From the NCBI RefSeq assembly GCF_003287455.1, contig NZ_PRLC01000001.1, positions 124,001-188,000 on the forward strand: DNA of 64,000 nt, written 5' to 3'. Under the pieces are notes generated by a model that was given only the letters and a program-made list of their open reading frames with translations, made no database searches and was not told the origin of the DNA. Source of the DNA: Faecalibacterium hattorii. Lineage in GTDB: Bacteria > Bacillota > Clostridia > Oscillospirales > Ruminococcaceae. A program made the position numbers and the translations under genes. This document shows positions 1 to 64,000 of this stretch, piece by piece; positions within the stretch are counted from its first letter, which is position 1; each line of letters starts with the position of its first letter.

Positions 1-169
1 GGAGCATGGCAAGATACGCCGCCACATGCCCGCATTCGTGGAGGAACGCCGCCCACAGCCCGATGCGCAGAAAACCACTCGCGTCGAACCAGAGCAGCCC
101 ATACAAGATGCCGCAGAGCAGTACCGGGTCCCGGAACACAAACGGCCCGGCGCGGAGCGTCCGCTTCAT
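1..169 (-). CDS. M50-type (SpoIVFB-like) membrane metalloprotease, N-terminal fragment
   Basis: Only the first 56 codons lie in the window; the gene runs off the left edge. The fragment has a short basic N-terminus, a hydrophobic helix and the zinc motif HECGH (an HExxH site) followed by a second hydrophobic stretch, the arrangement of site-2 (M50) proteases. The start ATG overlaps the stop of the M23 gene upstream as ATGA, so the two are translationally coupled. An M23-domain gene followed by an M50 gene is the arrangement of spoIVFA-spoIVFB, which processes pro-sigma-K in spore formers. Family is well supported by the motif; the SpoIVFB identity is inferred from context. Confidence 0.7.
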   Translation of the reverse strand, partial: MKRTLRAGPFVFRDPVLLCGILYGLLWFDASGFLRIGLWAAFLHECGHVAAYLAML

Positions 170-735
170 GGCAGAGGAAGGGCGGCGGCGGGGTTCTGCC
201 GGACACCCTGCGTCAAAAATTCAAAGTGCAGGTGCGGCCCCGTCGCCCGGCCCGTCTGCCCGGCGGTGCCGAGGCACTCCCCCGCCCGGACGACTTCCCC
301 GGCCCGGACGTAGAGATACTGCATATGGGCATAGATCGTTTCCTGCCCGTCGGCGTGGGAAAGGCAGAGGTAGTTGCCGTAGGTCGCGCTGCGGCGGGCG
401 GCGGTCACGGTGCCCGCCAGCGCCGCCAACACCGGGGTTCCCTCTGCACAGGCAAGGTCCACGCCCCGGTGGAAGGTCTCGTCTCCGGTGAAGGGGTCTT
501 CCCGCCAGCCGTAGGCATCCGAAAGCCAGCAGCTCCCCGCCAGCGGGAAAGTCAGCGCCTGCGTGGGCTTGGCCACCTTGAGCGATGTTCCCGCCGGGGC
601 CCGCTGCGCCGCTTTCGCACAGGCCGGAAGCATGACCCCCGCCAGCAGCCCAAAGAGCAGCGCCGCTAATATCCCCACCGCTGCGCCCCTTCGAATGATT
701 TTCAACACCCCGGCTCGTCCTGTTTTTCTCTGCAT
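166..735 (-). CDS. M23 (LytM) metallopeptidase with N-terminal membrane anchor, SpoIVFA-like
   Basis: About 189 aa. The ATG at 735 is preceded by GGAGG at a 9-nt spacing, so the longer upstream frame is not used. A basic N-terminus is followed by one transmembrane helix (residues about 15-40), then a LytM fold with the zinc ligands apparently intact: HRGVD, and HLHFEF near the C-terminus. Such proteins cut peptidoglycan cross-bridges or act as scaffolds for an M50 protease. It overlaps the M50 gene by 4 bp. SpoIVFA has this anchor-plus-M23 architecture and is encoded next to SpoIVFB, so a SpoIVFA-like role is plausible, but a general cell-wall hydrolase cannot be excluded. Confidence 0.75.
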   Translation of the reverse strand: MQRKTGRAGVLKIIRRGAAVGILAALLFGLLAGVMLPACAKAAQRAPAGTSLKVAKPTQALTFPLAGSCWLSDAYGWREDPFTGDETFHRGVDLACAEGTPVLAALAGTVTAARRSATYGNYLCLSHADGQETIYAHMQYLYVRAGEVVRAGECLGTAGQTGRATGPHLHFEFLTQGVRQNPAAALPLP

Positions 736-787
736 CGTCTTGTTCCTCCGTCGGAACAGTGTATGCTGCGGCAAGGCAGCTGAGAAC

Positions 788-819
788 GCAAAAACACCCG
801 CAAGTCTCCCTGCGGGTGT
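788..819 (-). terminator. Rho-independent terminator of ppk
   Basis: On the minus strand ACACCCGCA and TGCGGGTGT form a perfect 9-bp stem with an 8-nt loop, followed by a T-run. It lies just after the ppk stop and before the M23 gene. Confidence 0.85.
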
Positions 820-827
820 CGGTTTCC

Positions 828-3167
828 TTATCTTCTTCTGGGGCGGAACCAGTTGTGGATCCGCTCAAAAAAGCTCTGACGCCCGTGCGATTCCGTGTGC
901 GGTGCCGGGCTTTGGGCCACAGGGTGCGGCTTTTCCGGGGCGGGCGGCACAGGCTGCGGCGCTTCGGGGGCCGGAGCCGGCTTCGGATTTGCTTCCGGCT
1001 TGGGCGGTATCTGGGGCGTCTCCGGGGCCTTGGGGGCGGCAGGAGCTTCCGGCTGCTTCGGCTGGGGCTGCGTCACGGCTTTGGAAGCCTCGGTATCGTG
1101 GCGGGTCCAATCGTCCTTCAGCAGGTCGTACATATCCATCTGGCCGTTGACCAGTTCTTCGCCGGGGGCGGATTTCACCTTCTGGTAACTGCCGTCGGCC
1201 CGCATCTCGCGGGCGTTGACGTTATCCCGCAGCTGGAGCTGCAAAATATCGCTGAGCTTCTGGATGAGAATGGGGTCTTCCACCCGGACGCCCACCTCCA
1301 CGCGGCACTCTGTGTTGCGGGTGAGGAAGTCGCCGGAGGCGATATAGATGCGGGTCTCGGTGCCGTCGTAGAAGCTGTAAATGCGGCCATGCTCCAAGTA
1401 GCGGCCCACAAGGCTGCGGATGTGAAGATTCTCGGTCTTGCCCGGCACCTCGGCACGGACGCAGCAGATACCGCGGACGATCATATCGATGCGGACCCCG
1501 GCGCAGCTTGCTTCCTGCAATTTCAGGATGATGTCACGATCCGAGATGGAGTTGTTCTTCAGGATCATGGACGCCGGGCGGCCCAGACGGGCGGCGGTGA
1601 TGACCCGGTCCATCTCGTCCAGCAGGACGCTCTTGAACCGCAGCGGGGCCACCAGCATTTTTTCGCTGGTCTCCGTCAGTTTCTGCACGGCGAGATTCTG
1701 GAAGACGTTGGACGCCTCCTCGCCGATGCCGTGGTCAGCGGTGATGAAGGAGTAATCGGTGTAGAGTTCGCTGGTCTTTTCGTTGTAGTTGCCGGTGCCG
1801 ATCTGGGTGATATAGCTGTAGCCCTGCGCACTCTTTTTGGTGATGAGGGTCAGCTTGGAGTGGACCTTGTAATCCTCGAAGCCATACAGCACGGTACAGC
1901 CCGCTTCCTCCAGCTGCTTCGACCAGTCGATGTTGTTCTGTTCGTCAAAGCGGGCGCGCAGCTCCACCAGCGCCACAACTTCCTTGCCATTTTCGGCTGC
2001 TTCCATCAGGGCCTGTACGATCTGGGACTCCCGCGCCATCCGGTACAGGGTCATCTTGATGGAGATGACGTCCGGGTCCTGCGCGGCCTTTTTCAGCATC
2101 GCGATGAAAGGCCGGATGGACTGGTACGGATAGCTGAGCAGCACATCGTGCTTCTGCACCTCGGCGGCGAGGTCGTACTCCGGCGGCGGCAGCATGGGCC
2201 GGGCCGAGGGGTAGAACAGCTCCGGGTGGCCGTCGGCCTCCATCTTGCCGGTGAGCTTATAGAAGAAGCTCAGGTCCAGCGGACTCTTCTGGGCAAACAC
2301 ACGCTTGTGCGTCAGTTCCAGCTTGCCGCAGAGGATGCGGACGATCTCCTGCGGGGCCGTCGGCGTGACCTGCAGACGGACAGCCGCCAGCTTGCGGCGG
2401 CGCTTGAGCAGATCGGCCATGATCTCACGGTAGTCGATGTCATGGTCCATCATCCCCTCTTTCACGTCGATGTCGGCGTTGCGGGTGACGCGGAAAAGGC
2501 ATTTTTCCTGCACAGCATCCTTGCCGAAGATGAGGGCCGCATAGTGCAGCACCAGCTCCTCGGTGAGGGCGAACTCGGTGTGGCCATCCCGGCGGACAAG
2601 CTGCAGCCGCTCCATCTGGCTGGAAATGGGGATCATGCCAAGGCTCTGGCCCTCTTTTTCCTTGAGCAGGACGCCGAGGTAGATCTCCTTATTGCGCAAA
2701 AACGGGAACGGGTGGCGGCTGTCCACGATCTGCGGGCTGAGGATGGGGAACAATTCGCTCTGGAAATACTTCTTCCAGAAATGCTCCTCCTCCTTGGAAA
2801 GAGCATCGAAGTCCACCTTTTTGTAGCCGCACGCCGCCAGATTTTCCAGCGCCTTCTCATAGTATTTGTCGCAGTCCTCCTGCAGATGAGCCGTCTTGGG
2901 CATGATGGCGGCCAACTGCTCCTCGGCGGTCATGTTCGTCTTGTTCTCGCGCTTGTCCCGCTCCTTTTTGGCGCGCATCAGGCTGGCCCGCTCTTGGAGC
3001 GAACCCACGCGCACCATGAAGAACTCGTCGAGATTGGAGCCATAGATCGCAAGGAACTTGAGCTGCTCCGCCAGCGGGACATTCTTATCCTTGCCCAGCA
3101 CGAGCACCCGGCGGTTGAAATCCAACCAGCTCAATTCGCGGTTGATGAAAATCGAATCCTCTTTCAT
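828..3167 (-). CDS. ppk1: Polyphosphate kinase 1 with proline-rich C-terminal tail
   Basis: 779 aa. Reversibly polymerises ATP gamma-phosphate into polyphosphate. The ATG at 3167 has AAGGGGAG upstream. The N-terminal domain starts INRELSWLDFN, typical of PPK1. The autophosphorylated histidine is in KVHSKLTLI (about residue 436), with the phospholipase-D-like core around it (arginine-rich ELRARFDEQ, GTGNYNEKT). Family members usually end near residue 690-700. Here about 70 further residues of Pro/Ala/Glu/Lys repeats follow (PKQPEAPAAPKAPETP and similar), closing with an aromatic and basic tip, WFRPRRR. The tail is unusual and may be a membrane- or polyanion-contacting appendage. A terminator follows, and a ComEA-like gene lies 26 bp upstream. 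Confidence 0.95.
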   Translation of the reverse strand: MKEDSIFINRELSWLDFNRRVLVLGKDKNVPLAEQLKFLAIYGSNLDEFFMVRVGSLQERASLMRAKKERDKRENKTNMTAEEQLAAIMPKTAHLQEDCDKYYEKALENLAACGYKKVDFDALSKEEEHFWKKYFQSELFPILSPQIVDSRHPFPFLRNKEIYLGVLLKEKEGQSLGMIPISSQMERLQLVRRDGHTEFALTEELVLHYAALIFGKDAVQEKCLFRVTRNADIDVKEGMMDHDIDYREIMADLLKRRRKLAAVRLQVTPTAPQEIVRILCGKLELTHKRVFAQKSPLDLSFFYKLTGKMEADGHPELFYPSARPMLPPPEYDLAAEVQKHDVLLSYPYQSIRPFIAMLKKAAQDPDVISIKMTLYRMARESQIVQALMEAAENGKEVVALVELRARFDEQNNIDWSKQLEEAGCTVLYGFEDYKVHSKLTLITKKSAQGYSYITQIGTGNYNEKTSELYTDYSFITADHGIGEEASNVFQNLAVQKLTETSEKMLVAPLRFKSVLLDEMDRVITAARLGRPASMILKNNSISDRDIILKLQEASCAGVRIDMIVRGICCVRAEVPGKTENLHIRSLVGRYLEHGRIYSFYDGTETRIYIASGDFLTRNTECRVEVGVRVEDPILIQKLSDILQLQLRDNVNAREMRADGSYQKVKSAPGEELVNGQMDMYDLLKDDWTRHDTEASKAVTQPQPKQPEAPAAPKAPETPQIPPKPEANPKPAPAPEAPQPVPPAPEKPHPVAQSPAPHTESHGRQSFFERIHNWFRPRRR

Positions 3168-3193
3168 AGTTACTCCCCTTTTTCTGGGTTTGT

Positions 3194-3547
3194 TCAGCTC
3201 ACATAGGCCAGCTCTGCCCACGACGCCACCATGTTTTCGGTCAGGCCCGGCACCGCGGCGGCATCCTCGACCCGCCGGAAGGGGCCATGCGCCTCACGGT
3301 AGTCGAGGATCGCCTGTGCCCGCTTTTCGCCTACGCCCGGCAGGATGCAGAGCGTTTCGAAGTCGGCAGTGTTCAGATCCACCCGGAGCGATTGGAGCAG
3401 CGGCGTCTGGGGCGCGGGGTCTGACTTTGCCTTGGGCGGCGCATACCAGAAGGCCAGCGCCACGCACAGGGCCGCCGCCAACACGGCGCAGAGCAGAAAT
3501 ACCCGCTCGTGCCGCTTTCCGGCTTTCTGAGAACTGGTTTCTCCCAT
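3194..3547 (-). CDS. ComEA-like helix-hairpin-helix DNA-binding protein
   Basis: 117 aa. A single transmembrane helix (residues about 16-36) is followed by a short linker and a ComEA-type helix-hairpin-helix pair: VDLNTADFETLCILPGVG, then a second hairpin around AAVPGLTENM. In competent bacteria ComEA binds incoming DNA outside the membrane. This copy lacks the longer SLBB/linker region of full ComEA proteins and no comEC is nearby, so a role in DNA uptake is only suggested. GGAGG lies 13 nt before the ATG, a somewhat long spacing. The gene lies between the HAD gene and ppk. Confidence 0.8.
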   Translation of the reverse strand: MGETSSQKAGKRHERVFLLCAVLAAALCVALAFWYAPPKAKSDPAPQTPLLQSLRVDLNTADFETLCILPGVGEKRAQAILDYREAHGPFRRVEDAAAVPGLTENMVASWAELAYVS

Positions 3548-3565
3548 TGTACCCGACTTTCCTCC

Positions 3566-3603
3566 AAAAAGAAAGCCCCCTGCACAAAGTATACAAGGAG
3601 CTT
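3566..3603 (-). terminator. Probable terminator after the HAD gene
   Basis: On the minus strand AAGCTCC and GGGGCTT pair (one G-U) around a long loop, followed by TTTCTTTTT. The loop contains TATACT, which could instead serve as a -10 element for the comEA-like gene. Confidence 0.5.
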
Positions 3604-3617
3604 ACAAAATCTTTACG

Positions 3618-4451
3618 TTACGCGAACTTTTCGGCCGCACGCACCATGCCGTACAGCAGTTCCGCCGCCGCACCGGCATCGTGGTCGGTGAGGGTCGTCT
3701 GCTTGGCGGCAAGGCGCAGCTCTGCCGGGGCGTCGGCGGGGACGACGCTGTTCCCCGCCAGTTGGACCAGCTCGGTCATCTGGGTGCAGTCTGCCAGAAC
3801 GGTCAGCTGCTCGGCAGAGTAGCCAGCGGGCGGGCAGACAGCGTTCAGCATAGCCGTGCCGGACACACCGCCCGGCAGCAGGGCCACCACATCCGGGGCC
3901 ATCCGCTCGGCGCGGAGGGTCACGGTCGCTTCACCCAGCGTTTTTTCCAGCAGAGCGGTCAGGGGCACCTGCTTTTTGTCCTGATAGAACAGGATGCGCA
4001 GAACCTCCTCGCCCCTGACATCCGCCGCGTTGCTCAGCACGAAGCTGGTCCACTCCTGCCGCAGGTGGGCTTCCAGCGCTTCGCTCATCCGCACCACGCG
4101 GGTAGTGCCGTCCCGCATCTGGAACGCGATGCCGATGCCGGGCGCAGCGGGCAGAACCTTCAGGACGGAATCTTCCATCCCGGCAAAGCTGCACAGCGCC
4201 GTGCCGCTGCCCTCCGCAAAATTATAGGCCAGAATGCCGCCGCAGACCAGCGCAGGTGCACTGAGCCGCACTCCGCCCAGCAGAGAACGCACGACTTTCG
4301 GCGACCGCTGGGAGTAGACGGTCAGCTTGCCGCCGCGGCTGGCAAACAATTGCAGCACATCCCGGTGGAGCTGGGGCAGATTGCCCTCGGCATTCAGCAG
4401 CAGATTGTCCAGATCGCAGAGGACCAATGTATTTTCGATGGAATTGCTCAT
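3618..4451 (-). CDS. Cof-like HAD-superfamily hydrolase, degenerate motif IV
   Basis: 277 aa. The HAD nucleophile motif is present as LCDLDNLLL (both aspartates kept, N in place of the usual G). A type IIB cap of about 100 residues follows. Where Cof phosphatases have GDxxND, this protein reads ADCTQM, keeping one Mg-binding aspartate but losing the ND pair. It may therefore be a weak phosphatase or a binding protein. The ATG overlaps the rluD stop as ATGA, so it is the fourth gene of the ileS-lspA-rluD operon. Substrate unknown. Confidence 0.75.
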   Translation of the reverse strand: MSNSIENTLVLCDLDNLLLNAEGNLPQLHRDVLQLFASRGGKLTVYSQRSPKVVRSLLGGVRLSAPALVCGGILAYNFAEGSGTALCSFAGMEDSVLKVLPAAPGIGIAFQMRDGTTRVVRMSEALEAHLRQEWTSFVLSNAADVRGEEVLRILFYQDKKQVPLTALLEKTLGEATVTLRAERMAPDVVALLPGGVSGTAMLNAVCPPAGYSAEQLTVLADCTQMTELVQLAGNSVVPADAPAELRLAAKQTTLTDHDAGAAAELLYGMVRAAEKFA

Positions 4452-5392
4452 TCGTTGTTTCCTCCTGTGCGCTGACGGAGCGTGGTCAGAAAGCGGGTGA
4501 AGTAATCCGGCAGTTCGGAATCGAACCGCAGATGCTCCCCCGTGATGGGGTGGATGAAGCCCAGCGTTTTGGCGTGCAGACACTGGCCGTGGAGGCTTGT
4601 GATGCAGTTGTGGGGGCCGTAGACGGGGTCGCCCGCCACCGGGTGATGGATGGACGCCATGTGGACGCGGATCTGGTGGGTGCGGCCTGTTTTCAGGCGG
4701 CACTCCAGCATCGTGAACTCGCCCAGCCGCTCCAGCACCTTGTAGCCGGTGTAGGCGTACTTGGTGTGGGGCTCGGTGGACGGGTAGACGGCCATCTTCT
4801 TCCGGTCGGTCTTGGAGCGGCCGAGGTTCGATTCCACGAAGCCCTCGTCCTGCGCAAAGCCGCCGTAGACGATGGTGTTGTAGGCCCGCTCGACGCTGTG
4901 GACCGCCATCTGCTGCGACAGGCCGATGTGGGTGGCGTCGTCCTTCGCCACCACGAGAAGGCCGCTGGTGTCCTTGTCGATGCGGTGGACGATGCCGGGG
5001 CGGATCTCGCCGCCGATGCCGGAAAGGCTCCCCTTGCAGTGCCACAGCAGCGCATTGACAAGGGTACCGTCCGGGTTGCCGGGGGCCGGGTGGACCACCA
5101 TGCCCTTGGGCTTGTTCACCACCAGAAGATGCGCATCCTCGTAAACAATGTCCAGCGGGATCTCCTGCGGCACAGCCTCGATGGGCCTTGCGTCCGGGAT
5201 CTCCATCAGGATGACATCCCCCGCCTTGAGCTTCAGGCTCTTGGCCGGGGCCTTGCCGTTGCACAGCACATGACCTTCGGCCACAAGGGCTTGCAGCGCA
5301 CTGCGGGAGAGGCCGGTGTCCTCGCCGCTCAGAAAGCGGTCGATGCGCTGGCCCGCACCCTCGGCTTCGACGATAAATTCACGCTGTTCCAT
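4448..5392 (-). CDS. rluD: RluD-family 23S rRNA pseudouridine synthase
   Basis: 314 aa. It has an N-terminal S4 RNA-binding domain (residues about 15-75) and a RluA/RluD catalytic domain. The catalytic aspartate is in HRIDKDTSG near residue 139, and the substrate loop reads KTGRTHQIRVH. The family isomerises uridines in helix 69 of 23S rRNA. It follows lspA by 3 bp, matching the conserved lspA-rluD (ylyB) pair of Firmicutes, and is coupled to the HAD gene. Site specificity among RluA-family members cannot be read from sequence alone. Confidence 0.92.
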   Translation of the reverse strand: MEQREFIVEAEGAGQRIDRFLSGEDTGLSRSALQALVAEGHVLCNGKAPAKSLKLKAGDVILMEIPDARPIEAVPQEIPLDIVYEDAHLLVVNKPKGMVVHPAPGNPDGTLVNALLWHCKGSLSGIGGEIRPGIVHRIDKDTSGLLVVAKDDATHIGLSQQMAVHSVERAYNTIVYGGFAQDEGFVESNLGRSKTDRKKMAVYPSTEPHTKYAYTGYKVLERLGEFTMLECRLKTGRTHQIRVHMASIHHPVAGDPVYGPHNCITSLHGQCLHAKTLGFIHPITGEHLRFDSELPDYFTRFLTTLRQRTGGNNE

Positions 5393-5395
5393 GGG

Positions 5396-5872
5396 TCACT
5401 GCTCCTTTGCGCTGTCCTCGTGCAGCTCCTCCAGAAAGATGACCAGCACCCAGAGCGCCACGCCCACACAGACGCAGATATCCGCGAAGTTGAAGACGGC
5501 GAAGCGCATGAACAGCACGTTGATATAATCCACGACCTCGCCGTTCAGCACCCGGTCGATCAGGTTGCCGATGCCGCCGCCCAGCACGAGGATCAGTGCT
5601 GCCTGCTGCAAGCGGTTGTTCCGGCTGCGGAAGAAGAGCCAGTAGGCCACGAGGAGCAGCGCTGCGCTGGTGGCGATGATCAGAAACAGCTGCTTGCCGC
5701 TGAGCAGACTGAACGCCATGCCCTGATTGAGCACGAACCGCAGTTCCACCACATGCGGGATCAGCGGCATAGCCCCTACGGGCTGCAAAACGCTCACCGC
5801 CCACGCCTTGATGGCCTGATCTGCGCCGATCAGCGCCGCCACGCACAGCAGATTGAAGATAACAAATGCCAT
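5396..5872 (-). CDS. lspA: Lipoprotein signal peptidase (signal peptidase II)
   Basis: 158 aa from the ATG at 5872, which has GGGAGG upstream; an in-frame extension to 5920 lacks a ribosome site. Four transmembrane helices are visible. Family motifs are [17 protein letters not shown] (first catalytic Asp) and FAVFNFADI (second catalytic Asp). It cleaves the signal peptide from diacylglyceryl-modified prolipoproteins such as the sialic-acid binding protein encoded at 33.8 kb. It lies between the ileS terminator and rluD, so lspA-rluD-HAD can form a separate unit. Confidence 0.97.
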
Positions 5873-5918
5873 AACGAATCCTCCCAACGGCGGAAGGGCC
5901 CGCCGGTTTTCTGATACC

Positions 5919-5954
5919 AAAAAGCGGCGCTCCCCTGCTCGAAAGGAGCGCCGC
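5919..5954 (-). terminator. Terminator downstream of ileS
   Basis: Perfect 10-bp stem GCGGCGCTCC / GGAGCGCCGC followed on the minus strand by TTTTT. Confidence 0.9.
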
Positions 5955-5973
5955 AGCGTTCAAAAGTTTTTGC

Positions 5974-8769
5974 TTAGCCTTCGACCACGCTTGCGCAGCG
6001 CGCGCAGAGGGTGGGGTGAGCCGGGTGGGTGCCGATGTCTGCGGAGTACTTCCAGCAGCGCTCGCACTTGTCGCCGGTGGCGTGTGCAGCAGCAATGCCC
6101 AGACCCTCGACTGCGGAGGCAGCGCCGCCCTCGCCCTTGACCAGCTCCACGTGGGAGACGATCATCAGGTCGGCCAGCTCGTCCATGGGGATGCTGTTCA
6201 GCAGGTCATAGACGGCATCGCCGCAGTACAGGGTGACGGAAGCTTCCAGCGAAGCACCGATAGTCTTCTCGGCACGGGCCTGTTCCAGCACCTTCTTGAC
6301 CTCGTCGCGGACAGCGATGAGCTGATTCCACTTGGCCTTGAAGGCGTCGTCGGCTGCGTACTCGCCCGCCTTGGGCATATCCTCGAAGACGACGTACTTG
6401 TTCATGCCCTCGGTCTTGGGCAGGAAGTCCCAGATCTCCTGACTGGTGAAGCAGAGGATGGGGGCGATGATCTTGTCCAGAGCGACGAGGATCTTGTACA
6501 TGGTGGTCTGTGCTGCGCGGCGGGCTGCGCCGTTGGTGCAGTACAGGCGATCCTTGGTGACGTCCAGATAGAAGTTGGACATGGCCACGACGCAGAAGTT
6601 GTAAACGGCGTGGTAGACCTTGTTGAAGTCATAGACCGCATAGCCGTTATGCGCATTGACGATCAGATCGTCCAGCGCGGCCAGTGCCCAGCGGTCGATC
6701 TCCTGCAGCTGGTCGTCGGCGACACAGTCGGTATTGGGATCGAAACCGTCGAGGTTGCCCAGAATGAAGCGGGCGGTGTTGCGGATCTTGCGGTATGCCT
6801 CGCTCAACTGCTTGAAGATATTCTTGCCGGCACGCACATCGACGGTGTAATCGGAAGAAGCGACCCACAGGCGGATGATATCGGCGCCGTAGTCCTTGAT
6901 GATCTCGCTGGGCTCCACGCCGTTGCCGGCGCTCTTGTGCATCTGCTTGCCCTGCTCGTCCACGACCCAGCCGTGGCACAGAACGGACTTGTACGGTGCG
7001 CAGCCCTTGGAGGCAACGCTGGTCAGCAGACTGGACTGGAACCAGCCGCGGAACTGGTCGCCGCCCTCCATATACATATCGGCCGGGAACTTCAGCTCCG
7101 GGCGCTCCTCCAGAACGGCGGCGTGGGTGGAACCGGAATCGAACCAGACGTCCATGATATCGGTGTCCTTGATCCACTCGGAAGCGCCGCACTTCTCGCA
7201 GACTTCCCCTGCGGGGATGATCTGCTCGGCTTCGTACTTATACCAAGCGTCGGAGCCCTCCTTGCGGAACAGCTCGCTGACGGCCTTGATGGTGGCATCG
7301 GTGATATGGTAAGCGCCGCACTTCTTGCAGTAGAAGGCCGGGATGGGCACGCCCCAAGTGCGCTGGCGGCTGATGCACCAGTCGTTGCGGTCGCGAACCA
7401 TGCCCTTCATGCGGTCGTGGCCCCAATCGGGCATCCACTGCACGGTGTCGATGGCCTTGTAAACATCCTCACGGAACTTGGCCACGGAGCAGAACCACTG
7501 CTCGGTGGCGCGGAAGATGATGGGGTGGTGGCAGCGCCAGCAGTGCGGATACTGGTGCTTGATGTGCACCTGACCCATGACGGCACCGGACTCCGTCAGG
7601 TCGGCCAGAATGGTCTTGTTGGCCGCCCAGACGCGCTGACCGGCGTACTTGCCGGCGAGGTCGGTCAGGTAGCCGCCATCGTCCACGGGGACGGTGATGG
7701 GCACCTGCGGATACTTCTGGCAGACGTTGAAGTCATCGACGCCGTGGCCGCCAGCGGTGTGGACGCAGCCAGAGCCGCTTTCCAGCGTGACGTGGTCGCC
7801 AAGGATGACCCAGCCTTCCTTGGGCAGGTAGACGTGCTGATAACGCATCAGCTCGAACTCTGCGCCGCTGACCGGCTCGCCCACCACCTCATACTCGGTG
7901 ATATGGCAAGCGTCCATGACGCTCTTGACCAGCTCGGTGGCCATGATGTGATACTCCTCGCCGATCTTGACGAAGGAATACTCGAACTGACCGTTCAGGC
8001 AGATGGCCTCGTTGGCGGGCAGGGTCCAAGTGGTCGTGGTCCAGATCACGAAGTAGGTCTTATCCATCGGGATGCCGTGCTTTGCCAGCACGCCGTTGGG
8101 GTCCTGCGTGACGTGGAAGCGGACGAAGATGGAATCGCAGTCGTCCTCGCCGTACTCGATCTCAGCCTCAGCCAGAGCGGTGCGGCAGTCCGGGCACCAG
8201 TACACGGGCTTCAGGCCCTTGTAGATATAGCCCTTCTTGGCCATCTCGCCGAAGATCTCGATCTGGCGTGCCTCGAACTCCGGCTTCAGGGTCAGATAGG
8301 GGTGCTCGAAGTCGCCGATGACGCCCAAACGCTTGAACTGGTCGCTCATGATGTCAATGTGCTCAGTGGCGAACTTTTCGCAGATCTGGCGCAGCTCCAG
8401 CTTGGAGATGTCCTTCTTCTTCTCGCCGACGGAGGACAGAGCCTTCAGCTCGATGGGCAGACCATGGGTATCAAAGCCGGGCACATAGGGAGCCTGATAG
8501 CCCTCCATGTTCTTGTCGCGGATGATGATATCCTTGATGATCTTGTTCAGGGCCGTGCCCATGTGGATGTTGCCGTTTGCATACGGAGGGCCGTCGTGCA
8601 GGACAAACTTGGGCTTGCCGTCGTTGTGCTTGATGAGGTTGTTGTACAGGTCGTTGTCCTCCCAGTCCTTGAGCATCACAGGCTCCTTCTTGGGCAGACC
8701 TGCACGCATCTCAAACAGAGTCTTGGGCAGATTCAACGTACTGTCGTACTGAGACTTATTCTTAGCCAA
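5974..8769 (-). CDS. ileS: Isoleucyl-tRNA synthetase
   Basis: 931 aa, class I synthetase. The HIGH signature is GNIHMG (residues about 66-71), the KMSKS loop reads KQMHKS, and the CP1 editing domain lies between. The C-terminus carries a zinc ribbon with CERCW and CARC pairs. The start codon is TTG at 8769 with GAGGAG about 10 nt upstream. It lies 38 bp downstream of divIVA, the usual position in Clostridia. There is no room for a T-box leader in this gap, so ileS is presumably expressed from the sepF-divIVA transcript. Confidence 0.97.
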   Translation of the reverse strand: MAKNKSQYDSTLNLPKTLFEMRAGLPKKEPVMLKDWEDNDLYNNLIKHNDGKPKFVLHDGPPYANGNIHMGTALNKIIKDIIIRDKNMEGYQAPYVPGFDTHGLPIELKALSSVGEKKKDISKLELRQICEKFATEHIDIMSDQFKRLGVIGDFEHPYLTLKPEFEARQIEIFGEMAKKGYIYKGLKPVYWCPDCRTALAEAEIEYGEDDCDSIFVRFHVTQDPNGVLAKHGIPMDKTYFVIWTTTTWTLPANEAICLNGQFEYSFVKIGEEYHIMATELVKSVMDACHITEYEVVGEPVSGAEFELMRYQHVYLPKEGWVILGDHVTLESGSGCVHTAGGHGVDDFNVCQKYPQVPITVPVDDGGYLTDLAGKYAGQRVWAANKTILADLTESGAVMGQVHIKHQYPHCWRCHHPIIFRATEQWFCSVAKFREDVYKAIDTVQWMPDWGHDRMKGMVRDRNDWCISRQRTWGVPIPAFYCKKCGAYHITDATIKAVSELFRKEGSDAWYKYEAEQIIPAGEVCEKCGASEWIKDTDIMDVWFDSGSTHAAVLEERPELKFPADMYMEGGDQFRGWFQSSLLTSVASKGCAPYKSVLCHGWVVDEQGKQMHKSAGNGVEPSEIIKDYGADIIRLWVASSDYTVDVRAGKNIFKQLSEAYRKIRNTARFILGNLDGFDPNTDCVADDQLQEIDRWALAALDDLIVNAHNGYAVYDFNKVYHAVYNFCVVAMSNFYLDVTKDRLYCTNGAARRAAQTTMYKILVALDKIIAPILCFTSQEIWDFLPKTEGMNKYVVFEDMPKAGEYAADDAFKAKWNQLIAVRDEVKKVLEQARAEKTIGASLEASVTLYCGDAVYDLLNSIPMDELADLMIVSHVELVKGEGGAASAVEGLGIAAAHATGDKCERCWKYSADIGTHPAHPTLCARCASVVEG

Positions 8770-8807
8770 TGGTTACACACTCCTCTAATTTACTAAAATG
8801 CTTGGGA

Positions 8808-9614
8808 TCACTCGCTGAACTTGACGCCCTTGAACGCGGCATAGTCCGGCTCTGCGGGTTCCTCTTCCTCGTCCGCACCGACAGGGGCCTGAGACGGGTC
8901 GAGCTTGATCTTGAGCTGGCTCTCGTCCTTCTCCCAGAAGTCCTCGCTCTTGTCGTCCTCGGCAGCTTCCTCCTCGGCGGGGGCAGCCTCGGCCTCCGGC
9001 TGGGCCTGTTCGATCTCCTCGGTCAGGGCAGCGGCAGCGGTCTCCTCAGCCTTTTCTTCCACGGCGGGCTCGGCCTCGGCCGTCTCTTCCTTCTGGAATT
9101 CGGGCAGACGGCTCAGGGACTCCACATGGCTGCGGTAGAGGTTCAGCACATCGGACTTGAAGCGGGTCACTTCCAGACGAACGCGGTCATACTCGCGCTC
9201 CTCCGCAAGTTTTTTCTCATTTGCTTCGTTGATGATCTCATCCGCGCGGTCACTGGCCTTCTGCAGCAGCTCGTTGGCATCACGGATAATATCATCACCG
9301 CGCAGATTTGCGCGATGCAGGATCTCCTCGGACTTCTGGTTTGCCTCGCGGATGACATTCTCGCCCATCCGCTGCGCGTTGATGAGCGCGCTCTTGAGCA
9401 TATCGCCGTCCGCCTCATAGTTCTCCATCTCTTTGTGGAGACGCTGGTTCTCCGCCGTCAGATCCGCGATCTGCTTGCGGAGTTCCTCTGCCAGCGTATC
9501 GTCCTGCTTGAGCTGCTCTTCGACTCGGTCCAAGAAGCGGTCCACATCTTCGGTGCGATAGCCGCGGAGGTTTTTTTCAAATTGAACGCTGCGCACGTCC
9601 TGCGGGGTCAGCAT
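8808..9614 (-). CDS. divIVA: DivIVA domain cell-division/polarity protein
   Basis: 268 aa. The conserved N-terminal DivIVA membrane-binding segment (LTPQDVRSVQFEKNLRGY) is followed by coiled coil to about residue 165. A long acidic Ala/Glu-rich tail to the C-terminus has no predicted fold. DivIVA binds curved membrane at septa and poles and recruits partners. AGGAGG precedes the ATG. Its position sepF-ylmH-divIVA-ileS is the conserved end of the division cluster. Confidence 0.93.
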   Translation of the reverse strand: MLTPQDVRSVQFEKNLRGYRTEDVDRFLDRVEEQLKQDDTLAEELRKQIADLTAENQRLHKEMENYEADGDMLKSALINAQRMGENVIREANQKSEEILHRANLRGDDIIRDANELLQKASDRADEIINEANEKKLAEEREYDRVRLEVTRFKSDVLNLYRSHVESLSRLPEFQKEETAEAEPAVEEKAEETAAAALTEEIEQAQPEAEAAPAEEEAAEDDKSEDFWEKDESQLKIKLDPSQAPVGADEEEEPAEPDYAAFKGVKFSE

Positions 9615-9632
9615 AGTAGTTTCCTCCTGTTA

Positions 9633-10457
9633 TCATTCATACTGAAAAAACTCGATGATTGATCGGTCTTTTTTGCTTTTTCCGGGCAGTGCCGTCAGCC
9701 CGAAGCGGCCCTTGCCCCGCACGGTGAAGACATCCCCCTCGTAAACGGGCGCATGGACGCTCTCGGCGGGGAGATGATTGATCTCCACCCGCCCGGCCGT
9801 GACCAACTCCGCCGCCGCACCGCGGCTGCAGCGGAGCATCGCCGCAAGCACCGCATCCAGCCGCAGGGAGGAAACGGTCGCCGTTTGCAGCGTCCGCTCC
9901 GCCTGTGGGAACGCCGGAAGGGCATCCGGCTCCATGGGCGTGGTGGAAAGATCGGTGCGGCCCGCCTGACACAGCTCCTGACAGATGAGCTTCGCCGCCG
10001 GTTCCAGCGCGAAGACGTAAGCTGTACCCGGCGCATCGGGCGGCAGGACGATATCGCCCAGCGCCTCCCGCTTGAGTTCCAGCCCCATCAGGCTGCCGAG
10101 GTAGTCCCGGTGGGTGGGCAGTGCAGCCCCCGGCAGAGCCCGGCAGTCCAGCCGGACGCAGCACAGCGGGCTGTCCGTCCAACTGCCCTCCGGCTCGATG
10201 CAGAGCAGCTTGCGCTCCGCGCCGGGCCAGCCGCCCTCGAAATGATAGTCGGCCTCCGGCACCTCGGCGCGGTTGAGCGCCGCCTTGGCAAGATCCTGCT
10301 CCCGGTCGCTCAAAAAGCCGGAATACCGCGGGATGCCGCGGCTTTCCGCCGTGCGGGCAAGATCCTCGATGTGCCGCATGAGGTATCGTTCTTCATCGGT
10401 GCGCGCGGGGACGAACCCCCGCACGGCCTTTAGGGCAGGATCAATAGAACGCGCCAT
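9633..10457 (-). CDS. ylmH: YlmH-type S4 RNA-binding protein
   Basis: About 274 aa. An N-terminal YlmH domain is followed by a C-terminal S4 domain (residues about 190-260; SSLRLDAVLAAMLRCSRG). YlmH homologues bind stalled 50S-peptidyl-tRNA complexes and help ribosome rescue. The ATG at 10457 overlaps the sepF 3' end by 17 bp and has GGAG 4 nt upstream. Context is diagnostic: it is between sepF and divIVA. Confidence 0.9.
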   Translation of the reverse strand: MARSIDPALKAVRGFVPARTDEERYLMRHIEDLARTAESRGIPRYSGFLSDREQDLAKAALNRAEVPEADYHFEGGWPGAERKLLCIEPEGSWTDSPLCCVRLDCRALPGAALPTHRDYLGSLMGLELKREALGDIVLPPDAPGTAYVFALEPAAKLICQELCQAGRTDLSTTPMEPDALPAFPQAERTLQTATVSSLRLDAVLAAMLRCSRGAAAELVTAGRVEINHLPAESVHAPVYEGDVFTVRGKGRFGLTALPGKSKKDRSIIEFFQYE

Positions 10458-10905
10458 TGTTCTCCAGCTCGTCCAGCAGGTCGCCCATGATATCGACGTT
10501 GTAGGGGGTAATGATGAAGGTGCTGTTTGCCACACGCTTGATCTGACCGTTGTTGGCGTAGGCGACGCCGGAAAGGAAATCGACCAGACGGCGGGAAACT
10601 TCCTTATTGGTGGATTCAAGGTTCAGCACCACGGTGCGCTTGTTGTTCAAATGGTCTGCAATGGTGCTGGCGTCCTCAAAGCGCTCCGGCTTGACCAGAA
10701 CGACCTTGAGCTGGGTGGTGGCATGGATGTTGACCACCTTGTTCTTCTTGGGGGCACCCTCTGCAGGGTCCTCGTCCTCATCATCCGCACCGATGCCAAG
10801 GCCGTTGTTGTTGTTCACCATCTGGGGGCCGTCGTCGATGTACTGATCGTCGTACTCGTCCTCGCTGCCGAAAAGGCCTTTTTTCAGACTATCCACAAAA
10901 GACAT
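10441..10905 (-). CDS. sepF: Cell division protein SepF
   Basis: 154 aa. The N-terminal amphipathic helix (SFVDSLKKGLFG) for membrane binding is followed by an acidic linker and the SepF fold with VVLNLES and FLSGVAYANNGQI. SepF anchors and aligns FtsZ at the division site. The start at 10905 is chosen because GGAG lies 8 nt upstream and the protein then begins like other SepF proteins. A strong promoter precedes it. Confidence 0.95.
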   Translation of the reverse strand: MSFVDSLKKGLFGSEDEYDDQYIDDGPQMVNNNNGLGIGADDEDEDPAEGAPKKNKVVNIHATTQLKVVLVKPERFEDASTIADHLNNKRTVVLNLESTNKEVSRRLVDFLSGVAYANNGQIKRVANSTFIITPYNVDIMGDLLDELENNGAFY

Positions 10906-10980
10906 AGAAACTGCTCCTTTCATTCGGGCGGCTTGCGCTGCCTCGGCTGATTTTGCAAAGAGATGCAAATAGCTTCTACT

Positions 10981-11009
10981 ATTATCGGATTTTTTGCCGC
11001 AGATGTCAA
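10981..11009 (-). promoter_or_regulatory. Promoter of the sepF-ylmH-divIVA-ileS unit
   Basis: Minus-strand TTGACA, 17-nt spacer, GATAAT. It begins 4 bp after the stop of the upstream HlyD-like gene. Confidence 0.8.
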
Positions 11010-11012
11010 TAA

Positions 11013-12314
11013 CTACAAAAGTTTTCCATCGTATAAATTTTGTCCGGATACGATAATCTCGTCATAAAGGCGAACCTGACTGACCGAACCGACCGTTCCA
11101 CTGGGCAAAACGATGAGATGATCGCCGTCCTGCACCTGCGGGTGGTCGGCATCCACGGGGTCGATCTTGCAGAAACGGGCGAGGTTGCCGTACTTGACGT
11201 AGACGCCGGGGATGTAATTTTCGCCCTGTCCCTCGGCCTCGGAGCCGTCGTCCTTGAGGTAATGGACGGCGGAGGCCGGGATGCGCAGACCGGTGCTCTC
11301 CCCTACGATGATCTGTGCGTTGGCCTTGTTCAGCCGCAGCACATCGCCGTTGATGACCTCGCACGAGAGGACGAAGCGGGTCAGGTCGTTCTCCTCGTCG
11401 ATGTTCACCTCTTGGAGGGTGGCCTTGAGGGGCGTTTCGGCCTGACCGGGGAAGCGGATCTCAACACCGGAGCGAAGCGGTCTGCCATCCGTGCCCAGCA
11501 GCTTCTGGCCCTCTTTGGCCGAGCAGATGCCCGCATAGTACCATGTAAAGCCGGAGACGATCTTCCCCGCGCAGCCGTCCAGCGCGATCTCCGGCGAGGA
11601 CTCGATGTACGCTTTCAGGTCCACCGCGCCGAGGGCAAGGATATCCTCCATCCCCGCGTTGAGGCGGCCGGAGCTGGACGAGCGGATGAAATAGCCGGTC
11701 TGCGGGGCCGTGATCTGGGTCGGAGCGCCAAGCTGGGCCTGTACGCTGGACATCTGCTGCACCAGCGCGGCGATCTGGTCCGAGAAGCTCGACACTTCCC
11801 CGGTGATGACCCAGAGCTTGTTCTGGGCCAGCAGGTAGTCCTCTTTTTCTGCGTCCGTATCCTCATAATCGGCGGTGTCCAGCGAATCCATCAAGTTATA
11901 GAGCGCAGCGGAACGGTCTTTCCGCAGCGTTTCCATCTGGGCAGAGGTGGTGTTCTGGGATTTTTGCAGCAGGTCGATCTGGTCGCCCAACTGAGTCAGC
12001 TGCTGGCGCAGCGCAGCCTGAGAGGCGTCGCTGTACACTTCGGCCACCGCTGTGCCCGCCGAGACGCGCTCACCGTCGGCCACCAGATACCCCAGCGTAC
12101 CATCCCCTGCCACGTAGCTTTCGTCGAACAGGAGCACGCCCTCGGCGTCCACAGTGTCCTCCACCGTGGCCAGAAGGGCGGTCTCGTAGGTGTTGGGCGG
12201 GAGCAGCACCTGCCCCGCCTGATAGATCACATATCCCGTCGCCAGCAGCAAAAAGACGATCACGACACCCGCCAGCGTCTTCAGCGCACCGGGCAATTCG
12301 CGTTTTTCCTGCAT
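11013..12314 (-). CDS. HlyD-like periplasmic-adaptor-type membrane protein
   Basis: About 433 aa. There is one N-terminal transmembrane helix (LAGVVIVFLLLATGYVIY), then a biotinyl-lipoyl-like half motif (DGERVSAGTAVAEVY), a coiled-coil hairpin of about 100 residues (heptads around QLTQLGDQIDLLQK) and beta-barrel domains. This is the build of membrane-fusion adaptors, yet no transporter is adjacent. Homologues at this position, between miaA and sepF, are common in Clostridia, so a cell-division or envelope role is more likely than export. The start at 12314 has AAAGGA 7 nt upstream; an alternative ATG at 12323 overlaps the miaA stop by 4 bp. Confidence 0.75.
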   Translation of the reverse strand: MQEKRELPGALKTLAGVVIVFLLLATGYVIYQAGQVLLPPNTYETALLATVEDTVDAEGVLLFDESYVAGDGTLGYLVADGERVSAGTAVAEVYSDASQAALRQQLTQLGDQIDLLQKSQNTTSAQMETLRKDRSAALYNLMDSLDTADYEDTDAEKEDYLLAQNKLWVITGEVSSFSDQIAALVQQMSSVQAQLGAPTQITAPQTGYFIRSSSSGRLNAGMEDILALGAVDLKAYIESSPEIALDGCAGKIVSGFTWYYAGICSAKEGQKLLGTDGRPLRSGVEIRFPGQAETPLKATLQEVNIDEENDLTRFVLSCEVINGDVLRLNKANAQIIVGESTGLRIPASAVHYLKDDGSEAEGQGENYIPGVYVKYGNLARFCKIDPVDADHPQVQDGDHLIVLPSGTVGSVSQVRLYDEIIVSGQNLYDGKLL

Positions 12315-12319
12315 CCTGC

Positions 12320-13270
12320 TCATCCTTTCGCGATAAATTCTTGGGTCAGCGCCGCCGCGCGGGCGGCAGCGTCCGGCGCAGAGGCATCCAGCCAGACCAC
12401 GCCGTCCATATGGCGGAACCATGTCAGTTGGCGCTTGGCGTAGTTGCGGGAGGCCTGTTTCAGCTTGTCCACACAGGGCGTCAGTTCAGCCGCTCCCTCA
12501 AAGTAAGGGAAGAACTCCTTATAGCCGATGGCCTGTGCCGCCGTTTTGAAGCGGTCACGGTTCGCATAAACGAGCTGTGCTTCCCGCAGCAGCCCGGCTT
12601 CCATCATCTTGTCCACCCGCCGGTCGATGCGGGCGTAAAGCTGGGCGCGGTCCGGAAAATCCAGCCCCAGCACCAGCGAGCGGTAGGGCCGCTCCGGCGG
12701 GAGGGATCCTGCCTTTTGTTCGCTCAGCTTTTTGCCGGTGGCACGGTAGTGTTCCAGTGCACGCAGCACCCGTACCTGATTGTTCGGGTGGATGACCGCA
12801 GCCGCTTCGGGGTCGGCCTGTTTCAGCTCCTCGTACATGGCAGCCGGACCCTTTTCGGCCAGTTCTGCAGCCAGCTGCTCCCGCAGCCCGTCCGGCGTTT
12901 TTTCGGCGGTGAACCGCACCCCATACAGAAAGCTCTGGACATACAGCCCTGTGCCGCCCACCAAGATGGGCAGCTTGCCGCGGGCGGAGAGTTCGGCTTC
13001 GAGCCTCGCCGCCAGCGCCGTGAAGTCCGCCACGCTGAAGGTCTGGTCCGGTTCCAGAAGGTCCACTGCGTAGTGCGGGATGCCGTGGGTCTCTTCGGGG
13101 GTCACCTTGGCGGTGCCGACATCAAGGTCCTTATAGATCTGCATCGAATCCGCGCTGATGATCTCGCCGCCAAACCGCTCAGCCAGCGCGACGCCCAGCG
13201 CCGTTTTGCCGGTGGCCGTGGGGCCGACCACCGCGAGGACAGGATGTTTTTTCTCAAACGATTCGGCCAA
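12320..13270 (-). CDS. miaA: tRNA dimethylallyltransferase
   Basis: 316 aa. It has a P-loop GPTATGKT (residues about 16-23) and the DMAPP/tRNA region SADSMQIYKDLDVGTAK. It adds the isopentenyl group to A37 of tRNAs reading UNN codons, which MiaB (18.7 kb, same strand) then methylthiolates. It overlaps mutL by 17 bp, so translation is coupled. Confidence 0.97.
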   Translation of the reverse strand: MAESFEKKHPVLAVVGPTATGKTALGVALAERFGGEIISADSMQIYKDLDVGTAKVTPEETHGIPHYAVDLLEPDQTFSVADFTALAARLEAELSARGKLPILVGGTGLYVQSFLYGVRFTAEKTPDGLREQLAAELAEKGPAAMYEELKQADPEAAAVIHPNNQVRVLRALEHYRATGKKLSEQKAGSLPPERPYRSLVLGLDFPDRAQLYARIDRRVDKMMEAGLLREAQLVYANRDRFKTAAQAIGYKEFFPYFEGAAELTPCVDKLKQASRNYAKRQLTWFRHMDGVVWLDASAPDAAARAAALTQEFIAKG

Positions 13271-15428
13271 ACTGCTTTTCCAGCTCCTTTCGGGTCAATT
13301 TGAGGACGCAGGGGCGGCCATGGGGGCAGAAGGGCGGCACTTCGCCGGACAAAATTTTCTCGGCCAGTGCCATCAGCTCCTGCGGGGAGGTGTGGTCGCC
13401 CGCCTTGATGGCCGCGCGGCAGGAAATGGAGTGGAGCACCCACTCGGTCTTTTCGTTCAGAGCGTCGCGGCTGCCCTTGGCCAGTTTTGCGGCCAGCTCC
13501 ACCAGCAGGTCCTCCGCGCTGCCCTGCTCCACATCCGCCGGAACGGAACGCAGGAGGACCGTGCTTCCGCCGAAATCGTCGATCTCAAGGCCCGTGCTTT
13601 CCAGCAGATCGGTGTTGGCCAGCAGGGCGGTCTTCTCCTCCGCCGACAGCTCCACCACCACCGGCTCCAGCAGAAGCTGGCTGGGAACATCGCCGTAGTT
13701 GGCGGCCAGCTTCTCAAAAAGCTGGCGCTCGTGGGCGGCGTGCTTATCAATGATGCAGACCTCATCGCCCCGCTCGGCGAGGATATAGGTCTTGAACAGT
13801 TCGCCCACATAGCGGAGGGCTTCCGGCCCTTCTTGGACATCGAACCCCATCTGCTCCGGCGTCCCGGCAGGTGTCGCGCCAAAGGAATCGGCTTCCTCGG
13901 CAGCTCCTTCGGTCGGCGCTTCCGGCTGCGGGGTCGGAGTCCACGCAGCCATGTGATCCTGCGCGGCGGGCTCTTCGCCTTCCATCTCAATGTCCAGCTG
14001 GGCTTCGCTGGAAGCGGCACGGAATGTCGGAGCGCTCTCCAAGGCCGGCTCTTCCTCTTCCGGCTGCTTCGGGCTGTGGAGGCTGACATCCGGGTTCAGC
14101 GGAGCCGAGGATGCAACCGTTGTCCATGTATGAGCCGGGGCGGAAGCGGAAGTGTTCCCGGCGGCCGGGCGGCTTTCCGCCGCAGCCGGGCGCACCGGCG
14201 GGGTCGGCTGAGAAGCCATTGTGGGTGTCGATGCTGCGGCAGGGGCTGCCGGGGCGGTTTCGTGGTGATGTTCCAGCGTTCCGGGCTCTGCTTGGCCCGG
14301 AATGATGGCAGAAAGCCCTGTAAAGTTATTCTTCTTTACAGCATTTTCTGTCAAAATATCATCGTTTGTTGAATTGTTGGATTTTTCGTTGTTCTTCTCA
14401 TTCTTTGACTCGTCGAAGGTGAACAACCGCTCGCCGGTACCCGGCTGGGCCAGCGCGAGCTTGGTCGCATGGTAAACGAGGTCGAAAATATCGTTTTCGC
14501 GGGCGAAGCGGACTTCCGTTTTGGCCGGGTGAACGTTGACATCCACGAGGTCCGACGGCATTTCCAGAAGCAAGATTCCTCCGGGGAACTTGCCCTGCAT
14601 CGTGGTGCCCTTGAAGGCCATTTCCATGCCCGCCATCATGGTGCGGTTGCGGACATAGCGGCCATTGATATAGAAGTACTGCATACTCCGGCTGGCGCGG
14701 CAGCTCTTGGGCTGGGTGATGAGGCCCCACACCCGGTAGACGCCCTCCCGGTTGTCCACCTCGATGAGGTCACGGCTGAATTCCCGGCCCAGAACGGCAT
14801 AGGCCGCACTGCGCAGCTGGCCGTCACCGGGGGTGACGTACTGCAGTTTCCCCTCGCGGACAAATTTGAAGCTGACCTCCGGGTGGCTGAGGGCCACATG
14901 GGCGACCGTATCGGCCACGAAGGTGCCCTCGCTGGAATCCTTTTTTAGGAACTTCATCCGGGCGGGGGTGTTATAGAAGAGGTCCTTCACCCGGATGGTA
15001 GTGCCGACGCTGCGGGCACCCGGCTCGATGGGGGCGGCATCACCGCCCTCGATGCGGTAGATCGAGGCGCATTCGTCCGCCTCGGTGCGGGTCAGCACCT
15101 CCACCCGCGCCACGCTGGCAATGGAAGCCAGTGCCTCGCCGCGGAAACCGAGGGTATGGATATGGTTTAGGTCGTCCTCCGTCTGAATTTTACTGGTGGC
15201 GTGGCGGATGAAAGCCGTGGGGATGTACTCCGCCTCGATGCCGGAACCGTTGTCGCTGATCTCGATCAGCTTGACGCCGCCGGATTCGATGGTCACAGTG
15301 ATCTGCGCTGCACCGGCATCGATGGCATTTTCCAGCAGCTCCTTGACCACCGACGCGGGCCGCTCAACGACCTCACCGGCGGCGATCAGTTCCGCCGTAT
15401 GCTTGTCCAAAACGTGAATGACTGCCAT
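13254..15428 (-). CDS. mutL: DNA mismatch repair protein MutL (endonuclease type)
   Basis: 724 aa. The GHKL ATPase domain shows NAIDAGA, DNGSGI and GFRGEAL. A long Pro/Ala-rich linker (about residues 340-520) leads to the C-terminal domain. That domain carries the nicking motif D-KHA-AHE-RQLFE (DxHAxxE type) and the zinc-site CPHGRP near the end, so this is the latent endonuclease class found in bacteria without MutH. It lies 33 bp after mutS. Confidence 0.96.
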   Translation of the reverse strand: MAVIHVLDKHTAELIAAGEVVERPASVVKELLENAIDAGAAQITVTIESGGVKLIEISDNGSGIEAEYIPTAFIRHATSKIQTEDDLNHIHTLGFRGEALASIASVARVEVLTRTEADECASIYRIEGGDAAPIEPGARSVGTTIRVKDLFYNTPARMKFLKKDSSEGTFVADTVAHVALSHPEVSFKFVREGKLQYVTPGDGQLRSAAYAVLGREFSRDLIEVDNREGVYRVWGLITQPKSCRASRSMQYFYINGRYVRNRTMMAGMEMAFKGTTMQGKFPGGILLLEMPSDLVDVNVHPAKTEVRFARENDIFDLVYHATKLALAQPGTGERLFTFDESKNEKNNEKSNNSTNDDILTENAVKKNNFTGLSAIIPGQAEPGTLEHHHETAPAAPAAASTPTMASQPTPPVRPAAAESRPAAGNTSASAPAHTWTTVASSAPLNPDVSLHSPKQPEEEEPALESAPTFRAASSEAQLDIEMEGEEPAAQDHMAAWTPTPQPEAPTEGAAEEADSFGATPAGTPEQMGFDVQEGPEALRYVGELFKTYILAERGDEVCIIDKHAAHERQLFEKLAANYGDVPSQLLLEPVVVELSAEEKTALLANTDLLESTGLEIDDFGGSTVLLRSVPADVEQGSAEDLLVELAAKLAKGSRDALNEKTEWVLHSISCRAAIKAGDHTSPQELMALAEKILSGEVPPFCPHGRPCVLKLTRKELEKQFGRIV

Positions 15429-15461
15429 AAGATCTCCCTCCCCTTTTTATCGTGTTCGGGT

Positions 15462-18077
15462 TCAGCCGTTCAGGCTGCCCTTCAAGGTCTTTTTGAGTTC
15501 GTACAGGAAATTGAGCGCTTCGATGGGCGTCAGCGTCTCCACATCGAGCGTTTCCAGCTTTTCCAGCACCTCGCTGGGCACGGCGGGCGAAGTGTACTCC
15601 TGCAATGCGTCGAAGTCCATCTGCTCCACCTTGTTCTTGGGAGCCGTGGCTTCCAGTGCACGCAGCACCTCGTGGGCGCGGCGGGTCACGCTGCCGGGCA
15701 GACCAGCCAGCTTTGCCACCTCGATGCCGTAGCTGTCATCGGCGGGGCCGCGAATGATCCGGCGCAGGAACGTGATATCTTCGCCGCGCTTCTTGACCGC
15801 GATGTTGTAGTTCTTCACCCCGTCGATGGTGCCTTCAAGGTCGGTCAGCTCGTGGTAATGGGTGGCGAAGAGCGTTTTGCACCCCAGCCCCTTGGCCGGG
15901 TCTGTGATGTGTTCGACCACGGCGCGGGCGATGCTCATGCCGTCGAAGGTCGAGGTGCCGCGGCCGATCTCGTCCAGCACGACGAGGCTCTTGGCAGTGG
16001 CGTTCCTCAAAATTTCCGCCACCTCGGTCATCTCGACCATGAAGGTGGACTGACCGGCGGACAGATCATCCGACGCGCCGATGCGGGTGAAGATGGCGTC
16101 CACCACACCCACACGGCACTCCTTAGCCGGGACGAAGGAGCCGATCTGCGCCATCAGAGCGATCAGTGCATTCTGGCGCATGTACGTGGATTTACCGGCC
16201 ATGTTGGGGCCGGTGATGATGAGGCAGCGATCCGTCGAGCAGTTGAGGGCAGTGTCGTTGGGGACGAAAAGGCTCCCCTTCAGCATCTGCTCGACCACCG
16301 GATGACGCCCCTCCATGATGGTCAGTTCGTCGCCGTCGTCCACGGTGGGGCGGCAGTAGTTGTTTTCCGCCGCCGCCTGCGCCAGCGCTGCCAGCACGTC
16401 CAGCTCCGCAACGGCATTGGCTGTGCACTGGATGCGGTCGAGCTGGGCGCTGATGCTTTCCAGCAGCTCGTCAAACAGGCGGTGTTCCAGCGCGATGAGC
16501 CGCTCATGGGCACCCAAAATTTTGCTTTCCAGCTCCTTGAGTTCCTGCGTGATGTATCGCTCGCCGGTGGTCAGGGTCTGCTTGCGGATGTAGCTCTCCG
16601 GCACCATATTTTTGTAGCTGTTGCTGACTTCGATGAAGTAACCGAAAACGTGGTTGTAACCAATTTTCAGCTTCGGAATGCCGGTCTCCTGCCGCAGCCG
16701 GGTCTCCAACTGGGCCAGAATGCCCTTGGTGTTGTCGCGGATGGCCCGCAGCTCATCCACCTCGGCATGGTAGCCCTTGGCGATGACGCCGCCATCCTTC
16801 AGCGTCGAAGGTGCTTCCGGGTCCACTGCGGCATAAATCTTGTCTTTGATGTCGGTCAGCGGGTCGATCTGAGCGGCCAGTTCTGCCAGCTCCGGGCAGT
16901 TGCAGCTTTCGGCCTGACGGCGCAGCCCCGGCAGACGCTCGCAGGTCTGCGCCATGGAGAAGATCTCCTTCGGGGTGGCAGAACCGTAGACCGTGCGGGT
17001 CATCATACGCTCCAGATCGAAGATGTAGTGCAGCTCCTCGATGAGGTCGCCGCGCTGGACGGTCTGGTTCACGAGGCTCTCCACCGCATTCAGGCGGCGG
17101 TTGATGAGGGGGCTGGACACCAGCGGCTGTTCGATCCAGCTGCGAAGCATCCGCTTGCCCATGGCGGTGCTGGTCTTGTCCAGCACCCAGAGCAGGGTGC
17201 CCCGCTTTTCGCGGCCGCGCAGGGTCTCGGTCAGCTCCAGATTGGCCCGCGTGACCGGCGACAGGCGCATGAACTGCGCTTCGTTGTAGCTGAGGACCGT
17301 CTTCAGGCGCTCCACGCCCTTGATCTGGGTGGTGTGGAGGTATTCCAGCAGCGCCGCCATGGCGAAACGGACATTGCCCTTTTCGCTGATGCCGGTCTTG
17401 GCGGCCCAATCGCGGCCGAACTGGTTTTCCAGCGCAATGGCCACAAGGCCGGGGGCATAGTGTTCTTCCTCCACAAGTTCAACGGAGCAGCGCATATTCT
17501 TCTTCAAGTAATTGGTCAGCTCCCGGCAGTCGAGGCTGCCGGGATTCATCAGCACTTCGCTGGGGTGGTAACGGCACAGCTCGGTGATGACGGCGGGAAC
17601 GATCTTTTCCCGCTTGAGCTCCGTGATGTGGGCCGTGCCGGTGGAGACATCGGCAAAGCAGAGGCCCGCCTGATCACTCTTGATGAAAACACTCGCAATG
17701 TAGTTGTTTTTGTCGTCTTGAAGCATACTGCTCTCAATGACGGTGCCCGGCGTGACCACGCGGATGATATCCCGCTTGACAAGGCCCTTTGCCTTGGCCG
17801 GGTCCTCCATCTGCTCGCAGATGGCGACCTTGTAGCCCTTGGCGATGAGCCGGGCCACATAACTTTCGTAGCTGTGGAAGGGCACGCCGCACATGGGGGC
17901 CCGCTCTTCCAGCCCGCACTGCTTGCCGGTCAGCGTCAGATCCAGCTCCCGCGAGGCGGTCAGCGCATCATCGAAGAACATCTCGTAAAAGTCGCCGATG
18001 CGGTAGAACAAGATCTCGTCCTTGTGTTGATTTTTGATTTCCAGATATTGCTGCATCATGGGCGACAGTTCGGCCAT
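15462..18077 (-). CDS. mutS: DNA mismatch recognition ATPase MutS
   Basis: 871 aa from the ATG at 18077 (AAAGGTGG upstream). The N-terminus has the mismatch-probing Phe-x-Glu in GDFYEMF. The ATPase has Walker A GPNMAGKST and Walker B LVVLDEIGRGTS. It starts the mutS-mutL-miaA-HlyD unit and lies downstream of ricA and its terminator. Confidence 0.97.
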   Translation of the reverse strand: MAELSPMMQQYLEIKNQHKDEILFYRIGDFYEMFFDDALTASRELDLTLTGKQCGLEERAPMCGVPFHSYESYVARLIAKGYKVAICEQMEDPAKAKGLVKRDIIRVVTPGTVIESSMLQDDKNNYIASVFIKSDQAGLCFADVSTGTAHITELKREKIVPAVITELCRYHPSEVLMNPGSLDCRELTNYLKKNMRCSVELVEEEHYAPGLVAIALENQFGRDWAAKTGISEKGNVRFAMAALLEYLHTTQIKGVERLKTVLSYNEAQFMRLSPVTRANLELTETLRGREKRGTLLWVLDKTSTAMGKRMLRSWIEQPLVSSPLINRRLNAVESLVNQTVQRGDLIEELHYIFDLERMMTRTVYGSATPKEIFSMAQTCERLPGLRRQAESCNCPELAELAAQIDPLTDIKDKIYAAVDPEAPSTLKDGGVIAKGYHAEVDELRAIRDNTKGILAQLETRLRQETGIPKLKIGYNHVFGYFIEVSNSYKNMVPESYIRKQTLTTGERYITQELKELESKILGAHERLIALEHRLFDELLESISAQLDRIQCTANAVAELDVLAALAQAAAENNYCRPTVDDGDELTIMEGRHPVVEQMLKGSLFVPNDTALNCSTDRCLIITGPNMAGKSTYMRQNALIALMAQIGSFVPAKECRVGVVDAIFTRIGASDDLSAGQSTFMVEMTEVAEILRNATAKSLVVLDEIGRGTSTFDGMSIARAVVEHITDPAKGLGCKTLFATHYHELTDLEGTIDGVKNYNIAVKKRGEDITFLRRIIRGPADDSYGIEVAKLAGLPGSVTRRAHEVLRALEATAPKNKVEQMDFDALQEYTSPAVPSEVLEKLETLDVETLTPIEALNFLYELKKTLKGSLNG

Positions 18078-18140
18078 GGTAGTCCACCTTTCTTGCATTC
18101 CGTTGTTGTTGGGGTTTGCAGCGAGTAACCGCTTTTGCAA

Positions 18141-18177
18141 GGAAAACGCGGCCTGCAAAAGCGAAGCCGCGTTTTCC
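18141..18177 (-). terminator. Terminator between ricA-like gene and mutS
   Basis: GGAAAACGCGGC / GCCGCGTTTTCC forms a perfect 12-bp stem. The A and T tracts at the stem ends make it usable on either strand. Alternative pairing of GCTTTTGC and GCAAAAGC overlaps it, so two hairpins compete. Confidence 0.75.
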
Positions 18178-18191
18178 GTTTCACATCTGGG

Positions 18192-18599
18192 TCAGTGGCA
18201 GCCGCCGCAGGTGGAGCAGCTGCCGGTGCAGGAGGCGCTGGGTTCCTGCACCGTCATGGGGTCGCCGCCGTTCATGGCAGTGTTGATGATGGCGTCGATA
18301 TAGTTGACGAGGTTCTCGCAGTCCTTCTTGGCTTCGTTGTAAGCCGTCATGCCCTCGTCGGCCATGATCTTGCCGTAGAGGTCGTTGACCTTCTCGTTCA
18401 GCTCGGCGATGCGGGCATCGCTGCGCTCGGTCTTGCCGATCTCGTTGTTCAGGTCCATGCGGGCAAGGTTGAACTCGCCGATCATGTTCTGCAGCTCTTC
18501 GTCTCTGTCGTTGAGCTTGCGGGCCTGATCGAGGGCGAGGTAGCGGGGGTCGGTCTGAAGTGCCATAGCAGCACGCTTGAAGAGGTCGATGCAATCCAT
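18192..18599 (-). CDS. YlbF/YmcA (RicA/RicF) family protein with Cys-rich tail
   Basis: 135 aa, mostly alpha-helical, of the YlbF/YmcA family. In Bacillus the Ric complex (RicA, RicF, RicT) binds Fe-S clusters and helps RNase Y mature mRNAs. Here the C-terminal 15 residues carry four cysteines and a final His (CTGSCSTCGGCH), a likely metal or cluster ligand set. The neighbourhood miaB - this gene - mutS - mutL matches ymcB-ymcA-(cotE)-mutS-mutL of Bacillus, which favours RicA (YmcA). A RicF (YlbF) identity cannot be excluded. Confidence 0.85.
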   Translation of the reverse strand: MDCIDLFKRAAMALQTDPRYLALDQARKLNDRDEELQNMIGEFNLARMDLNNEIGKTERSDARIAELNEKVNDLYGKIMADEGMTAYNEAKKDCENLVNYIDAIINTAMNGGDPMTVQEPSASCTGSCSTCGGCH

Positions 18600-18671
18600 A
18601 AGAATGTTCTCCTTTGATGTTCGTTTATTTTGAGGTGCAGCAGCCGGTTTTGCTGCCGCAGCGGGAAAAGC

Positions 18672-20066
18672 TCAGGCTTCGAGTTCGCCCAGCAGGACGG
18701 TAGCGCGGGCACCGGTCAGGCGGACCTGCGCATACTGGCCCATCAGGCCGGGGTCGGCGATGAACTCCACGGTCAGGTTGTTGTCCAACCGGCCGGACAG
18801 GGTACCCTCGTTGCGGCCGTAGCCCTCCACGAGGACGCGGACGGTCTGGCCTACCTGCGCCTTGACGAGATCCATGGCGATCTCGTCCTGAACCTTGAGC
18901 AGCCGGCTCATCCGGTCCGTCTTCTCCTTGCGGGGGGTGGGGTCGGGCATTTCTGCCGCCTTGGTGCCCGTGCGCTTGGAGTAGATGAAGGTGAACAGCT
19001 GCATGTAACCGACCTTCCGGATCAGGTCGAGGGTACCTTGGAAGTCCTCCTCCGTCTCACCGGGGAAACCGACGATGATGTCGCTGGAGAAGGTGATGCC
19101 GGGCACGGTCTTGCGGGCGTACTCGATGAGTTCGAGGTACTGCTCCACGGTATAGCGGCGGTTCATCTGGCGCAGCATCTCGTTGGAGCCGCACTGCACC
19201 GGCAGATGCAGGTGCTTGCACAGATGCGGCTGGGCCGCAATGGTGTCGATCAGCTTGTGGCTGGCGTCCTTCGGGTGGCTGGTCATGAAGCGGATCTGGT
19301 AATCGCCGGGCACCGAGCAGAGCAGGTTGAGCAGATCGGAGAAGTCCACCTTCTCTTCCAGCCCTTTGCCGTAGCTGTTGACGTTCTGGCCCAGCAGGGT
19401 GATCTCCTTATACCCCGCTTCCACAAGGCCGCGGAACTCGGCGAGGATATCGCCGGGCTTGCGGCTCTTTTCGCGGCCGCGGACATAAGGCACGATGCAG
19501 TAGGTGCAGAAGTTGTCGCAGCCGTACATGATGGGCAGCCACGCGCGGAACTCGCTCTCGCGCCGGATGGGGATGTTCTCCACGATGACGGGGCGCTGGG
19601 CGGGCTCCATGAGCACCCGCTTATGCTTTTGCAGCTTCTGGGCAATGAGCTGGGGCAGGGTGTCGATGCCATCCACGCCGAAGACCAGATCGACGTAGGG
19701 GTAGCTCTGGCGCAGCTTTTCCACCACATGCTTCTGGTTGGCCATGCAGCCGCACAGGCCGATCATCAGGCCGGGCTTTTTTTCCTTCAGGCCCTTGAGT
19801 GCACCCACATTGCCGAAGACGCGCTGCTCGGCGTGCTCACGCACGGCGCAGGTGTTGAAGAGGATGAGATCGGCGTCCTCCGGCTTGTCGCACAGGCCGT
19901 AGCCGATATCCACCAGCACGCCCTTGATGCGCTCGCCGTCGTTGACGTTCTGCTGGCAGCCGTAGCTGTGGACGAAGGCCAGCGGCGGGGTGTCGTATGC
20001 GCTGCGCACCAGTTCGGCGGCGGCAGTGTTATGTTCAAATGCAATGTACTCCAATGATGAAACCAT
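18672..20066 (-). CDS. miaB: tRNA-2-methylthio-N6-dimethylallyladenosine synthase MiaB
   Basis: About 464 aa, radical-SAM methylthiotransferase. The N-terminal UPF0004 domain has cluster cysteines in SYGCQQN, NTCAVRE and GCMA. The radical SAM cluster is CDNFCTYC, and a TRAM domain closes the protein. Start choice is uncertain: the ATG at 20066 has AAGG touching it, while an in-frame TTG at 20087 has AAAAGGAG 4 nt upstream. The -10 box at 20100-20105 would place the transcript start inside that ribosome site, which favours the ATG. Confidence 0.95.
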   Translation of the reverse strand: MVSSLEYIAFEHNTAAAELVRSAYDTPPLAFVHSYGCQQNVNDGERIKGVLVDIGYGLCDKPEDADLILFNTCAVREHAEQRVFGNVGALKGLKEKKPGLMIGLCGCMANQKHVVEKLRQSYPYVDLVFGVDGIDTLPQLIAQKLQKHKRVLMEPAQRPVIVENIPIRRESEFRAWLPIMYGCDNFCTYCIVPYVRGREKSRKPGDILAEFRGLVEAGYKEITLLGQNVNSYGKGLEEKVDFSDLLNLLCSVPGDYQIRFMTSHPKDASHKLIDTIAAQPHLCKHLHLPVQCGSNEMLRQMNRRYTVEQYLELIEYARKTVPGITFSSDIIVGFPGETEEDFQGTLDLIRKVGYMQLFTFIYSKRTGTKAAEMPDPTPRKEKTDRMSRLLKVQDEIAMDLVKAQVGQTVRVLVEGYGRNEGTLSGRLDNNLTVEFIADPGLMGQYAQVRLTGARATVLLGELEA

Positions 20067-20099
20067 CCTTCGGTTCGATATTTTCAAAAAGCTCCTTTT

Positions 20100-20128
20100 A
20101 GTATACCCTGTTTTGCCTCCAAGGGCAA
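20100..20128 (-). promoter_or_regulatory. Promoter of miaB
   Basis: Minus-strand TTGCCC, 17-nt spacer, TATACT. It lies between the perR stop and miaB. Confidence 0.7.
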
Positions 20129-20152
20129 GTAGGAAGGAGGAAATTTTCGGGT

Positions 20153-20542
20153 TCAGACGGCTTTCTCGGCCTGTTTTTGGGCGCAGTCCTCGCACAGGCC
20201 GAACAAAACCACGGCGCAGTCCTCGACGACGCCCTTCTGATTGCGGACCAGTTTCATCACCTGTTTTTCGTCCACATCGGCGTCCACGACGCTGCCGCAC
20301 CCATTGCAGTACAGGTGGCTGTGCCAGCACAGGGTGTGGTCGAACCGGTCGGCCTTGCCGGGGATGGAAACGCGGCGCACCTTGCCCGCCTCCACCAGAC
20401 TGTTCAGGTTGCGGTACACGGTGCCAAGGCTCAGGCCGGGGCACTCCGGGGCCGCTTTATCGAAAATTTCTTCGGCGGTGGGGTGGTCGCAGAGTTCCTC
20501 CACCTTCTGCAAAACCAGCTCCCGCTGTTTGGAATAACGCAT
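20153..20542 (-). CDS. perR: PerR-type Fur-family peroxide-responsive repressor
   Basis: 129 aa. A winged helix is followed by a dimer domain with the two structural-zinc CxxC pairs (CNGC, CEDC). The regulatory metal ligands of Bacillus PerR align: His in CDHPTAEEIF, Asp in RFDH, two His in WHSHLYC and Asp in VVDAD. Fur proteins have Glu at the RFD position, so PerR is preferred. It follows rarA by 12 bp with AAAGGAGG upstream. In an oxygen-sensitive anaerobe it would control peroxide defence genes. Confidence 0.85.
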   Translation of the reverse strand: MRYSKQRELVLQKVEELCDHPTAEEIFDKAAPECPGLSLGTVYRNLNSLVEAGKVRRVSIPGKADRFDHTLCWHSHLYCNGCGSVVDADVDEKQVMKLVRNQKGVVEDCAVVLFGLCEDCAQKQAEKAV

Positions 20543-20554
20543 AAGTTCCTCCTT

Positions 20555-21829
20555 TTATACTTTGTCTTCCCCTTTGATCTTGGCCCAGTAGGCGCGGGCC
20601 GCCTGTTCGTTTTTGTTTTCACCAAAGGTGTAGTATTTTGTATCCTTCAAAACATCGGGCAGATACTGCTGCTCGACCCAATGGTTCGGGTAATCGTGGG
20701 CGTATTTGTAGTTCTGCCCCTTGACGAGGGCATCCTCGCCATCAAAATGCTTGTTCTGGAGCTGGCGCGGGATGGGCCCGGTGCGCCCGGCTTGAACATC
20801 CGCGATGGCGGCGTTGATGGCGTCGTGGGCACTGTTGGATTTGGGGCTCGTCGCCACGAGGATGACGGCATCCGCCAGCGGGAGCCGGGCCTCCGGCAGA
20901 CCCACCATGTTGGCCGCATCCACTGCCGCTTTCACGATGGGGATGATCTGCGGGTAGGCTAGGCCCACATCCTCACACGCGCAGACCATGAGCCGCCGAC
21001 ACGCCGAGGGCAGATCCCCCGCTTCCAGCAGCCGCGCCAGATAGTGCAGCGCCGCGTCCGGGTCGGAGCCGCGCATCGACTTCTGGTAAGCAGAAACGAT
21101 GTCATAGTGATCGTCCCCGTCCTTATCGTAGCGCATAGCAGTGCGGCGGGTGACCTGTTCGATCATTTCCAAGGTGATATGCTTGCCCTCTGCCTCCTGC
21201 GGCGCGGCCGTCACGGCAAAATCGAGGCAGCCCAGCGCCTTGCGCAGGTCGCCGCCCGCGCTCTCGGCGAGATAGGAACAGGCCTCGGCATCCATCGTGA
21301 CCGGCACGCCCTCCGCTTCCGAGAGCTTTTCCAGCGCGTTGTGCAGCCCCCGCTCCACATCCGCCGCCGACAGGGATTTGAACTCGAACACCGTGCAGCG
21401 GGACAGCAGCGCATTATAGATGTAAAAATAAGGGTTCTCGGTCGTGGAGGCGATGAGGGTCACGCTGCCGTCCTCGATGCACTCCAACAGGCTCTGCTGC
21501 TGCTTTTTGTTCAGGTACTGGATCTCGTCCAGATAGAGCAGGATGCCCCCCGCCCCTGCCAGCGTGCCGATGTCCTTGAGCACGGCCTTGATGTCGCCGG
21601 TGCCGCAGGAGGTGCCGTTGAGCTTGTGGAGGGTCATGCCGCTGTTCTCCGCAATGATGCGGGCCACGGTGGTCTTACCGGTTCCGGAGGGGCCGTAGAA
21701 GATCATGTTGGGGATGCGGCCGCTCTCGATGGTGCGGCGGAACACCCGCCCCGGCGCCAGCAGATGCTGCTGGCCGCAGACCTCGGCCAGCGTTTTGGGG
21801 CGCAAGCGCTGCGCCAGCGGTTCGTTCAT
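20555..21829 (-). CDS. rarA: Replication-associated recombination AAA+ ATPase RarA
   Basis: 424 aa. AAA+ domain with Walker A GPSGTGKT (residues about 46-53), Walker B LLYLDEI, sensor motif STTENP and the C-terminal MgsA tetramerisation domain. It acts at stalled replication forks. It is the first gene of the rarA-perR unit with AAAGGAGG before the ATG and a promoter about 50 bp upstream. Confidence 0.95.
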   Translation of the reverse strand: MNEPLAQRLRPKTLAEVCGQQHLLAPGRVFRRTIESGRIPNMIFYGPSGTGKTTVARIIAENSGMTLHKLNGTSCGTGDIKAVLKDIGTLAGAGGILLYLDEIQYLNKKQQQSLLECIEDGSVTLIASTTENPYFYIYNALLSRCTVFEFKSLSAADVERGLHNALEKLSEAEGVPVTMDAEACSYLAESAGGDLRKALGCLDFAVTAAPQEAEGKHITLEMIEQVTRRTAMRYDKDGDDHYDIVSAYQKSMRGSDPDAALHYLARLLEAGDLPSACRRLMVCACEDVGLAYPQIIPIVKAAVDAANMVGLPEARLPLADAVILVATSPKSNSAHDAINAAIADVQAGRTGPIPRQLQNKHFDGEDALVKGQNYKYAHDYPNHWVEQQYLPDVLKDTKYYTFGENKNEQAARAYWAKIKGEDKV

Positions 21830-21876
21830 CGGGGATTCCTCCTTTTGCCATCTGCGACAATTTCCTGTTTAGCTTT

Positions 21877-21905
21877 AGTATATCGCATTTTCTGCCGGAG
21901 GACAA
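21877..21905 (-). promoter_or_regulatory. Promoter of rarA-perR
   Basis: Minus-strand TTGTCC, 17-nt spacer, TATACT. Divergent from the nth promoter. Confidence 0.65.
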
Positions 21906-21946
21906 GCGCTTCTTTTGAAAACGGTTCTCAGATAGCTTAAAATTCA

Positions 21947-21975
21947 TTTACAAAACTGTCGAAACATGGTATTAT
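21947..21975 (+). promoter_or_regulatory. Promoter of nth
   Basis: TTTACA, 17-nt spacer, TATTAT, about 33 bp before the nth start codon. Confidence 0.7.
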
Positions 21976-22008
21976 CAAGCTACTCTTTTGTGAAATGAGG
22001 CGATTCCT

Positions 22009-22704
22009 ATGGGCAAAACGGCACCGGCGGAGGATCTTTCCGCCAAAAAGGCGCTGGCGCTCACGGTCATTGACCGGCTGAAAAACGAATACCCCGATGC
22101 GGGCTGCACCTTGGATTACGACCACGCATGGCAGCTGCTCGTCAGCGTGCGGCTGGCCGCCCAGTGCACCGACGCGCGGGTGAACATCGTGGTGCAGGAG
22201 TTGTTTGCCAAGTACCCCGACGTAGCCGCACTGGCTGCCGCCGAACCGGAGGACATCGAAGCCATCGTCAAGCCCTGCGGCCTTGGGCGCAGCAAGGCGC
22301 GGGATATCTCAGCCTGTATGCGGGTGCTGCGGGACAAGTACGACTGCAAGGTGCCCACCACCTTTGAGGAGCTGCTGGCCCTGCCCGGCGTGGGCCGGAA
22401 GAGCGCGAACCTCATCATGGGCGATGTATTCGGCAAGCCCGCCATCGTCACCGACACCCACTGCATCCGGCTGTGCAATAAGATCGGCCTTGTGGACGGC
22501 ATCAAGGAGCCGCAGAAGGTGGAGATGGCGCTGTGGAAGATCATCCCGCCCGAAGAGGGCAGCGACCTGTGCCACCGCTTCGTCATGCACGGCCGGGCTG
22601 TCTGCAACGCCCGCAGACCCGAATGTAAAAACTGCTGCCTGAACGATATCTGCCGGTATGCGGCGGAGCAGAAGGCGGCACAAACCAAGGAGGTCTCATT
22701 ATGA
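22009..22704 (+). CDS. nth: Endonuclease III (DNA glycosylase/AP lyase)
   Basis: 231 aa. The helix-hairpin-helix LPGVGRKSAN carries the catalytic lysine, and the catalytic aspartate is in VTDTHCIRL. The C-terminal [4Fe-4S] ligands follow the canonical C-x6-C-x2-C-x5-C spacing (CNARRPEC-KNC-CLNDIC). It removes oxidised pyrimidines. Its stop overlaps the next start as ATGA. Confidence 0.96.
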   Translation: MGKTAPAEDLSAKKALALTVIDRLKNEYPDAGCTLDYDHAWQLLVSVRLAAQCTDARVNIVVQELFAKYPDVAALAAAEPEDIEAIVKPCGLGRSKARDISACMRVLRDKYDCKVPTTFEELLALPGVGRKSANLIMGDVFGKPAIVTDTHCIRLCNKIGLVDGIKEPQKVEMALWKIIPPEEGSDLCHRFVMHGRAVCNARRPECKNCCLNDICRYAAEQKAAQTKEVSL

Positions 22705-23030
22705 TCACACTCTCGATCCTGATCGTCATCGCCCTCATCTGCGCTTTCGTCGGCTGTCTGATGGGCCTGTTCTCCCTTGTGGGGCTGCTGGTCTCGCTGG
22801 TCATCGGCGTACTGGTGGGCGCACTGGCCGGGTACATCGCAGGCCGCTTTATGGGCACCGAGACATCCTTTGCCCGCAACGCCGTTCTGGGGGTGCTGGG
22901 CAGCTTCGTGGGCGAGTTTCTGTTCGGCATGGTCGGCATCCACGCCACCGGGTCCTTCAGTTCCTTTGTCATCTCCATCCTCGGCGCCTGCGTCTGCATC
23001 TGGGTGGACAATAAGCTATTCAAGGGCTGA
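22701..23030 (+). CDS. GlsB/YeaQ/YmgE-family small membrane protein
   Basis: 109 aa with three to four hydrophobic helices rich in Gly, Ala and Val (VIGVLVGALAGYIAGRFMG). This matches the transglycosylase-associated (GlsB/YeaQ/YmgE) stress family of unknown biochemical function. It is translationally coupled to nth and followed by a terminator. Confidence 0.75.
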   Translation: MITLSILIVIALICAFVGCLMGLFSLVGLLVSLVIGVLVGALAGYIAGRFMGTETSFARNAVLGVLGSFVGEFLFGMVGIHATGSFSSFVISILGACVCIWVDNKLFKG

Positions 23031-23059
23031 TCTCCCGGAGCTGTCAGCGCTCTGCATTT

Positions 23060-23085
23060 GCTCTCCCGTTTGGGAGAGCTTTTTT
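23060..23085 (+). terminator. Terminator after nth and the GlsB-like gene
   Basis: GCTCTCCC-GTTT-GGGAGAGC followed by TTTTTT. Confidence 0.93.
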
Positions 23086-23096
23086 GTTTTCTCCCC

Positions 23097-23143
23097 TTGA
23101 CAGATATATCGACGCGCGATATAATGCGATTACGATATATCGT
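23097..23143 (+). promoter_or_regulatory. Consensus promoter overlaid by PadR-type dyads
   Basis: Perfect TTGACA-17-TATAAT (23097-23125). The spacer and -10 carry the inverted repeat ATATCG-ACGCG-CGATAT (23106-23122). The perfect palindrome ACGATATATCGT lies just downstream (23132-23143). Placement over the core promoter of padR suggests autorepression. Confidence 0.8.
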
Positions 23144-23169
23144 ATGTCGATACAAAGCGAGGCGATATA

Positions 23170-23481
23170 ATGGAAAATTTGGCTCTGACGGAATCCACTT
23201 ACTACATCCTGCTTTCCCTCTACCACCCACAACACGGTTACGGCATCATGCAGCAAACCGAACAGCTCTCCGGAGGGCGCGTGCGGCTGGCCGCCGGGAC
23301 CTTGTACGGTGCTTTGAACGCACTGTGCGAAAAAGGCTGGATTTCTCCCCTGCCCATGGAAAGCGGGAGCCGGAAAAAAGAATATCAGCTGACCCCTTCC
23401 GGGTTCGAGGCACTCAAGCGAGAGTTGACCCGGCTGGAAGAACTGGTAACCAATGGCCGCAACATTTTACAGGAGGAATAA
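23170..23481 (+). CDS. PadR-family transcriptional repressor
   Basis: 103 aa. Winged helix with the PadR signature YYILLSLYHPQHGYGIMQ, AAGTLYGALNALCEKGWI and the short C-terminal helix of the s-PadR class. GAGG lies 7 nt before the ATG. It is paired with a DUF2812 membrane protein 2 bp downstream, a frequent PadR partner, and is probably self-repressed at the ATATCG dyads upstream. The ligand is unknown. Confidence 0.9.
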   Translation: MENLALTESTYYILLSLYHPQHGYGIMQQTEQLSGGRVRLAAGTLYGALNALCEKGWISPLPMESGSRKKEYQLTPSGFEALKRELTRLEELVTNGRNILQEE

Positions 23482-23483
23482 GC

Positions 23484-23990
23484 GTGAGCGAGACAAAGAA
23501 ACTCCACAAGGTATTCTGGGTCTGGGAATACGAAAAAGAAGAACGCTGGCTCAACGAGATGGCGCAGGAAGGCTGGGCTTTGAAAAAAGCCAGCCTCTGC
23601 ACCTATGTTTTCGAAAAGACCGAACCGGGCGAATACATCATCCGGGTAGAAACACTGGACAACTCTTCTGATTTTGAAAATTTCATGGAGGAGCTTGGGG
23701 CCGAATCCGTTGGCCGCTGCTTCCGCTGGGGCTACTTCCGCCGCTCCGCTGAACAGGGCCCCTTTGATATGTTTTCGGATATGGATTCCCGTATCGCTCA
23801 TTTGAATAAAATCGGGAAGGATGTGAAACTTCTCTGCCTTGCAAACCTTGTCATCGGTATCTGCAACACCTTCAACGGGACTTCCTTTTCGTGGATGAAC
23901 CTTCTCTGCGCCACCCTCCTTGCCTACGGGCTGGGGCGCATCCGTGGTAAGCAGGACACCTTGGAAGAAGAGCGCGCACTCCACGAGTGA
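23484..23990 (+). CDS. DUF2812 membrane protein
   Basis: 168 aa starting at GTG 23484, with AGGAGG 7 nt upstream. The soluble N-terminus contains WLNEMAQEGWALKK and the FEKTEPGEYIIRVE strand typical of DUF2812. A C-terminal hydrophobic pair of helices (about residues 115-150) follows. Such proteins are repeatedly encoded with PadR regulators. The function is unknown; a membrane-stress or transport accessory role is only inferred. Confidence 0.8.
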   Translation: MSETKKLHKVFWVWEYEKEERWLNEMAQEGWALKKASLCTYVFEKTEPGEYIIRVETLDNSSDFENFMEELGAESVGRCFRWGYFRRSAEQGPFDMFSDMDSRIAHLNKIGKDVKLLCLANLVIGICNTFNGTSFSWMNLLCATLLAYGLGRIRGKQDTLEEERALHE

Positions 23991-24043
23991 CCATTTTCAC
24001 TTTGGAACGTCGTTTTTTCAGAGTTTTCAAAAAGTTCATCTTT

Positions 24044-24071
24044 ACCCGCTTGCATTCCGGTGCAGGCGGGT
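24044..24071 (+). terminator. Possible terminator after the PadR/DUF2812 pair
   Basis: ACCCGC-TTGCA pairs with TGCA-GGCGGGT around TTCCGG. The following sequence is AT-rich but not a clean T-run. Confidence 0.5.
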
Positions 24072-24086
24072 ATATTATTATCGCAC

Positions 24087-24116
24087 GCAAATAGTTATCA
24101 TATGTTAAGTATTTGC
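24087..24116 (+). promoter_or_regulatory. Candidate MarR operator
   Basis: Dyad centred on CATATG: AGTTATCATATGTTAAGT (24093-24110) has 7 of 9 half-site positions symmetric. It is flanked by GCAAATA and TATTTGC arms. It lies 28 bp before the marR start codon. Confidence 0.6.
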
Positions 24117-24143
24117 AGCAGACAACAAACGAGGAGGTTCCCC

Positions 24144-24644
24144 ATGCCGAAGGAAAACGCTCCGGAGCTGTTCGGGCTGTTCCACTATCTCCACCAGCTG
24201 AGCTGCGAAACCAAGCGCGGGATGAAGGCATCGCTGAAAGAGTGCCCCAGATGTCATTTCATGATACTGGAAGGCGTTCTGGCGAACATTGAACAGCACG
24301 GAAAAGATGGAAGCATCTATGTTTCCGACCTAGCCGCCGCCATCCGGCAGCCGATGCCCGCTGTTTCACGCGCACTGCGCCAGTTGGAGCAGGATGGGCT
24401 CATCGAGCGCATCACTGACCCGAACGACCGCCGGAAAACGCTGGTGCGGGCCACCGAAAAGGGCCTTGCTGCCAGCCGCCAGTGCGAGACCGCCCTGAAC
24501 AACTATTTTTCCGGGGTGATGCAGCATCTGACGCCCCAGCAGCGTGTCCAGTTCCACGAGCTGAAAGATGCTCTGTTGGACGCTGTGACCGCAGAAAACG
24601 CGGAACAACAATCAATTTTGAAGGGAGACAACCAAGATGGGTAA
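24144..24644 (+). CDS. MarR-family transcriptional regulator
   Basis: 166 aa. GAGGAGG precedes the ATG at 24144. The winged helix includes SDLAAAIRQPMPAVSRALRQL and the beta-wing DPNDRRKTLV (the DxR motif of MarR proteins). It overlaps the ABC exporter gene by 8 bp and probably controls the exporter in response to a drug-like ligand. Confidence 0.9.
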   Translation: MPKENAPELFGLFHYLHQLSCETKRGMKASLKECPRCHFMILEGVLANIEQHGKDGSIYVSDLAAAIRQPMPAVSRALRQLEQDGLIERITDPNDRRKTLVRATEKGLAASRQCETALNNYFSGVMQHLTPQQRVQFHELKDALLDAVTAENAEQQSILKGDNQDG

Positions 24645-26976
24645 GATCTTCAAGCAGTTGGCCCGCCACTGGGCCGCCTGTCTTGTCGTGGTAGCCTTGC
24701 TGATCGTACAGGCGTACTGCGACCTTTCCCTGCCGGACTACACGAGCAAGATCGTGGACACCGGCATCCAGCAGGGCGGCATTGAAAGCCCCCTGCCCCA
24801 GACCCTGCGCTCCTCCACGCTGGACGCCCTCTCGCTTCTGATGAGTGAGGAAGACGCCGCTGCGTTTGAGAACGCCTACGAGTATTACGTTCAGGACGAC
24901 GGCGTTTTGAAACTGCGCAGTGACCTGACCGCCGACGAACGCGCCGCCCTCGAAGAGGCCGTGACTGTGCCGGACATCGTGCTGTATATGACGGCTTCCC
25001 AAACCGCCAACGGCACCGGGATGCCCGCCCAGAGCCTGACCCCGCTTTCGGAGTATCCGCCGGCTTCGTCCGGTGGGGAAGCCGCCAGCAGCGCCGCTTC
25101 TCCTACGGCAGAGAGCACCGACGAAACGGAGACCGTCGCCCCCACTGCTGACGACCTCGACGCCGTGTGCGCCCAGTTTGCCGCCATGGCCCAGATGCCG
25201 GGCTTCTCCCGCGAGATGATCCAGCAGCAGTTGGCCGGTGCACTGGCGCAGATGGACGAGACCACCCTTTCCAGCATGGCCAGTCAGGCCACCCTCCTCG
25301 TCAGCTTGGAGTACGAAGCGCAGGGCGTCGCCCATGACGTCCAGATGCAGTACCTCTTCCGGGTGGGCGGGCAGATGCTGGGCCTGACCCTGCTGATGGT
25401 GGCCGTGGCCATTCTTGTGGGCCTCATCGCCTCCCGCGTTTCCGCCGCCATCGGCCGCGACCTGCGCCGGGAGACCTTCTCCTCGGTCATCCACTTTTCC
25501 AACGCGGAGATCGAGAATTTCTCCACCGCTTCCCTCATCACCCGCACCACCAACGACATCCAGCAGGTGCAGTTCGTCTGCGTCATCCTGTTGCGGATGG
25601 TGGCCTACGCGCCCATTTTGGGCATGGGCGGCATCTTCCATGTGGTGCAGGGCAACACCGGCCTTGCATGGATCATCGTGCTGGATGTGGTGCTGCTGCT
25701 CACTCTCATCGCCTTTTTGATGAATTTCGCCATGCCGAAGTTCAAGATCATGCAGACCTTGGTGGATAAGCTGAACCTCGTCAGCCGCGAGATCCTGACC
25801 GGCGTGATGCCGGTGCGCGCGTTCAGCCGCGAAAAATTTGAGGAAGAGCGCTTCGACAAGGCCAGCCGCGAGCTGATGGGCACCCAGTTGTTCACCAACC
25901 GCGCCATGGTCGCCATGATGCCTTTTATGACCCTCATCATGAACGGCACCAGTCTGCTCATCGTCTGGTTCGGCGGCAAGGCCATCGATGCGGGCAATAT
26001 GCAGGTGGGCGAGATGATCGCCTTCATCACCTACACGATGCAGATCGTCATGTCCTTCCTGATGCTGGCCATGGTGGCCGTGATGCTGCCCCGCGCCGGT
26101 GTCGCTGCAGACCGCATCGACGAAGTCTGCCGCACTGCCGCCTCCATCCACGACCCCGACGAAGCCACGGCCAAGCCCGCGCTGGAGCGCAAGGGCTGGA
26201 AGGGCGTCGTCAAGTTCGAGGACGTGAGCTTCCGCTTCCCCGGCGCCGACAGCGACGCGCTGGAGCACATCAGCTTCACCGCCGAGCCGGGCCAGACCAC
26301 CGCCATCATCGGCTCCACCGGCTGCGGCAAATCCACCCTGCTCAACCTCATCCCCCGCTTCTATGATACCACCGGCGGCAGAGTGACCGTAGACGGCATC
26401 GATGTCCGCGACATGCCGCAGGAAACGCTCCACAGTCTGCTGGGCTATGTGCCCCAGAAGGGTGTGCTGTTCAGCGGCACCATCGAGAGCAACCTGAAAT
26501 TCGGCGGTGAGCAGATCACCGACGCCGACATGAAGAAGGCCGCCTCCATCGCACAGGCGGAGGAGTTCATCAGCACCAAGCCCGACGGCTACGCCAGCCC
26601 CATTGCGCAGGGCGGCTCCAACGTTTCCGGCGGCCAGAAGCAGCGGCTTTCCATTGCGCGTGCCATCGCGAAGGATCCGCGCATCTATCTGTTTGACGAC
26701 AGCTTCTCGGCGCTGGACTACAAGACCGACGTCACCCTGCGCCGGGCGCTGAAAGCCCAGACCGACAACGCCACCGTCATCATCGTGGCACAGCGCATCT
26801 CCACCGTGCTCCACGCCAACCAGATCCTCGTTCTCGACGAGGGCCGTCTCGTCGGCGTGGGCACCCATGCACAGCTGATGGCCTCCTGCCCCGAATATCA
26901 GGAGATCGCCCGCAGCCAGCTGAGCCAGAAAGAGCTCGACCTCAAAGACCTGAACAACGGAAAGGAGGGTGATTGA
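24637..26976 (+). CDS. ABC exporter subunit 1 (degenerate nucleotide site)
   Basis: 779 aa: membrane domain plus ATPase in one chain. Between the first helix and the second (about residue 240) lies an unusual 190-residue Ala/Ser/Glu-rich extracytoplasmic insertion. The ATPase has Walker A GSTGCGKST and a canonical signature NVSGGQ. The Walker B catalytic Glu is Asp (LFDDSFSALD) and the H-loop His is Gln (VAQRIST). These substitutions mark the non-hydrolysing half of a heterodimeric exporter. It starts inside the marR 3' end, and subunit 2 follows 1 bp later. Confidence 0.93.
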   Translation: MGKIFKQLARHWAACLVVVALLIVQAYCDLSLPDYTSKIVDTGIQQGGIESPLPQTLRSSTLDALSLLMSEEDAAAFENAYEYYVQDDGVLKLRSDLTADERAALEEAVTVPDIVLYMTASQTANGTGMPAQSLTPLSEYPPASSGGEAASSAASPTAESTDETETVAPTADDLDAVCAQFAAMAQMPGFSREMIQQQLAGALAQMDETTLSSMASQATLLVSLEYEAQGVAHDVQMQYLFRVGGQMLGLTLLMVAVAILVGLIASRVSAAIGRDLRRETFSSVIHFSNAEIENFSTASLITRTTNDIQQVQFVCVILLRMVAYAPILGMGGIFHVVQGNTGLAWIIVLDVVLLLTLIAFLMNFAMPKFKIMQTLVDKLNLVSREILTGVMPVRAFSREKFEEERFDKASRELMGTQLFTNRAMVAMMPFMTLIMNGTSLLIVWFGGKAIDAGNMQVGEMIAFITYTMQIVMSFLMLAMVAVMLPRAGVAADRIDEVCRTAASIHDPDEATAKPALERKGWKGVVKFEDVSFRFPGADSDALEHISFTAEPGQTTAIIGSTGCGKSTLLNLIPRFYDTTGGRVTVDGIDVRDMPQETLHSLLGYVPQKGVLFSGTIESNLKFGGEQITDADMKKAASIAQAEEFISTKPDGYASPIAQGGSNVSGGQKQRLSIARAIAKDPRIYLFDDSFSALDYKTDVTLRRALKAQTDNATVIIVAQRISTVLHANQILVLDEGRLVGVGTHAQLMASCPEYQEIARSQLSQKELDLKDLNNGKEGD

Positions 26977-26977
26977 T

Positions 26978-28789
26978 ATGCCAAGACCCGGACGCCAGAC
27001 CACCGAGCGTGCCAAGGACTTCAAGGGCACGCTGCTCCAGTTGGTCAAGGCCATGAGCACCTATAAGATCTCCCTCATCGTCGTCATCGTCTTCGCCATC
27101 CTCTCCACCGTCTTCAACATTGCCGGCCCGAAGATCCTCGCCAAGGCCACCACGGCCCTTGCGACCGGCTGGATCGCGAAGCTGCGCGGCATTGGCAGCA
27201 TCGACTTCGGCTATATCGGCAAGATCTTGCTGATCCTGCTGGCGATGTACCTCTGCTCGGCAGCGTTCAGCTTCATTCAGGGCTGGCTGATGACCGGCCT
27301 TTCCCAGAAAGTCTGCTACGACTTCCGCCGCCAGATCAGCGAAAAGATCAACCGCCTTCCCCTCGCCTACTTTGAAAAGCGGACCGTCGGCGAGGTGCTC
27401 TCCCGCATCACCAACGATGTGGACACCCTCGGCCAGAGCCTGAACCAGAGCATCACCCAGCTCATCACCAGCGTGACGACCATGATCGGCGTGCTCATCA
27501 TGATGCTGTCCATCAGCCCCAAGATGACCCTGATCGCGCTGCTCATCCTGCCTGTTTCGCTGGCGCTGGTGATGCTGGTGGTCAAGTTCAGCCAGAAGTA
27601 CTTCAAGGCCCAGCAGGCCACCTTGGGCGTCGTGAACGGTCAGGTGGAGGAGGTCTACTCCGGCCACAACGTCATTAAGGCGTTCAACCGGGAAGCCCGT
27701 GTGCTGGCCGATTTCAACGCCGTCAACGATAAGCTCTTTGAATCCGCTTGGAAAAGCCAGTTCCTCTCCGGCCTGATGCAGCCCATCATGAACTTTGTGG
27801 GCAACCTCGGCTATGTGGCCGTGGCCATCGTCGGCAGCATTTTTGCCGCCAACGGTACCATCACCATCGGCGACATTCAGGCTTTCATCCAGTATGTCAA
27901 GAACTTCACCCAGCCCATCCAGCAGCTCGCGCAGGTGTCCAACATGCTGCAGAGCATGGCCGCTGCCGCCGAGCGCGTCTTCGAGTTCCTGAATGAGCCC
28001 GAAGAAGACCAGCTCGCCGACCCGGCCCGCCGGGCAGACCCCGCCAGCATCGATGGTCAGGTCACCTTCGACCACGTCAAGTTCGGCTATGTGCCCGAAA
28101 AGACCATCATCCACGATTTCAGCTGCACCGTCAACCCCGGCGAAAAGGTCGCCATCGTCGGCCCCACCGGCGCAGGCAAGACCACCATGGTCAAGCTGCT
28201 GATGCGCTTCTACGACGTAGATTCCGGCTCTATCACCCTGAACGGCCACGACATCCGCGATTTTGACCGCAGCGCCCTGCGCGAAGGCTTCGGCATGGTG
28301 CTTCAGGATACGTGGCTGTTCAAGGGCACCATCATGGAGAACATCCGGTATGGCCGCCTCGACGCCACCGATGAAGAGGTCATTGCCGCCGCCAAGGCTG
28401 CCAACGCCGACCACTTCATCCGCACCCTGCCCGGCGGCTACCAGATGGAGCTGAATGAGGACGCCTCCAACGTCAGCCAAGGCCAGAAGCAGCTGCTGAC
28501 CATTGCCCGCGCCATTCTGGCCGACAACCGCATCCTGATCCTCGACGAAGCCACCAGCAGCGTGGACACCCGCACCGAGCAGCGCATTCAGACCGCCATG
28601 GACAACCTGATGCGCGGCCGCACCAGCTTCATCATCGCCCACCGCCTGTCCACCATCAAGGACGCCGACCTCATCCTCGTGATGCGGGACGGCGACATCG
28701 TGGAGCAGGGCACCCACGATCAGCTGCTGGAAGCCGGCGGCTTCTACGCCGACCTCTACAACAGCCAGTTTGAAGATGTGGTAGACTAA
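26978..28789 (+). CDS. ABC exporter subunit 2 (catalytic nucleotide site)
   Basis: 603 aa. The ATG at 26978 has AGGAGG 9 nt upstream; an in-frame GTG 9 bp earlier sits inside that site. Six transmembrane helices precede an ATPase with Walker A GPTGAGKT, Walker B LILDEATSSVD (catalytic Glu present) and the H-loop AHRLST. Its signature is degenerate, NVSQGQ. This complements subunit 1, giving one active and one inactive composite site. Substrate unknown; multidrug or peptide export is typical of the family. Confidence 0.94.
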   Translation: MPRPGRQTTERAKDFKGTLLQLVKAMSTYKISLIVVIVFAILSTVFNIAGPKILAKATTALATGWIAKLRGIGSIDFGYIGKILLILLAMYLCSAAFSFIQGWLMTGLSQKVCYDFRRQISEKINRLPLAYFEKRTVGEVLSRITNDVDTLGQSLNQSITQLITSVTTMIGVLIMMLSISPKMTLIALLILPVSLALVMLVVKFSQKYFKAQQATLGVVNGQVEEVYSGHNVIKAFNREARVLADFNAVNDKLFESAWKSQFLSGLMQPIMNFVGNLGYVAVAIVGSIFAANGTITIGDIQAFIQYVKNFTQPIQQLAQVSNMLQSMAAAAERVFEFLNEPEEDQLADPARRADPASIDGQVTFDHVKFGYVPEKTIIHDFSCTVNPGEKVAIVGPTGAGKTTMVKLLMRFYDVDSGSITLNGHDIRDFDRSALREGFGMVLQDTWLFKGTIMENIRYGRLDATDEEVIAAAKAANADHFIRTLPGGYQMELNEDASNVSQGQKQLLTIARAILADNRILILDEATSSVDTRTEQRIQTAMDNLMRGRTSFIIAHRLSTIKDADLILVMRDGDIVEQGTHDQLLEAGGFYADLYNSQFEDVVD

Positions 28790-28809
28790 TTCCGCACTTC
28801 CTTCTCTGT

Positions 28810-28854
28810 GAAAATCCCTCAGATTTCGTCTTGAAACCTGAGGGATTTTCTTTT
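28810..28854 (+). terminator. Terminator after the ABC exporter
   Basis: GAAAATCCCTCAG and CTGAGGGATTTTC form a 13-bp stem, with further T residues following. Confidence 0.9.
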
Positions 28855-28881
28855 GTCATTCCGTGGCGGATGTGCTATAAT
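28853..28881 (+). promoter_or_regulatory. Promoter of azlCD
   Basis: TTGTCA, 17-nt spacer, TATAAT with an extended TGC element. It begins in the tail of the preceding terminator. Confidence 0.75.
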
Positions 28882-28921
28882 CATTTCTGTGTCTTGAAGT
28901 AGGAAAGGAGTTTGAAACTCA

Positions 28922-29665
28922 ATGGAAACTGCAACCAGACCCTACGCATTCAGCCGGAAGGTGTTCTGCGAGGGGATGCGGGACGGCGTGCCCATCGCGC
29001 TGGGCTATTTCGCCGTCTCATTTTCGCTGGGCATTGCGGCCCGCAGCGCTGGCCTGACCCCCATCCAAGGTTTTATTGCCAGCTTGTTCAACAACGCTTC
29101 TGCCGGCGAGTACGCCGCATTTTCGCTGATCGCCGCCGGGGCCACCTATGTGGAAGTGGCCATCATCACACTGATCGCCAACGCGCGGTATCTGCTGATG
29201 AGCTGCGCACTGGCCCAGCGGTTTGCCCCCGGCACGCCCTTTTTCCACCGGCTCATCATCGGCTACGATGTCACCGATGAGCTGTTCGGCATCACCATCG
29301 CCCGGCCGGGCTGCCTGAACCCGTTCTACACCTATGGCGCCATCACGCTGGCTGCCCCGGCATGGGCCATGGGCACGGCGCTGGGCATCGTGGCGGGCAA
29401 CCTGCTGCCCCTGCGGGCCGTCAGTGCGCTGAGCGTGGCGCTCTATGGCATGTTCCTCGCCATCATCATTCCCCCGGCCCGGAAGAACAAGGTCGTGGCG
29501 GCGCTGGTAGCGCTGAGCTTTGCTCTCAGCTTCGCATGCAATTACCTGCCGGGGATCGCGTCTCTCTCCGACGGCACCCGCACCATCCTGCTGACGGTGC
29601 TGATCTCCTGCGGGGCGGCGCTCCTGTTCCCCGTGAAAAATAATGCAGAGGAGGCCGCACAATGA
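28922..29665 (+). CDS. azlC: AzlC-type branched-chain amino acid exporter, large subunit
   Basis: 247 aa with several hydrophobic helices and AzlC motifs (GVPIALGYFAVSFSLG, NARYLLMSCAL, YDVTDELFGI). AzlC with AzlD exports branched-chain amino acids and analogues. The stop overlaps the azlD start by 4 bp. Confidence 0.92.
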   Translation: METATRPYAFSRKVFCEGMRDGVPIALGYFAVSFSLGIAARSAGLTPIQGFIASLFNNASAGEYAAFSLIAAGATYVEVAIITLIANARYLLMSCALAQRFAPGTPFFHRLIIGYDVTDELFGITIARPGCLNPFYTYGAITLAAPAWAMGTALGIVAGNLLPLRAVSALSVALYGMFLAIIIPPARKNKVVAALVALSFALSFACNYLPGIASLSDGTRTILLTVLISCGAALLFPVKNNAEEAAQ

Positions 29666-29973
29666 CCTACAACAATTGGATCTACATTGCCGTGATGGCC
29701 GCCGTTTCTTACGCCATCCGCGTGCTGCCGCTGACTTTGATCCGCAAACCCATCAAGAACCAGTTCATCCAGTCGTTTTTGTACTATGTGCCCTATGTGA
29801 CCTTGGCCGTGATGACCTTCCCGGCCATCGTCAACGCCACCCAGAACCCGGTGGCCGGTGCGGTGGCATTGGTGGTCGGCATTGCAGCCGCATGGTGCGG
29901 GGCCAGCCTGTTCCAAGTTTCGGTGGCCTGCTGCGCCGTGGTCTTCGTGATCGAGCTGTTTTTGGTGCACTGA
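29662..29973 (+). CDS. azlD: AzlD-type branched-chain amino acid exporter, small subunit
   Basis: 103 aa with three to four helices. AYAIRVLPL-like YAIRVLPL and PYVTLAVMTFPAI are AzlD features. It is coupled to azlC and followed 9 bp later by the reductase gene. Confidence 0.9.
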   Translation: MTYNNWIYIAVMAAVSYAIRVLPLTLIRKPIKNQFIQSFLYYVPYVTLAVMTFPAIVNATQNPVAGAVALVVGIAAAWCGASLFQVSVACCAVVFVIELFLVH

Positions 29974-29982
29974 GGGATGATG

Positions 29983-30816
29983 ATGCAGAAAATTCTTGTT
30001 TCCGGTGCGGGCGGCTTTGTCGGGGCCCGCGTGATGCACCTCTGGCGCGGGCAAGCGGAGCTGACGATCTTCCCCCGCGGCTTTCTGGCCTCTGCCACGG
30101 AGGAAGAGGTGATCCGGTTCGCCGCACAGGTGCAGCCGGATGTCATCCTGCATCTTGCCGCCCTCTCCGACACCGGCTACTGCCAGCAGCACCCGGAGGA
30201 AAGCCGCCGGGCCAACGTGGAACTGCCCTGCTGGATGGCAAAGGCCGCGAGGGCGGCCGGGGCAAAGCTCGTGGCGTTCAGCTCCGATCAGGTCTATGCC
30301 GGAGTCACACAGGACGGGCCGCTGGCGGAAACGCTTCCGCTCTCCCCGGCCAACGTCTACGGGCAGCACAAGCTGGAAGCCGAGCATCGGGCACTGGAAC
30401 TTCTGCCCGATGCCGTTTTGCTGCGGGTGCCGTGGATGTACGATTTTCCGGGGAATGACCTGCCCATCCGGGGCAATCTGCCGCTGAACCTGCTGCGGGC
30501 TGCGCAGGACGGCACCCCTGTGCAGTTCAGCCGAAACGACTGGCGCGGGGTGAGCTTTGTGCGGGAGATCATCGAAAACCTGCGTTCCGCCCTCGCCCTG
30601 CCCGGCGGGGTATACAACTTCGGCAGCGGGAACGATGCCAACATGGCCGAGACGGCGAAGCAGTTTGCCGAGCAGATGGGCATCACGGTGAAGTTCGAAC
30701 CCGCCGACTGGCACCGCAACCTGCTGATGGACGGCAGCAAAGCCGCCGCGCAGGGCATCCGCTTCCGTTCCACGCTGGACGGTTTTGCGGAGTGCCTCAA
30801 ATATGATCACGCTTAA
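29983..30816 (+). CDS. RmlD-like short-chain sugar-nucleotide reductase
   Basis: 277 aa. Of three consecutive ATGs, the last (29983) sits 6 nt after GAGGG. Rossmann motif GAGGFVG near the start, and the catalytic YxxxK as YGQHK. The RmlD substrate domain includes SSDQVYAG. The family reduces dTDP-4-keto-6-deoxy sugars, but no rml genes are adjacent. The position after azlCD suggests only convenient co-transcription. Substrate unknown. Confidence 0.8.
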   Translation: MQKILVSGAGGFVGARVMHLWRGQAELTIFPRGFLASATEEEVIRFAAQVQPDVILHLAALSDTGYCQQHPEESRRANVELPCWMAKAARAAGAKLVAFSSDQVYAGVTQDGPLAETLPLSPANVYGQHKLEAEHRALELLPDAVLLRVPWMYDFPGNDLPIRGNLPLNLLRAAQDGTPVQFSRNDWRGVSFVREIIENLRSALALPGGVYNFGSGNDANMAETAKQFAEQMGITVKFEPADWHRNLLMDGSKAAAQGIRFRSTLDGFAECLKYDHA

Positions 30817-30859
30817 AAAATCCTCTGGAACGACAGACGCCATTCCAGAGGATTTTTTT
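30815..30859 (+). terminator. Bidirectional terminator between the RmlD-like gene and spoIVA
   Basis: AAAAAATCCTCTGGAA / TTCCAGAGGATTTTTT forms a perfect stem with A and T runs on both ends. It serves both convergent genes. Confidence 0.95.
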
Positions 30860-30860
30860 A

Positions 30861-32357
30861 TTACAGCAGGATGCAGATAAGCCCGCTGCACCCGTCGTTG
30901 ATGACCTTTTCCAGCGTATCCTGCAAGCGGCCCCGCGCCTCCTGCGGCATATGCAGGAGCTTGTTCTGCAGCCCCTCGTTGACGAGCTCATGCAGGCTTT
31001 TGCCGAAGATGTTCGACTCCCACAGCCGCTCCGGGTCGGACTCGAAGTCGCCGAGAAGGCTCTGCACAAGGTCTTCGCTCTGCTTTTCGGTGCCGACGAT
31101 GGGGTTGATCTCGGTGTGGATGACGGCTTTGAGCATATGGATGGAAGGAGCGCTGGCTTCCAGCCGGACGCCGTACCGCCCGCCCTGCCGGATGATCTCC
31201 GGCTCTTCCAGCGAGAGTTCGTCGATGGTGGGCATCACGATGCCGTAGCCGGTGGCTTCCACCTGCTCCAAGGCGCTGCGGATCTTCTCATATTCGCGCT
31301 TGGCCTTGGCCAGCTCAATGATGCAGGGCATCAGGCCCGCTTCGTCGCCGATGGCAAGGCCGGTCTGCTCACTGAGGACGCGGTAGAACACATCCGGTTT
31401 GAGCAGCACCGTTACCCGCACCACGCCCTCGGAAAGGTTCATCCCGCTGAGGGCAGAGCGCTCCACCGAATCGCTGGCAAGGGCCCCGGCGCTGTTTTGG
31501 GCCGGGACGTCCTTCATCCGTGCGATCTGCTCTGAAAACTCCATGGCAGCGGTATAAATTTCCGTTTGCAGCCAGTGGCCGCTGTCCAGCATCGTTACCC
31601 AGCGGGGGATGGCGAAATCCAGCTCCCGCACCGGGAATTCGTAGAGCACCCGGCGCAGGATTTCGTGCAGGGCGGCCCGGTCAAGGTCGATGCAGCTCAC
31701 GGGGAGGACACTGCGCCCGTAACTCTGTTCCAACTGAGCGGCCAGCGCCTGTGTCTCCGGGGCGTCGGGGTGGGTGCTGTTGAGCAGGATGACGAAAGGT
31801 TTGCCCAGCGCTTCCAGCTCCTCCACCACCCGCTGTTCGGCGGGAAGATAATTTTCCCGCGGGATCTCGCTGATGGTTCCGTCGGTGGTGACGACGATGC
31901 CGATGGTGGAGTGGTCCCGGATGACTTTGCGGGTTCCGGTCTCGGCGGCAAGGTCGAAGGGGATCTCCTCGTCGAACCACGGGCTTTTGACCATCCGGGG
32001 CTTCTCGTTTTCCTCGTGGCCCATGGCTCCGTCCACCATATAGCCCACGCAGTCGATGAGACGGATGCGGCACTCTCCCCCGCCCTCCAATTGCAGCGGG
32101 ACCGCGTTCTCCGGGATAAATTTCGGCTCGGTGGTCATAATGGTGCGGCCCGCAGCCGACTGGGGCAGTTCGTCCCGTGCGCGGAGGCGGGCGTCGTCGT
32201 TTTCAATGGCGGGCAGCACCAGCTGCTCCATGAATTGCTTGATGAGAGTGCTTTTGCCGGTGCGCACCGGGCCCACCACGCCGATCAAGATCTCGCCGCC
32301 GGTGCGGGCACCGATCTCGCGGCAGACCGTGGCTTCCAATCGTTCCTGTTTCTCCAA
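30861..32357 (-). CDS. spoIVA: Stage IV sporulation protein A
   Basis: 498 aa, full length against about 492 aa in Bacillus. P-loop GPVRTGKST (residues about 29-37), TRAFAC-type GTPase-like core with LIDCVGYMVDGAMGH, and a conserved C-terminal region ending LICILL. SpoIVA hydrolyses ATP to polymerise as the basement layer of the spore coat. The start is TTG at 32357 with AGGAGG 8 nt upstream. The frame has no lesions, which is notable because Faecalibacterium-type organisms are described as non-sporing. Confidence 0.95.
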   Translation of the reverse strand: MEKQERLEATVCREIGARTGGEILIGVVGPVRTGKSTLIKQFMEQLVLPAIENDDARLRARDELPQSAAGRTIMTTEPKFIPENAVPLQLEGGGECRIRLIDCVGYMVDGAMGHEENEKPRMVKSPWFDEEIPFDLAAETGTRKVIRDHSTIGIVVTTDGTISEIPRENYLPAEQRVVEELEALGKPFVILLNSTHPDAPETQALAAQLEQSYGRSVLPVSCIDLDRAALHEILRRVLYEFPVRELDFAIPRWVTMLDSGHWLQTEIYTAAMEFSEQIARMKDVPAQNSAGALASDSVERSALSGMNLSEGVVRVTVLLKPDVFYRVLSEQTGLAIGDEAGLMPCIIELAKAKREYEKIRSALEQVEATGYGIVMPTIDELSLEEPEIIRQGGRYGVRLEASAPSIHMLKAVIHTEINPIVGTEKQSEDLVQSLLGDFESDPERLWESNIFGKSLHELVNEGLQNKLLHMPQEARGRLQDTLEKVINDGCSGLICILL

Positions 32358-32423
32358 AATGGTCTCCTCCTGTCCGCGTCTGCGTTCTCAGAAGCAGTGT
32401 ATTCGGCGGCACGGCGGAATAGT

Positions 32424-32455
32424 ACAGCCCCTCCCATTTCTCCGGGAGGGGCTGT
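32424..32455 (-). terminator. Stem-loop after rpiR, possible terminator
   Basis: ACAGCCCCTCCC / GGGAGGGGCTGT is a perfect 12-bp stem with an 8-nt loop. No T-run follows on the minus strand, so termination may be weak, or the stem may protect or regulate the spoIVA leader. Confidence 0.55.
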
Positions 32456-32470
32456 GAAGATCGGCATGAT

Positions 32471-33316
32471 TTATAGCAGCTTGATGGCAACGGCTTCGCT
32501 GGTGCGGTCCTGCGCGTCGGTGGTCTGCTGGGGGTCGTCGAGCATATAGCGGAGCAGCAGCACTTCGGCCACGTAGAGCACCGCCACTTTGATGGGGATG
32601 CTGCCGGAGTCCAGCGGGCTTTCCTGTGCGCCGCAGAGCAGGACCACATCGGCCAGCGCTGCGCCGGGTGAGTCCTCGTAGTGGGTCAGCAGGATGATCT
32701 TGGCCCCCGACGCCTTGGCGGTGCGCAGGGTCTCCATCATATCGCGGGTCGCACCCGAATAGGAGACAAAGAGCACCACGTCCTCTTCGGTCATCAGGCT
32801 GGCGGAGAGCAGCTGCAGGTGGCTGTCCCCTGCGGTGCGGAACTTATTGGACAGGCTGGAAAAACGGGCGCAGATGTCGTTGGCCAGCAGCATACTGCCG
32901 CCCTGCCCTAGGCAGAATACCTGCTTGGCGGCACGCAGCAGATCCACCGCCTGATCCACCGCATCCGGCGAAAGGGCGTTCTGGGTGCCGTTGATGGCGG
33001 TGATGAACAGCGCGCTTGCGTGTTCGCAGAGCTTGGCCGTGGTCGTGCCCGGCTCCGGCTCCGACTGGTTGATGAGCGAAGCGGTCACATTGGCCTGTGC
33101 CAGCGCGATGCGCATCTCGTGATACCCCTCGAACCCCAGCGCCCGGCAGAAGCGGAACACGGTAGCTTCCGCCACATTGCAGGCCCGCGCCAGCGAGGAG
33201 ATCGAAAGGTACTGCGCTTCGTCGGCGTGGTGGATCAGATAATCGGCCACCATCCGCCCGGATTTGGTCAGTTCGTCCTGCCGTTGGTGCAGCAGCTCCC
33301 AGAAATTCGTAGACAT
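32471..33316 (-). CDS. RpiR-family regulator (probable sialic-acid operon repressor)
   Basis: 281 aa. The N-terminal RpiR HTH (SISSLARACNVAEATVFRFCRALGF, here quoted in two parts: SISSLARACNV and AEATVFRFCRALGF) precedes a C-terminal SIS phosphosugar-binding domain (GQGGSMLLAND, VSYSGATRD). The start at 33316 has AGGAG upstream; the longer frame does not. It is divergent from the nan operon, whose control by RpiR-type NanR binding ManNAc-6-P is known in other Firmicutes. It likely binds the GAAAA-N-TTTTC dyads between the two genes. Confidence 0.88.
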   Translation of the reverse strand: MSTNFWELLHQRQDELTKSGRMVADYLIHHADEAQYLSISSLARACNVAEATVFRFCRALGFEGYHEMRIALAQANVTASLINQSEPEPGTTTAKLCEHASALFITAINGTQNALSPDAVDQAVDLLRAAKQVFCLGQGGSMLLANDICARFSSLSNKFRTAGDSHLQLLSASLMTEEDVVLFVSYSGATRDMMETLRTAKASGAKIILLTHYEDSPGAALADVVLLCGAQESPLDSGSIPIKVAVLYVAEVLLLRYMLDDPQQTTDAQDRTSEAVAIKLL

Positions 33317-33398
33317 GTGTTCTTCTCCTACTCCTTGCCCGACCCGGTGCCCGCAGCCCGCCGACTCCATTGTCGGGATTTGCTCTTTCTCATAGGAA

Positions 33399-33427
33399 AG
33401 TATAAAAGAATCTTTCCCTCTTGACAA
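33399..33427 (-). promoter_or_regulatory. Promoter of rpiR
   Basis: Minus-strand TTGTCA, 17-nt spacer, TATACT, about 85 bp before the start codon. Confidence 0.7.
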
Positions 33428-33505
33428 GAGGCGCTTTTATCACAAAATTCCTCCGGTTTTCTGTGCAGAGCATCCAATTTTCCTTGAAAAGTATGACTCA
33501 TTTAG

Positions 33506-33733
33506 GAAAATTCTTTTCAAAATCGTCCATTTTCAACCCTTTCTGACGCGAAAACAATTTTCAGCATTCAAAAACGTTTCATTTTCAAAATAGTTACAAA
33601 ATAGATACAATCGCCAAAAATACCACCGTTTTTGTGGAAATTATCGCATAATCTGCTCGATTTGGTGGATATGAACAAGAAAACTTTTTCAAAGTTGTGC
33701 ATTGTGCAGATAGACAAAATGAAAAGAATTTTC
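33506..33733 (+). promoter_or_regulatory. Cluster of RpiR-type operator dyads
   Basis: Three 13-bp inverted repeats, GAAAA-N3-TTTTC, occur at 33506-33518, 33550-33562 and 33721-33733. A fourth with a 2-nt spacer lies at 33679-33690. The last 13-mer fills the spacer of the nan promoter. The rest of the roughly 490-bp rpiR-nan gap (33317-33807) is AT-rich and I see no gene in it. Confidence 0.65.
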
Positions 33734-33739
33734 TATAAT
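33711..33739 (+). promoter_or_regulatory. Promoter of the sialic acid operon
   Basis: TAGACA, 17-nt spacer, TATAAT, with an operator-like dyad inside the spacer. It is about 70 bp before the binding-protein start. Confidence 0.75.
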
Positions 33740-33807
33740 AAGGCCAACAACCGTGGCTTGGCACGATAAGCCGCGACACATTTGATGATATGCAAGGAGA
33801 ATTCGTT

Positions 33808-35172
33808 ATGAAAAACCGTATCTCTCGCCGCTCCTTCCTGAAGGCCGCCGGCATCCTCGGCGCAGCCGGTGCTCTGGCCGCATGCGGCGGTTCCTCCACT
33901 TCCACCAGCACGGCAGCTTCTTCCACTGCCGCTTCCTCCGCAGCCGCTTCCGCCGCAGGTTCTGCCGGTGCGAGCATCAAGCTGTGGACATACCCCATCG
34001 GTGGCTGGGGCAAGGATGAGACCGTGCAGGAGCTGATCTCCAGCTTCAACGCAAAGTACCCCGACATCAAGGTCACCGTCGAGTATCTGGACTACACCAA
34101 CGGCGACGATCAGGTGAACACCGCCATCGAGGGCGGCAGCGCACCGGACTTGGTCATGGAAGGTCCTGAGCGTCTGGTCGCCAACTGGGGCAAGAAGGGC
34201 GTCATGGCTCCCCTGAACGATCTGTGGACCGACGATGCCAAGAAGGACATCTACGCGTCCGTCGAGTCCGCCTGCAAGGATGACGCTGGCAACTACTACG
34301 AGTATCCCCTGTGCATGACTGCACACTGCATGGCCGTCAACATGACCAAGGTCAAGGAAGTCGGCGCAGATCAGTACATCGATACCGACAAGCATACTTG
34401 GAGCACCGACGGCTTCCTGAAGACCGTTGACGCGCTGTACAATGGCGGTTACGAGAACGTGGCAGCCATCTACTGCAGCGGTCAGGGCGGCGATCAGGGC
34501 ACCCGCGCCATCATCAATAATATGTACGGCGGCACCTTCACCGATGCAGCGCACACCAAGTACACCGCCGACTCTCCCGAAAATATCAAGGCCATTCAGA
34601 CTCTGTACGATGCAAAGGGCATCAACTTCGATGCTTCCATCAACGGCGGCGAGGAGATCACCCTGTTCCGCAACGGCACCCTGCAGATGGCATTCTGCTG
34701 GAACATCGCACAGCAGCTGAACACCGACAACAACGACGCCGGCCTGACCAACAGCGGCGACGAGATCTTCCCCATGGCCTTCCCCACCGAAAGCGGCGAC
34801 CCGAAGCTGTGCGGCGGCATCTGGGGCTTCGGCATCTTCGATAACGGCGACGAGGCCAAGATCGAAGCAGCCAAGACCTTTATCGACTTCATCGCTGCGG
34901 ATCCCGATCAGGTGGGCGCAAGCGTTCTGGCTTCCACCTACTTCCCCGTCCGTGAGAGCGTTGGCGACATCTACGCCGGCAATGACATCATGAGCGAGTA
35001 CACCAAGTTCATGTCCTATCTGGGCGATTACTATCAGATCACTCCGGGCTGGGCAACGGCTCGTACCGAGTGGTGGAACATGCTGCAGCGCGTTGGCACC
35101 GGCGAGCCCGTTGAGACCGCTGTCGCGACCTTCGTCGAGAATGCAAACGCAGCCGCTACCGCTGAGGCCTAA
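33808..35172 (+). CDS. Sialic-acid ABC importer, solute-binding lipoprotein
   Basis: 454 aa, family 1 extracellular solute-binding protein. The signal peptide combines a twin-arginine-like motif (SRRSFLK) with a lipobox (LAAC). A Ser/Thr/Ala-rich linker of about 35 residues then leads to the binding fold (ASIKLWTYPIGGWGKD). AAGGAG lies 8 nt before the ATG. The context with nanA, nanE and nanK makes N-acetylneuraminate the likely ligand. A terminator after the gene should keep its expression above that of the permeases. Confidence 0.88.
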   Translation: MKNRISRRSFLKAAGILGAAGALAACGGSSTSTSTAASSTAASSAAASAAGSAGASIKLWTYPIGGWGKDETVQELISSFNAKYPDIKVTVEYLDYTNGDDQVNTAIEGGSAPDLVMEGPERLVANWGKKGVMAPLNDLWTDDAKKDIYASVESACKDDAGNYYEYPLCMTAHCMAVNMTKVKEVGADQYIDTDKHTWSTDGFLKTVDALYNGGYENVAAIYCSGQGGDQGTRAIINNMYGGTFTDAAHTKYTADSPENIKAIQTLYDAKGINFDASINGGEEITLFRNGTLQMAFCWNIAQQLNTDNNDAGLTNSGDEIFPMAFPTESGDPKLCGGIWGFGIFDNGDEAKIEAAKTFIDFIAADPDQVGASVLASTYFPVRESVGDIYAGNDIMSEYTKFMSYLGDYYQITPGWATARTEWWNMLQRVGTGEPVETAVATFVENANAAATAEA

Positions 35173-35212
35173 GCTGCCGAACACATCCTGATAGTACTCC
35201 CGTTATAAACCT

Positions 35213-35255
35213 TGCCCCTTCCTCGAAAATCCCGGCGAGGGAGGGGCAGTTTTTT
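35213..35255 (+). terminator. Intra-operon attenuating terminator
   Basis: TGCCCCTTCCTCG / CGAGGGAGGGGCA forms a 13-bp stem (one wobble) followed by TTTTTT. It lies between the binding protein and the permease genes. Confidence 0.88.
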
Positions 35256-35292
35256 GTACTAGATCCGTCGGGAGCCGAGCAAAACGAAAGGT

Positions 35293-36222
35293 TTGGTGAT
35301 TTTCTTGGCTGCAAAGACTGCAAAAATCAAGGAGCCGAAGCGCAGCCGCGCACTGGTCCGGCAGGAGACCATCGCCTCCTACATCTTCCTTCTGCCCAGC
35401 CTGATCTTCTTCGTGGGGTTCGTTATCTACCCCATGGTCCTCTGCGTGGTAACCAGCTTCTTCGATTCCACCATGAACCGCGCCGACATCTTCGTCGGCC
35501 TTGCAAACTATAAAGAACTGTTCGCCGATCCCATCTTCATCGGCGCATTGAAGAACACCTTCATCATCGTCGTTGTGTCTGTGCCTGTCACCTGCGCGTT
35601 CTCGCTGTGGGTCAGCTCGGCCATCGTCGATCTGCCGGAGTGGACCACAAGCCTATTCCGCTGCGTGTTCTACCTCCCCGTTGTCACCGGTTCCGTCGCC
35701 GTTACCGTCGTCTGGAAGTGGATGTACAACAACTATTACGGCATCTTCAACTATCTGGGCAAGAGCCTCGGCCTGCTCGATAAGAACATCAACTGGCTGG
35801 GCGATGAGCGGTTCGCACTGGGCTGCATCATCCTCATCCTGCTGACCACTTCCGTCGGCCAGCCCATCGTCCTGTATGTTTCCGCACTGGGCAACGTAGA
35901 CCAGTCCATCGTGGAGGCCGCCGAAGTGGACGGTGCCAACGATTTCCAAGCATTCTGGAAGATCAAGTGGCCCGCCATCATGCCCACCACCCTGTACATT
36001 CTGGTCATCACCACCATCAACTCCTTCCAGTGCTTCGCACTGATCCAGCTGTTGACTTCCGGCGGCCCCAACCACAGCACCGACACCATCATGTACTATA
36101 TCTACTACACGGCGTTCAAGCTGTATCGCTACGGCTACGGCAACGCAATGGGTGTTGTGCTGGCGATCATCATCGCCATCCTGTCGGCTGTTCAGTTCAA
36201 GCTGGGCAATCAGGATAATTAA
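35293..36222 (+). CDS. Sialic-acid ABC importer permease 1
   Basis: About 305-309 aa with six transmembrane helices, UgpA/MalF-type. The cytoplasmic EAA loop reads EAAEVDGANDFQAFWKIKWP. There is no ATG near the N-terminus. Candidate starts are TTG 35293, GTG 35296 and TTG 35305; only a weak AAAGG precedes them, and the last is best spaced from GGTGAT. No ATPase is encoded in the operon, so a shared MsmK-type ATPase must serve it. Confidence 0.88.
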   Translation: MVIFLAAKTAKIKEPKRSRALVRQETIASYIFLLPSLIFFVGFVIYPMVLCVVTSFFDSTMNRADIFVGLANYKELFADPIFIGALKNTFIIVVVSVPVTCAFSLWVSSAIVDLPEWTTSLFRCVFYLPVVTGSVAVTVVWKWMYNNYYGIFNYLGKSLGLLDKNINWLGDERFALGCIILILLTTSVGQPIVLYVSALGNVDQSIVEAAEVDGANDFQAFWKIKWPAIMPTTLYILVITTINSFQCFALIQLLTSGGPNHSTDTIMYYIYYTAFKLYRYGYGNAMGVVLAIIIAILSAVQFKLGNQDN

Positions 36223-36236
36223 GGAGGTGCCAAACA

Positions 36237-37205
36237 ATGAGTGCAACCGCAAAAAAACAAAAGCCGTTGAAGCGGCACCCCAGCAAGCTCAAGAAGGCCA
36301 GCGCCTACACCATCCTGACGCTGATCCTGATCAGCATCGTGGCTGTGCTGTTCGCCTTCCCGCTGTACTGGATCATCACCGGCTCCTTCAAGACCGGCGC
36401 TGCCATCAACTCCACCACCCCCGAATGGTGGCCCCATGAATGGGTCCTGACCAACTATCAGAAGCTGTTTTCGGGCAAGAGTGCTCCGCTGTGGCAGTTG
36501 GCCGTCCCCTTCAGCGCCCAATTCAGCGCAGATGGGGAGCCCGTCTACTTCTCCGTGGGCCCCACTGCCCCGGCAGCGATCCGCTGGATGATCAACACCG
36601 TGTTCATGGCCGTCACCTCCATGATCCTGACCTGCATCACCGCCGCCATGGCCGGTTATGCGCTGGCCAAGAAGCGCTTCGTGGGCCGCAAGCTGCTGTT
36701 CACCCTGATCGTGTGTGCAATGGCCCTGCCCAAGCAGGTCATCCTGATCCCCCTGCTGCGTGAGATGAGTTCCCTGAATCTGTACAACACCATCTGGGCG
36801 GTCATCTTCCCCATCGTCGGCTGGCCCTTCGGCGTCTTCCTGATGAAGCAGTTCAGTGAGGGCATTCCCACCGAAATGCTGGAAGCGGCCCGCATCGACG
36901 GCGCAAGCGAAGCCAAGACCTTCATCAGCATCGTTCTGCCGATGGTCAAACCGGGCGTCGGCGCGCTGGCGATCTTCACCTTCATCAACAGCTGGAACGA
37001 CTACTTCATGCAGTTGATCATGCTGTCCAGCACCAGCAACCTGACCATCTCGCTGGGCATTGCAAAGCTGCAGGCAGAGAACAGCACCGACTTCGGCCTG
37101 ATCATGGCCGGTGCCGCGCTGGCCGCAGTGCCCATCATCGTCATCTTCCTGATTTTCCAGAAGTACTTCACCAAGGGCATCGCAATGGGTGCCGTGAAGG
37201 GCTAA
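36237..37205 (+). CDS. Sialic-acid ABC importer permease 2
   Basis: 322 aa, UgpE/MalG-type with six helices and the EAA loop EAARIDGASEAKTFISIVLP. The ATG lies 14 bp after permease 1 with AAGGAGG upstream. An extracytoplasmic segment of about 60 residues between helices 1 and 2 is longer than usual. It is followed by the tandem repeat region. Confidence 0.9.
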   Translation: MSATAKKQKPLKRHPSKLKKASAYTILTLILISIVAVLFAFPLYWIITGSFKTGAAINSTTPEWWPHEWVLTNYQKLFSGKSAPLWQLAVPFSAQFSADGEPVYFSVGPTAPAAIRWMINTVFMAVTSMILTCITAAMAGYALAKKRFVGRKLLFTLIVCAMALPKQVILIPLLREMSSLNLYNTIWAVIFPIVGWPFGVFLMKQFSEGIPTEMLEAARIDGASEAKTFISIVLPMVKPGVGALAIFTFINSWNDYFMQLIMLSSTSNLTISLGIAKLQAENSTDFGLIMAGAALAAVPIIVIFLIFQKYFTKGIAMGAVKG

Positions 37206-37243
37206 AGTTGCGACCGCGGCCTGCGGCCGAAACAGGGAGCAAC

Positions 37244-37540
37244 TTTTGGCGCAGCGGTCTGCAAGACGCGAGGCCCGCTCAAGGGCCGAAGCGGATGCAG
37301 GGCACCGCAAGAGGGCGCTGCTTCCGCTGCCCGAACAGAGAGCGTGCGAGCTTGCTGTTTTGGCGCAGCGGTCTGCAAGACGCGAGGCCCGCACCAAGGG
37401 CCGAAGCGGATGCAGGGCACCGCAAGAGGGCGCTGCTTCCGCTGCCCGAACAGAGAGCGTGCGAGCTTGCTGTTTTGGCGCAGCGGTCTGCAAGACGCGA
37501 GGCCCGCACCAAGGGCCGAAGCGGATGCAGGGCACCGCAA
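37244..37540 (+). repeat. GC-rich 115-bp tandem repeat, about 2.6 copies
   Basis: Two full units (37244-37357, 37358-37472) and a partial third (37473-37540) share the core TTTTGGCGCAGCGGTCTGCA. Unit 1 is one base shorter (GCTCAAGG against GCACCAAGG). Apart from that the copies are nearly identical. Both strands stay open in several frames across the whole region, but no frame has a plausible start or protein-like composition. CCGCTGC and GCAGCGG in successive units could pair. The remaining bases of the 364-bp nan gap hold only the nanA ribosome site. Confidence 0.93.
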
Positions 37541-37569
37541 AAGGACATATAGAGAAGGAGTTACGTATC

Positions 37570-38499
37570 ATGAAAGACCTTACCAAGTATCAGGGCGTTA
37601 TCCCCGCGTTCTATGCCTGCTATGACAAGGACGGCAATATCTCCGTGGAGGGCGTCAAAGCCCTCACCCGCCACCTGATCGCCAAGGGCGTCAAGGGCGT
37701 GTACGTCGGCGGCTCTTCCGGCGAGTGCATCTACCAGCACCCCGATGAGCGCAAGAAGCTGCTGGAGGCCGTGATGAGCGAGGCCAAGGGCAAGATCACC
37801 GTCATCGCCCATGTCGGCTGCAACAACACCGCCGACAGTGTGGAGCTGGCCAAGCACGCCGAGAGCGTGGGCGTGGACGCCATCGCTTCCATCCCCCCCA
37901 TCTACTTCCACCTGCCGGAGTATGCCATCGCAGAGTATTGGAACGCCATGTCTGCCGCTGCCCCCCACACCGATTTCGTCATCTACAACATCCCCCAGCT
38001 GGCCGGTACGGCCCTGACCATGAGCTTGCTGAACACCATGCTCAAGAACCCCAACATCGTCGCCGTCAAGAACAGCTCCATGCCCACGCAGGACATCCAG
38101 ATGTTCAAGGATGCCGGCATCAAGGCTCGCGGCGAGGGCAACTTCGTGGTCTTCAACGGCCCCGATGAGCAGTTCGTTTCCGGCCGCGTCATCGGCGCAG
38201 ACGGCGGCATCGGCGGCACCTACGCCGTGATGCCGGAGCTGTATCTGGCCATGAACGACCACATCAACAAGGGCGAGATCAAGGAAGCTCAGGCCATCCA
38301 GTACGATGCCGACCGCATCATCTACAAGATGTGCGAGGCCCACGGCAACCTGTACGCGGTGCAGAAGGAGATCCTGCGCCGGATGTACGGTCTGGAGCTG
38401 GGCGGCGTTCGCGAGCCCATGCCCGGCCTCATCCCCGAAGATGAGCCCATCATCGCCGAGGCACAGGCCATGATCGAAGCAGCCATCGCCAAGCTGTGA
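37570..38499 (+). CDS. nanA: N-acetylneuraminate lyase
   Basis: 309 aa, DHDPS/NAL-family TIM barrel. Motifs are GGSSGE (the GGSTGE-type carboxylate-binding loop), the catalytic Tyr in VIYNIPQLAG and the Schiff-base Lys in IVAVKNSS. It splits sialic acid to ManNAc and pyruvate. GGAG lies 9 nt before the ATG at 37570; an in-frame upstream extension runs into the tandem repeat and is rejected. Confidence 0.93.
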   Translation: MKDLTKYQGVIPAFYACYDKDGNISVEGVKALTRHLIAKGVKGVYVGGSSGECIYQHPDERKKLLEAVMSEAKGKITVIAHVGCNNTADSVELAKHAESVGVDAIASIPPIYFHLPEYAIAEYWNAMSAAAPHTDFVIYNIPQLAGTALTMSLLNTMLKNPNIVAVKNSSMPTQDIQMFKDAGIKARGEGNFVVFNGPDEQFVSGRVIGADGGIGGTYAVMPELYLAMNDHINKGEIKEAQAIQYDADRIIYKMCEAHGNLYAVQKEILRRMYGLELGGVREPMPGLIPEDEPIIAEAQAMIEAAIAKL

Positions 38500-38513
38500 T
38501 CTGTAACTGAAAA

Positions 38514-38566
38514 AGCGCCCCCTCTTCCGTCTCGTTTCTGAGGGGAGAGGGCCGGCGCTCTTTTTT
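38514..38566 (+). terminator. Intra-operon terminator after nanA
   Basis: AGCGCC and GGCGCT pair outside CCCTCT and AGAGGG, followed by TTTTTT. It should partly reduce expression of nanQ-nanE-nanK. Confidence 0.8.
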
Positions 38567-38580
38567 GATGGAGGGACCTT

Positions 38581-39042
38581 ATGATCTGCGATACTCTGGA
38601 GCACCTGAGTTTATATCAGGGCTTCCACAAAAACCTCGACACGGCCATCACCTTTCTGACGGCCTGTGACCTGAACGCCCTGCCGCTGGGCCGCACCGAA
38701 GTGGACGGCGAGAATGTGTTCATCAACGTGATGGACGCCGACCTTCAGCCCATGGAGGGTTCCCACCCCGAATACCACCGCCTCTATGCCGATCTTCAGA
38801 TCGACCTGACCGGCGGCGAGGGCTGGGGCTACGAGACCGAGCCGGGCACCGAGGTGAAGCCCTACTCCCCCGATATCGGCTTCAAGGACAGCCCCGATGC
38901 CGTGACCGGCACGCTGGGCGGCGGGCGGTTCGTGATCTTCTTCCCCGGCGAGCTGCACCGCCCCGGCATCGCGCAGCCCGATTGCAAGAACGTACACAAA
39001 GCTGTCGTCAAGATCAGAATGGAGGACAAGTACCATGGATAA
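38581..39042 (+). CDS. nanQ: YhcH/NanQ-family sialic acid anomerase-like protein
   Basis: 153 aa, YhcH/YjgK/YiaL cupin-like family. Conserved residues include GSHPEYHRLYADLQ and FFPGELHRPGI (metal-binding His/Glu). E. coli NanQ speeds anomerisation of sialic acid before NanA. It overlaps nanE by 8 bp and lies directly after nanA, which supports this role. Confidence 0.85.
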   Translation: MICDTLEHLSLYQGFHKNLDTAITFLTACDLNALPLGRTEVDGENVFINVMDADLQPMEGSHPEYHRLYADLQIDLTGGEGWGYETEPGTEVKPYSPDIGFKDSPDAVTGTLGGGRFVIFFPGELHRPGIAQPDCKNVHKAVVKIRMEDKYHG

Positions 39043-39739
39043 GGAAAAACTGTTTGCCCAGATCAAGGGTGGCCTGATCGTTTCCTGTCAGGCATTGGAG
39101 ACCGAGCCCCTGTACACCAAGGAGGGCGGCGTAATGCCCCTGATGGCAAAAGCTGCCGCCATGAGCGGGGCCGTGGGCATCCGCGCCAACACCGTGCGGG
39201 ACATCACCCAGATCAAGGAGGTCGTCGATCTGCCCGTCATCGGCATCATCAAGAAGGATTACCCCGGCACCCCCATGTACATCACCGTGACCATGAAGGA
39301 AGTGGACGAGCTGGTGGCGTGCGGTGTGGATATCCTCGCCGTGCAGGGCACCGGTGCTCTCCGCCCGGACGGCTCCACCTCCGCCGAGTTCATCCGCGCC
39401 ATCAAGGCAAAGTATCCCGATCAACTCCTGATGGCCGACTGCGACAACTTCGAAAACGCCATGGCCTGTGCCGAGGCCGGGGCCGATTTTGTGGGCACCA
39501 CGATGCGCGGCTACACCCCGGAGACGCAGGGCATCAACGACATCGACTTTGACTTCGTGCACAAGCTGGCCACCGAGTGCCCGGCTAAGATCATCGCCGA
39601 GGGCCACATCCACTATCCCGAACAGGCCGTCAAGGCGCTGGAAGCCGGTGCTTTTGCCCTCGTTGTCGGCGGTGCCATCACCCGCCCGGCCGAGATCACG
39701 GCCCGCTTCACCGGTGCCATCAACGCCATGAACAAATAA
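39035..39739 (+). CDS. nanE: N-acetylmannosamine-6-phosphate 2-epimerase
   Basis: 234 aa TIM barrel. Motifs are GLIVSCQALETEPL, IGIIKKDYPGTPMYITVT, catalytic-region MADCDNFENA and GGAITRP. It converts ManNAc-6-P to GlcNAc-6-P. It acts after NanK in the pathway. Confidence 0.95.
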   Translation: MDKEKLFAQIKGGLIVSCQALETEPLYTKEGGVMPLMAKAAAMSGAVGIRANTVRDITQIKEVVDLPVIGIIKKDYPGTPMYITVTMKEVDELVACGVDILAVQGTGALRPDGSTSAEFIRAIKAKYPDQLLMADCDNFENAMACAEAGADFVGTTMRGYTPETQGINDIDFDFVHKLATECPAKIIAEGHIHYPEQAVKALEAGAFALVVGGAITRPAEITARFTGAINAMNK

Positions 39740-39755
39740 CGCGGAGACGCTTTTT

Positions 39756-40691
39756 ATGAACCAGAAACAATATCTTGCCATTGATATCGGCGGCACCTCC
39801 GTCAAGCTGGGCGTCGTGGACGAGACCGGCGTGGTGCTGGCCAAAGCCGAGGAGAGCGTCAGCTTCGACAGCTACGAGACCCCCATCCTGACCACGGTGC
39901 TCAAAGCGGCCAAAACCTTTGTGGACGCGCAGGGCCTTTCCCCCGCTTCCTTCGTCGGCGTGGGCGTGTCCGCCACCGGCCAGATCGACAGCCGCGCGGG
40001 CACCGTCGTCGGGACCTGCGGCAATGTGCCTCATTACATCGGCTCCCCCATCAAGGCCGAACTGGAAGCCCTCTTCGGTCTGCCCGTCACTGTTGCCAAC
40101 GATGCCAACTGCATGTGCCTCGGCGAGGTCTGGGTGGGCGGAGCGAAGGGTTACACCGACGTCATCGGCGTGACCCTCGGCACCGGCGTCGGCGGCGGCA
40201 TCCTGACCGGCGGCCGTCTGCTGGAAGGTGCCCGCGGCCTTGGCGGCGAGATCGGCCACTACCGGCTCCACGCCCTTGACGGCGTGCCGTGCACCTGCGG
40301 GGCCGTGGGCTGCTGGGAGCGGTACGCCGCCACCACCGCACTGGTCCGCGCCGCCAAGGAAAAGAACCCCGATTGGACGGACGGCCGGGCGATCTTTGCG
40401 GCGGCAGAAGCGGGCGATGAAACTGTCCTCGCCCTGCTGGACCATTGGACGGACGAGATCGCGCAGGGCCTTGCGGGCATGGTACACATCTTCAACCCGC
40501 AGTTGATCCTCATCGGCGGCGGTGTGTCCGCCCAGCAAAAGCTGCTCATCGACCCCATTGCCGCAAAGGTGAAGGCCTCGGTCATGCCCGCCTTTGCCGA
40601 GGGGCTGGAAGTTCGTGCGGCCCAGCTGCACAACGACGCCGGAATGGTCGGCGCGGTATATTATTTCCGCCAGTGCCATCCGGAACTGTAA
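39756..40691 (+). CDS. nanK: ROK-family N-acetylmannosamine kinase
   Basis: 311 aa. ATP-binding DIGGTSVKLG at the N-terminus, GTGVGGGIL, and the ROK zinc site CTCGAVGCWE with the preceding conserved His (GGEIGHY). Context assigns ManNAc as substrate, although ROK glucokinases look alike. GGAG lies 10 nt before the ATG. Confidence 0.9.
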   Translation: MNQKQYLAIDIGGTSVKLGVVDETGVVLAKAEESVSFDSYETPILTTVLKAAKTFVDAQGLSPASFVGVGVSATGQIDSRAGTVVGTCGNVPHYIGSPIKAELEALFGLPVTVANDANCMCLGEVWVGGAKGYTDVIGVTLGTGVGGGILTGGRLLEGARGLGGEIGHYRLHALDGVPCTCGAVGCWERYAATTALVRAAKEKNPDWTDGRAIFAAAEAGDETVLALLDHWTDEIAQGLAGMVHIFNPQLILIGGGVSAQQKLLIDPIAAKVKASVMPAFAEGLEVRAAQLHNDAGMVGAVYYFRQCHPEL

Positions 40692-40713
40692 TTGAAAAAG
40701 GAGTGTATTTGCG

Positions 40714-41352
40714 ATGAAAACTCATATCCTCTGCCTCGGCGACTCCAACACCCACGGCTACTGCGCCGACCCGAAAGACAACGCCGACGGCGGCATCCGC
40801 TTCAATGAGAACGAGCGCTGGACCTGCCGGTTACAGACTGCACTGGGCGACAAGTACCTCGTCACCGAAGAAGGTCTGTCCGGCCGGACCACCGTTTTTG
40901 TGGACCCCATCCACGAGTCTATGGACGCCCTGAGCGTGTGCTACGCCCTGCTCAAGAGCCACGAGGTCATTGATCTGCTCATCCTCATGCTGGGCACCAA
41001 CGACGTCAAGGAGCGTTTCGGAGCCAATGCCGCCTGTATCGGCGCAGGCATGGAGCGCCTGATCCAGAAATGCAAGAGCGTAGACTGCTGGGGCGGCAAG
41101 ACCCCCAACATTCTGGTCGTGGCCCCTCCCCGCATCAAGGAGGGCTTCCACGATGAGGTCATGGGCGACGGCTGTGTGGAGAGATCCCGCGGGGTCGCGG
41201 CCCAGTTTAAGATGATCGCGGAGCGCAACAATGTCCACTTCTTCGACGCCGAAGGGTGTGAGTTCAACCAGATCGACTTCATGCACCTGACCCGCAAGGG
41301 ACACGCCCAGCTGGCCGAAAAACTGGCCGAGCTGGTGCCGACGATTCTCTAA
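40714..41352 (+). CDS. SGNH/GDSL hydrolase, possible sialate O-acetylesterase
   Basis: 212 aa, no signal peptide. SGNH blocks are all present: catalytic Ser in LGDSNTHG, Gly in GLSGRT, Asn in LGTND, and the Asp/His pair in DFMHLTRKGH. Being the last gene of the nan operon and cytoplasmic, it may remove O-acetyl groups from imported sialic acids so that NanA can act. The substrate is inferred from context only. Confidence 0.82.
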   Translation: MKTHILCLGDSNTHGYCADPKDNADGGIRFNENERWTCRLQTALGDKYLVTEEGLSGRTTVFVDPIHESMDALSVCYALLKSHEVIDLLILMLGTNDVKERFGANAACIGAGMERLIQKCKSVDCWGGKTPNILVVAPPRIKEGFHDEVMGDGCVERSRGVAAQFKMIAERNNVHFFDAEGCEFNQIDFMHLTRKGHAQLAEKLAELVPTIL

Positions 41353-41381
41353 CTATTTTCTTTCCTGCATATCTCCCCCAG

Positions 41382-41433
41382 AAAAGATCCCGCCTCGGAT
41401 GCAGCCTTGACACTGCCCGGAGCGGGATCTTTT
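41382..41433 (+). terminator. Bidirectional terminator at the end of the nan operon
   Basis: AAAAGATCCCGC / GCGGGATCTTTT forms a 12-bp stem. It lies between convergent genes. Confidence 0.9.
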
Positions 41434-41487
41434 GGTTTTGAAATGATGCAGAAAGAGACTGCCGCAGATGCAGCAGTCTCTCAAGGC

Positions 41488-42696
41488 TCAGATGTAATCC
41501 GAAATGTAGGGGATCTTATGGAAGAGAACATCGTCCAGCCGTTCCACAGCCTCCTCCCTGCCCTCGATGCGTTCCAGCTCAAACAGGCGTTCTGCCGTTT
41601 TGTATCCCAGAAGCAGGGTGGAAAAGGTGCCGATGCCCATTTTCAGGCGGTACTCAGCCGGTTCGTTGGTCTGGACACACTTGCCGTTTTCAAACTTCAC
41701 CGTGAAGGTGCGGTCGTTCCACGGCAGGAGCTGATCCTCGATCTCCAGCGCGATGGTCAGGGTGCCGCCGTCCGGGTCACAGGGGTAATCGGCGAGGAAA
41801 TCTTCCACGTCGATGATGCGGCCCATGGCATAAGGGCGGATGCTCTCCTTGATGTCGCCGTCGTCCATCTCAAAGGCGATGGGTTCGCTGAAGTAGGTGC
41901 TGCCGTGCACCTCGTCGATCATGGAATCGTGGGCGTGGATGTACTCCCACAGGCCTTTCTGCGCCTCGCGGTTCAGGTAGACCATTTCCTTGATGTGCAT
42001 GATGTCGTTCTTGATGAGATAGACCATGTAGCCGCAGGGCTTATCCTTGACGTTGTAGTAGACGGCAACATTGGTGTCATCCTCGTCCCAGCGCCAGTAT
42101 TCCTCCCACGCAAGACTGTTGCGGAACAGGCACCCGTGGGTAATGGAAGCGAAATGGGAGTGCAGCTCATGGAACTCGGTGTTGTCCCACGAAACGCGGC
42201 GGACGTAGCCGGGCGCTTTGACTTTGGTGGGGATCTGCCGATCCTTGATGTTGAACGAGATCTTGTTGGAGACGATCTCCCACCCCAGATGGTGATACAG
42301 CGGGATGGAATACGGGTAGAGCAGCGCGAAGGATTTGCCCTCCTCGTGCATCTGGGTCAGGCCTTGGATCATCAGCTTTTTCATGATGCCCTGCCCGGTG
42401 TACTCCGGGTAGGTGCAGACGCTGGTGACAAAGCCGACATGGTACACCGTATCGTAGATGTTCATCTTCAGCGGGTAGACTGCGAACTGGGAAACGAGGG
42501 CGTCCCCATCGAAGCAGCCCAGCACATCGGCGCGTTCCAGCACCGGGAATTTCGACTGCTTGATCTCATCGTCCTTCCAGCCGGTCGCGGTCAGTTCTTC
42601 CTCCGTGACCTGAAAGGTGTAGCGGAGCAGGGCGTTGTACTGATCCAGATCCTTGGGTTCCAGATAGCGGGTCTTATAATGTTCGGCGGCGTTCAT
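41488..42696 (-). CDS. Eis-like GNAT acetyltransferase
   Basis: 402 aa. The tandem GNAT core has VTSVCTYPEYTGQGIMKKLM (acetyl-CoA loop) and ALLYPYSIPLYHHLGW. A C-terminal SCP2-like domain ends the protein with a carboxylate at its tip (YISDYI). This is the Eis family, which acetylates amines such as aminoglycosides. Here it sits 18 bp after aspS and is probably co-transcribed with it. The native substrate is unknown. Confidence 0.85.
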   Translation of the reverse strand: MNAAEHYKTRYLEPKDLDQYNALLRYTFQVTEEELTATGWKDDEIKQSKFPVLERADVLGCFDGDALVSQFAVYPLKMNIYDTVYHVGFVTSVCTYPEYTGQGIMKKLMIQGLTQMHEEGKSFALLYPYSIPLYHHLGWEIVSNKISFNIKDRQIPTKVKAPGYVRRVSWDNTEFHELHSHFASITHGCLFRNSLAWEEYWRWDEDDTNVAVYYNVKDKPCGYMVYLIKNDIMHIKEMVYLNREAQKGLWEYIHAHDSMIDEVHGSTYFSEPIAFEMDDGDIKESIRPYAMGRIIDVEDFLADYPCDPDGGTLTIALEIEDQLLPWNDRTFTVKFENGKCVQTNEPAEYRLKMGIGTFSTLLLGYKTAERLFELERIEGREEAVERLDDVLFHKIPYISDYI

Positions 42697-42714
42697 CGCA
42701 AAACGCCTCCCTCC

Positions 42715-44049
42715 TTACGGGGTCAGACGGTTGGGACCGCGGAACAGGAACTCGGCCTCCTTGATGGGCAGACCGCAGAGCAGCATGGTCAGGCGGTCGA
42801 TGCCAAGGCCGAAGCCGCCGTGCGGGGGGCAGCCGTACTGGAAGAACTCCAGATAGAACTTGACGTCCTCGGCCAGACCCTTTTCCTCCGCCTGCTTCTT
42901 CAGCACCTCATAGCGGTGCTCACGCTGGGCGCCGGTGGTGATCTCAACACCGCGCCAGATCAGGTCGTAGCCCTGCGGCACGCCGTTTTCGTCGCGCATA
43001 TGGTAGAAGGCGCGCTTCTCGGCGGAGTAATCGGTGATGAACAGGAACTCGTGGTTGTAGTGCTTCTTGACCCACTCGTAGCTCAGGCGCTCGGCCTCGG
43101 TGGTCAGGTCGCCCTTCTCGGAGTCATCGACGGTGTAGCCGAACTCCTCTTCCAGACCCTTGTACAGGTCGGCCAGCTTGACCACGGGGAACGGAGTCTC
43201 CGGGACGATGACCTCCTGCCCGAAGGCTTCCTTGATCTGCTCGCCGTAGGCTTCCTTCACGGCGGCCAGACCGGCCTTCAGCAGCTCCTCTTCCATCTTC
43301 ATGACGTCATAGAAGGAGGTGATGTAGCTGAACTCCAGATCGAAGCCGGAGAACTCGGTAGCGTGCTTGTTGGTGTAGCTCTTCTCGGCGCGGAAGACGG
43401 GGCCGGTCTCGAAGATGCGCTCAAAGCCGGCAGCCATCGCCATCTGCTTGTAGAACTGGGGACTCTGGGCCAGATAAGCGTTGCGGTCAAAATAATCGAC
43501 CTTGAACACCTCAGAGCCGCTCTCGCTGGCGGCCGCGATCAACTTGGGGGTGTGGATCTCGATGAAATTTTCGTCCAGCAGGAACTTGCGCATGGCGTTG
43601 ACCATGCAGCTCTGGGCCTTGAACATCAGTTGATTTTCATCGGTGCGCAGATCCACCCAGCGGTAGTCGATGCGCTGGTCGATGCTGGAGCGCTCGACGG
43701 CCTTCTTCTTCTTGGTGGCAGCGATCTCCTTGCGGACGATGGGCAGTGCGTCGGCAATGCTCTCGATCTCGATGGACTCCGGGATCATCTCGATGCCGCC
43801 CATCTTGACGTAATCGTTCTCCATCACCTTGCCGGTCACGGTGATAACGGAATCCGGGGTCAGCCGGTCGATGGTATCCACCAGTTCGGGGTGGTCTTCC
43901 TTCTCAACGGTAATCTGCAGCTTGCCGGTAATATCCTTCAGCACGATAAAGGCCATATACTTGCTGTTGCGCAGGTTCTCGATAAAGCCTTGGACTTTGA
44001 TCGTGTTGCCAATTTCCTTTTGTACCTCTTGGATGTAGGTGCGATTCAT
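42715..44049 (-). CDS. aspS: Archaeal/eukaryal-type aspartyl-tRNA synthetase (probably non-discriminating)
   Basis: 444 aa, much shorter than the roughly 590-aa bacterial AspRS and lacking its GAD insertion. An N-terminal OB fold (residues about 15-100) is followed by a class II core: motif 2 FRAEKSYTNKHATEFSGFDLE, motif 3 GFGLGIDRLTMLL. Clostridia often hold this archaeal-type enzyme beside a bacterial AspRS. There it charges tRNA-Asn with Asp for GatCAB amidation. Which tRNA is charged cannot be read from sequence alone. Confidence 0.9.
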   Translation of the reverse strand: MNRTYIQEVQKEIGNTIKVQGFIENLRNSKYMAFIVLKDITGKLQITVEKEDHPELVDTIDRLTPDSVITVTGKVMENDYVKMGGIEMIPESIEIESIADALPIVRKEIAATKKKKAVERSSIDQRIDYRWVDLRTDENQLMFKAQSCMVNAMRKFLLDENFIEIHTPKLIAAASESGSEVFKVDYFDRNAYLAQSPQFYKQMAMAAGFERIFETGPVFRAEKSYTNKHATEFSGFDLEFSYITSFYDVMKMEEELLKAGLAAVKEAYGEQIKEAFGQEVIVPETPFPVVKLADLYKGLEEEFGYTVDDSEKGDLTTEAERLSYEWVKKHYNHEFLFITDYSAEKRAFYHMRDENGVPQGYDLIWRGVEITTGAQREHRYEVLKKQAEEKGLAEDVKFYLEFFQYGCPPHGGFGLGIDRLTMLLCGLPIKEAEFLFRGPNRLTP

Positions 44050-44084
44050 GGAAATCCTCCTTCGTATTCTTGTGTACTCTTTTT

Positions 44085-44112
44085 ATTATAGCCGTTTTCC
44101 GGGATAAATCAA
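44085..44112 (-). promoter_or_regulatory. Promoter of aspS
   Basis: Minus-strand TTGATT, 16-nt spacer, TATAAT, about 40 bp before the start codon. Confidence 0.7.
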
Positions 44113-44126
44113 CCGGTTTCAACGGG

Positions 44127-44747
<621 letters not shown>

Positions 44748-45001
44748 GGAGAACCCTCCCTTTATGGATTTCGATTCCGAACGCATCCATTATACCAAGC
44801 CCTTCGACATTTTTCAATTCATCCGGCAAGGTTTTCCGTGCGCCTTTCGTTTCAGTATGGGTTTGCTTACCGGGGCGCAACGCCGGTTTTGTTTTATTTT
44901 TCTGCCTGTTTTGTCCCTTGCTCCGGGGCCGGTTCTGCCGTACTATTAAGCCATCCTATTAAAATGTTTGTTTTTGCAGCGTTTCGAAGGAGGGTTCCAC
45001 C

Positions 45002-47008
45002 GTGATCCAGCGTTTTTCATTCGGGCACCCCATCCCCACCGAGAGCGTCGTGCAGACGCTCCCGCTCTGTGAGGATCCCGTTCCGTTTCTGACCGCCCTG
45101 CCCGGCGGCTGGCAGTACAAGATGCAGGAGAACTGCGTCGTTTACGGCTTGGGCGAAATGCCCCGCGGGTTGAACAAGCGCGGCTGGCATTACGTCACCA
45201 ACAACACCGACGAGTCCCGCCACACCGAGGACAAGCTTTCCTACTATGGTGCGCACAATTTTCTGCTGATCCGCAATGGAGCGGAGTGCTTTGGCCTCTT
45301 TGTGGATTTCCCCGGAAAAGTCCATTATGACATCGGCTACACCCGGCACGACACCCTGACCATCCGCACCGAGGAGCCGGACTATGAGCTGTATCTGCTT
45401 TCCGGCGGGGACGAGAACGCCCTGTGCAGGGAGTTCCGCGCCCTCATCGGCCGCAGCTACATCCCGCCGAAATGGGCCTTTGGTCTGGCCCAGAGCCGCT
45501 TCGGCTACAAGACCGAAGCCGACATCCGCACGGTGGCACAGCAGTACAAGACCCACGACCTGCCGCTGGACATGATCTGCATGGACATCGACTATATGCA
45601 GGGCTACGCCGATTTTACCGTGAACAAAGAGCGCTTCCCCGACCTGAAACAGCTTGCCGACGACCTCAAGGCCGAGGGCATCCGTCTGGTGCCCATCATT
45701 GACGCGGGCGTGCGCATCGACGAAAAGGACGAGACCTGCCAAGAGGGCCTTGCCAAGGATTACTTCTGCAAAAAGGCCGACGGCACCCCCTTTGTGGCCG
45801 CGGTCTGGCCCGGCAAGGCGTATTTTGCCGATTTCCTCCGCCCGGAAGTGCGGGAGTGGTTCGGCGGGCGGTACAAAGTGCTGACGGACCTCGGCATTGA
45901 GGGCTTCTGGAACGATATGAACGAGCCTGCCCTTTTCTACTCTCCCGACCGGCTGAAAGCCTTCTTCGACTCCATGGCCGAGATGAGCAAGATGCCGAAC
46001 ATCGAGCAGGAAGATTTCTTCGAGAAGGTCGTGGGCGGCGTCATGGGCCTGATGAACAGCCCCGAAGACTACGCCAGCTTCTACCACGAGGTAAACGGCC
46101 AGCGCATCCGTCACGACCGGGTCCACAACCTCTACGGCGGCAGCATGACCCGCGCCGCCGGGGAAGCCCTCGCAAAGGAACGCCCGGACAAGCGCACCCT
46201 GCTCTACAGCCGTTCCAGCTTCATCGGTTCCCACCGGTACGGCGGCATCTGGCTGGGCGATAACAATTCCTCGTGGGGGCAGCTTCTGGCCAACATCCAG
46301 ATGATGCCCAACGTCCAGATGTGCGGCTTCCTGTACACCGGCGCAGACCTGTGCGGCTTCGGCTACGACACCACGCCCGACCTTGCCCTGCGCTGGCTGG
46401 AGTTCGGCATCCTGACCCCGCTGATGCGCAACCATTCCAGTTCCGGCACCCGCGCGCAGGAATATTACCAGTTCGAGGACGAGCTGCCCGCCATCCGCAA
46501 GATGCTGCAGCTCCGCTATGCCCTGCTCCCCTACCTCTACAGCGAGTTCATGAAGGCGGCGCTGGAAAACGGCTCCTACTTCCGGCCGCTGGCCTTTGAT
46601 TACCCCGGCGACCCCGATGCCCGCGAGGTGCAGGACCAGCTTCTCCTCGGTGAAGGTCTGATGGCCGCGCCCGTCTACACCCAGAACGCCCACGGCCGGA
46701 TGGTCTACCTGCCCGAATCCATGAAACTGCTCCGTCTGCGGGCAGCAGACGATTACGACGAGGAGATCCTCCCCGCCGGGCATCACTACGTCCGCTGTGG
46801 GCTGGACGAAGTGCTGCTCTTCATCCGGCCCGGCCATCTTGTGCCGGTAGCTTCTCCTGCCGACAACACCGCCCAGTTGGACGACACCAAGCTGAACCTG
46901 TGGAGCTATCTGCCCGATGGGGCTCACGCTTCCTACCGGATGTATACCGACGACGGCGTGACCACCGATTACGAGAAACCGGAGCACTGGCGCACCCTTA
47001 CCCTTTAA
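45002..47008 (+). CDS. Glycoside hydrolase family 31 alpha-glucosidase
   Basis: 668 aa, cytoplasmic (no signal peptide). GTG start with AAGGAGGG 7 nt upstream. The GH31 catalytic nucleophile is the Asp in FWNDMNEP, with upstream MICMDIDYM and downstream GADLCGFGYDTTPDL. Arg in LLYSRSSFIGSHRYGG is also conserved. Family members hydrolyse alpha-glucosides or alpha-xylosides; the exact specificity is not visible. It is monocistronic, ending in a terminator. I see nothing beyond weak promoter sequence in the 254 bp upstream. Confidence 0.92.
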   Translation: MIQRFSFGHPIPTESVVQTLPLCEDPVPFLTALPGGWQYKMQENCVVYGLGEMPRGLNKRGWHYVTNNTDESRHTEDKLSYYGAHNFLLIRNGAECFGLFVDFPGKVHYDIGYTRHDTLTIRTEEPDYELYLLSGGDENALCREFRALIGRSYIPPKWAFGLAQSRFGYKTEADIRTVAQQYKTHDLPLDMICMDIDYMQGYADFTVNKERFPDLKQLADDLKAEGIRLVPIIDAGVRIDEKDETCQEGLAKDYFCKKADGTPFVAAVWPGKAYFADFLRPEVREWFGGRYKVLTDLGIEGFWNDMNEPALFYSPDRLKAFFDSMAEMSKMPNIEQEDFFEKVVGGVMGLMNSPEDYASFYHEVNGQRIRHDRVHNLYGGSMTRAAGEALAKERPDKRTLLYSRSSFIGSHRYGGIWLGDNNSSWGQLLANIQMMPNVQMCGFLYTGADLCGFGYDTTPDLALRWLEFGILTPLMRNHSSSGTRAQEYYQFEDELPAIRKMLQLRYALLPYLYSEFMKAALENGSYFRPLAFDYPGDPDAREVQDQLLLGEGLMAAPVYTQNAHGRMVYLPESMKLLRLRAADDYDEEILPAGHHYVRCGLDEVLLFIRPGHLVPVASPADNTAQLDDTKLNLWSYLPDGAHASYRMYTDDGVTTDYEKPEHWRTLTL

Positions 47009-47018
47009 CGGTTTTTTC

Positions 47019-47047
47019 AGGTCCTGCCGCCGTGCGGGGCCTTTTTT
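47019..47047 (+). terminator. Terminator after GH31
   Basis: AGGTCCTGC pairs with GCGGGGCCT (G-U pairs included), followed by TTTTTT. Confidence 0.85.
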
Positions 47048-47060
47048 GTTTTGATTTTAC

Positions 47061-47089
47061 TTGTATTTTACCCGATGCCGCGCTATAAT
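47061..47089 (+). promoter_or_regulatory. Promoter of the MATE gene
   Basis: TTGTAT, 17-nt spacer, TATAAT. The 95-nt leader contains two hairpins, GCCGCTT-CGAA-AAAGCGGC and GATCC...GGATC, and no terminator. Confidence 0.75.
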
Positions 47090-47183
47090 AAGGAATTGTG
47101 CCGCTTCGAAAAAGCGGCAGCGCGGCTTGTGAGATCCGGCTCATCCGAATGGATCGTAAAAATCAAAGGAGGCGGCATTTTCC

Positions 47184-48551
47184 ATGGCACAATCTCCCCG
47201 CACGGGCGACCTGACCACCGGCCCGATGCTGAAAAAGATCATCCTGTTTTCCCTGCCGCTGGCAGCGTCCAGCATCCTGCAGCTCCTCTTCAACGCGGCC
47301 GACGTCGTTGTGATCGGGCGGTTTGTGGGCAGCACGGCACTGGCCGCTGTCGGCTCCAACGGTGCGCTCATCAACCTGCTGGTCAACCTTTTCGTCGGCC
47401 TTTCGCTGGGTGCCAATGTCGTGGCCGCCCGCTGCTTTGGTGCCAAAGATGAACGCGGCGTTCAGAATACGGTTCAGACGTCGGTGACGCTGGGTCTCGT
47501 CAGCGGCGTGCTGCTGGCCTTTGTAGGCTTCTTTGCGGCACGCGGTCTGCTGGAACTGATGTCCTGCCCGGAAGATGTCATTGGCCTTTCGACCCTCTAC
47601 CTGAAGATCTACTTCATCGGGATGCCCATGACCATGCTGTACAACTTCAGCGCGGCGCTGCTGCGTGCTGTGGGCGACACCCGCCGCCCGCTCTACTGTC
47701 TGGCCGTGTCCGGCATCATCAATGTGGTGCTGAACCTCGTGTTCGTCATCCTCTTCCAGATGAGCGTGGCCGGTGTGGCGCTGGCGACCATCATCAGCCA
47801 GACCGTTTCCGCTATCATGGTCACCATCCTGCTCATCCGGGAGGAAGGTGCCCTCCACCTCGACCTGCGGCATCTGGGCTTCCACAAAGGGGCTCTGCTG
47901 CAGATCCTGAAGATCGGTCTGCCCGCCGGCTTGCAGAGCACGGTGTTCAGCCTCTCCAACGTGGTCATCCAGTCGTCCATCAACTCCTTCGGCTCCATCG
48001 TGGTCGCTGGCAACTCGGCAGCCTCCAACATCGAGGGCTTCATCTACACCGGCATGAACGCCTTTGCACAGGCTGCCGTGACCTTTACCAGTCAGAACAT
48101 GGGTGCCCGCCGGTACGACAACCTTGACCGCGTCATGCGGAACTGTCTGCTCTGTGCCGTGGTCGTCGGCGTGGTGCTGGGCGGCGGCGCTTACTTTGCC
48201 GGTGAGGGGCTGCTCCACTTCTATTCCACCGATGAGACCGTCATCGCCGCCGGTCTGGCCCGGATGCGGGTCATCTGCACCAGCTACTTCCTCTGCGGCG
48301 TGATGGACACGCTGGCCAGTTGTCTGCGCGGCCGCGGCTACTCGGTCTTGCCCATGGTGGTCAGCCTCATCGGCAGCTGCTTGCTCCGTCTGGTCTGGAT
48401 CGCCACCATCTTCCAACTCTTCCGTTCCACCACGACCCTTTACATTAGCTACCCGATCAGTTGGGTGCTGACGGCTTCCGTCCACCTCATCTGCCTGTTG
48501 GTGGTGCGGCATAAACTGGCCGTAAAACAGTCGGAAAGGGCTGCAGCCTAA
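47184..48551 (+). CDS. MATE-family efflux transporter
   Basis: 455 aa, about 12 transmembrane helices in two MATE halves (PLAASSILQLLFNAADVVVIGRFVG region, quoted in part; second half GLPAGLQSTVFSLSNVVIQ). These pumps export drugs or metabolites using Na+ or H+ gradients. AAAGGAGG precedes the ATG. The structured leader may regulate it. Substrate unknown. Confidence 0.93.
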   Translation: MAQSPRTGDLTTGPMLKKIILFSLPLAASSILQLLFNAADVVVIGRFVGSTALAAVGSNGALINLLVNLFVGLSLGANVVAARCFGAKDERGVQNTVQTSVTLGLVSGVLLAFVGFFAARGLLELMSCPEDVIGLSTLYLKIYFIGMPMTMLYNFSAALLRAVGDTRRPLYCLAVSGIINVVLNLVFVILFQMSVAGVALATIISQTVSAIMVTILLIREEGALHLDLRHLGFHKGALLQILKIGLPAGLQSTVFSLSNVVIQSSINSFGSIVVAGNSAASNIEGFIYTGMNAFAQAAVTFTSQNMGARRYDNLDRVMRNCLLCAVVVGVVLGGGAYFAGEGLLHFYSTDETVIAAGLARMRVICTSYFLCGVMDTLASCLRGRGYSVLPMVVSLIGSCLLRLVWIATIFQLFRSTTTLYISYPISWVLTASVHLICLLVVRHKLAVKQSERAAA

Positions 48552-48570
48552 TAAAACTCCGTAACCATAC

Positions 48571-48615
48571 AAACCGGTCCGGACCCTGCGCTGCGCAGAG
48601 TTCAGGCCGGTTTTT
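48571..48615 (+). terminator. Terminator after MATE
   Basis: AAACCGG and CCGGTTT pair around a GC-rich internal hairpin, followed by a T-run. Confidence 0.8.
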
Positions 48616-48646
48616 CAAATTTCTGCAAAAAAGTTTGAAAAAGTGC

Positions 48647-48675
48647 TTGACAACTCCCGCCTTTTCCCGTATAAT
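48647..48675 (+). promoter_or_regulatory. tRNA-Gln promoter
   Basis: Perfect TTGACA-17-TATAAT, about 45 bp before the mature tRNA 5' end. Confidence 0.9.
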
Positions 48676-48719
48676 AGCACACGTTGAGCGGCTCGAAAGC
48701 CAAACAACAAAGCATATCT

Positions 48720-48793
48720 TGGGGATTTGCATAGTGGTAGTGCGGTAGACTCTGACTCTACTTGTGGGAGTTCGATTCTCTCATCCCCAACCA
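48720..48793 (+). tRNA. tRNA-Gln(CUG)
   Basis: Cloverleaf folded by hand: acceptor TGGGGAT / ATCCCCA, D-stem GCA/TGC, anticodon stem GTAGA/TCTAC with loop CTCTGAC (anticodon CTG), T-arm GGGAG-TTCGATT-CTCTC, discriminator A and encoded CCA. It reads CAG. It has its own promoter and terminator and stands alone. Confidence 0.95.
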
Positions 48794-48826
48794 AAAGCCA
48801 CCTGATGAAGATCAGGTGGCTTTTTT
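48793..48826 (+). terminator. Terminator after tRNA-Gln
   Basis: AAAGCCACCTGAT-GAAG-ATCAGGTGGCTTT with a T-run. It can also serve the convergent GNAT gene. Confidence 0.95.
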
Positions 48827-48847
48827 GTTTTCCGCAGCCGCCTCTTT

Positions 48848-49390
48848 TTACACCATTTTCTTCAGCAGATACCGATCATACCCGCCGTACATCTCCCGCC
48901 GGGCGGCGATGGTGAAACCGCTGGCGAGGGCATTGTTCAAACTGTACTGGTTTTCGGGGCTGACGGTGGCCCCGATGCCCACGATGCCGGGGCGGAGCAG
49001 GGGCAGCGCGGCTTCAAGGAGCTTGCGCTGCAAGCCGTTGCCCCGCCAGTCCGGGTGGACGATGGCACTGTCGGCGTTGGCCCAGTGGTCCCACTCGCTC
49101 TTCGGGACGCCCAGAAACGCCGCGTAATTGTGCTCACTCTGGCCGCAGTAGCGCAGGATGAAATAGGCTCCCAGCCGAGCACCGTCATACACGCCGAGGC
49201 AGAGATCTCCGGTCAGATAAGCCGTGATATTCTCCAGCGTATCGGGCACGAACTGCTCCGGGTGCGGCATGGCGGCGCACACCTCATTTTGCAGCGCGTA
49301 AAAGGCATCGGCGTCCGCCGGGCCGCAGCGGCGGATAGTTACAGGAAGTGCGGCGGGCTGGCCGCAGACCTTGTGCAGCAAAAGTTTCAT
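48848..49390 (-). CDS. GNAT-family N-acetyltransferase
   Basis: 180 aa. GGAGG lies 9 nt before the ATG at 49390. The acetyl-CoA loop reads HPDWRGNGLQRKLLEAA, and the later strand-helix ATVSPENQYSLNNALASGF matches GNAT motif B. Substrate unknown. It is convergent with tRNA-Gln and shares its terminator. Confidence 0.85.
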   Translation of the reverse strand: MKLLLHKVCGQPAALPVTIRRCGPADADAFYALQNEVCAAMPHPEQFVPDTLENITAYLTGDLCLGVYDGARLGAYFILRYCGQSEHNYAAFLGVPKSEWDHWANADSAIVHPDWRGNGLQRKLLEAALPLLRPGIVGIGATVSPENQYSLNNALASGFTIAARREMYGGYDRYLLKKMV

Positions 49391-49447
49391 TTTCAATCTC
49401 CTCCAAAATAAAATCATACTTTCTTCCGGATTCCAGTATAATTGCCG

Positions 49448-49476
49448 TTTGAAATCATCTTATCTTATGTTATAAT
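49448..49476 (+). promoter_or_regulatory. Promoter of the gntR-pyrBI unit
   Basis: TTTGAA, 17-nt spacer, TATAAT with an extended TGT element. The roughly 90-nt leader contains the GC-rich hairpin CGGGCGG-cagc-CCCGCCCG before the gntR ribosome site. Confidence 0.7.
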
Positions 49477-49574
49477 GAATGCAAGAAAAATTGTCCAGTG
49501 AAACTTTGGGGTCACAGGGCAGTTTTCTGCATGTCCGGGCGGCAGCCCCGCCCGTGAACCGGAGGATACAACCT

Positions 49575-50330
49575 ATGAAAGATTCCAGCTCTTCGTCTTC
49601 CATCCGCTTGGGCGGTGCGGTCATCAGTGACCGCATCGTAGCCGCGCTGCTGGAAGAACTGCGTACCGGCTGCTACGCCGACGCGGACCGTCTGCCCGCT
49701 GAGGTCGATCTGGCCGCACAACTTGGCGTCAGCCGCACCGTCATCCGCGATGCGCTGAGCGAGATGGAGCGTGCCGGATACATCGAGCGGGTGCGCGGCA
49801 TCGGGACCGTGGTCAACCGCACTGTGCTCAACCTGCGCAGCCGGTTGGATCAAAAGCTGGAATATTACCCGCTGATCCGCAGTTTTGGCAGCTACCCCCA
49901 CGCCGATGGCATCCAGATCTATCCCATCCGCGCCGGGGCCGAGCTGGCCCGCGATCTGGCCATTGCGCCGGGGGATGAGGTGATCTGCATCAAAAAGCGG
50001 ATCCTCGCCGATACCACCCCGGTCATCTACTCCATCGATTATCTGCCCCGTGCGCTGTTCGGCAGCCGGGACTACACCCGCATCGACCTGAGCGGCGGCG
50101 TGTTCGATATCTTGGAGCAGGAGTGCAGCCAGCAGATCTCGTCCAATGTCGCCCACCTGAAGGCCAGCTGCGGCGACGAGGCCATCCGCGCGGCCATGCG
50201 GCTGGCACCGGGCGAGGCCATGCTGCTGCTCGACGAGATCTGTTTCAATCGGCTGTGTCACCCAGTCATGCGTTCGCTGAGTTATTACACAAATTTCTTT
50301 GATTTTTCCATTCTGCGAAAATTACTTTGA
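49575..50330 (+). CDS. GntR/HutC-type regulator with UTRA domain
   Basis: 251 aa. CGGAGG precedes the ATG at 49575. The winged helix (LPAEVDLAAQLGVSRTVIRD, DALSEMERAGYIERVRG) is followed by a UTRA ligand domain (residues about 95-245). It lies 15 bp upstream of pyrB in the same orientation, so it is the first gene of the pyrBI unit. UTRA domains usually bind sugars, amino acids or related small molecules. Control of pyrimidine genes by such a protein would be unusual. Confidence 0.88.
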   Translation: MKDSSSSSSIRLGGAVISDRIVAALLEELRTGCYADADRLPAEVDLAAQLGVSRTVIRDALSEMERAGYIERVRGIGTVVNRTVLNLRSRLDQKLEYYPLIRSFGSYPHADGIQIYPIRAGAELARDLAIAPGDEVICIKKRILADTTPVIYSIDYLPRALFGSRDYTRIDLSGGVFDILEQECSQQISSNVAHLKASCGDEAIRAAMRLAPGEAMLLLDEICFNRLCHPVMRSLSYYTNFFDFSILRKLL

Positions 50331-50345
50331 CGGAGGTAAAAATTC

Positions 50346-51284
50346 ATGCGCCATCTGATCGACCCCTTGGATTTCAGCCCGGAAGAGATCGACTCCCTGC
50401 TGAACTTAGCTGACCGCATCCGATCCGACCCTGCTGCTTATCAGGACGTTGCGGCCCACAAAAAACTCGCCACCCTGTTCTACGAGCCGTCCACCCGCAC
50501 CCGCCTCTCCTTCGAGGCGGCCATGCTGAACCTCGGCGGACACGTGCTGGGTTTTCCGAGCGAGAACGTTTCCAGCGCTTCCAAGGGTGAAAGCGTCGCC
50601 GACACCATCCGCGTGATCTCCTGCTACGCCGACATCGTGGCCATGCGCCACTCCAAGGAAGGTGCGCCGCTCCGCGCTTCCCGCTACTCCCGCATTCCGG
50701 TCATCAATGCGGGCGACGGCGGCCATCAGCACCCCACCCAGACCATGACCGACCTGATGACCATCCGCTCCCGGATGGGCCGGCTGGACAACCTGACCAT
50801 CGGCCTGTGCGGCGATCTGAAGTTCGGCCGCACCGTCCACTCTCTCATCAAGACGATGGCCCGCTGCAAAAACATCCGCTTCGTGCTCATCAGCCCGGAG
50901 GAGCTGCGGGTGCCCGATTACATCATCAAGGATGTGCTGGAAGCCAAGGGCATCGAGTACCGTGAGACCCGCAGCCTTGAGGAATCCATGCCGGAGCTGG
51001 ACATCCTGTACATGACCCGTGTGCAGAAGGAGCGCTTCTTCAACGAGGAAGACTACATCCGCCTGAAGAACAGCTACATCCTGACCAGCGAGAAGATGGC
51101 GCTGGCCAAAGAGAACATGGCCGTGCTCCATCCCCTGCCCCGCGTAAACGAGATCGCGCTGGATGTGGACGACGACCCGCGTGCCGCCTATTTTGAACAA
51201 GTGCAGAACGCTGTCTACGTCCGTATGGCGCTGATCATGACACTGCTGGGTCTGCAGGACCCCAAGGCCAAGGAGGGCAACTGA
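50346..51284 (+). CDS. pyrB: Aspartate carbamoyltransferase catalytic subunit
   Basis: 312 aa. The carbamoyl-phosphate loop STRTRLSFE, the [10 protein letters not shown] motif and HPLPRVNEI are present. It condenses aspartate with carbamoyl phosphate in UMP synthesis. GGAGG lies before the ATG, and pyrI follows after 1 bp. Confidence 0.97.
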
Positions 51285-51285
51285 A

Positions 51286-51723
51286 ATGCTGAACATCGAT
51301 GAAATCCAGAATGGTATCGTGATTGATCACATCAAGGCAGGCACTGCCGTCGGCCTGATGGATCTGCTGGGCATCAAAGGCAACCGCACCGCCAGCGTGG
51401 CGCTGATCCAGAACGCCCGCTCCCACAAGGCGGAGGGCGGCCGCAAGGACATCATCAAGGTGGAGGGCGATGCTTCGTGGCTGAACCTCGATGTGCTGGC
51501 CTACCTCGACCCCAACATCAGCGTGACCATCATCAAGGACGGCAAGGCGGTCAAAAAGGAAAAACCCCAGCCTCCCAAGCGTCTGGTCAACATTGTGCGG
51601 TGCAAGAACCCCCGCTGCATCTCCTCCATTGAGGAAGAGTGCGACCAGATCTTCGAACTGAGCTCCAACGGCAAGTATCGCTGCATCTACTGCGAGCAGG
51701 AGCTTCAGGTCAAGCCGGAATAA
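51286..51723 (+). CDS. pyrI: Aspartate carbamoyltransferase regulatory subunit
   Basis: 145 aa. An N-terminal nucleotide-binding domain is followed by a zinc domain with C-x4-C (CKNPRC) and C-x2-C (CIYC). It gives allosteric control by CTP/ATP. Bacillus lacks it but many Clostridia keep it. AAGGAGGG lies 7 nt before the ATG. Confidence 0.95.
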   Translation: MLNIDEIQNGIVIDHIKAGTAVGLMDLLGIKGNRTASVALIQNARSHKAEGGRKDIIKVEGDASWLNLDVLAYLDPNISVTIIKDGKAVKKEKPQPPKRLVNIVRCKNPRCISSIEEECDQIFELSSNGKYRCIYCEQELQVKPE

Positions 51724-51736
51724 ATCCCTATCAAGC

Positions 51737-51775
51737 AAAAGAGCGGACGAGCCGTTGCACTCGTCCGCTCTTTTT
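51737..51775 (+). terminator. Terminator of gntR-pyrBI and the convergent cupin
   Basis: AAAAGAGCGGACGAG / CTCGTCCGCTCTTTT forms a perfect 15-bp stem. Confidence 0.95.
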
Positions 51776-51776
51776 G

Positions 51777-52121
51777 TTACACGAAATCCTCCCGCATGGG
51801 GGTGAAGATATCCAGCAGGATGCCCGCTTCGGTGCAGACGCAGCCATGCTCCACGCCGTCCTCCTTGAGGATGGTGTCGCCCTTGTGGACGGTACGGGTC
51901 ACACCGTCCACCGTGAACTCGAAGGCACCGGAGACCACATAGGTGATCTGGGTGTGGGGGTGGTGGTGCAGTGCGCCGACCGCGCCCTTTTCAAAGGTAT
52001 TCTCCACGCACATCAGGCCGTCTGTATAGGCCAGCACCCTGCGGGTGACGCCCGCGCCTGCGGGCTGCGGCAGAGTGTCCTCATGCAGGACCCAGCGCTG
52101 TTTCTTCTCCGGCAGTTTCAT
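51777..52121 (-). CDS. Small single-domain cupin
   Basis: 114 aa from the ATG at 52121 (AAGGA 6-7 nt upstream). Cupin motif 1 is HHHPHTQITYVVSG with three His-type metal ligands; motif 2 is the region around DGVEHGCVCTEAG. Function is unknown; such proteins are isomerases, dioxygenases or sugar-binding sensors. It lies downstream of the structured RNA candidate at 52.2-52.5 kb and has its own promoter overlapping that RNA's terminator. Confidence 0.85.
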   Translation of the reverse strand: MKLPEKKQRWVLHEDTLPQPAGAGVTRRVLAYTDGLMCVENTFEKGAVGALHHHPHTQITYVVSGAFEFTVDGVTRTVHKGDTILKEDGVEHGCVCTEAGILLDIFTPMREDFV

Positions 52122-52138
52122 AAACGTTCCTTCTTTCC

Positions 52139-52163
52139 CGGCCCCGCTGCGGGGCCGTTTTTT
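52139..52163 (+). terminator. Plus-strand intrinsic terminator in the cupin leader
   Basis: CGGCCCCGC / GCGGGGCCG with a minimal loop, then TTTTTT on the plus strand. It points away from the cupin gene, so it would stop transcripts running antisense, or it may act as a hairpin in the cupin mRNA leader. Confidence 0.6.
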
Positions 52164-52169
52164 ATTTCC

Positions 52170-52198
52170 ATTATAAAAAGGCAGAACCCGTTTGGCAA
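52170..52198 (-). promoter_or_regulatory. Promoter of the cupin gene
   Basis: Minus-strand TTGCCA, 17-nt spacer, TATAAT. The -35 lies in the loop of the upstream RNA's terminator. Confidence 0.7.
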
Positions 52199-52484
52199 GA
52201 GTTCCGCCTTTGTTTACAACTAAAAAAGCCCTATCCGAAGCTCTCTCCACTGCCGCATCGAAAAGCGCATCCCGTTCCCACACAACGACGCGCACCGACA
52301 CGGCCCTTAAAAGAGTCTCTATAAACAGCAATCCCCCGATCACCGTCAAGAGCTTCGTTAGGACTTTTCACCAGACAAGGCTGCAAAACAGCACACACGC
52401 TCTGCGGCTCTGCCCTCTCCCCCGCCAGCACCTCCGAATTGCTTCGGCCGCAATGCACTGGCTCTGGAGTTCCGCCTTGTTCTT
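52175..52484 (-). ncRNA. Candidate structured non-coding RNA or long leader, about 310 nt
   Basis: No reading frame here has a ribosome site and protein-like sequence. A promoter lies directly upstream. A 5' hairpin is formed by GCCAGUGC and GUGCUGGC. A long helix pairs 52348-52368 with 52222-52246 (about 20 bp, one mismatch, one bulge) and encloses the hairpin GCCGUGUCG / CGAUGCGGC. A minus-strand terminator, AAAGGCGGAACTC / GGGTTCTGCCTTT with TTTTT (52175-52211), ends it. Wobble pairs make it stable only on the minus strand. I match it to no RNA family I know. It could be a free RNA or a leader controlling the cupin gene. Confidence 0.6.
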
Positions 52485-52490
52485 AACCAG

Positions 52491-52519
52491 ATTATACCAA
52501 ATGCCGCCGGGCATTTCAC
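52491..52519 (-). promoter_or_regulatory. Promoter of the candidate RNA
   Basis: Minus-strand GTGAAA, 17-nt spacer, TATAAT. The spacer carries the dyad AAATGCC-GCCG-GGCATTT (52499-52516), which may be an operator or the terminator of the upstream kinase gene. Confidence 0.6.
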
Positions 52520-52549
52520 CCGAAATGTCATATTCTGCGGGGGAGGATG

Positions 52550-53833
52550 TCATATTTTGCGGACGGGCACCGAACAGGTGAACCGGAACCATTTTTCCCG
52601 GCAGCTGATGGTGTATTCGCCCTGATATTTGCGCAGCACGTCGGTCACGTTCCACAGGCCCATGCCGTGCCCCGGCTCCTTTTTGGTGCTGCGCGGGAGC
52701 TGGCCGTCCGGAAGGTCGAGGTTCTTCTGCACCCGGTTCCGCACCGAGACCAGCAGCTCCGCCTCTGTTTTGCGCATCCGAAAATACACCTCCGGCGGGT
52801 CGGCTTTTGCAGCGGCATCAATGGCATTATTGAGCAGGTTGGACACCACCATCACAAGGTCGGTGTTGTCCAGCGGGATCTCCCGCAGGTCCGGCAGGTC
52901 AAAGTAGAGCATGACTCCCTCGCGGCTGGCTTCCTCATACTTTTTGCTCAACAGGGCATCCAGCAGCGGGTTGTGGGTGTCCATGATGGTGGTGTTGGCC
53001 GCAATGGTCTTGGTCACCGTTGCAAGATACGCCTTGGCCTCCTCGTACTCTCCCTGCTGCAAAAGCAGGGCCAGCGCATCGGTGTGGTTGGTGAACTCAT
53101 GGGTCAGGCGGCGCTGGGTGGTATAAGAGTCCATCAATGCCTCGGCGCGCTCCCGCTCCAGCGCTGCCTGAACGTGGAGCGCTTGCTGCTGCGCCATCTG
53201 ATCGTTGAACATCTGGACGATGCCCATATGGATGAGCACTGCCACAGTCAGGCCCAGCGTCAGCAAAAGCATCAGGAAATCGGCGGGCTTGTCCTCGGCG
53301 GAGATCATCAGCACCACGTTCAGCACCACCGTGATGCCGGGAAAGAAGGACATCACCAGCGCCTGTGGGGATTCCAGCGCCCGTTCAGTCTTCCATCTGT
53401 GGGCAAAGTAGGCCACCAGAACGCCCACGATGACATTCGTGATGGTCATTGCCACAAGGCAGTCCATCCGTTTCCAGATCATCAGAAGCGAGGTATGCGT
53501 CACCCACGAAGCCACATACCGGACGGTATTTTCCGCCAGCAGACACATGGTGCCGTTGATGAGGGCCGCCGTCAGCTTCTGGGCCAGCGTGCCGCCGAAC
53601 ACCAGCGTGGAGACCAGCACGAAGCCGACATTTTCCCAGATGCTCAGCAGGGTGAAGAAACCGATATTGAGCTTGATGCCAAGGAACAGCTCCCCCGCCA
53701 CCAGTACAGTCGTCCAGAGCCAGAGCGGCCGCACCCGGCCTTTGCCGAGGTAGGCGTAGTCCACCATGATAAAGGCGCACCACTGCGAAATACAGACGAT
53801 GTGGCCGATCAGAAACCACGATTCAGGATTCAT
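52550..53833 (-). CDS. AgrC-like (HPK10) sensor histidine kinase
   Basis: 427 aa. Six or so transmembrane helices occupy residues 1-215. A dimerisation helix with the phospho-acceptor His (RRLTHEFTNHTDALALLL) is followed by a GHKL ATPase domain (VVSNLLNNAIDAA N-box, GHGMGLWNV G-box). It has no large external sensor domain, like AgrC kinases that sense peptides in the membrane. It overlaps the LytTR response regulator gene by 11 bp. No agrB/agrD-type gene is adjacent. Confidence 0.92.
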   Translation of the reverse strand: MNPESWFLIGHIVCISQWCAFIMVDYAYLGKGRVRPLWLWTTVLVAGELFLGIKLNIGFFTLLSIWENVGFVLVSTLVFGGTLAQKLTAALINGTMCLLAENTVRYVASWVTHTSLLMIWKRMDCLVAMTITNVIVGVLVAYFAHRWKTERALESPQALVMSFFPGITVVLNVVLMISAEDKPADFLMLLLTLGLTVAVLIHMGIVQMFNDQMAQQQALHVQAALERERAEALMDSYTTQRRLTHEFTNHTDALALLLQQGEYEEAKAYLATVTKTIAANTTIMDTHNPLLDALLSKKYEEASREGVMLYFDLPDLREIPLDNTDLVMVVSNLLNNAIDAAAKADPPEVYFRMRKTEAELLVSVRNRVQKNLDLPDGQLPRSTKKEPGHGMGLWNVTDVLRKYQGEYTISCREKWFRFTCSVPVRKI

Positions 53834-54551
53834 CGCTGAACTGCCCCTTCCATTCCAGATAGGTCGCCCGGATGGCTGCATAGCCGTTCCGGCTGACGCT
53901 CAGTTCCACCCCGTTGCGCAGCGTTACCTTGTAGCCGCTGATCTGGCGGATGTAGCGCATATTCACCACATCGCTCCGCCCCACCCGCAGGAAGCCGTTC
54001 TCGAACAGCTCGGCGGGCAGGTCGGTTAGCTTGCCGTAATAGGAGCAGAGCGGCTGATGCGGCACGTCCCCGTAGACGTTCACCTTCCGCAGGTCGCTTT
54101 CGAGGCAATAGATGCTGTCATAGGGCAGCTCCATCTCGGTGCGGTTCTGCCGGATGGTCAGCACCTTGCGGCCGCTGGCCGTCTTTTCGCGGAAGAGGGC
54201 CTCCAAGCAGTTGGGCAGCATCCGCTCCATGTCCCGCTTGAGGATGTAGCGGAACGCATTGACGGTGTAGCCCTCCGGCGCAAATTCCAGATAGGCAGAG
54301 ATGTAGATGAGGGCGATGTCCGGGCTGGACTGGCGCAGCTGGCGGCCCAGTGAGATGCCGTTCATGGTGTCAAGGTCCACGTCCAGCAGCGCCACTTGAT
54401 AAAGCTCCAGATGTGGGGTGGCAAGGGCCTCCTCGCCGCGGGTGCAGACGGTGATCTGGGCCGGGATCCCGCGCTGGGCCAGCTCGTCCCGGACTTTCTG
54501 CTCCACCCGCGCGGCAAACCGTGCATCGTCATCGCAGATCAACAAGTGCAT
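53823..54551 (-). CDS. LytTR-family response regulator
   Basis: 242 aa. The receiver domain has the acidic pocket CDDD and phospho-acceptor Asp in LLDVDLDTMNG. The C-terminal LytTR DNA-binding domain includes ELFENGFLRVGRSDVVNMRY and ISGYKVTLRNG. It pairs with the kinase encoded after it. AGGGAGGAGAC precedes the ATG. Confidence 0.93.
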   Translation of the reverse strand: MHLLICDDDARFAARVEQKVRDELAQRGIPAQITVCTRGEEALATPHLELYQVALLDVDLDTMNGISLGRQLRQSSPDIALIYISAYLEFAPEGYTVNAFRYILKRDMERMLPNCLEALFREKTASGRKVLTIRQNRTEMELPYDSIYCLESDLRKVNVYGDVPHQPLCSYYGKLTDLPAELFENGFLRVGRSDVVNMRYIRQISGYKVTLRNGVELSVSRNGYAAIRATYLEWKGQFSDES

Positions 54552-54571
54552 AATGGAGTCTCCTCCCTCTC

Positions 54572-54606
54572 GAAAAAAGCGGGCTTCCCCATAGGAAGAG
54601 CCCGCT
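54572..54606 (-). terminator. Terminator of the NSS transporter gene
   Basis: Minus-strand AGCGGGCTCTTCC / GGAAGCCCGCT stem followed by TTTTTT. Confidence 0.9.
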
Positions 54607-54617
54607 CTCTGGTATTG

Positions 54618-55988
54618 TTAGGCGAAGAATTTGTCGTAGATGCCGAAGGCAAAGATGAACAGAACGATCAGCGGCAGACCGTAGGACAGATAGCCGCGCA
54701 TCCAATCCTGCATCTTGGGGCCGTCGCCGGTGTTGACTTCCTTCTTGTAGTTGTTCCAGCCCCAGCCATAGCGGGAGACGCAGAACAGCAGGTAGACCAG
54801 CGAACCCAGCGGCAGGAACAGGTTGCTGACGAGGAAATCCTCGAAGTCCAGCACCGCGCCGCCGAACACAGCAAAGCCGTCCCAGCTCCAGATATTGTAA
54901 CCCAGCACGCAGGGCATGGACAGCGCAATGATAAGGAACAGGTTCACGATGCTGGACTTCTTGCGGGTGCAACCGGTCAGCTCCATGCCGCAGCAGATGA
55001 TGTTCTCAAACACCGCCAGCACGGTGGACAGTGCCGCGAAGGCCATGAACAGGAAGAACAGGCTGCCCCACAGGCGGCCCATGGCCATGTTGGCAAAGAT
55101 GTTGGGCAGGGTGATGAAGATCAGGCTGGGACCGGCGGTCTGGTCCACGCCATAGGTAAAACAGGCCGGGAAGATGATCAGACCCGCCGTGATGGCTACG
55201 AAGGTATCCAGCGCCACGATGCGGATGGACTCGCCCAGCAGCGCGTGCTCCTTGCCGATATAGCTGCCGAAGATGGCCATGGCACCGATGCCGAGGCTCA
55301 GGGTGAAGAACGCCTGATTCATGGCGCCCACCAGCGTGTTGACCACGCCGACTTCCTTCATCCGGGCGAAATCGGGCACGAGGTAGAAGCTCAGGCCCTC
55401 CTTCGCGCCGGGCATGAACAGACTGTTGACCGCGAGGACGACCATGATGACGAGCAGCGCGATCATCATGACCTTGGTCACCCGCTCAAGGCCGTTCTGC
55501 AGGCCCTTGGCGCAGACCAGAATGCCGAACGCGACCACGAAGACCATCCAGAACGCCATGACGCCGGGGTTTGCCAGCATCTCGCTGAAGGCATTCGTCA
55601 CCTGCCCGGTGCTCAGGCCGGACAGCTTCCCGGCCGCTGTCATGTAAAAATAGTGCAGCATCCAGCCCGCAACGGTGGTGTAAAACATCATCAGCAGATA
55701 GCACCCGATGAGGGTAAAATAGCCGTGGATGTGCCACTTCTGGCCCGGCTTTTCCAGCGCCTGATAGGCGCGCACCGGACTCTTGCGGCTGGCGCGGCCC
55801 ACTGCAAATTCCATGGTCATGATGGGCAAGCCCAGAATGACGAGGAAGAGCAGATAGAACAGCACGAAGGCACCGCCGCCGCCCTGACCCGCCATATACG
55901 GGAATTTCCAGACGTTGCCGATGCCGATAGCGCATCCCGCCGAGAGCAGGATGAAGCCCAGCCGCGATTTTAGGGTCTCACGTTCCAT
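54618..55988 (-). CDS. Neurotransmitter:sodium symporter (NSS) family transporter
   Basis: 456 aa with about 11 helices, starting at the ATG with GAGGAG upstream. The signature of the first helix is SAGCAIGIGNVWKFPYMAGQGGGG (quoted here in part: AIGIGNVWKFPYMAGQGG), with unwound Na+/substrate residues. Prokaryotic NSS proteins import amino acids, for example LeuT and MhsT. The specific amino acid cannot be told. Monocistronic, between the two-component system and the nucleotidase. Confidence 0.93.
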   Translation of the reverse strand: MERETLKSRLGFILLSAGCAIGIGNVWKFPYMAGQGGGGAFVLFYLLFLVILGLPIMTMEFAVGRASRKSPVRAYQALEKPGQKWHIHGYFTLIGCYLLMMFYTTVAGWMLHYFYMTAAGKLSGLSTGQVTNAFSEMLANPGVMAFWMVFVVAFGILVCAKGLQNGLERVTKVMMIALLVIMVVLAVNSLFMPGAKEGLSFYLVPDFARMKEVGVVNTLVGAMNQAFFTLSLGIGAMAIFGSYIGKEHALLGESIRIVALDTFVAITAGLIIFPACFTYGVDQTAGPSLIFITLPNIFANMAMGRLWGSLFFLFMAFAALSTVLAVFENIICCGMELTGCTRKKSSIVNLFLIIALSMPCVLGYNIWSWDGFAVFGGAVLDFEDFLVSNLFLPLGSLVYLLFCVSRYGWGWNNYKKEVNTGDGPKMQDWMRGYLSYGLPLIVLFIFAFGIYDKFFA

Positions 55989-56047
55989 GATGTTTTTTTC
56001 TCCTCTGTAATCCTTTTGTCCGCCCTCCCCGCACAGTTTGGGAGAGC

Positions 56048-56066
56048 ATAATAAGGTTATTATATC
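56048..56066 (-). promoter_or_regulatory. NSS transporter promoter with overlapping dyad
   Basis: Minus-strand extended -10 TGATATAAT (56059-56067 region) overlaps the perfect 7-2-7 dyad ATAATAA-GG-TTATTAT (56048-56063). The rest of the roughly 307-bp gap holds the terminator at 56212 and no gene that I can see. Confidence 0.6.
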
Positions 56067-56211
56067 ACACTTTCCCCCGTTTTCGGCGGGTTTTATGCAA
56101 TTTTGGAGAAGAAAAAGATTCACTTTTGATACAGGCGAAAAGAACAAGATTTCACAAGATGCAAAAAATGGAATGCTGCGATCTGGTGTGGTCAACAGCT
56201 AACGGCAGAAC

Positions 56212-56253
56212 AACGCCTCCCCGTGTAGGATGCGTTCTACATGGGGAGGCGTT
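56212..56253 (-). terminator. Terminator of the 5'-nucleotidase gene
   Basis: AACGCCTCCCCGTGTAG / CTACATGGGGAGGCGTT forms a 17-bp stem with one mismatch. T-rich sequence follows on both strands. Confidence 0.88.
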
Positions 56254-56295
56254 TTGTTCCCTTTGATTTCCTATTTCAGAGCGTCCGGAGCAGCC

Positions 56296-58071
56296 TTACC
56301 AGATGATCTGGATGCGGCCCGCGCCGTAGGGTTCCTCATAGTTGAGGAGGTAGCCGGGATAATCGGCCAGCGGGCTGTTGGCGCTGCTCAGGTGAGGCAG
56401 ACCGTTCCCGTCCACACCGCCGAACATGGCCGCGTAGCTGGACATGACGAGGTAGTCCTCGGAGACATAGTCCTTGATGAGGGTCGCACCGTCGAACATC
56501 GCAAAGCCGTCGCCGAGGTTGCGCAGGGTATAGTTCATACCGGCCAGCGCATAGGTGGCGCTGGGGTTCAGCGGCTCATAGGTGCCGGTGGTCTTGTTGT
56601 AGATTTCCACGTTGGTCACGCGGGGGGTGGTGGCGCTGCCCTGCCAGACGTTCTTGTCGTCGGTGAGGACAGTGTTGGGCATCATGGCGTGGATCTCATA
56701 CCGGGCACCGGCCACATGCAGGAAGCCGCCGTTCTCCTTGCCGTCCGAACCCACAAAGCGGGCACCGAACTCCAGCGCGTCTTGGATCTGCTGACCGGTG
56801 ACGGACATCAGGCAAGCCACATTGCCGAAGGGGCTGACGGTCTTGCAGGTCTTGAAGCTCCACGGGCCCGCGTCCACATCGGTGCGGATGCCGCCGCCGT
56901 TCATGATGGCGATATCGCAGTGCAGTTCTTCGATCTCGTTGAAGTAGGTATAGATGCCGTCGGCCACGAAGTCGCCGAGGTTGGTCTCGCCGGAGCGGAT
57001 GCGGCGCTTGCCGGTGGCGGGGTCATTGATGTAGAACTTGGAGTCGCCCACAGCGATCTCCTCGCCCAGCATATCGTCCACAGCGCTGATCCACTCGGCG
57101 GCAGTGGCGGCCACGGCTGCGTCCGCGCCCTCGTAAGTATGGATCAGTTCGGTGGTAATGGTACCGTCCGCACCGATGGTCATCTTGCCGACATTCTTGA
57201 AGTAGGAGCCGGTCTGGGTCAGGGTGACGGCCTTGCCGGAGGCATCGGCCACCTGCTTGTTCTCCATCACGGTGTGGGAGTGGCCGTCGATGAAGGCGTC
57301 GAAGCCGGTGGTATGGGCGATGACCTCTTCACTGGTCCACGGCGAAGAGGAGGGATCCACGCCCAGATGGCCGAGGCCGATGATGTACGTTGCGCCAAGG
57401 AACTTTGCCTTGTCGATGGCCTTCTGGACCGCATTGTACAGCTTCTGGCCGTCGTCGCCGCCGAGGATATCATAGATGTACTTGGTCTGGCTGGCGTTCA
57501 TGAAGTAGGCCGGGGTGGATTTTGTGAAGGTCTCCGGGGTGGTGACGCCCACAAAGGCGATGCGGGCACCGCCGATGGTGAACATCTTGATGGTGGGCAG
57601 CACCTTCAGGCCGGTGCGCAGATCGACCCAGTTGCAGGAGATGTAGGTGAAGTCGGCTTCCTTCATGACCGCCTTGGCGCGGGCCATGCCGTAGTCGAAT
57701 TCATGGTTGCCGGGGGTGGCCAGATCGTAGCCCGCCTCGTTCATCAGCTTGATGATGGTCTCGCCATCGTCCATGGAGCCATAGGCGGTGCCCTGAATGT
57801 GGTCACCGGCGTCCACGAGCAGGACGTTCTGGCCCGCATCCTCGTAGCTCTTTTTCAGCGCAGCGATGGCGGCATAGGTCAGTTCGGGGGACTTTTTGTC
57901 GATGTAGGTGTGCACATCGTTGGTGTAGAGGATGGTGACCGCCGATTTGTCACCAAGGAAGCAATTGGTCTCTTCGGCCGACGCCGCGGGCGCAGCAAAC
58001 GAGACTGCGGTCAGTGCAGTGGCAGCTCCAGTAGCCTTCATAAAGCTGCGGCGGGAAATGAACTGTTTCAC
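56296..58071 (-). CDS. Secreted 5'-nucleotidase / metallophosphatase (UshA-like)
   Basis: 591 aa. The GTG start at 58071 has GGAGG 9 nt upstream. A twin-arginine-like signal peptide (SRRSFMK, then a hydrophobic core and ASA cleavage) is visible. The metallophosphatase domain has NDVH, DAGDHIQG, GNHEFD and GHSHT. The C-terminal 5'-nucleotidase domain has NGGGIRTDV. It dephosphorylates nucleotides outside the cell to allow nucleoside uptake. There is no lipobox or wall anchor. Confidence 0.92.
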   Translation of the reverse strand: MKQFISRRSFMKATGAATALTAVSFAAPAASAEETNCFLGDKSAVTILYTNDVHTYIDKKSPELTYAAIAALKKSYEDAGQNVLLVDAGDHIQGTAYGSMDDGETIIKLMNEAGYDLATPGNHEFDYGMARAKAVMKEADFTYISCNWVDLRTGLKVLPTIKMFTIGGARIAFVGVTTPETFTKSTPAYFMNASQTKYIYDILGGDDGQKLYNAVQKAIDKAKFLGATYIIGLGHLGVDPSSSPWTSEEVIAHTTGFDAFIDGHSHTVMENKQVADASGKAVTLTQTGSYFKNVGKMTIGADGTITTELIHTYEGADAAVAATAAEWISAVDDMLGEEIAVGDSKFYINDPATGKRRIRSGETNLGDFVADGIYTYFNEIEELHCDIAIMNGGGIRTDVDAGPWSFKTCKTVSPFGNVACLMSVTGQQIQDALEFGARFVGSDGKENGGFLHVAGARYEIHAMMPNTVLTDDKNVWQGSATTPRVTNVEIYNKTTGTYEPLNPSATYALAGMNYTLRNLGDGFAMFDGATLIKDYVSEDYLVMSSYAAMFGGVDGNGLPHLSSANSPLADYPGYLLNYEEPYGAGRIQIIW

Positions 58072-58252
58072 AGGAAATGACCTCCTTTTGATCGTACAAC
58101 ACGGTTTTGCGGCACAGGCTCTCTCCCCCGCGCCGTATTTGTAGTATAAGCATAACACACTTTGACACTTTTCTCAAGGCAAAACCGTAGATCCTGCGCA
58201 AAATCATTTCACGAAAGTCGTACTTTTTATGAGTTTTCTGTAAATTTTCACG

Positions 58253-58301
58253 AAAAAAGGCCGAGTCCTGCATCCCGTCTCAGGCTTGCAGGGCCCGGCC
58301 C
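58253..58301 (-). terminator. Terminator of oleate hydratase gene
   Basis: Minus-strand GGCCGGGCCCTGCA / TGCAGGACTCGGCC (two imperfect positions) followed by TTTTTT. Confidence 0.85.
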
Positions 58302-58353
58302 CATTCAGGGGGAGATCCAAAAACGGATCGGAGAAATCATTTCGGCATGCACG

Positions 58354-60126
58354 TCAGATGGCGTGATACTCCTTGAGGAACTTTTCAAGGTCAGTGCCCT
58401 CGATCTTCTTGAGCACTTCCTTGAGCGCGACTCGCTGGATGAACGGCAGGTTCATCTCGGTGATCTTCTTGCCGTCCCGGAGCTTCACGGTAGCATCGAT
58501 CAGGCTGCGGACGTCATAGGTGCTGCCCCAAACCTCCGGCACGCCGCGGTCGATGTTCAGCAGCGTGTAAACGGCCTCCATGCCGGTGCGCATCGAATAC
58601 TCGGTGGTGAAGATGGTGTCGCGGCCGGTCTCGGCGAACTGGCCGAGGAAAGCGAAGTTGACGGCACCCTGCGGCACGATATCGGGGCGGTCGCCGAAGG
58701 CACGCGGCATGAAGAAGGCGTCGATATAGGGCATCATGACCGGCACGGTGTTGGCGCTGTGTTCGGCCAGCTCAGCGATTTCCTCGGTGGGCACGCCCAG
58801 ATGGTACAGCCACTCCATGCAGATCTCGCGGCCGGTGCAGTCCCGCATGGGCTTCTTCACATAGTCGCCGGGCTTGTCGCTGAACAGGCCGTAGACCCAG
58901 ACGCAGAGCTGATTCTTGGGCTGGTCACGGAACTGCTGCTGGCGATTCAAGGTCCAGCTGAGCAGCCAGTTGGAATCCTTGACGGTCACGATGCCGCCGG
59001 TGACGGTGTGACCGGTGAAGGGGTCGCGCTTGCAGATCTTCTTGATATACTGGGGGATCTTGTCGTCCAGCGTGGTGATGGTCGCGCTCTCCCAGTTGGA
59101 CAGTTCCGGCTGCGAGCAGAACTTTTCGGGATGGCCGAAGGAGGGGTCCTGCGCGGCGATCTTCTTCCACAGATCCCAGCCGTTGCCCGGCTTGATGGCG
59201 GGGTCGAACCCCGCCGCCTTGTCCTGCGAGCCGATGGTGCAGCTCTCGACGCAGCCGCCGTTGGTGATGAAGAGCAGGTCGTTCTCCGTCAGGTCCAGCA
59301 CCTTTTCCTCACCCTTGTGCTCCACGGTGATGGAGCTGGCCTGTTTCTTGCCGTCCTCGATCTTGAAGCGGACATCCGTGACCTTCGTCTCGTACTGGAA
59401 CTCCACGCCGTGCTCCTTCAGGTAGGTGACCATGGGCAGGATGATGGACTCGTACTGGTTGTACCGGGTGAAGCGCAGGGCGGTGAAATCCGGCAGACCG
59501 CCGATGTGGTGGATATAGCGTTTGAGATAGAGCTTCATCTCCAGTGCGCTGTGCCAGTTCTCGAAGGCGAACATGGTGCGCCAGTAGAGCCAGAAATTCG
59601 AAGAGAACACCTCATCGTCAAAAATGTCGGTGATCTTCTTATCCTGCAGCTGCTCGTCCGGGGTGAAGAAGAGCTTCATGATCTCCATGGCACCCTTATC
59701 GGAAATGGCGAATTTGCCATCGGTGTGGGCGTCCTGCCCGCGCTTTTCGGTGGCGCGGCAGAGGGACTTGTTGGGGTCTTCCTTGTTCAGCCAGTAATAC
59801 TCATCGAGGACGCTGGCCCCTTCCGTTTCCAGCGAGGGGATGGAGCGCAGCAGATCCCACATGACCTCGAAGTGGTTGTCCATCTCGCGGCCGCCGCGCA
59901 TCACATAGCCAATGTCGTACTTGTAACCGTCGCAAGCGCCGCCGGGCAGCGGGTCCTTTTCAAACACATGGATGTGTTCGCCCTTCATCTGACCGTCCCG
60001 GACGAGATAGCACGCTGCGGTCAGCGCCGCCAGACCCGAACCAATGATATAGGCAGATTTATCATCGACACCCTCCGGCTTGCGGGGATGTGCAAAGGCT
60101 TCGTAGTTGCCACTGGAATAATACAT
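58354..60126 (-). CDS. ohyA: Oleate hydratase (MCRA family)
   Basis: 590 aa, FAD enzyme. Nucleotide-binding IGSGLAALTAACYLVRDG near the N-terminus and the MCRA-typical GGREMDNHFEVMWDLLRSIPSL (quoted in part: GREMDNHFEVMWDLL). It hydrates cis-9 double bonds of free unsaturated fatty acids to 10-hydroxy acids, detoxifying dietary or host fatty acids. AGGAGG lies about 9 nt before the ATG. Monocistronic. Confidence 0.95.
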   Translation of the reverse strand: MYYSSGNYEAFAHPRKPEGVDDKSAYIIGSGLAALTAACYLVRDGQMKGEHIHVFEKDPLPGGACDGYKYDIGYVMRGGREMDNHFEVMWDLLRSIPSLETEGASVLDEYYWLNKEDPNKSLCRATEKRGQDAHTDGKFAISDKGAMEIMKLFFTPDEQLQDKKITDIFDDEVFSSNFWLYWRTMFAFENWHSALEMKLYLKRYIHHIGGLPDFTALRFTRYNQYESIILPMVTYLKEHGVEFQYETKVTDVRFKIEDGKKQASSITVEHKGEEKVLDLTENDLLFITNGGCVESCTIGSQDKAAGFDPAIKPGNGWDLWKKIAAQDPSFGHPEKFCSQPELSNWESATITTLDDKIPQYIKKICKRDPFTGHTVTGGIVTVKDSNWLLSWTLNRQQQFRDQPKNQLCVWVYGLFSDKPGDYVKKPMRDCTGREICMEWLYHLGVPTEEIAELAEHSANTVPVMMPYIDAFFMPRAFGDRPDIVPQGAVNFAFLGQFAETGRDTIFTTEYSMRTGMEAVYTLLNIDRGVPEVWGSTYDVRSLIDATVKLRDGKKITEMNLPFIQRVALKEVLKKIEGTDLEKFLKEYHAI

Positions 60127-60191
60127 AACGCAGACCTCCTGAATTTTGGATGTTTCCGGGCGGCGTTCCCGCTCGCCCTTTCGTTGTGCTT

Positions 60192-60220
60192 AGTATATCC
60201 CACCACTTATGACAGAACAA
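60192..60220 (-). promoter_or_regulatory. Promoter of ohyA
   Basis: Minus-strand TTGTTC, 17-nt spacer, TATACT. Confidence 0.6.
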
Positions 60221-60334
60221 CATACAAAAACCGAACAGTGTATAAAATTTATGCAAAAAGCAACTTTTGTCGGAAAAGTGAACGAAGTGTGTCCGTCCCC
60301 ATCGATTTCTCAAACCGTTTTCACCTTCTGATCC

Positions 60335-60373
60335 TTGAACTTCCGCTCTTTTCAGTGTATACTAATTTAGTAT
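60335..60373 (+). promoter_or_regulatory. Methyltransferase promoter with palindrome over the -10
   Basis: TTGAAC, 17-nt spacer, TATACT (60335-60363). The perfect dyad ATACTA-ATT-TAGTAT (60359-60373) covers the -10 and start region. The 323-bp ohyA-methyltransferase gap otherwise holds the divergent ohyA promoter and no gene that I can see. Confidence 0.7.
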
Positions 60374-60449
60374 GTCTATCACCGTTTGCCGGGACGCAGC
60401 TCATTTTTCTGTTGTGTCAGCATTGGCCGATCAAAGGAGAATCCCACCC

Positions 60450-61919
60450 ATGAAGGATCATTTTCAGCCCGCCGCATTCGAACAGTTGGCCTTTCCCCTG
60501 CCAACTGCCGAAGACGATCAACTGATTCAGAAGCTGCGGGAACTACCGGAGGATTATTGGGATTTCAAGGCCGATGATACCCACGAATACACCCACGGGC
60601 TGCACAATTATCCCGCCATGATGGTCAGCCCCATCAGCCGGAATCTGATCCGGATCACTTCTTCCATCCGGCCGGTGCACTCGCTCTTCGACCCCTTCTC
60701 CGGCTCCGGCACCGTGCTGGTGGAAGGAATGCTTGCGGGGATTCCCACAGTCTGCGGCAACGATATCAACCCCCTTGCCCTGTTGCTCTGTCGCGTAAAG
60801 ACCACACCGCTTGACCCGATCCATCTGCGGAAGGTTTGCTCCGCCCTTCTCGACCAGATTCATACGCTTTACCAACGGGACGAATCGTTTTTTTCCGGTG
60901 CCGACCACTATATGCGAGAAGTTCTCGGCCTTGACCTGACTGCAAAAGACAATTGGGGTTCCGATGCACCCAGCTATCTGAAGGAATACTGCCTTTCCTG
61001 CCGTCGTGCCGATTTTGAAATTCCCTCGTTCAAAAATATCGGCTACTGGTTCAAGCCAAATGTTATTCTATCCCTGCAGCTCATCAAAAACTGCATCTTA
61101 GAAATTTCGGATGAACCGATCCGTAACTTTGTGTTTGTTGCTTTCAGTGAATCCATTCGGCTCGTCTCCAACCGGCGGAACGGCGAGTTCAAGATGTTCC
61201 GGATGCCGCCGAAAAAGGTTGCCGCCTTTTCCCCCAGCGTCATCGGCGAATTTTCCAAGATCCTCTCCCGCAACATCGAGAAAATGGGCAATTTCTATGC
61301 CGCGTGTCGCAACACTTCCCGCGTGACGATCCACCGGGATAACGCTACCGAATTGAAAAGTATCCCGGATGACATGTTCGATCTTGTCATTACTTCTCCG
61401 CCCTATGGGGACAGCCGTACGACCGTTGCCTATGGCGAATACAGCCGCCTCTCGCTTCAGTGGCTCGGCCTTGGGCATCTCACCGAAAAGGAGATCCTTG
61501 GCATCGACCGCAGTCTGATGGGCGGAAAAAAATACAGGAAAGGCTTTGCTTCCCACCTCCACAGCCCAACGCTGCAAAATTCGCTGGAACAAATTTCCGC
61601 CATCGATTTGGAGCGTGCCGGAGATGTCTATAGCTTTTATGAAGACCTCGACGCATCCATCCGTGCCGTGTCGGAAAAGACAAAAGCGGGCGGCTATCAG
61701 TTCTGGGTCGTCGGCAACCGCACCGTGAAAAAAGTGCTTCTGCAAACTGATGTTATCATCTCTGAACTGGCGTCCCTCTACCATTTGCAGCATGTTTATA
61801 CCATTGATCGCAATATTCCCAATAAGGTCATGCCTTCCCTGAACTCCCCTACCAATGAGGCCGGAGCCAAAGTCACCACGATGACCAACGAACACATTGT
61901 GGTCCTCCGCAAAATTTGA
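60450..61919 (+). CDS. Type II DNA (cytosine-N4) methyltransferase
   Basis: 489 aa from the ATG at 60450 (AAAGGAG upstream). The AdoMet motif DPFSGSGT lies near residue 85 and the catalytic motif TSPPYGDS near residue 315, separated by about 220 residues likely holding the target-recognition region. The S-P-P-Y tetrad is typical of N4-cytosine enzymes. It is convergent with an MvaI/BcnI-family endonuclease and should protect that enzyme's sites. Lower local GC than the neighbours suggests transfer. Confidence 0.9.
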   Translation: MKDHFQPAAFEQLAFPLPTAEDDQLIQKLRELPEDYWDFKADDTHEYTHGLHNYPAMMVSPISRNLIRITSSIRPVHSLFDPFSGSGTVLVEGMLAGIPTVCGNDINPLALLLCRVKTTPLDPIHLRKVCSALLDQIHTLYQRDESFFSGADHYMREVLGLDLTAKDNWGSDAPSYLKEYCLSCRRADFEIPSFKNIGYWFKPNVILSLQLIKNCILEISDEPIRNFVFVAFSESIRLVSNRRNGEFKMFRMPPKKVAAFSPSVIGEFSKILSRNIEKMGNFYAACRNTSRVTIHRDNATELKSIPDDMFDLVITSPPYGDSRTTVAYGEYSRLSLQWLGLGHLTEKEILGIDRSLMGGKKYRKGFASHLHSPTLQNSLEQISAIDLERAGDVYSFYEDLDASIRAVSEKTKAGGYQFWVVGNRTVKKVLLQTDVIISELASLYHLQHVYTIDRNIPNKVMPSLNSPTNEAGAKVTTMTNEHIVVLRKI

Positions 61920-61922
61920 AAA

Positions 61923-61966
61923 AGAACCCCTGCCGCGCAGCTTTTCGCCGCACGGCGGGGATTCTG
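61923..61966 (+). terminator. Terminator between convergent methyltransferase and endonuclease
   Basis: AGAACCCCTGCCG pairs with CGGCGGGGATTCT (one bulge and small mismatches). It lies directly after the methyltransferase stop. Confidence 0.7.
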
Positions 61967-61969
61967 CTT

Positions 61970-62689
61970 TTACACGACCTTTCGATTTACTTTGAACAAC
62001 TTCGGCTGATCGATTTCACGGATTCGGAAGCCCGTTCCATGGTCGTGCGTCTTTCCATTTGCATACTGCCCAATCCGCAGGTCAATATAGATTCTGCCTT
62101 GTTCCAGCAGCTCGATCATCGCATCATAATCAAATCCGCTTACCTCGTAAGCTTCTTCAAAATAAAACTCCTCATCCGCACCCGTCCCGCGGGACTGCGC
62201 CTTTGCATAAACAAATTTGTTCTTGTATTTCTTTTCAAACGCTTTGCGGAGTTTTTCCCGCTCCCAGTATACATTTTCTGTTCCGAGTTCCGATGCGATC
62301 GAAATTTTCTGAGCATCGCACACGATCTTCAGCTGATGCCCGGTATCTGCAATAGGAACAAAATGCGCTGCCGTCAGAGTGGAGTGCAAAACCTTTTCCT
62401 CATTGTCATAGACACTGCTGGAATAGCCGTATTTCAGCCGGAGATATGTATTTGCTTTCGGAGGCTGCGGTGTTTTGGTGAACATCGTCAACATGCTCTG
62501 TGAATTCACCCGGCAGGATTTCAGCTCATATTCCCCGAAGTCCGGCGCATCATGATTGTTTTCTTCAATGCCCAGCAGGTCTTCCAGTGTCTTGCCAACG
62601 CCTGTCGGCCCGGCGCGATGTGTCCGGATCCAGCCCATTTCCTTGATTTTTCGGTACTCTCGGATAAAGTCTTCCAGCGTGTAGATCAT
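61970..62689 (-). CDS. MvaI/BcnI-family Type II restriction endonuclease
   Basis: 239 aa. The N-terminal region GPTGVGKTLEDLLGIEENN followed by DFGEYELKS matches the MvaI/BcnI monomeric endonucleases. The catalytic residues are the Asp of PDFGE and the E-x-K pair in YELKS. This family cuts CCWGG (MvaI) or CCSGG (BcnI), acting as a monomer. AAAGGA precedes the ATG. AT-rich codon use differs from the surrounding genes. Scarcity of CCWGG in this chromosome segment argues for MvaI specificity. Confidence 0.92.
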   Translation of the reverse strand: MIYTLEDFIREYRKIKEMGWIRTHRAGPTGVGKTLEDLLGIEENNHDAPDFGEYELKSCRVNSQSMLTMFTKTPQPPKANTYLRLKYGYSSSVYDNEEKVLHSTLTAAHFVPIADTGHQLKIVCDAQKISIASELGTENVYWEREKLRKAFEKKYKNKFVYAKAQSRGTGADEEFYFEEAYEVSGFDYDAMIELLEQGRIYIDLRIGQYANGKTHDHGTGFRIREIDQPKLFKVNRKVV

Positions 62690-62714
62690 ATGTTTTCCTT
62701 TCGTTTTTTCTATA

Positions 62715-62745
62715 AAAAATGGCCCGCATTTCGCGAGCCATTTAA
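62715..62745 (-). terminator. Terminator of rnr
   Basis: Minus-strand AAATGGCTCGC / GCGGGCCATTT (one wobble) followed by TTTT, just after the rnr stop. Confidence 0.85.
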
Positions 62746-62754
62746 TAAAATCTA

Positions 62755-64000
62755 TTACTGCTTATTCTCCGGGGCGACCTCAAAATCGACCTTGCCGAGG
62801 TTGACGTCGGCGCGGACGATGGTGATCATCATGCTGTCGCCGAGGTTCCAGTTCTTGCCGGAAACGGGGTCGGACAGGCGGATGCCCTCGGTGAGGGTGG
62901 TGCCGGTAGCCGTCAGGCTGGAAGCGGGCACGAAGCCCTCCACGCCGTTCTCCAGCTCGACGAAGAGGCCGCGCTGGGTGACGCCGGAGATGATGCCCTC
63001 GTAGCACTCGCCTAGATGGCGGCGGGCGTACTCCGCCTTATAGCAGTCCTCGGCCTTGCGCTCAATCTGCACGGCGATGACTTCCCGCTCGCTGGACTGC
63101 TTGGCTGCCTGTGCCGCAAAGTCGGTGTAGCGGATGGCCATGGTTTCCTTGTCGGTGCCACTGAGCAGGTCGGTCATGATGCGGTGGATGGCAAGGTCCG
63201 GGTAACGGCGGATAGGGCTGGTGAAGTGAGCATAGTCTTTCAGCACCAGACCGTAGTGGCCCTTGGGTTTCTCCTCATAACACGCCTTGGACATGCAGCG
63301 GAGCATACCGGTGTTGATGATCTCCTCAAAGGAGGTGCCGCGCACACCTTCCAGAATCCCGCTCAGCTCCTTGGGGGTGGGCACATCCTTGGCGAAGTGG
63401 TCGTTGATGCCGCATGCCTGAAGCAGAGCGTGGAGACGCTCCAGCTTCTCGCCGTTGGGTTCCTCGTGGACACGGTAGACGAAGGGGATCTGCTTAACAC
63501 GGGCGAAGTGGGCCGCGCACTGGTTGGCCAGCAGCATGAACTCCTCGATCATGGCCTCGCTCTCGCCGGAGGTGCGCTTCTTGACGTCGATGCAGTGGCC
63601 GTCCTCATCGAGGATCAGCTTTACTTCCCCGCTCTCGAAGTCGATGCAGCCGCGCTCGGTGCGCAGACGGGCACGGTGGCCGTACAGCTCCTTCATGGCG
63701 GGCAATTGATCCAGCACTTCGGCGTACTTTGCCTGAATCTCGGCATCCGCCGTCCCGGCCAGCAGGGCGTTGATCTCAGAATACACACCCTTGACCCGGC
63801 TGCAGATGACCGACTTGACGAAGCGGTAATCGGTCAGGTTGCCGTCCTTGTCCAGACGCATCAGGCAGGAGAATGCAAGGCGCAGCTCCTTCTCGTTCAG
63901 CGAGCAGATGCCGTTGGACAGGCTCTTGGGCAGCATGGGCACCACCTGATCCGCGTAGTACACAGAGGTGGCGCGGTTGAAGGCTTCCTCATTCAACTCC
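62755..64000 (-). CDS. rnr: Ribonuclease R, C-terminal part (cut by window edge)
   Basis: About 415 residues are visible; the N-terminus lies beyond the right edge, and the first visible TTG is internal. The RNB catalytic domain shows TSVYYADQVVPMLP (RNase II/R signature), SFEEIINTGMLRCMSKACY and HFTSPIRRYPDLAIHR. It is followed by an S1 RNA-binding domain (GIISGVTQRGLFVELENGVEG). It degrades structured RNA 3' to 5'. The protein ends soon after S1 without a long basic tail. Confidence 0.95.
   Translation of the reverse strand, partial: ELNEEAFNRATSVYYADQVVPMLPKSLSNGICSLNEKELRLAFSCLMRLDKDGNLTDYRFVKSVICSRVKGVYSEINALLAGTADAEIQAKYAEVLDQLPAMKELYGHRARLRTERGCIDFESGEVKLILDEDGHCIDVKKRTSGESEAMIEEFMLLANQCAAHFARVKQIPFVYRVHEEPNGEKLERLHALLQACGINDHFAKDVPTPKELSGILEGVRGTSFEEIINTGMLRCMSKACYEEKPKGHYGLVLKDYAHFTSPIRRYPDLAIHRIMTDLLSGTDKETMAIRYTDFAAQAAKQSSEREVIAVQIERKAEDCYKAEYARRHLGECYEGIISGVTQRGLFVELENGVEGFVPASSLTATGTTLTEGIRLSDPVSGKNWNLGDSMMITIVRADVNLGKVDFEVAPENKQ

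Follow-up and report, generated by a model that had tools for sequence, protein, structure and literature searches.

Faecalibacterium hattorii carries a gene pair that resembles a restriction-modification system of the MvaI kind, inserted at a junction that is empty in its sister genome, and the sequence CCWGG has been lost almost completely from its core DNA. We observed no CCWGG in the window, the whole stretch of 64,000 nucleotides that was analyzed, and none of the sites that the sister genome G161 has in aligned DNA is kept. We consider it probable that a CCWGG system of the MvaI kind was acquired horizontally after the split from G161 and that, because its protection was imperfect, selection purged the sites from the core genome.

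The gene pair and its insertion

The insertion comprises two genes and lies between two conserved neighbors, as follows.

60277..62754, no strand assigned: inserted restriction-modification cassette, GC 0.50 compared to ~0.60 for the window
60450..61919, + strand: predicted Type II DNA amino-methyltransferase, 489 aa, with FDPFSGSGT at residue 80 and TSPPY at residue 315
61970..62689, − strand: predicted MvaI/BcnI-family restriction endonuclease, 239 aa, with D50, E55, K57 and a C-terminal THDHGTGFRI
58354..60126, − strand: left neighbor of the insertion, an open reading frame found close to the right neighbor without the cassette in seven congeners
62755..63996, running off the window end, − strand: right neighbor of the insertion, an open reading frame with a match in 29 of the 31 genus genomes, F. 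hattorii included

Both genes lie at the positions given in the first-pass annotation, as independent and convergent genes for modification and restriction. Their GC contents of 0.48 and 0.52 are below that of the host, and the nuclease gene was found once in the assembly (2.79 Mb in 54 contigs). The left neighbor is a putative oleate hydratase and the right neighbor a putative RNase R.

The nuclease matches the MvaI/BcnI profile PF15515 over its whole length (residues 10-232 against profile positions 2-227 of 227; E 9e-49, 166.9 bits with a cut-off of 25). Its best match of solved structure is R.MvaI (2oa9, E 8.4e-32), followed at a distance by R.BcnI (2odh, E 4.8e-12). D50, E55 and K57 align with D, E and K of 2oa9, presumably the PD...ExK catalytic residues of MvaI, and the C-terminal THDHGTGFRI is near to MvaI and less so to BcnI. 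The methyltransferase matches the PADLOC profile MTase_II PDLC03322 (E 1.5e-129) and, just above the cut-off of 26.7 bits, Pfam N6_N4_Mtase (27.7 bits). Amino-methyltransferases carry an AdoMet motif FxGxG and a catalytic (D/S)PPY motif, and FDPFSGSGT and TSPPY agree with both. Judged by these matches, the pair appears to be an ordinary Type II restriction-modification system of the MvaI kind, made up of two genes.

The position of the cassette was compared among congeners. The alignment with G161 stops at window position 60276 and restarts at 62755, and between these points G161 has only 77 bp, which contain a terminator-like hairpin. In seven genomes (G161, G150, G162, G159, G149, G158 and G176) the two neighbors lie 0.2 to 0.7 kb apart and neither cassette gene is matched. 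At 21 other congener loci the left neighbor was not seen in the flank of up to 1.5 kb, and two of the 31 genus genomes gave no match to the right neighbor. By protein and family search the nuclease occurs in 1 of 31 genus genomes, F. hattorii alone, and this search likewise found no diverged MvaI-family nuclease in the CCWGG-depleted congeners. The methyltransferase was also found only in F. hattorii among the congeners; a match in G158 at 21% identity (E 2e-5) was not counted. A tree from nine aligned segments of 21 genomes, in which some reading frames are provisional, places G161 as the sister of F. hattorii, followed by G150. G161 and F. hattorii share 88.7% nucleotide identity and differ at 24% of four-fold sites. 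By parsimony, the cassette would thus have been inserted on F. hattorii's own branch.

CCWGG counts and site-by-site loss

The first-pass annotation had noticed that CCWGG was missing from the stretches read line by line. This extends to the whole 64-kb window (1..64000), which has 0 sites compared to 196.6 (sd 13.6) in 100 dinucleotide shuffles and 174 under a maximal-order Markov model. CCSGG, remarked upon as frequent in the same genes, is present at a normal level, with 268 sites and a shuffle expectation of 248.7. Across the genome, counts of GCCWGGC and of its reversed control are 18 and 236 in F. hattorii, compared to 473 and 287 in G161.

Twenty contig starts were fetched without regard to their content, and with four discarded (short, all N) this gave 16 stretches of 20 kb. 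Together these contain 30 CCWGG where the Markov model expects 806, and 1221 CCSGG where it expects 1048. Most of the remaining CCWGG (28 of 30) fall in six stretches with a GC content of 0.49-0.54 and a joint expectation of 252. A 344-kb core set, composed of the window, the other ten stretches and four later ones and chosen after the stretch counts had been seen, contains 7 CCWGG compared to 951 expected. The avoidance is therefore genome-wide, as proposed at first sight, and almost total in core DNA, but it does not extend to mobile islands, where CCWGG is ordinary.

Over homologous 20 kb, G161, G150 and G148 have 49, 42 and 125 CCWGG, respectively, and the F. hattorii window has 0. We then compared sites individually in 88 kb aligned with G161, a relative at the level of species rather than strain that lacks the system. 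All 188 CCWGG of G161 are absent from F. hattorii. Sites that G161 has in common with at least one outgroup are probably ancestral, and 0/64 of these are kept, whereas ten control words have kept fractions between 0.38 and 0.86 (each Fisher comparison with CCWGG < 0.001). The control counts were 118/149 for CCSGG, 163/228 for GCWGC, 222/305 for CCAGC/GCTGG, 38/54 for CGWCG, 25/29 for CTSAG, 23/48 for GGWCC, 19/47 for CAWTG, 4/8 for GASTC, 7/16 for TCWGA and 3/8 for ACWGT. A single base accounts for the loss at 62 of the 64 ancestral sites. In a smaller gene set, none of 14 CCWGG present in both G161 and G150 is kept, and 12 of these 14 were lost without an amino-acid change in the frames used.

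Expressed as lower bounds, the CCWGG loss rate is at least 8.8 to 13.2 times that of the four most numerous control words, at least 20.8 times that of CTSAG and at least 3.1 to 4.5 times that of the five least-kept words. From these bounds, the data suggest that 2Ns, the scaled selection per site, lies in the range from several to ten or more. If the 188 sites in 88 kb of G161 are scaled up, thousands of sites would have been lost genome-wide. The first-pass annotation had further proposed that the lineage has lived under this selection for a long time. This is borne out in so far as CCWGG in G161 and G150 already stands at about half the expected count, but the last step, down to almost no sites, belongs like the insertion to the F. 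hattorii branch.

A bias in codon use or composition that has nothing to do with restriction might produce such a deficit, since GC content and codon use vary among genomes. We rejected this candidate on the sister comparison: at 88.7% identity and similar GC, G161 has 188 sites to none here. Word-based expectations of 174 to 197 sites for the window also speak against it, as does the normal level of CCSGG, and we give it practically no credence.

The kinds of change at lost sites bear on whether mutation or selection removed them. Among 66 changes, we counted 19 C>T at the first C, 17 C>G, 12 C>A and 10 C>T at the second, 6 C>G at the first and 2 at the central base. Methylated cytosines are mutation hot spots, and the base methylated in the MvaI system is the internal C. 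Sites might therefore decay by deamination of the methylated cytosine to T, with mutation and not selection as the driving force. In agreement with this, C>T at both positions together makes up 29/66 changes compared to 9/42 in lost CCSGG (Fisher p 0.02), and at the outer C 19/66 compared to 5/42 (p 0.06). However, at the internal C the 10/66 C>T changes are no more than in the control (4/42, p 0.56) and are accompanied by 29 transversions. Moreover, 35/66 of all changes are C transversions, a type of change that deamination does not produce and that would proceed at the control rate if there were no selection, and the site-dense islands described below have not decayed. Deamination as the sole cause was rejected on the share of transversions, and we regard a purely mutational origin as highly improbable. 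The C>T excess is modest and could reflect methylation-related mutation or an effect of codon position; deamination may thus contribute but cannot be the whole cause. Selection against CCWGG is the best explanation of the losses, since these are mostly single-base, of many kinds and faster than for every control word.

Residual sites, depleted congeners and homologous loci

The CCWGG sites that remain in F. hattorii are mainly clustered. Two islands were fetched for their CCWGG sites. The first has 31 in 13.6 kb, where 25 are expected from base composition and 34 from the Markov model; the second has 30 in 13.1 kb, with expectations of 24 and 40, respectively. The pieces adjoining them, of 4.4 and 5.0 kb, have none. 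Genes for a phage-type integrase, a Mob_Pre relaxase and a DUF5906 protein lie in the first island, and a 5.4-kb part of it has 100% identity to the phage record MT837704, from human faeces. A SpoIVA match elsewhere in the analysis gives the genome the look of a spore-forming member of the Clostridia. We read such site-rich islands as recent arrivals that are still unpurged. If the nuclease is active, the islands must carry methylated CCWGG; their presence beside an intact nuclease gene suggests that the methyltransferase may indeed protect CCWGG.

Two observations on gene content were made in DNA of this type. On contig C2 (L171:4400-18000), the mobile element with the integrase, the relaxase and the phage-identical part also encodes two radical-SAM proteins next to an MFS transporter, and our guess is that this set might be a modified-peptide cluster. 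On contig C10 (L170:5475-9362 and 9274-11781), a 1295-aa frame with GLUG motifs and an MMPL-family frame lie in an unpurged island of variable GC.

Depletion of CCWGG and presence of the system do not fully coincide in the genus: the sister without the system has 188 sites to none in F. hattorii, but G149 and the G164 group are depleted without it. Observed and expected CCWGG in genomes without an MvaI-family gene are 30/572 in G149, 62/399 in G164, 16/145 in G175, 54/293 in G176, 4/61 in G155 and 8/63 in G160, and G173, G174 and G159 are depleted to a lesser degree. The simplest reading is that other or lost CCWGG systems acted in these congeners. Searches of the 31 genus genomes for the MvaI family and EcoRII-C found no other CCWGG system behind the depletion; EcoRII-C had no match in any of the 31, a weak negative given that 14 control genomes were also without a match. 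In the wider family set, GCCWGGC compared to its reversed control is scarce in G122 (1/144), G061 (12/390), G035 (8/82) and G136 (7/132), which have no MvaI-family protein match.

Since congeners are depleted without an MvaI-family gene, another cause acts in the genus and might account for part of the purge in F. hattorii. A CCWGG-specific system that was present earlier on the branch, and is now lost or unrecognized, might have removed the sites, with the present cassette settling harmlessly afterwards. The strong depletion of G149, G164, G175, G155 and G160 without an MvaI-type system is in line with such a history, as is the cassette GC below that of the host, as in a fairly young arrival; a newcomer cassette would also be best tolerated by a site-free genome. 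Against it stand the absence of EcoRII-C from the 31 genus genomes, a point weakened by the equally empty controls, and the fact that close homologues elsewhere also go with depletion. We judge this history unlikely, and acquisition before the purge remains our preferred reading.

Other palindromes are nearly absent as well, in different parts of the genus tree. In counts covering 344 kb of F. hattorii core, 220 kb of G161 and loci of G150, G149, G159 and others, CCCGGG is low in F. hattorii (2/168) and G161 (4/124) and kept in G150 (96/139) and G149 (130/150). The same two genomes are low in CTCGAG (3/70 and 1/48), for which G150 has 12/25 and G149 69/78. G149 is low in GAGCTC (3/87) and GGGCCC (4/85), G159 in GGGCCC (0/17) and G150 in GGCGCC (2/80). 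GTCGAC is low in many (5/86 in F. hattorii, 1/44 in G161, 1/51 in G149), but not in G164 (4/12) or G157 (6/13).

Close homologues of the nuclease were examined at 12 loci (L022, L023, L028-L036 and L038). Ten named loci, from assemblies labelled Ruminococcus, Lachnospiraceae, Peptococcaceae, Clostridium and uncultured Clostridia, have nuclease homologues at 71-79% identity and 11 CCWGG in 124 kb compared to 80.6 expected. Two further words deviate in the same pool (GGCC 77 compared to 233, GATC 288 compared to 475), with CCWGG having the lowest ratio of six words. A convergent methyltransferase at 56-63% identity accompanies the nuclease in 10 of the 12 loci (split into two pieces in L036); L023 stops within the nuclease, and in L031 the 1.3 kb past the nuclease gave no methyltransferase match. 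The nuclease of L033 has an in-frame stop and the frame of L036 is broken, and CCWGG is still low at both (3 and 0, respectively). At L037:2613-3185, an MvaI-family match ends at residue 191, beyond which, as we read the letters, the frame seems to run on into integrase-like sequence. This locus has no methyltransferase match within 13 kb and an ordinary CCWGG count of 22 compared to 22.9, and six distant family members summed also show no depletion (88 compared to 92.2).

Whole-genome counts of WCCWGGWW on the forward strand agree with the locus counts in direction but are less sharp, and their ratios are rough because the control word, GGWCC in AT context, is itself avoided in the genus. Eleven carriers have 21 to 190 copies (0.11 to 2.1 of the control), compared to 23 (0.09) in F. 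hattorii and 629 (6.0) in the L037 genome; the ratios are 1.5 to 7.0 for the six distant members, 1.9 for G161 and 2.6 for G150. The other carriers are thus depleted less completely than F. hattorii, and some overlap non-carriers in their count (G181 has 141, control 68). Since the same convergent arrangement recurs in the homologue loci and on a Lactococcus plasmid described below, the gene pair appears to be one coherent mobile system.

The first-pass annotation had assigned CCWGG as the recognition site. Three indirect observations agree with this: among solved structures the best match is R.MvaI, the purge affects CCWGG but not CCSGG, and the DNA around close homologues is depleted. From this we infer that the system recognizes CCWGG.

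Proposed explanation and comparison with known systems

In the explanation that we favor, the cassette would have arrived by horizontal transfer between two conserved genes after the split from G161, and before the purge. With both enzymes active, the methyltransferase would shield CCWGG imperfectly, and each copy would carry a small risk that the cell cuts or nicks its own DNA, the cost on which selection acted. Our own suggestion for such damage is that a monomeric nuclease of the MvaI kind might nick CCWGG when it is hemimethylated. Selection would then have swapped sites out through whatever single-base change arose until the core was nearly site-free, while new mobile DNA would still bring CCWGG in.

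The driving force might instead be the methylation itself, for example if it disturbs gene expression, so that the methyltransferase and not the nuclease would cause the loss. Harm by methylation is discussed in the part of Rusinov et al. (2015, PMC4687349) drawn on here. The two genes occur together, which makes their effects inseparable in these data. However, the loss is near total and spread across ordinary coding positions, at which methylation would seldom be expected to have an effect, and we find this explanation very unlikely.

The purge may be so advanced that the core is now protected by its sequence rather than by methylation. In the core the methylase would be near idle and serve mainly new arrivals, addiction to the system would be gone, the cassette would act as a nearly sequence-defined filter and the genus would hold a layered record of purges. 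We put this forward tentatively, as an idea that could well prove wrong. If it is true, the cell should survive losing the system, and a single tree could serve to measure what each site costs under many restriction systems. The genus seems to provide several such purges. Arguments about the host cost of restriction systems usually rest on averages across many genomes. In the present case this cost can be traced per site, because the insertion, a sister without the cassette and outgroups are all available. On a practical level, a CCWGG-dense stretch in a F. hattorii genome is probably a recent arrival, and our results suggest that DNA for introduction into this species should be CCWGG-free or CCWGG-methylated.

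The system is closest in kind to R.MvaI (2oa9, 2oaa), which cuts at CCWGG. The alignment covers nuclease residues 13-224 and has D50/E55/K57 and THDHGT.FRI in common, and the R.MvaI site is the very word purged in F. hattorii, where specificity is read from sequence. R.BcnI (2odh), with the site CCSGG, belongs to the same Pfam family but matches more weakly, and CCSGG is not avoided in F. hattorii. A plasmid-borne system of Lactococcus lactis (NZ_CP065985 and two further records) has a nuclease 74.5% and a methyltransferase 67% identical to those described here, and in NZ_CP065985 the gene pair is convergent, as in F. hattorii. NZ_CP065985 differs in having a helix-turn-helix gene immediately before the nuclease; F. 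hattorii has none, and the 65 bp between the nuclease start and the next gene leave no room for one.

Site avoidance is a known effect. In the sections of Rusinov et al. (2015, PMC4687349) considered here, orthodox Type II systems, with separate restriction and modification genes, avoid their own site and leave traces in relatives without the system, and lost systems that leave avoidance traces are also described. The avoidance threshold given there is 0.78 of expectation. F. hattorii falls below it at 0.04 in the unselected stretches and 0.007 in the core, ratios from a maximal-order Markov model where that study used the Karlin measure. Among titles and abstract openings, we found no literature directly on CCWGG avoidance or on near-complete site absence. 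The value of the present case is its completeness, its placement on one branch and the sister with an empty site. Compared to the cases in those sections, the purge in F. hattorii can be assigned to a single branch, beside a sister that has the empty insertion site.
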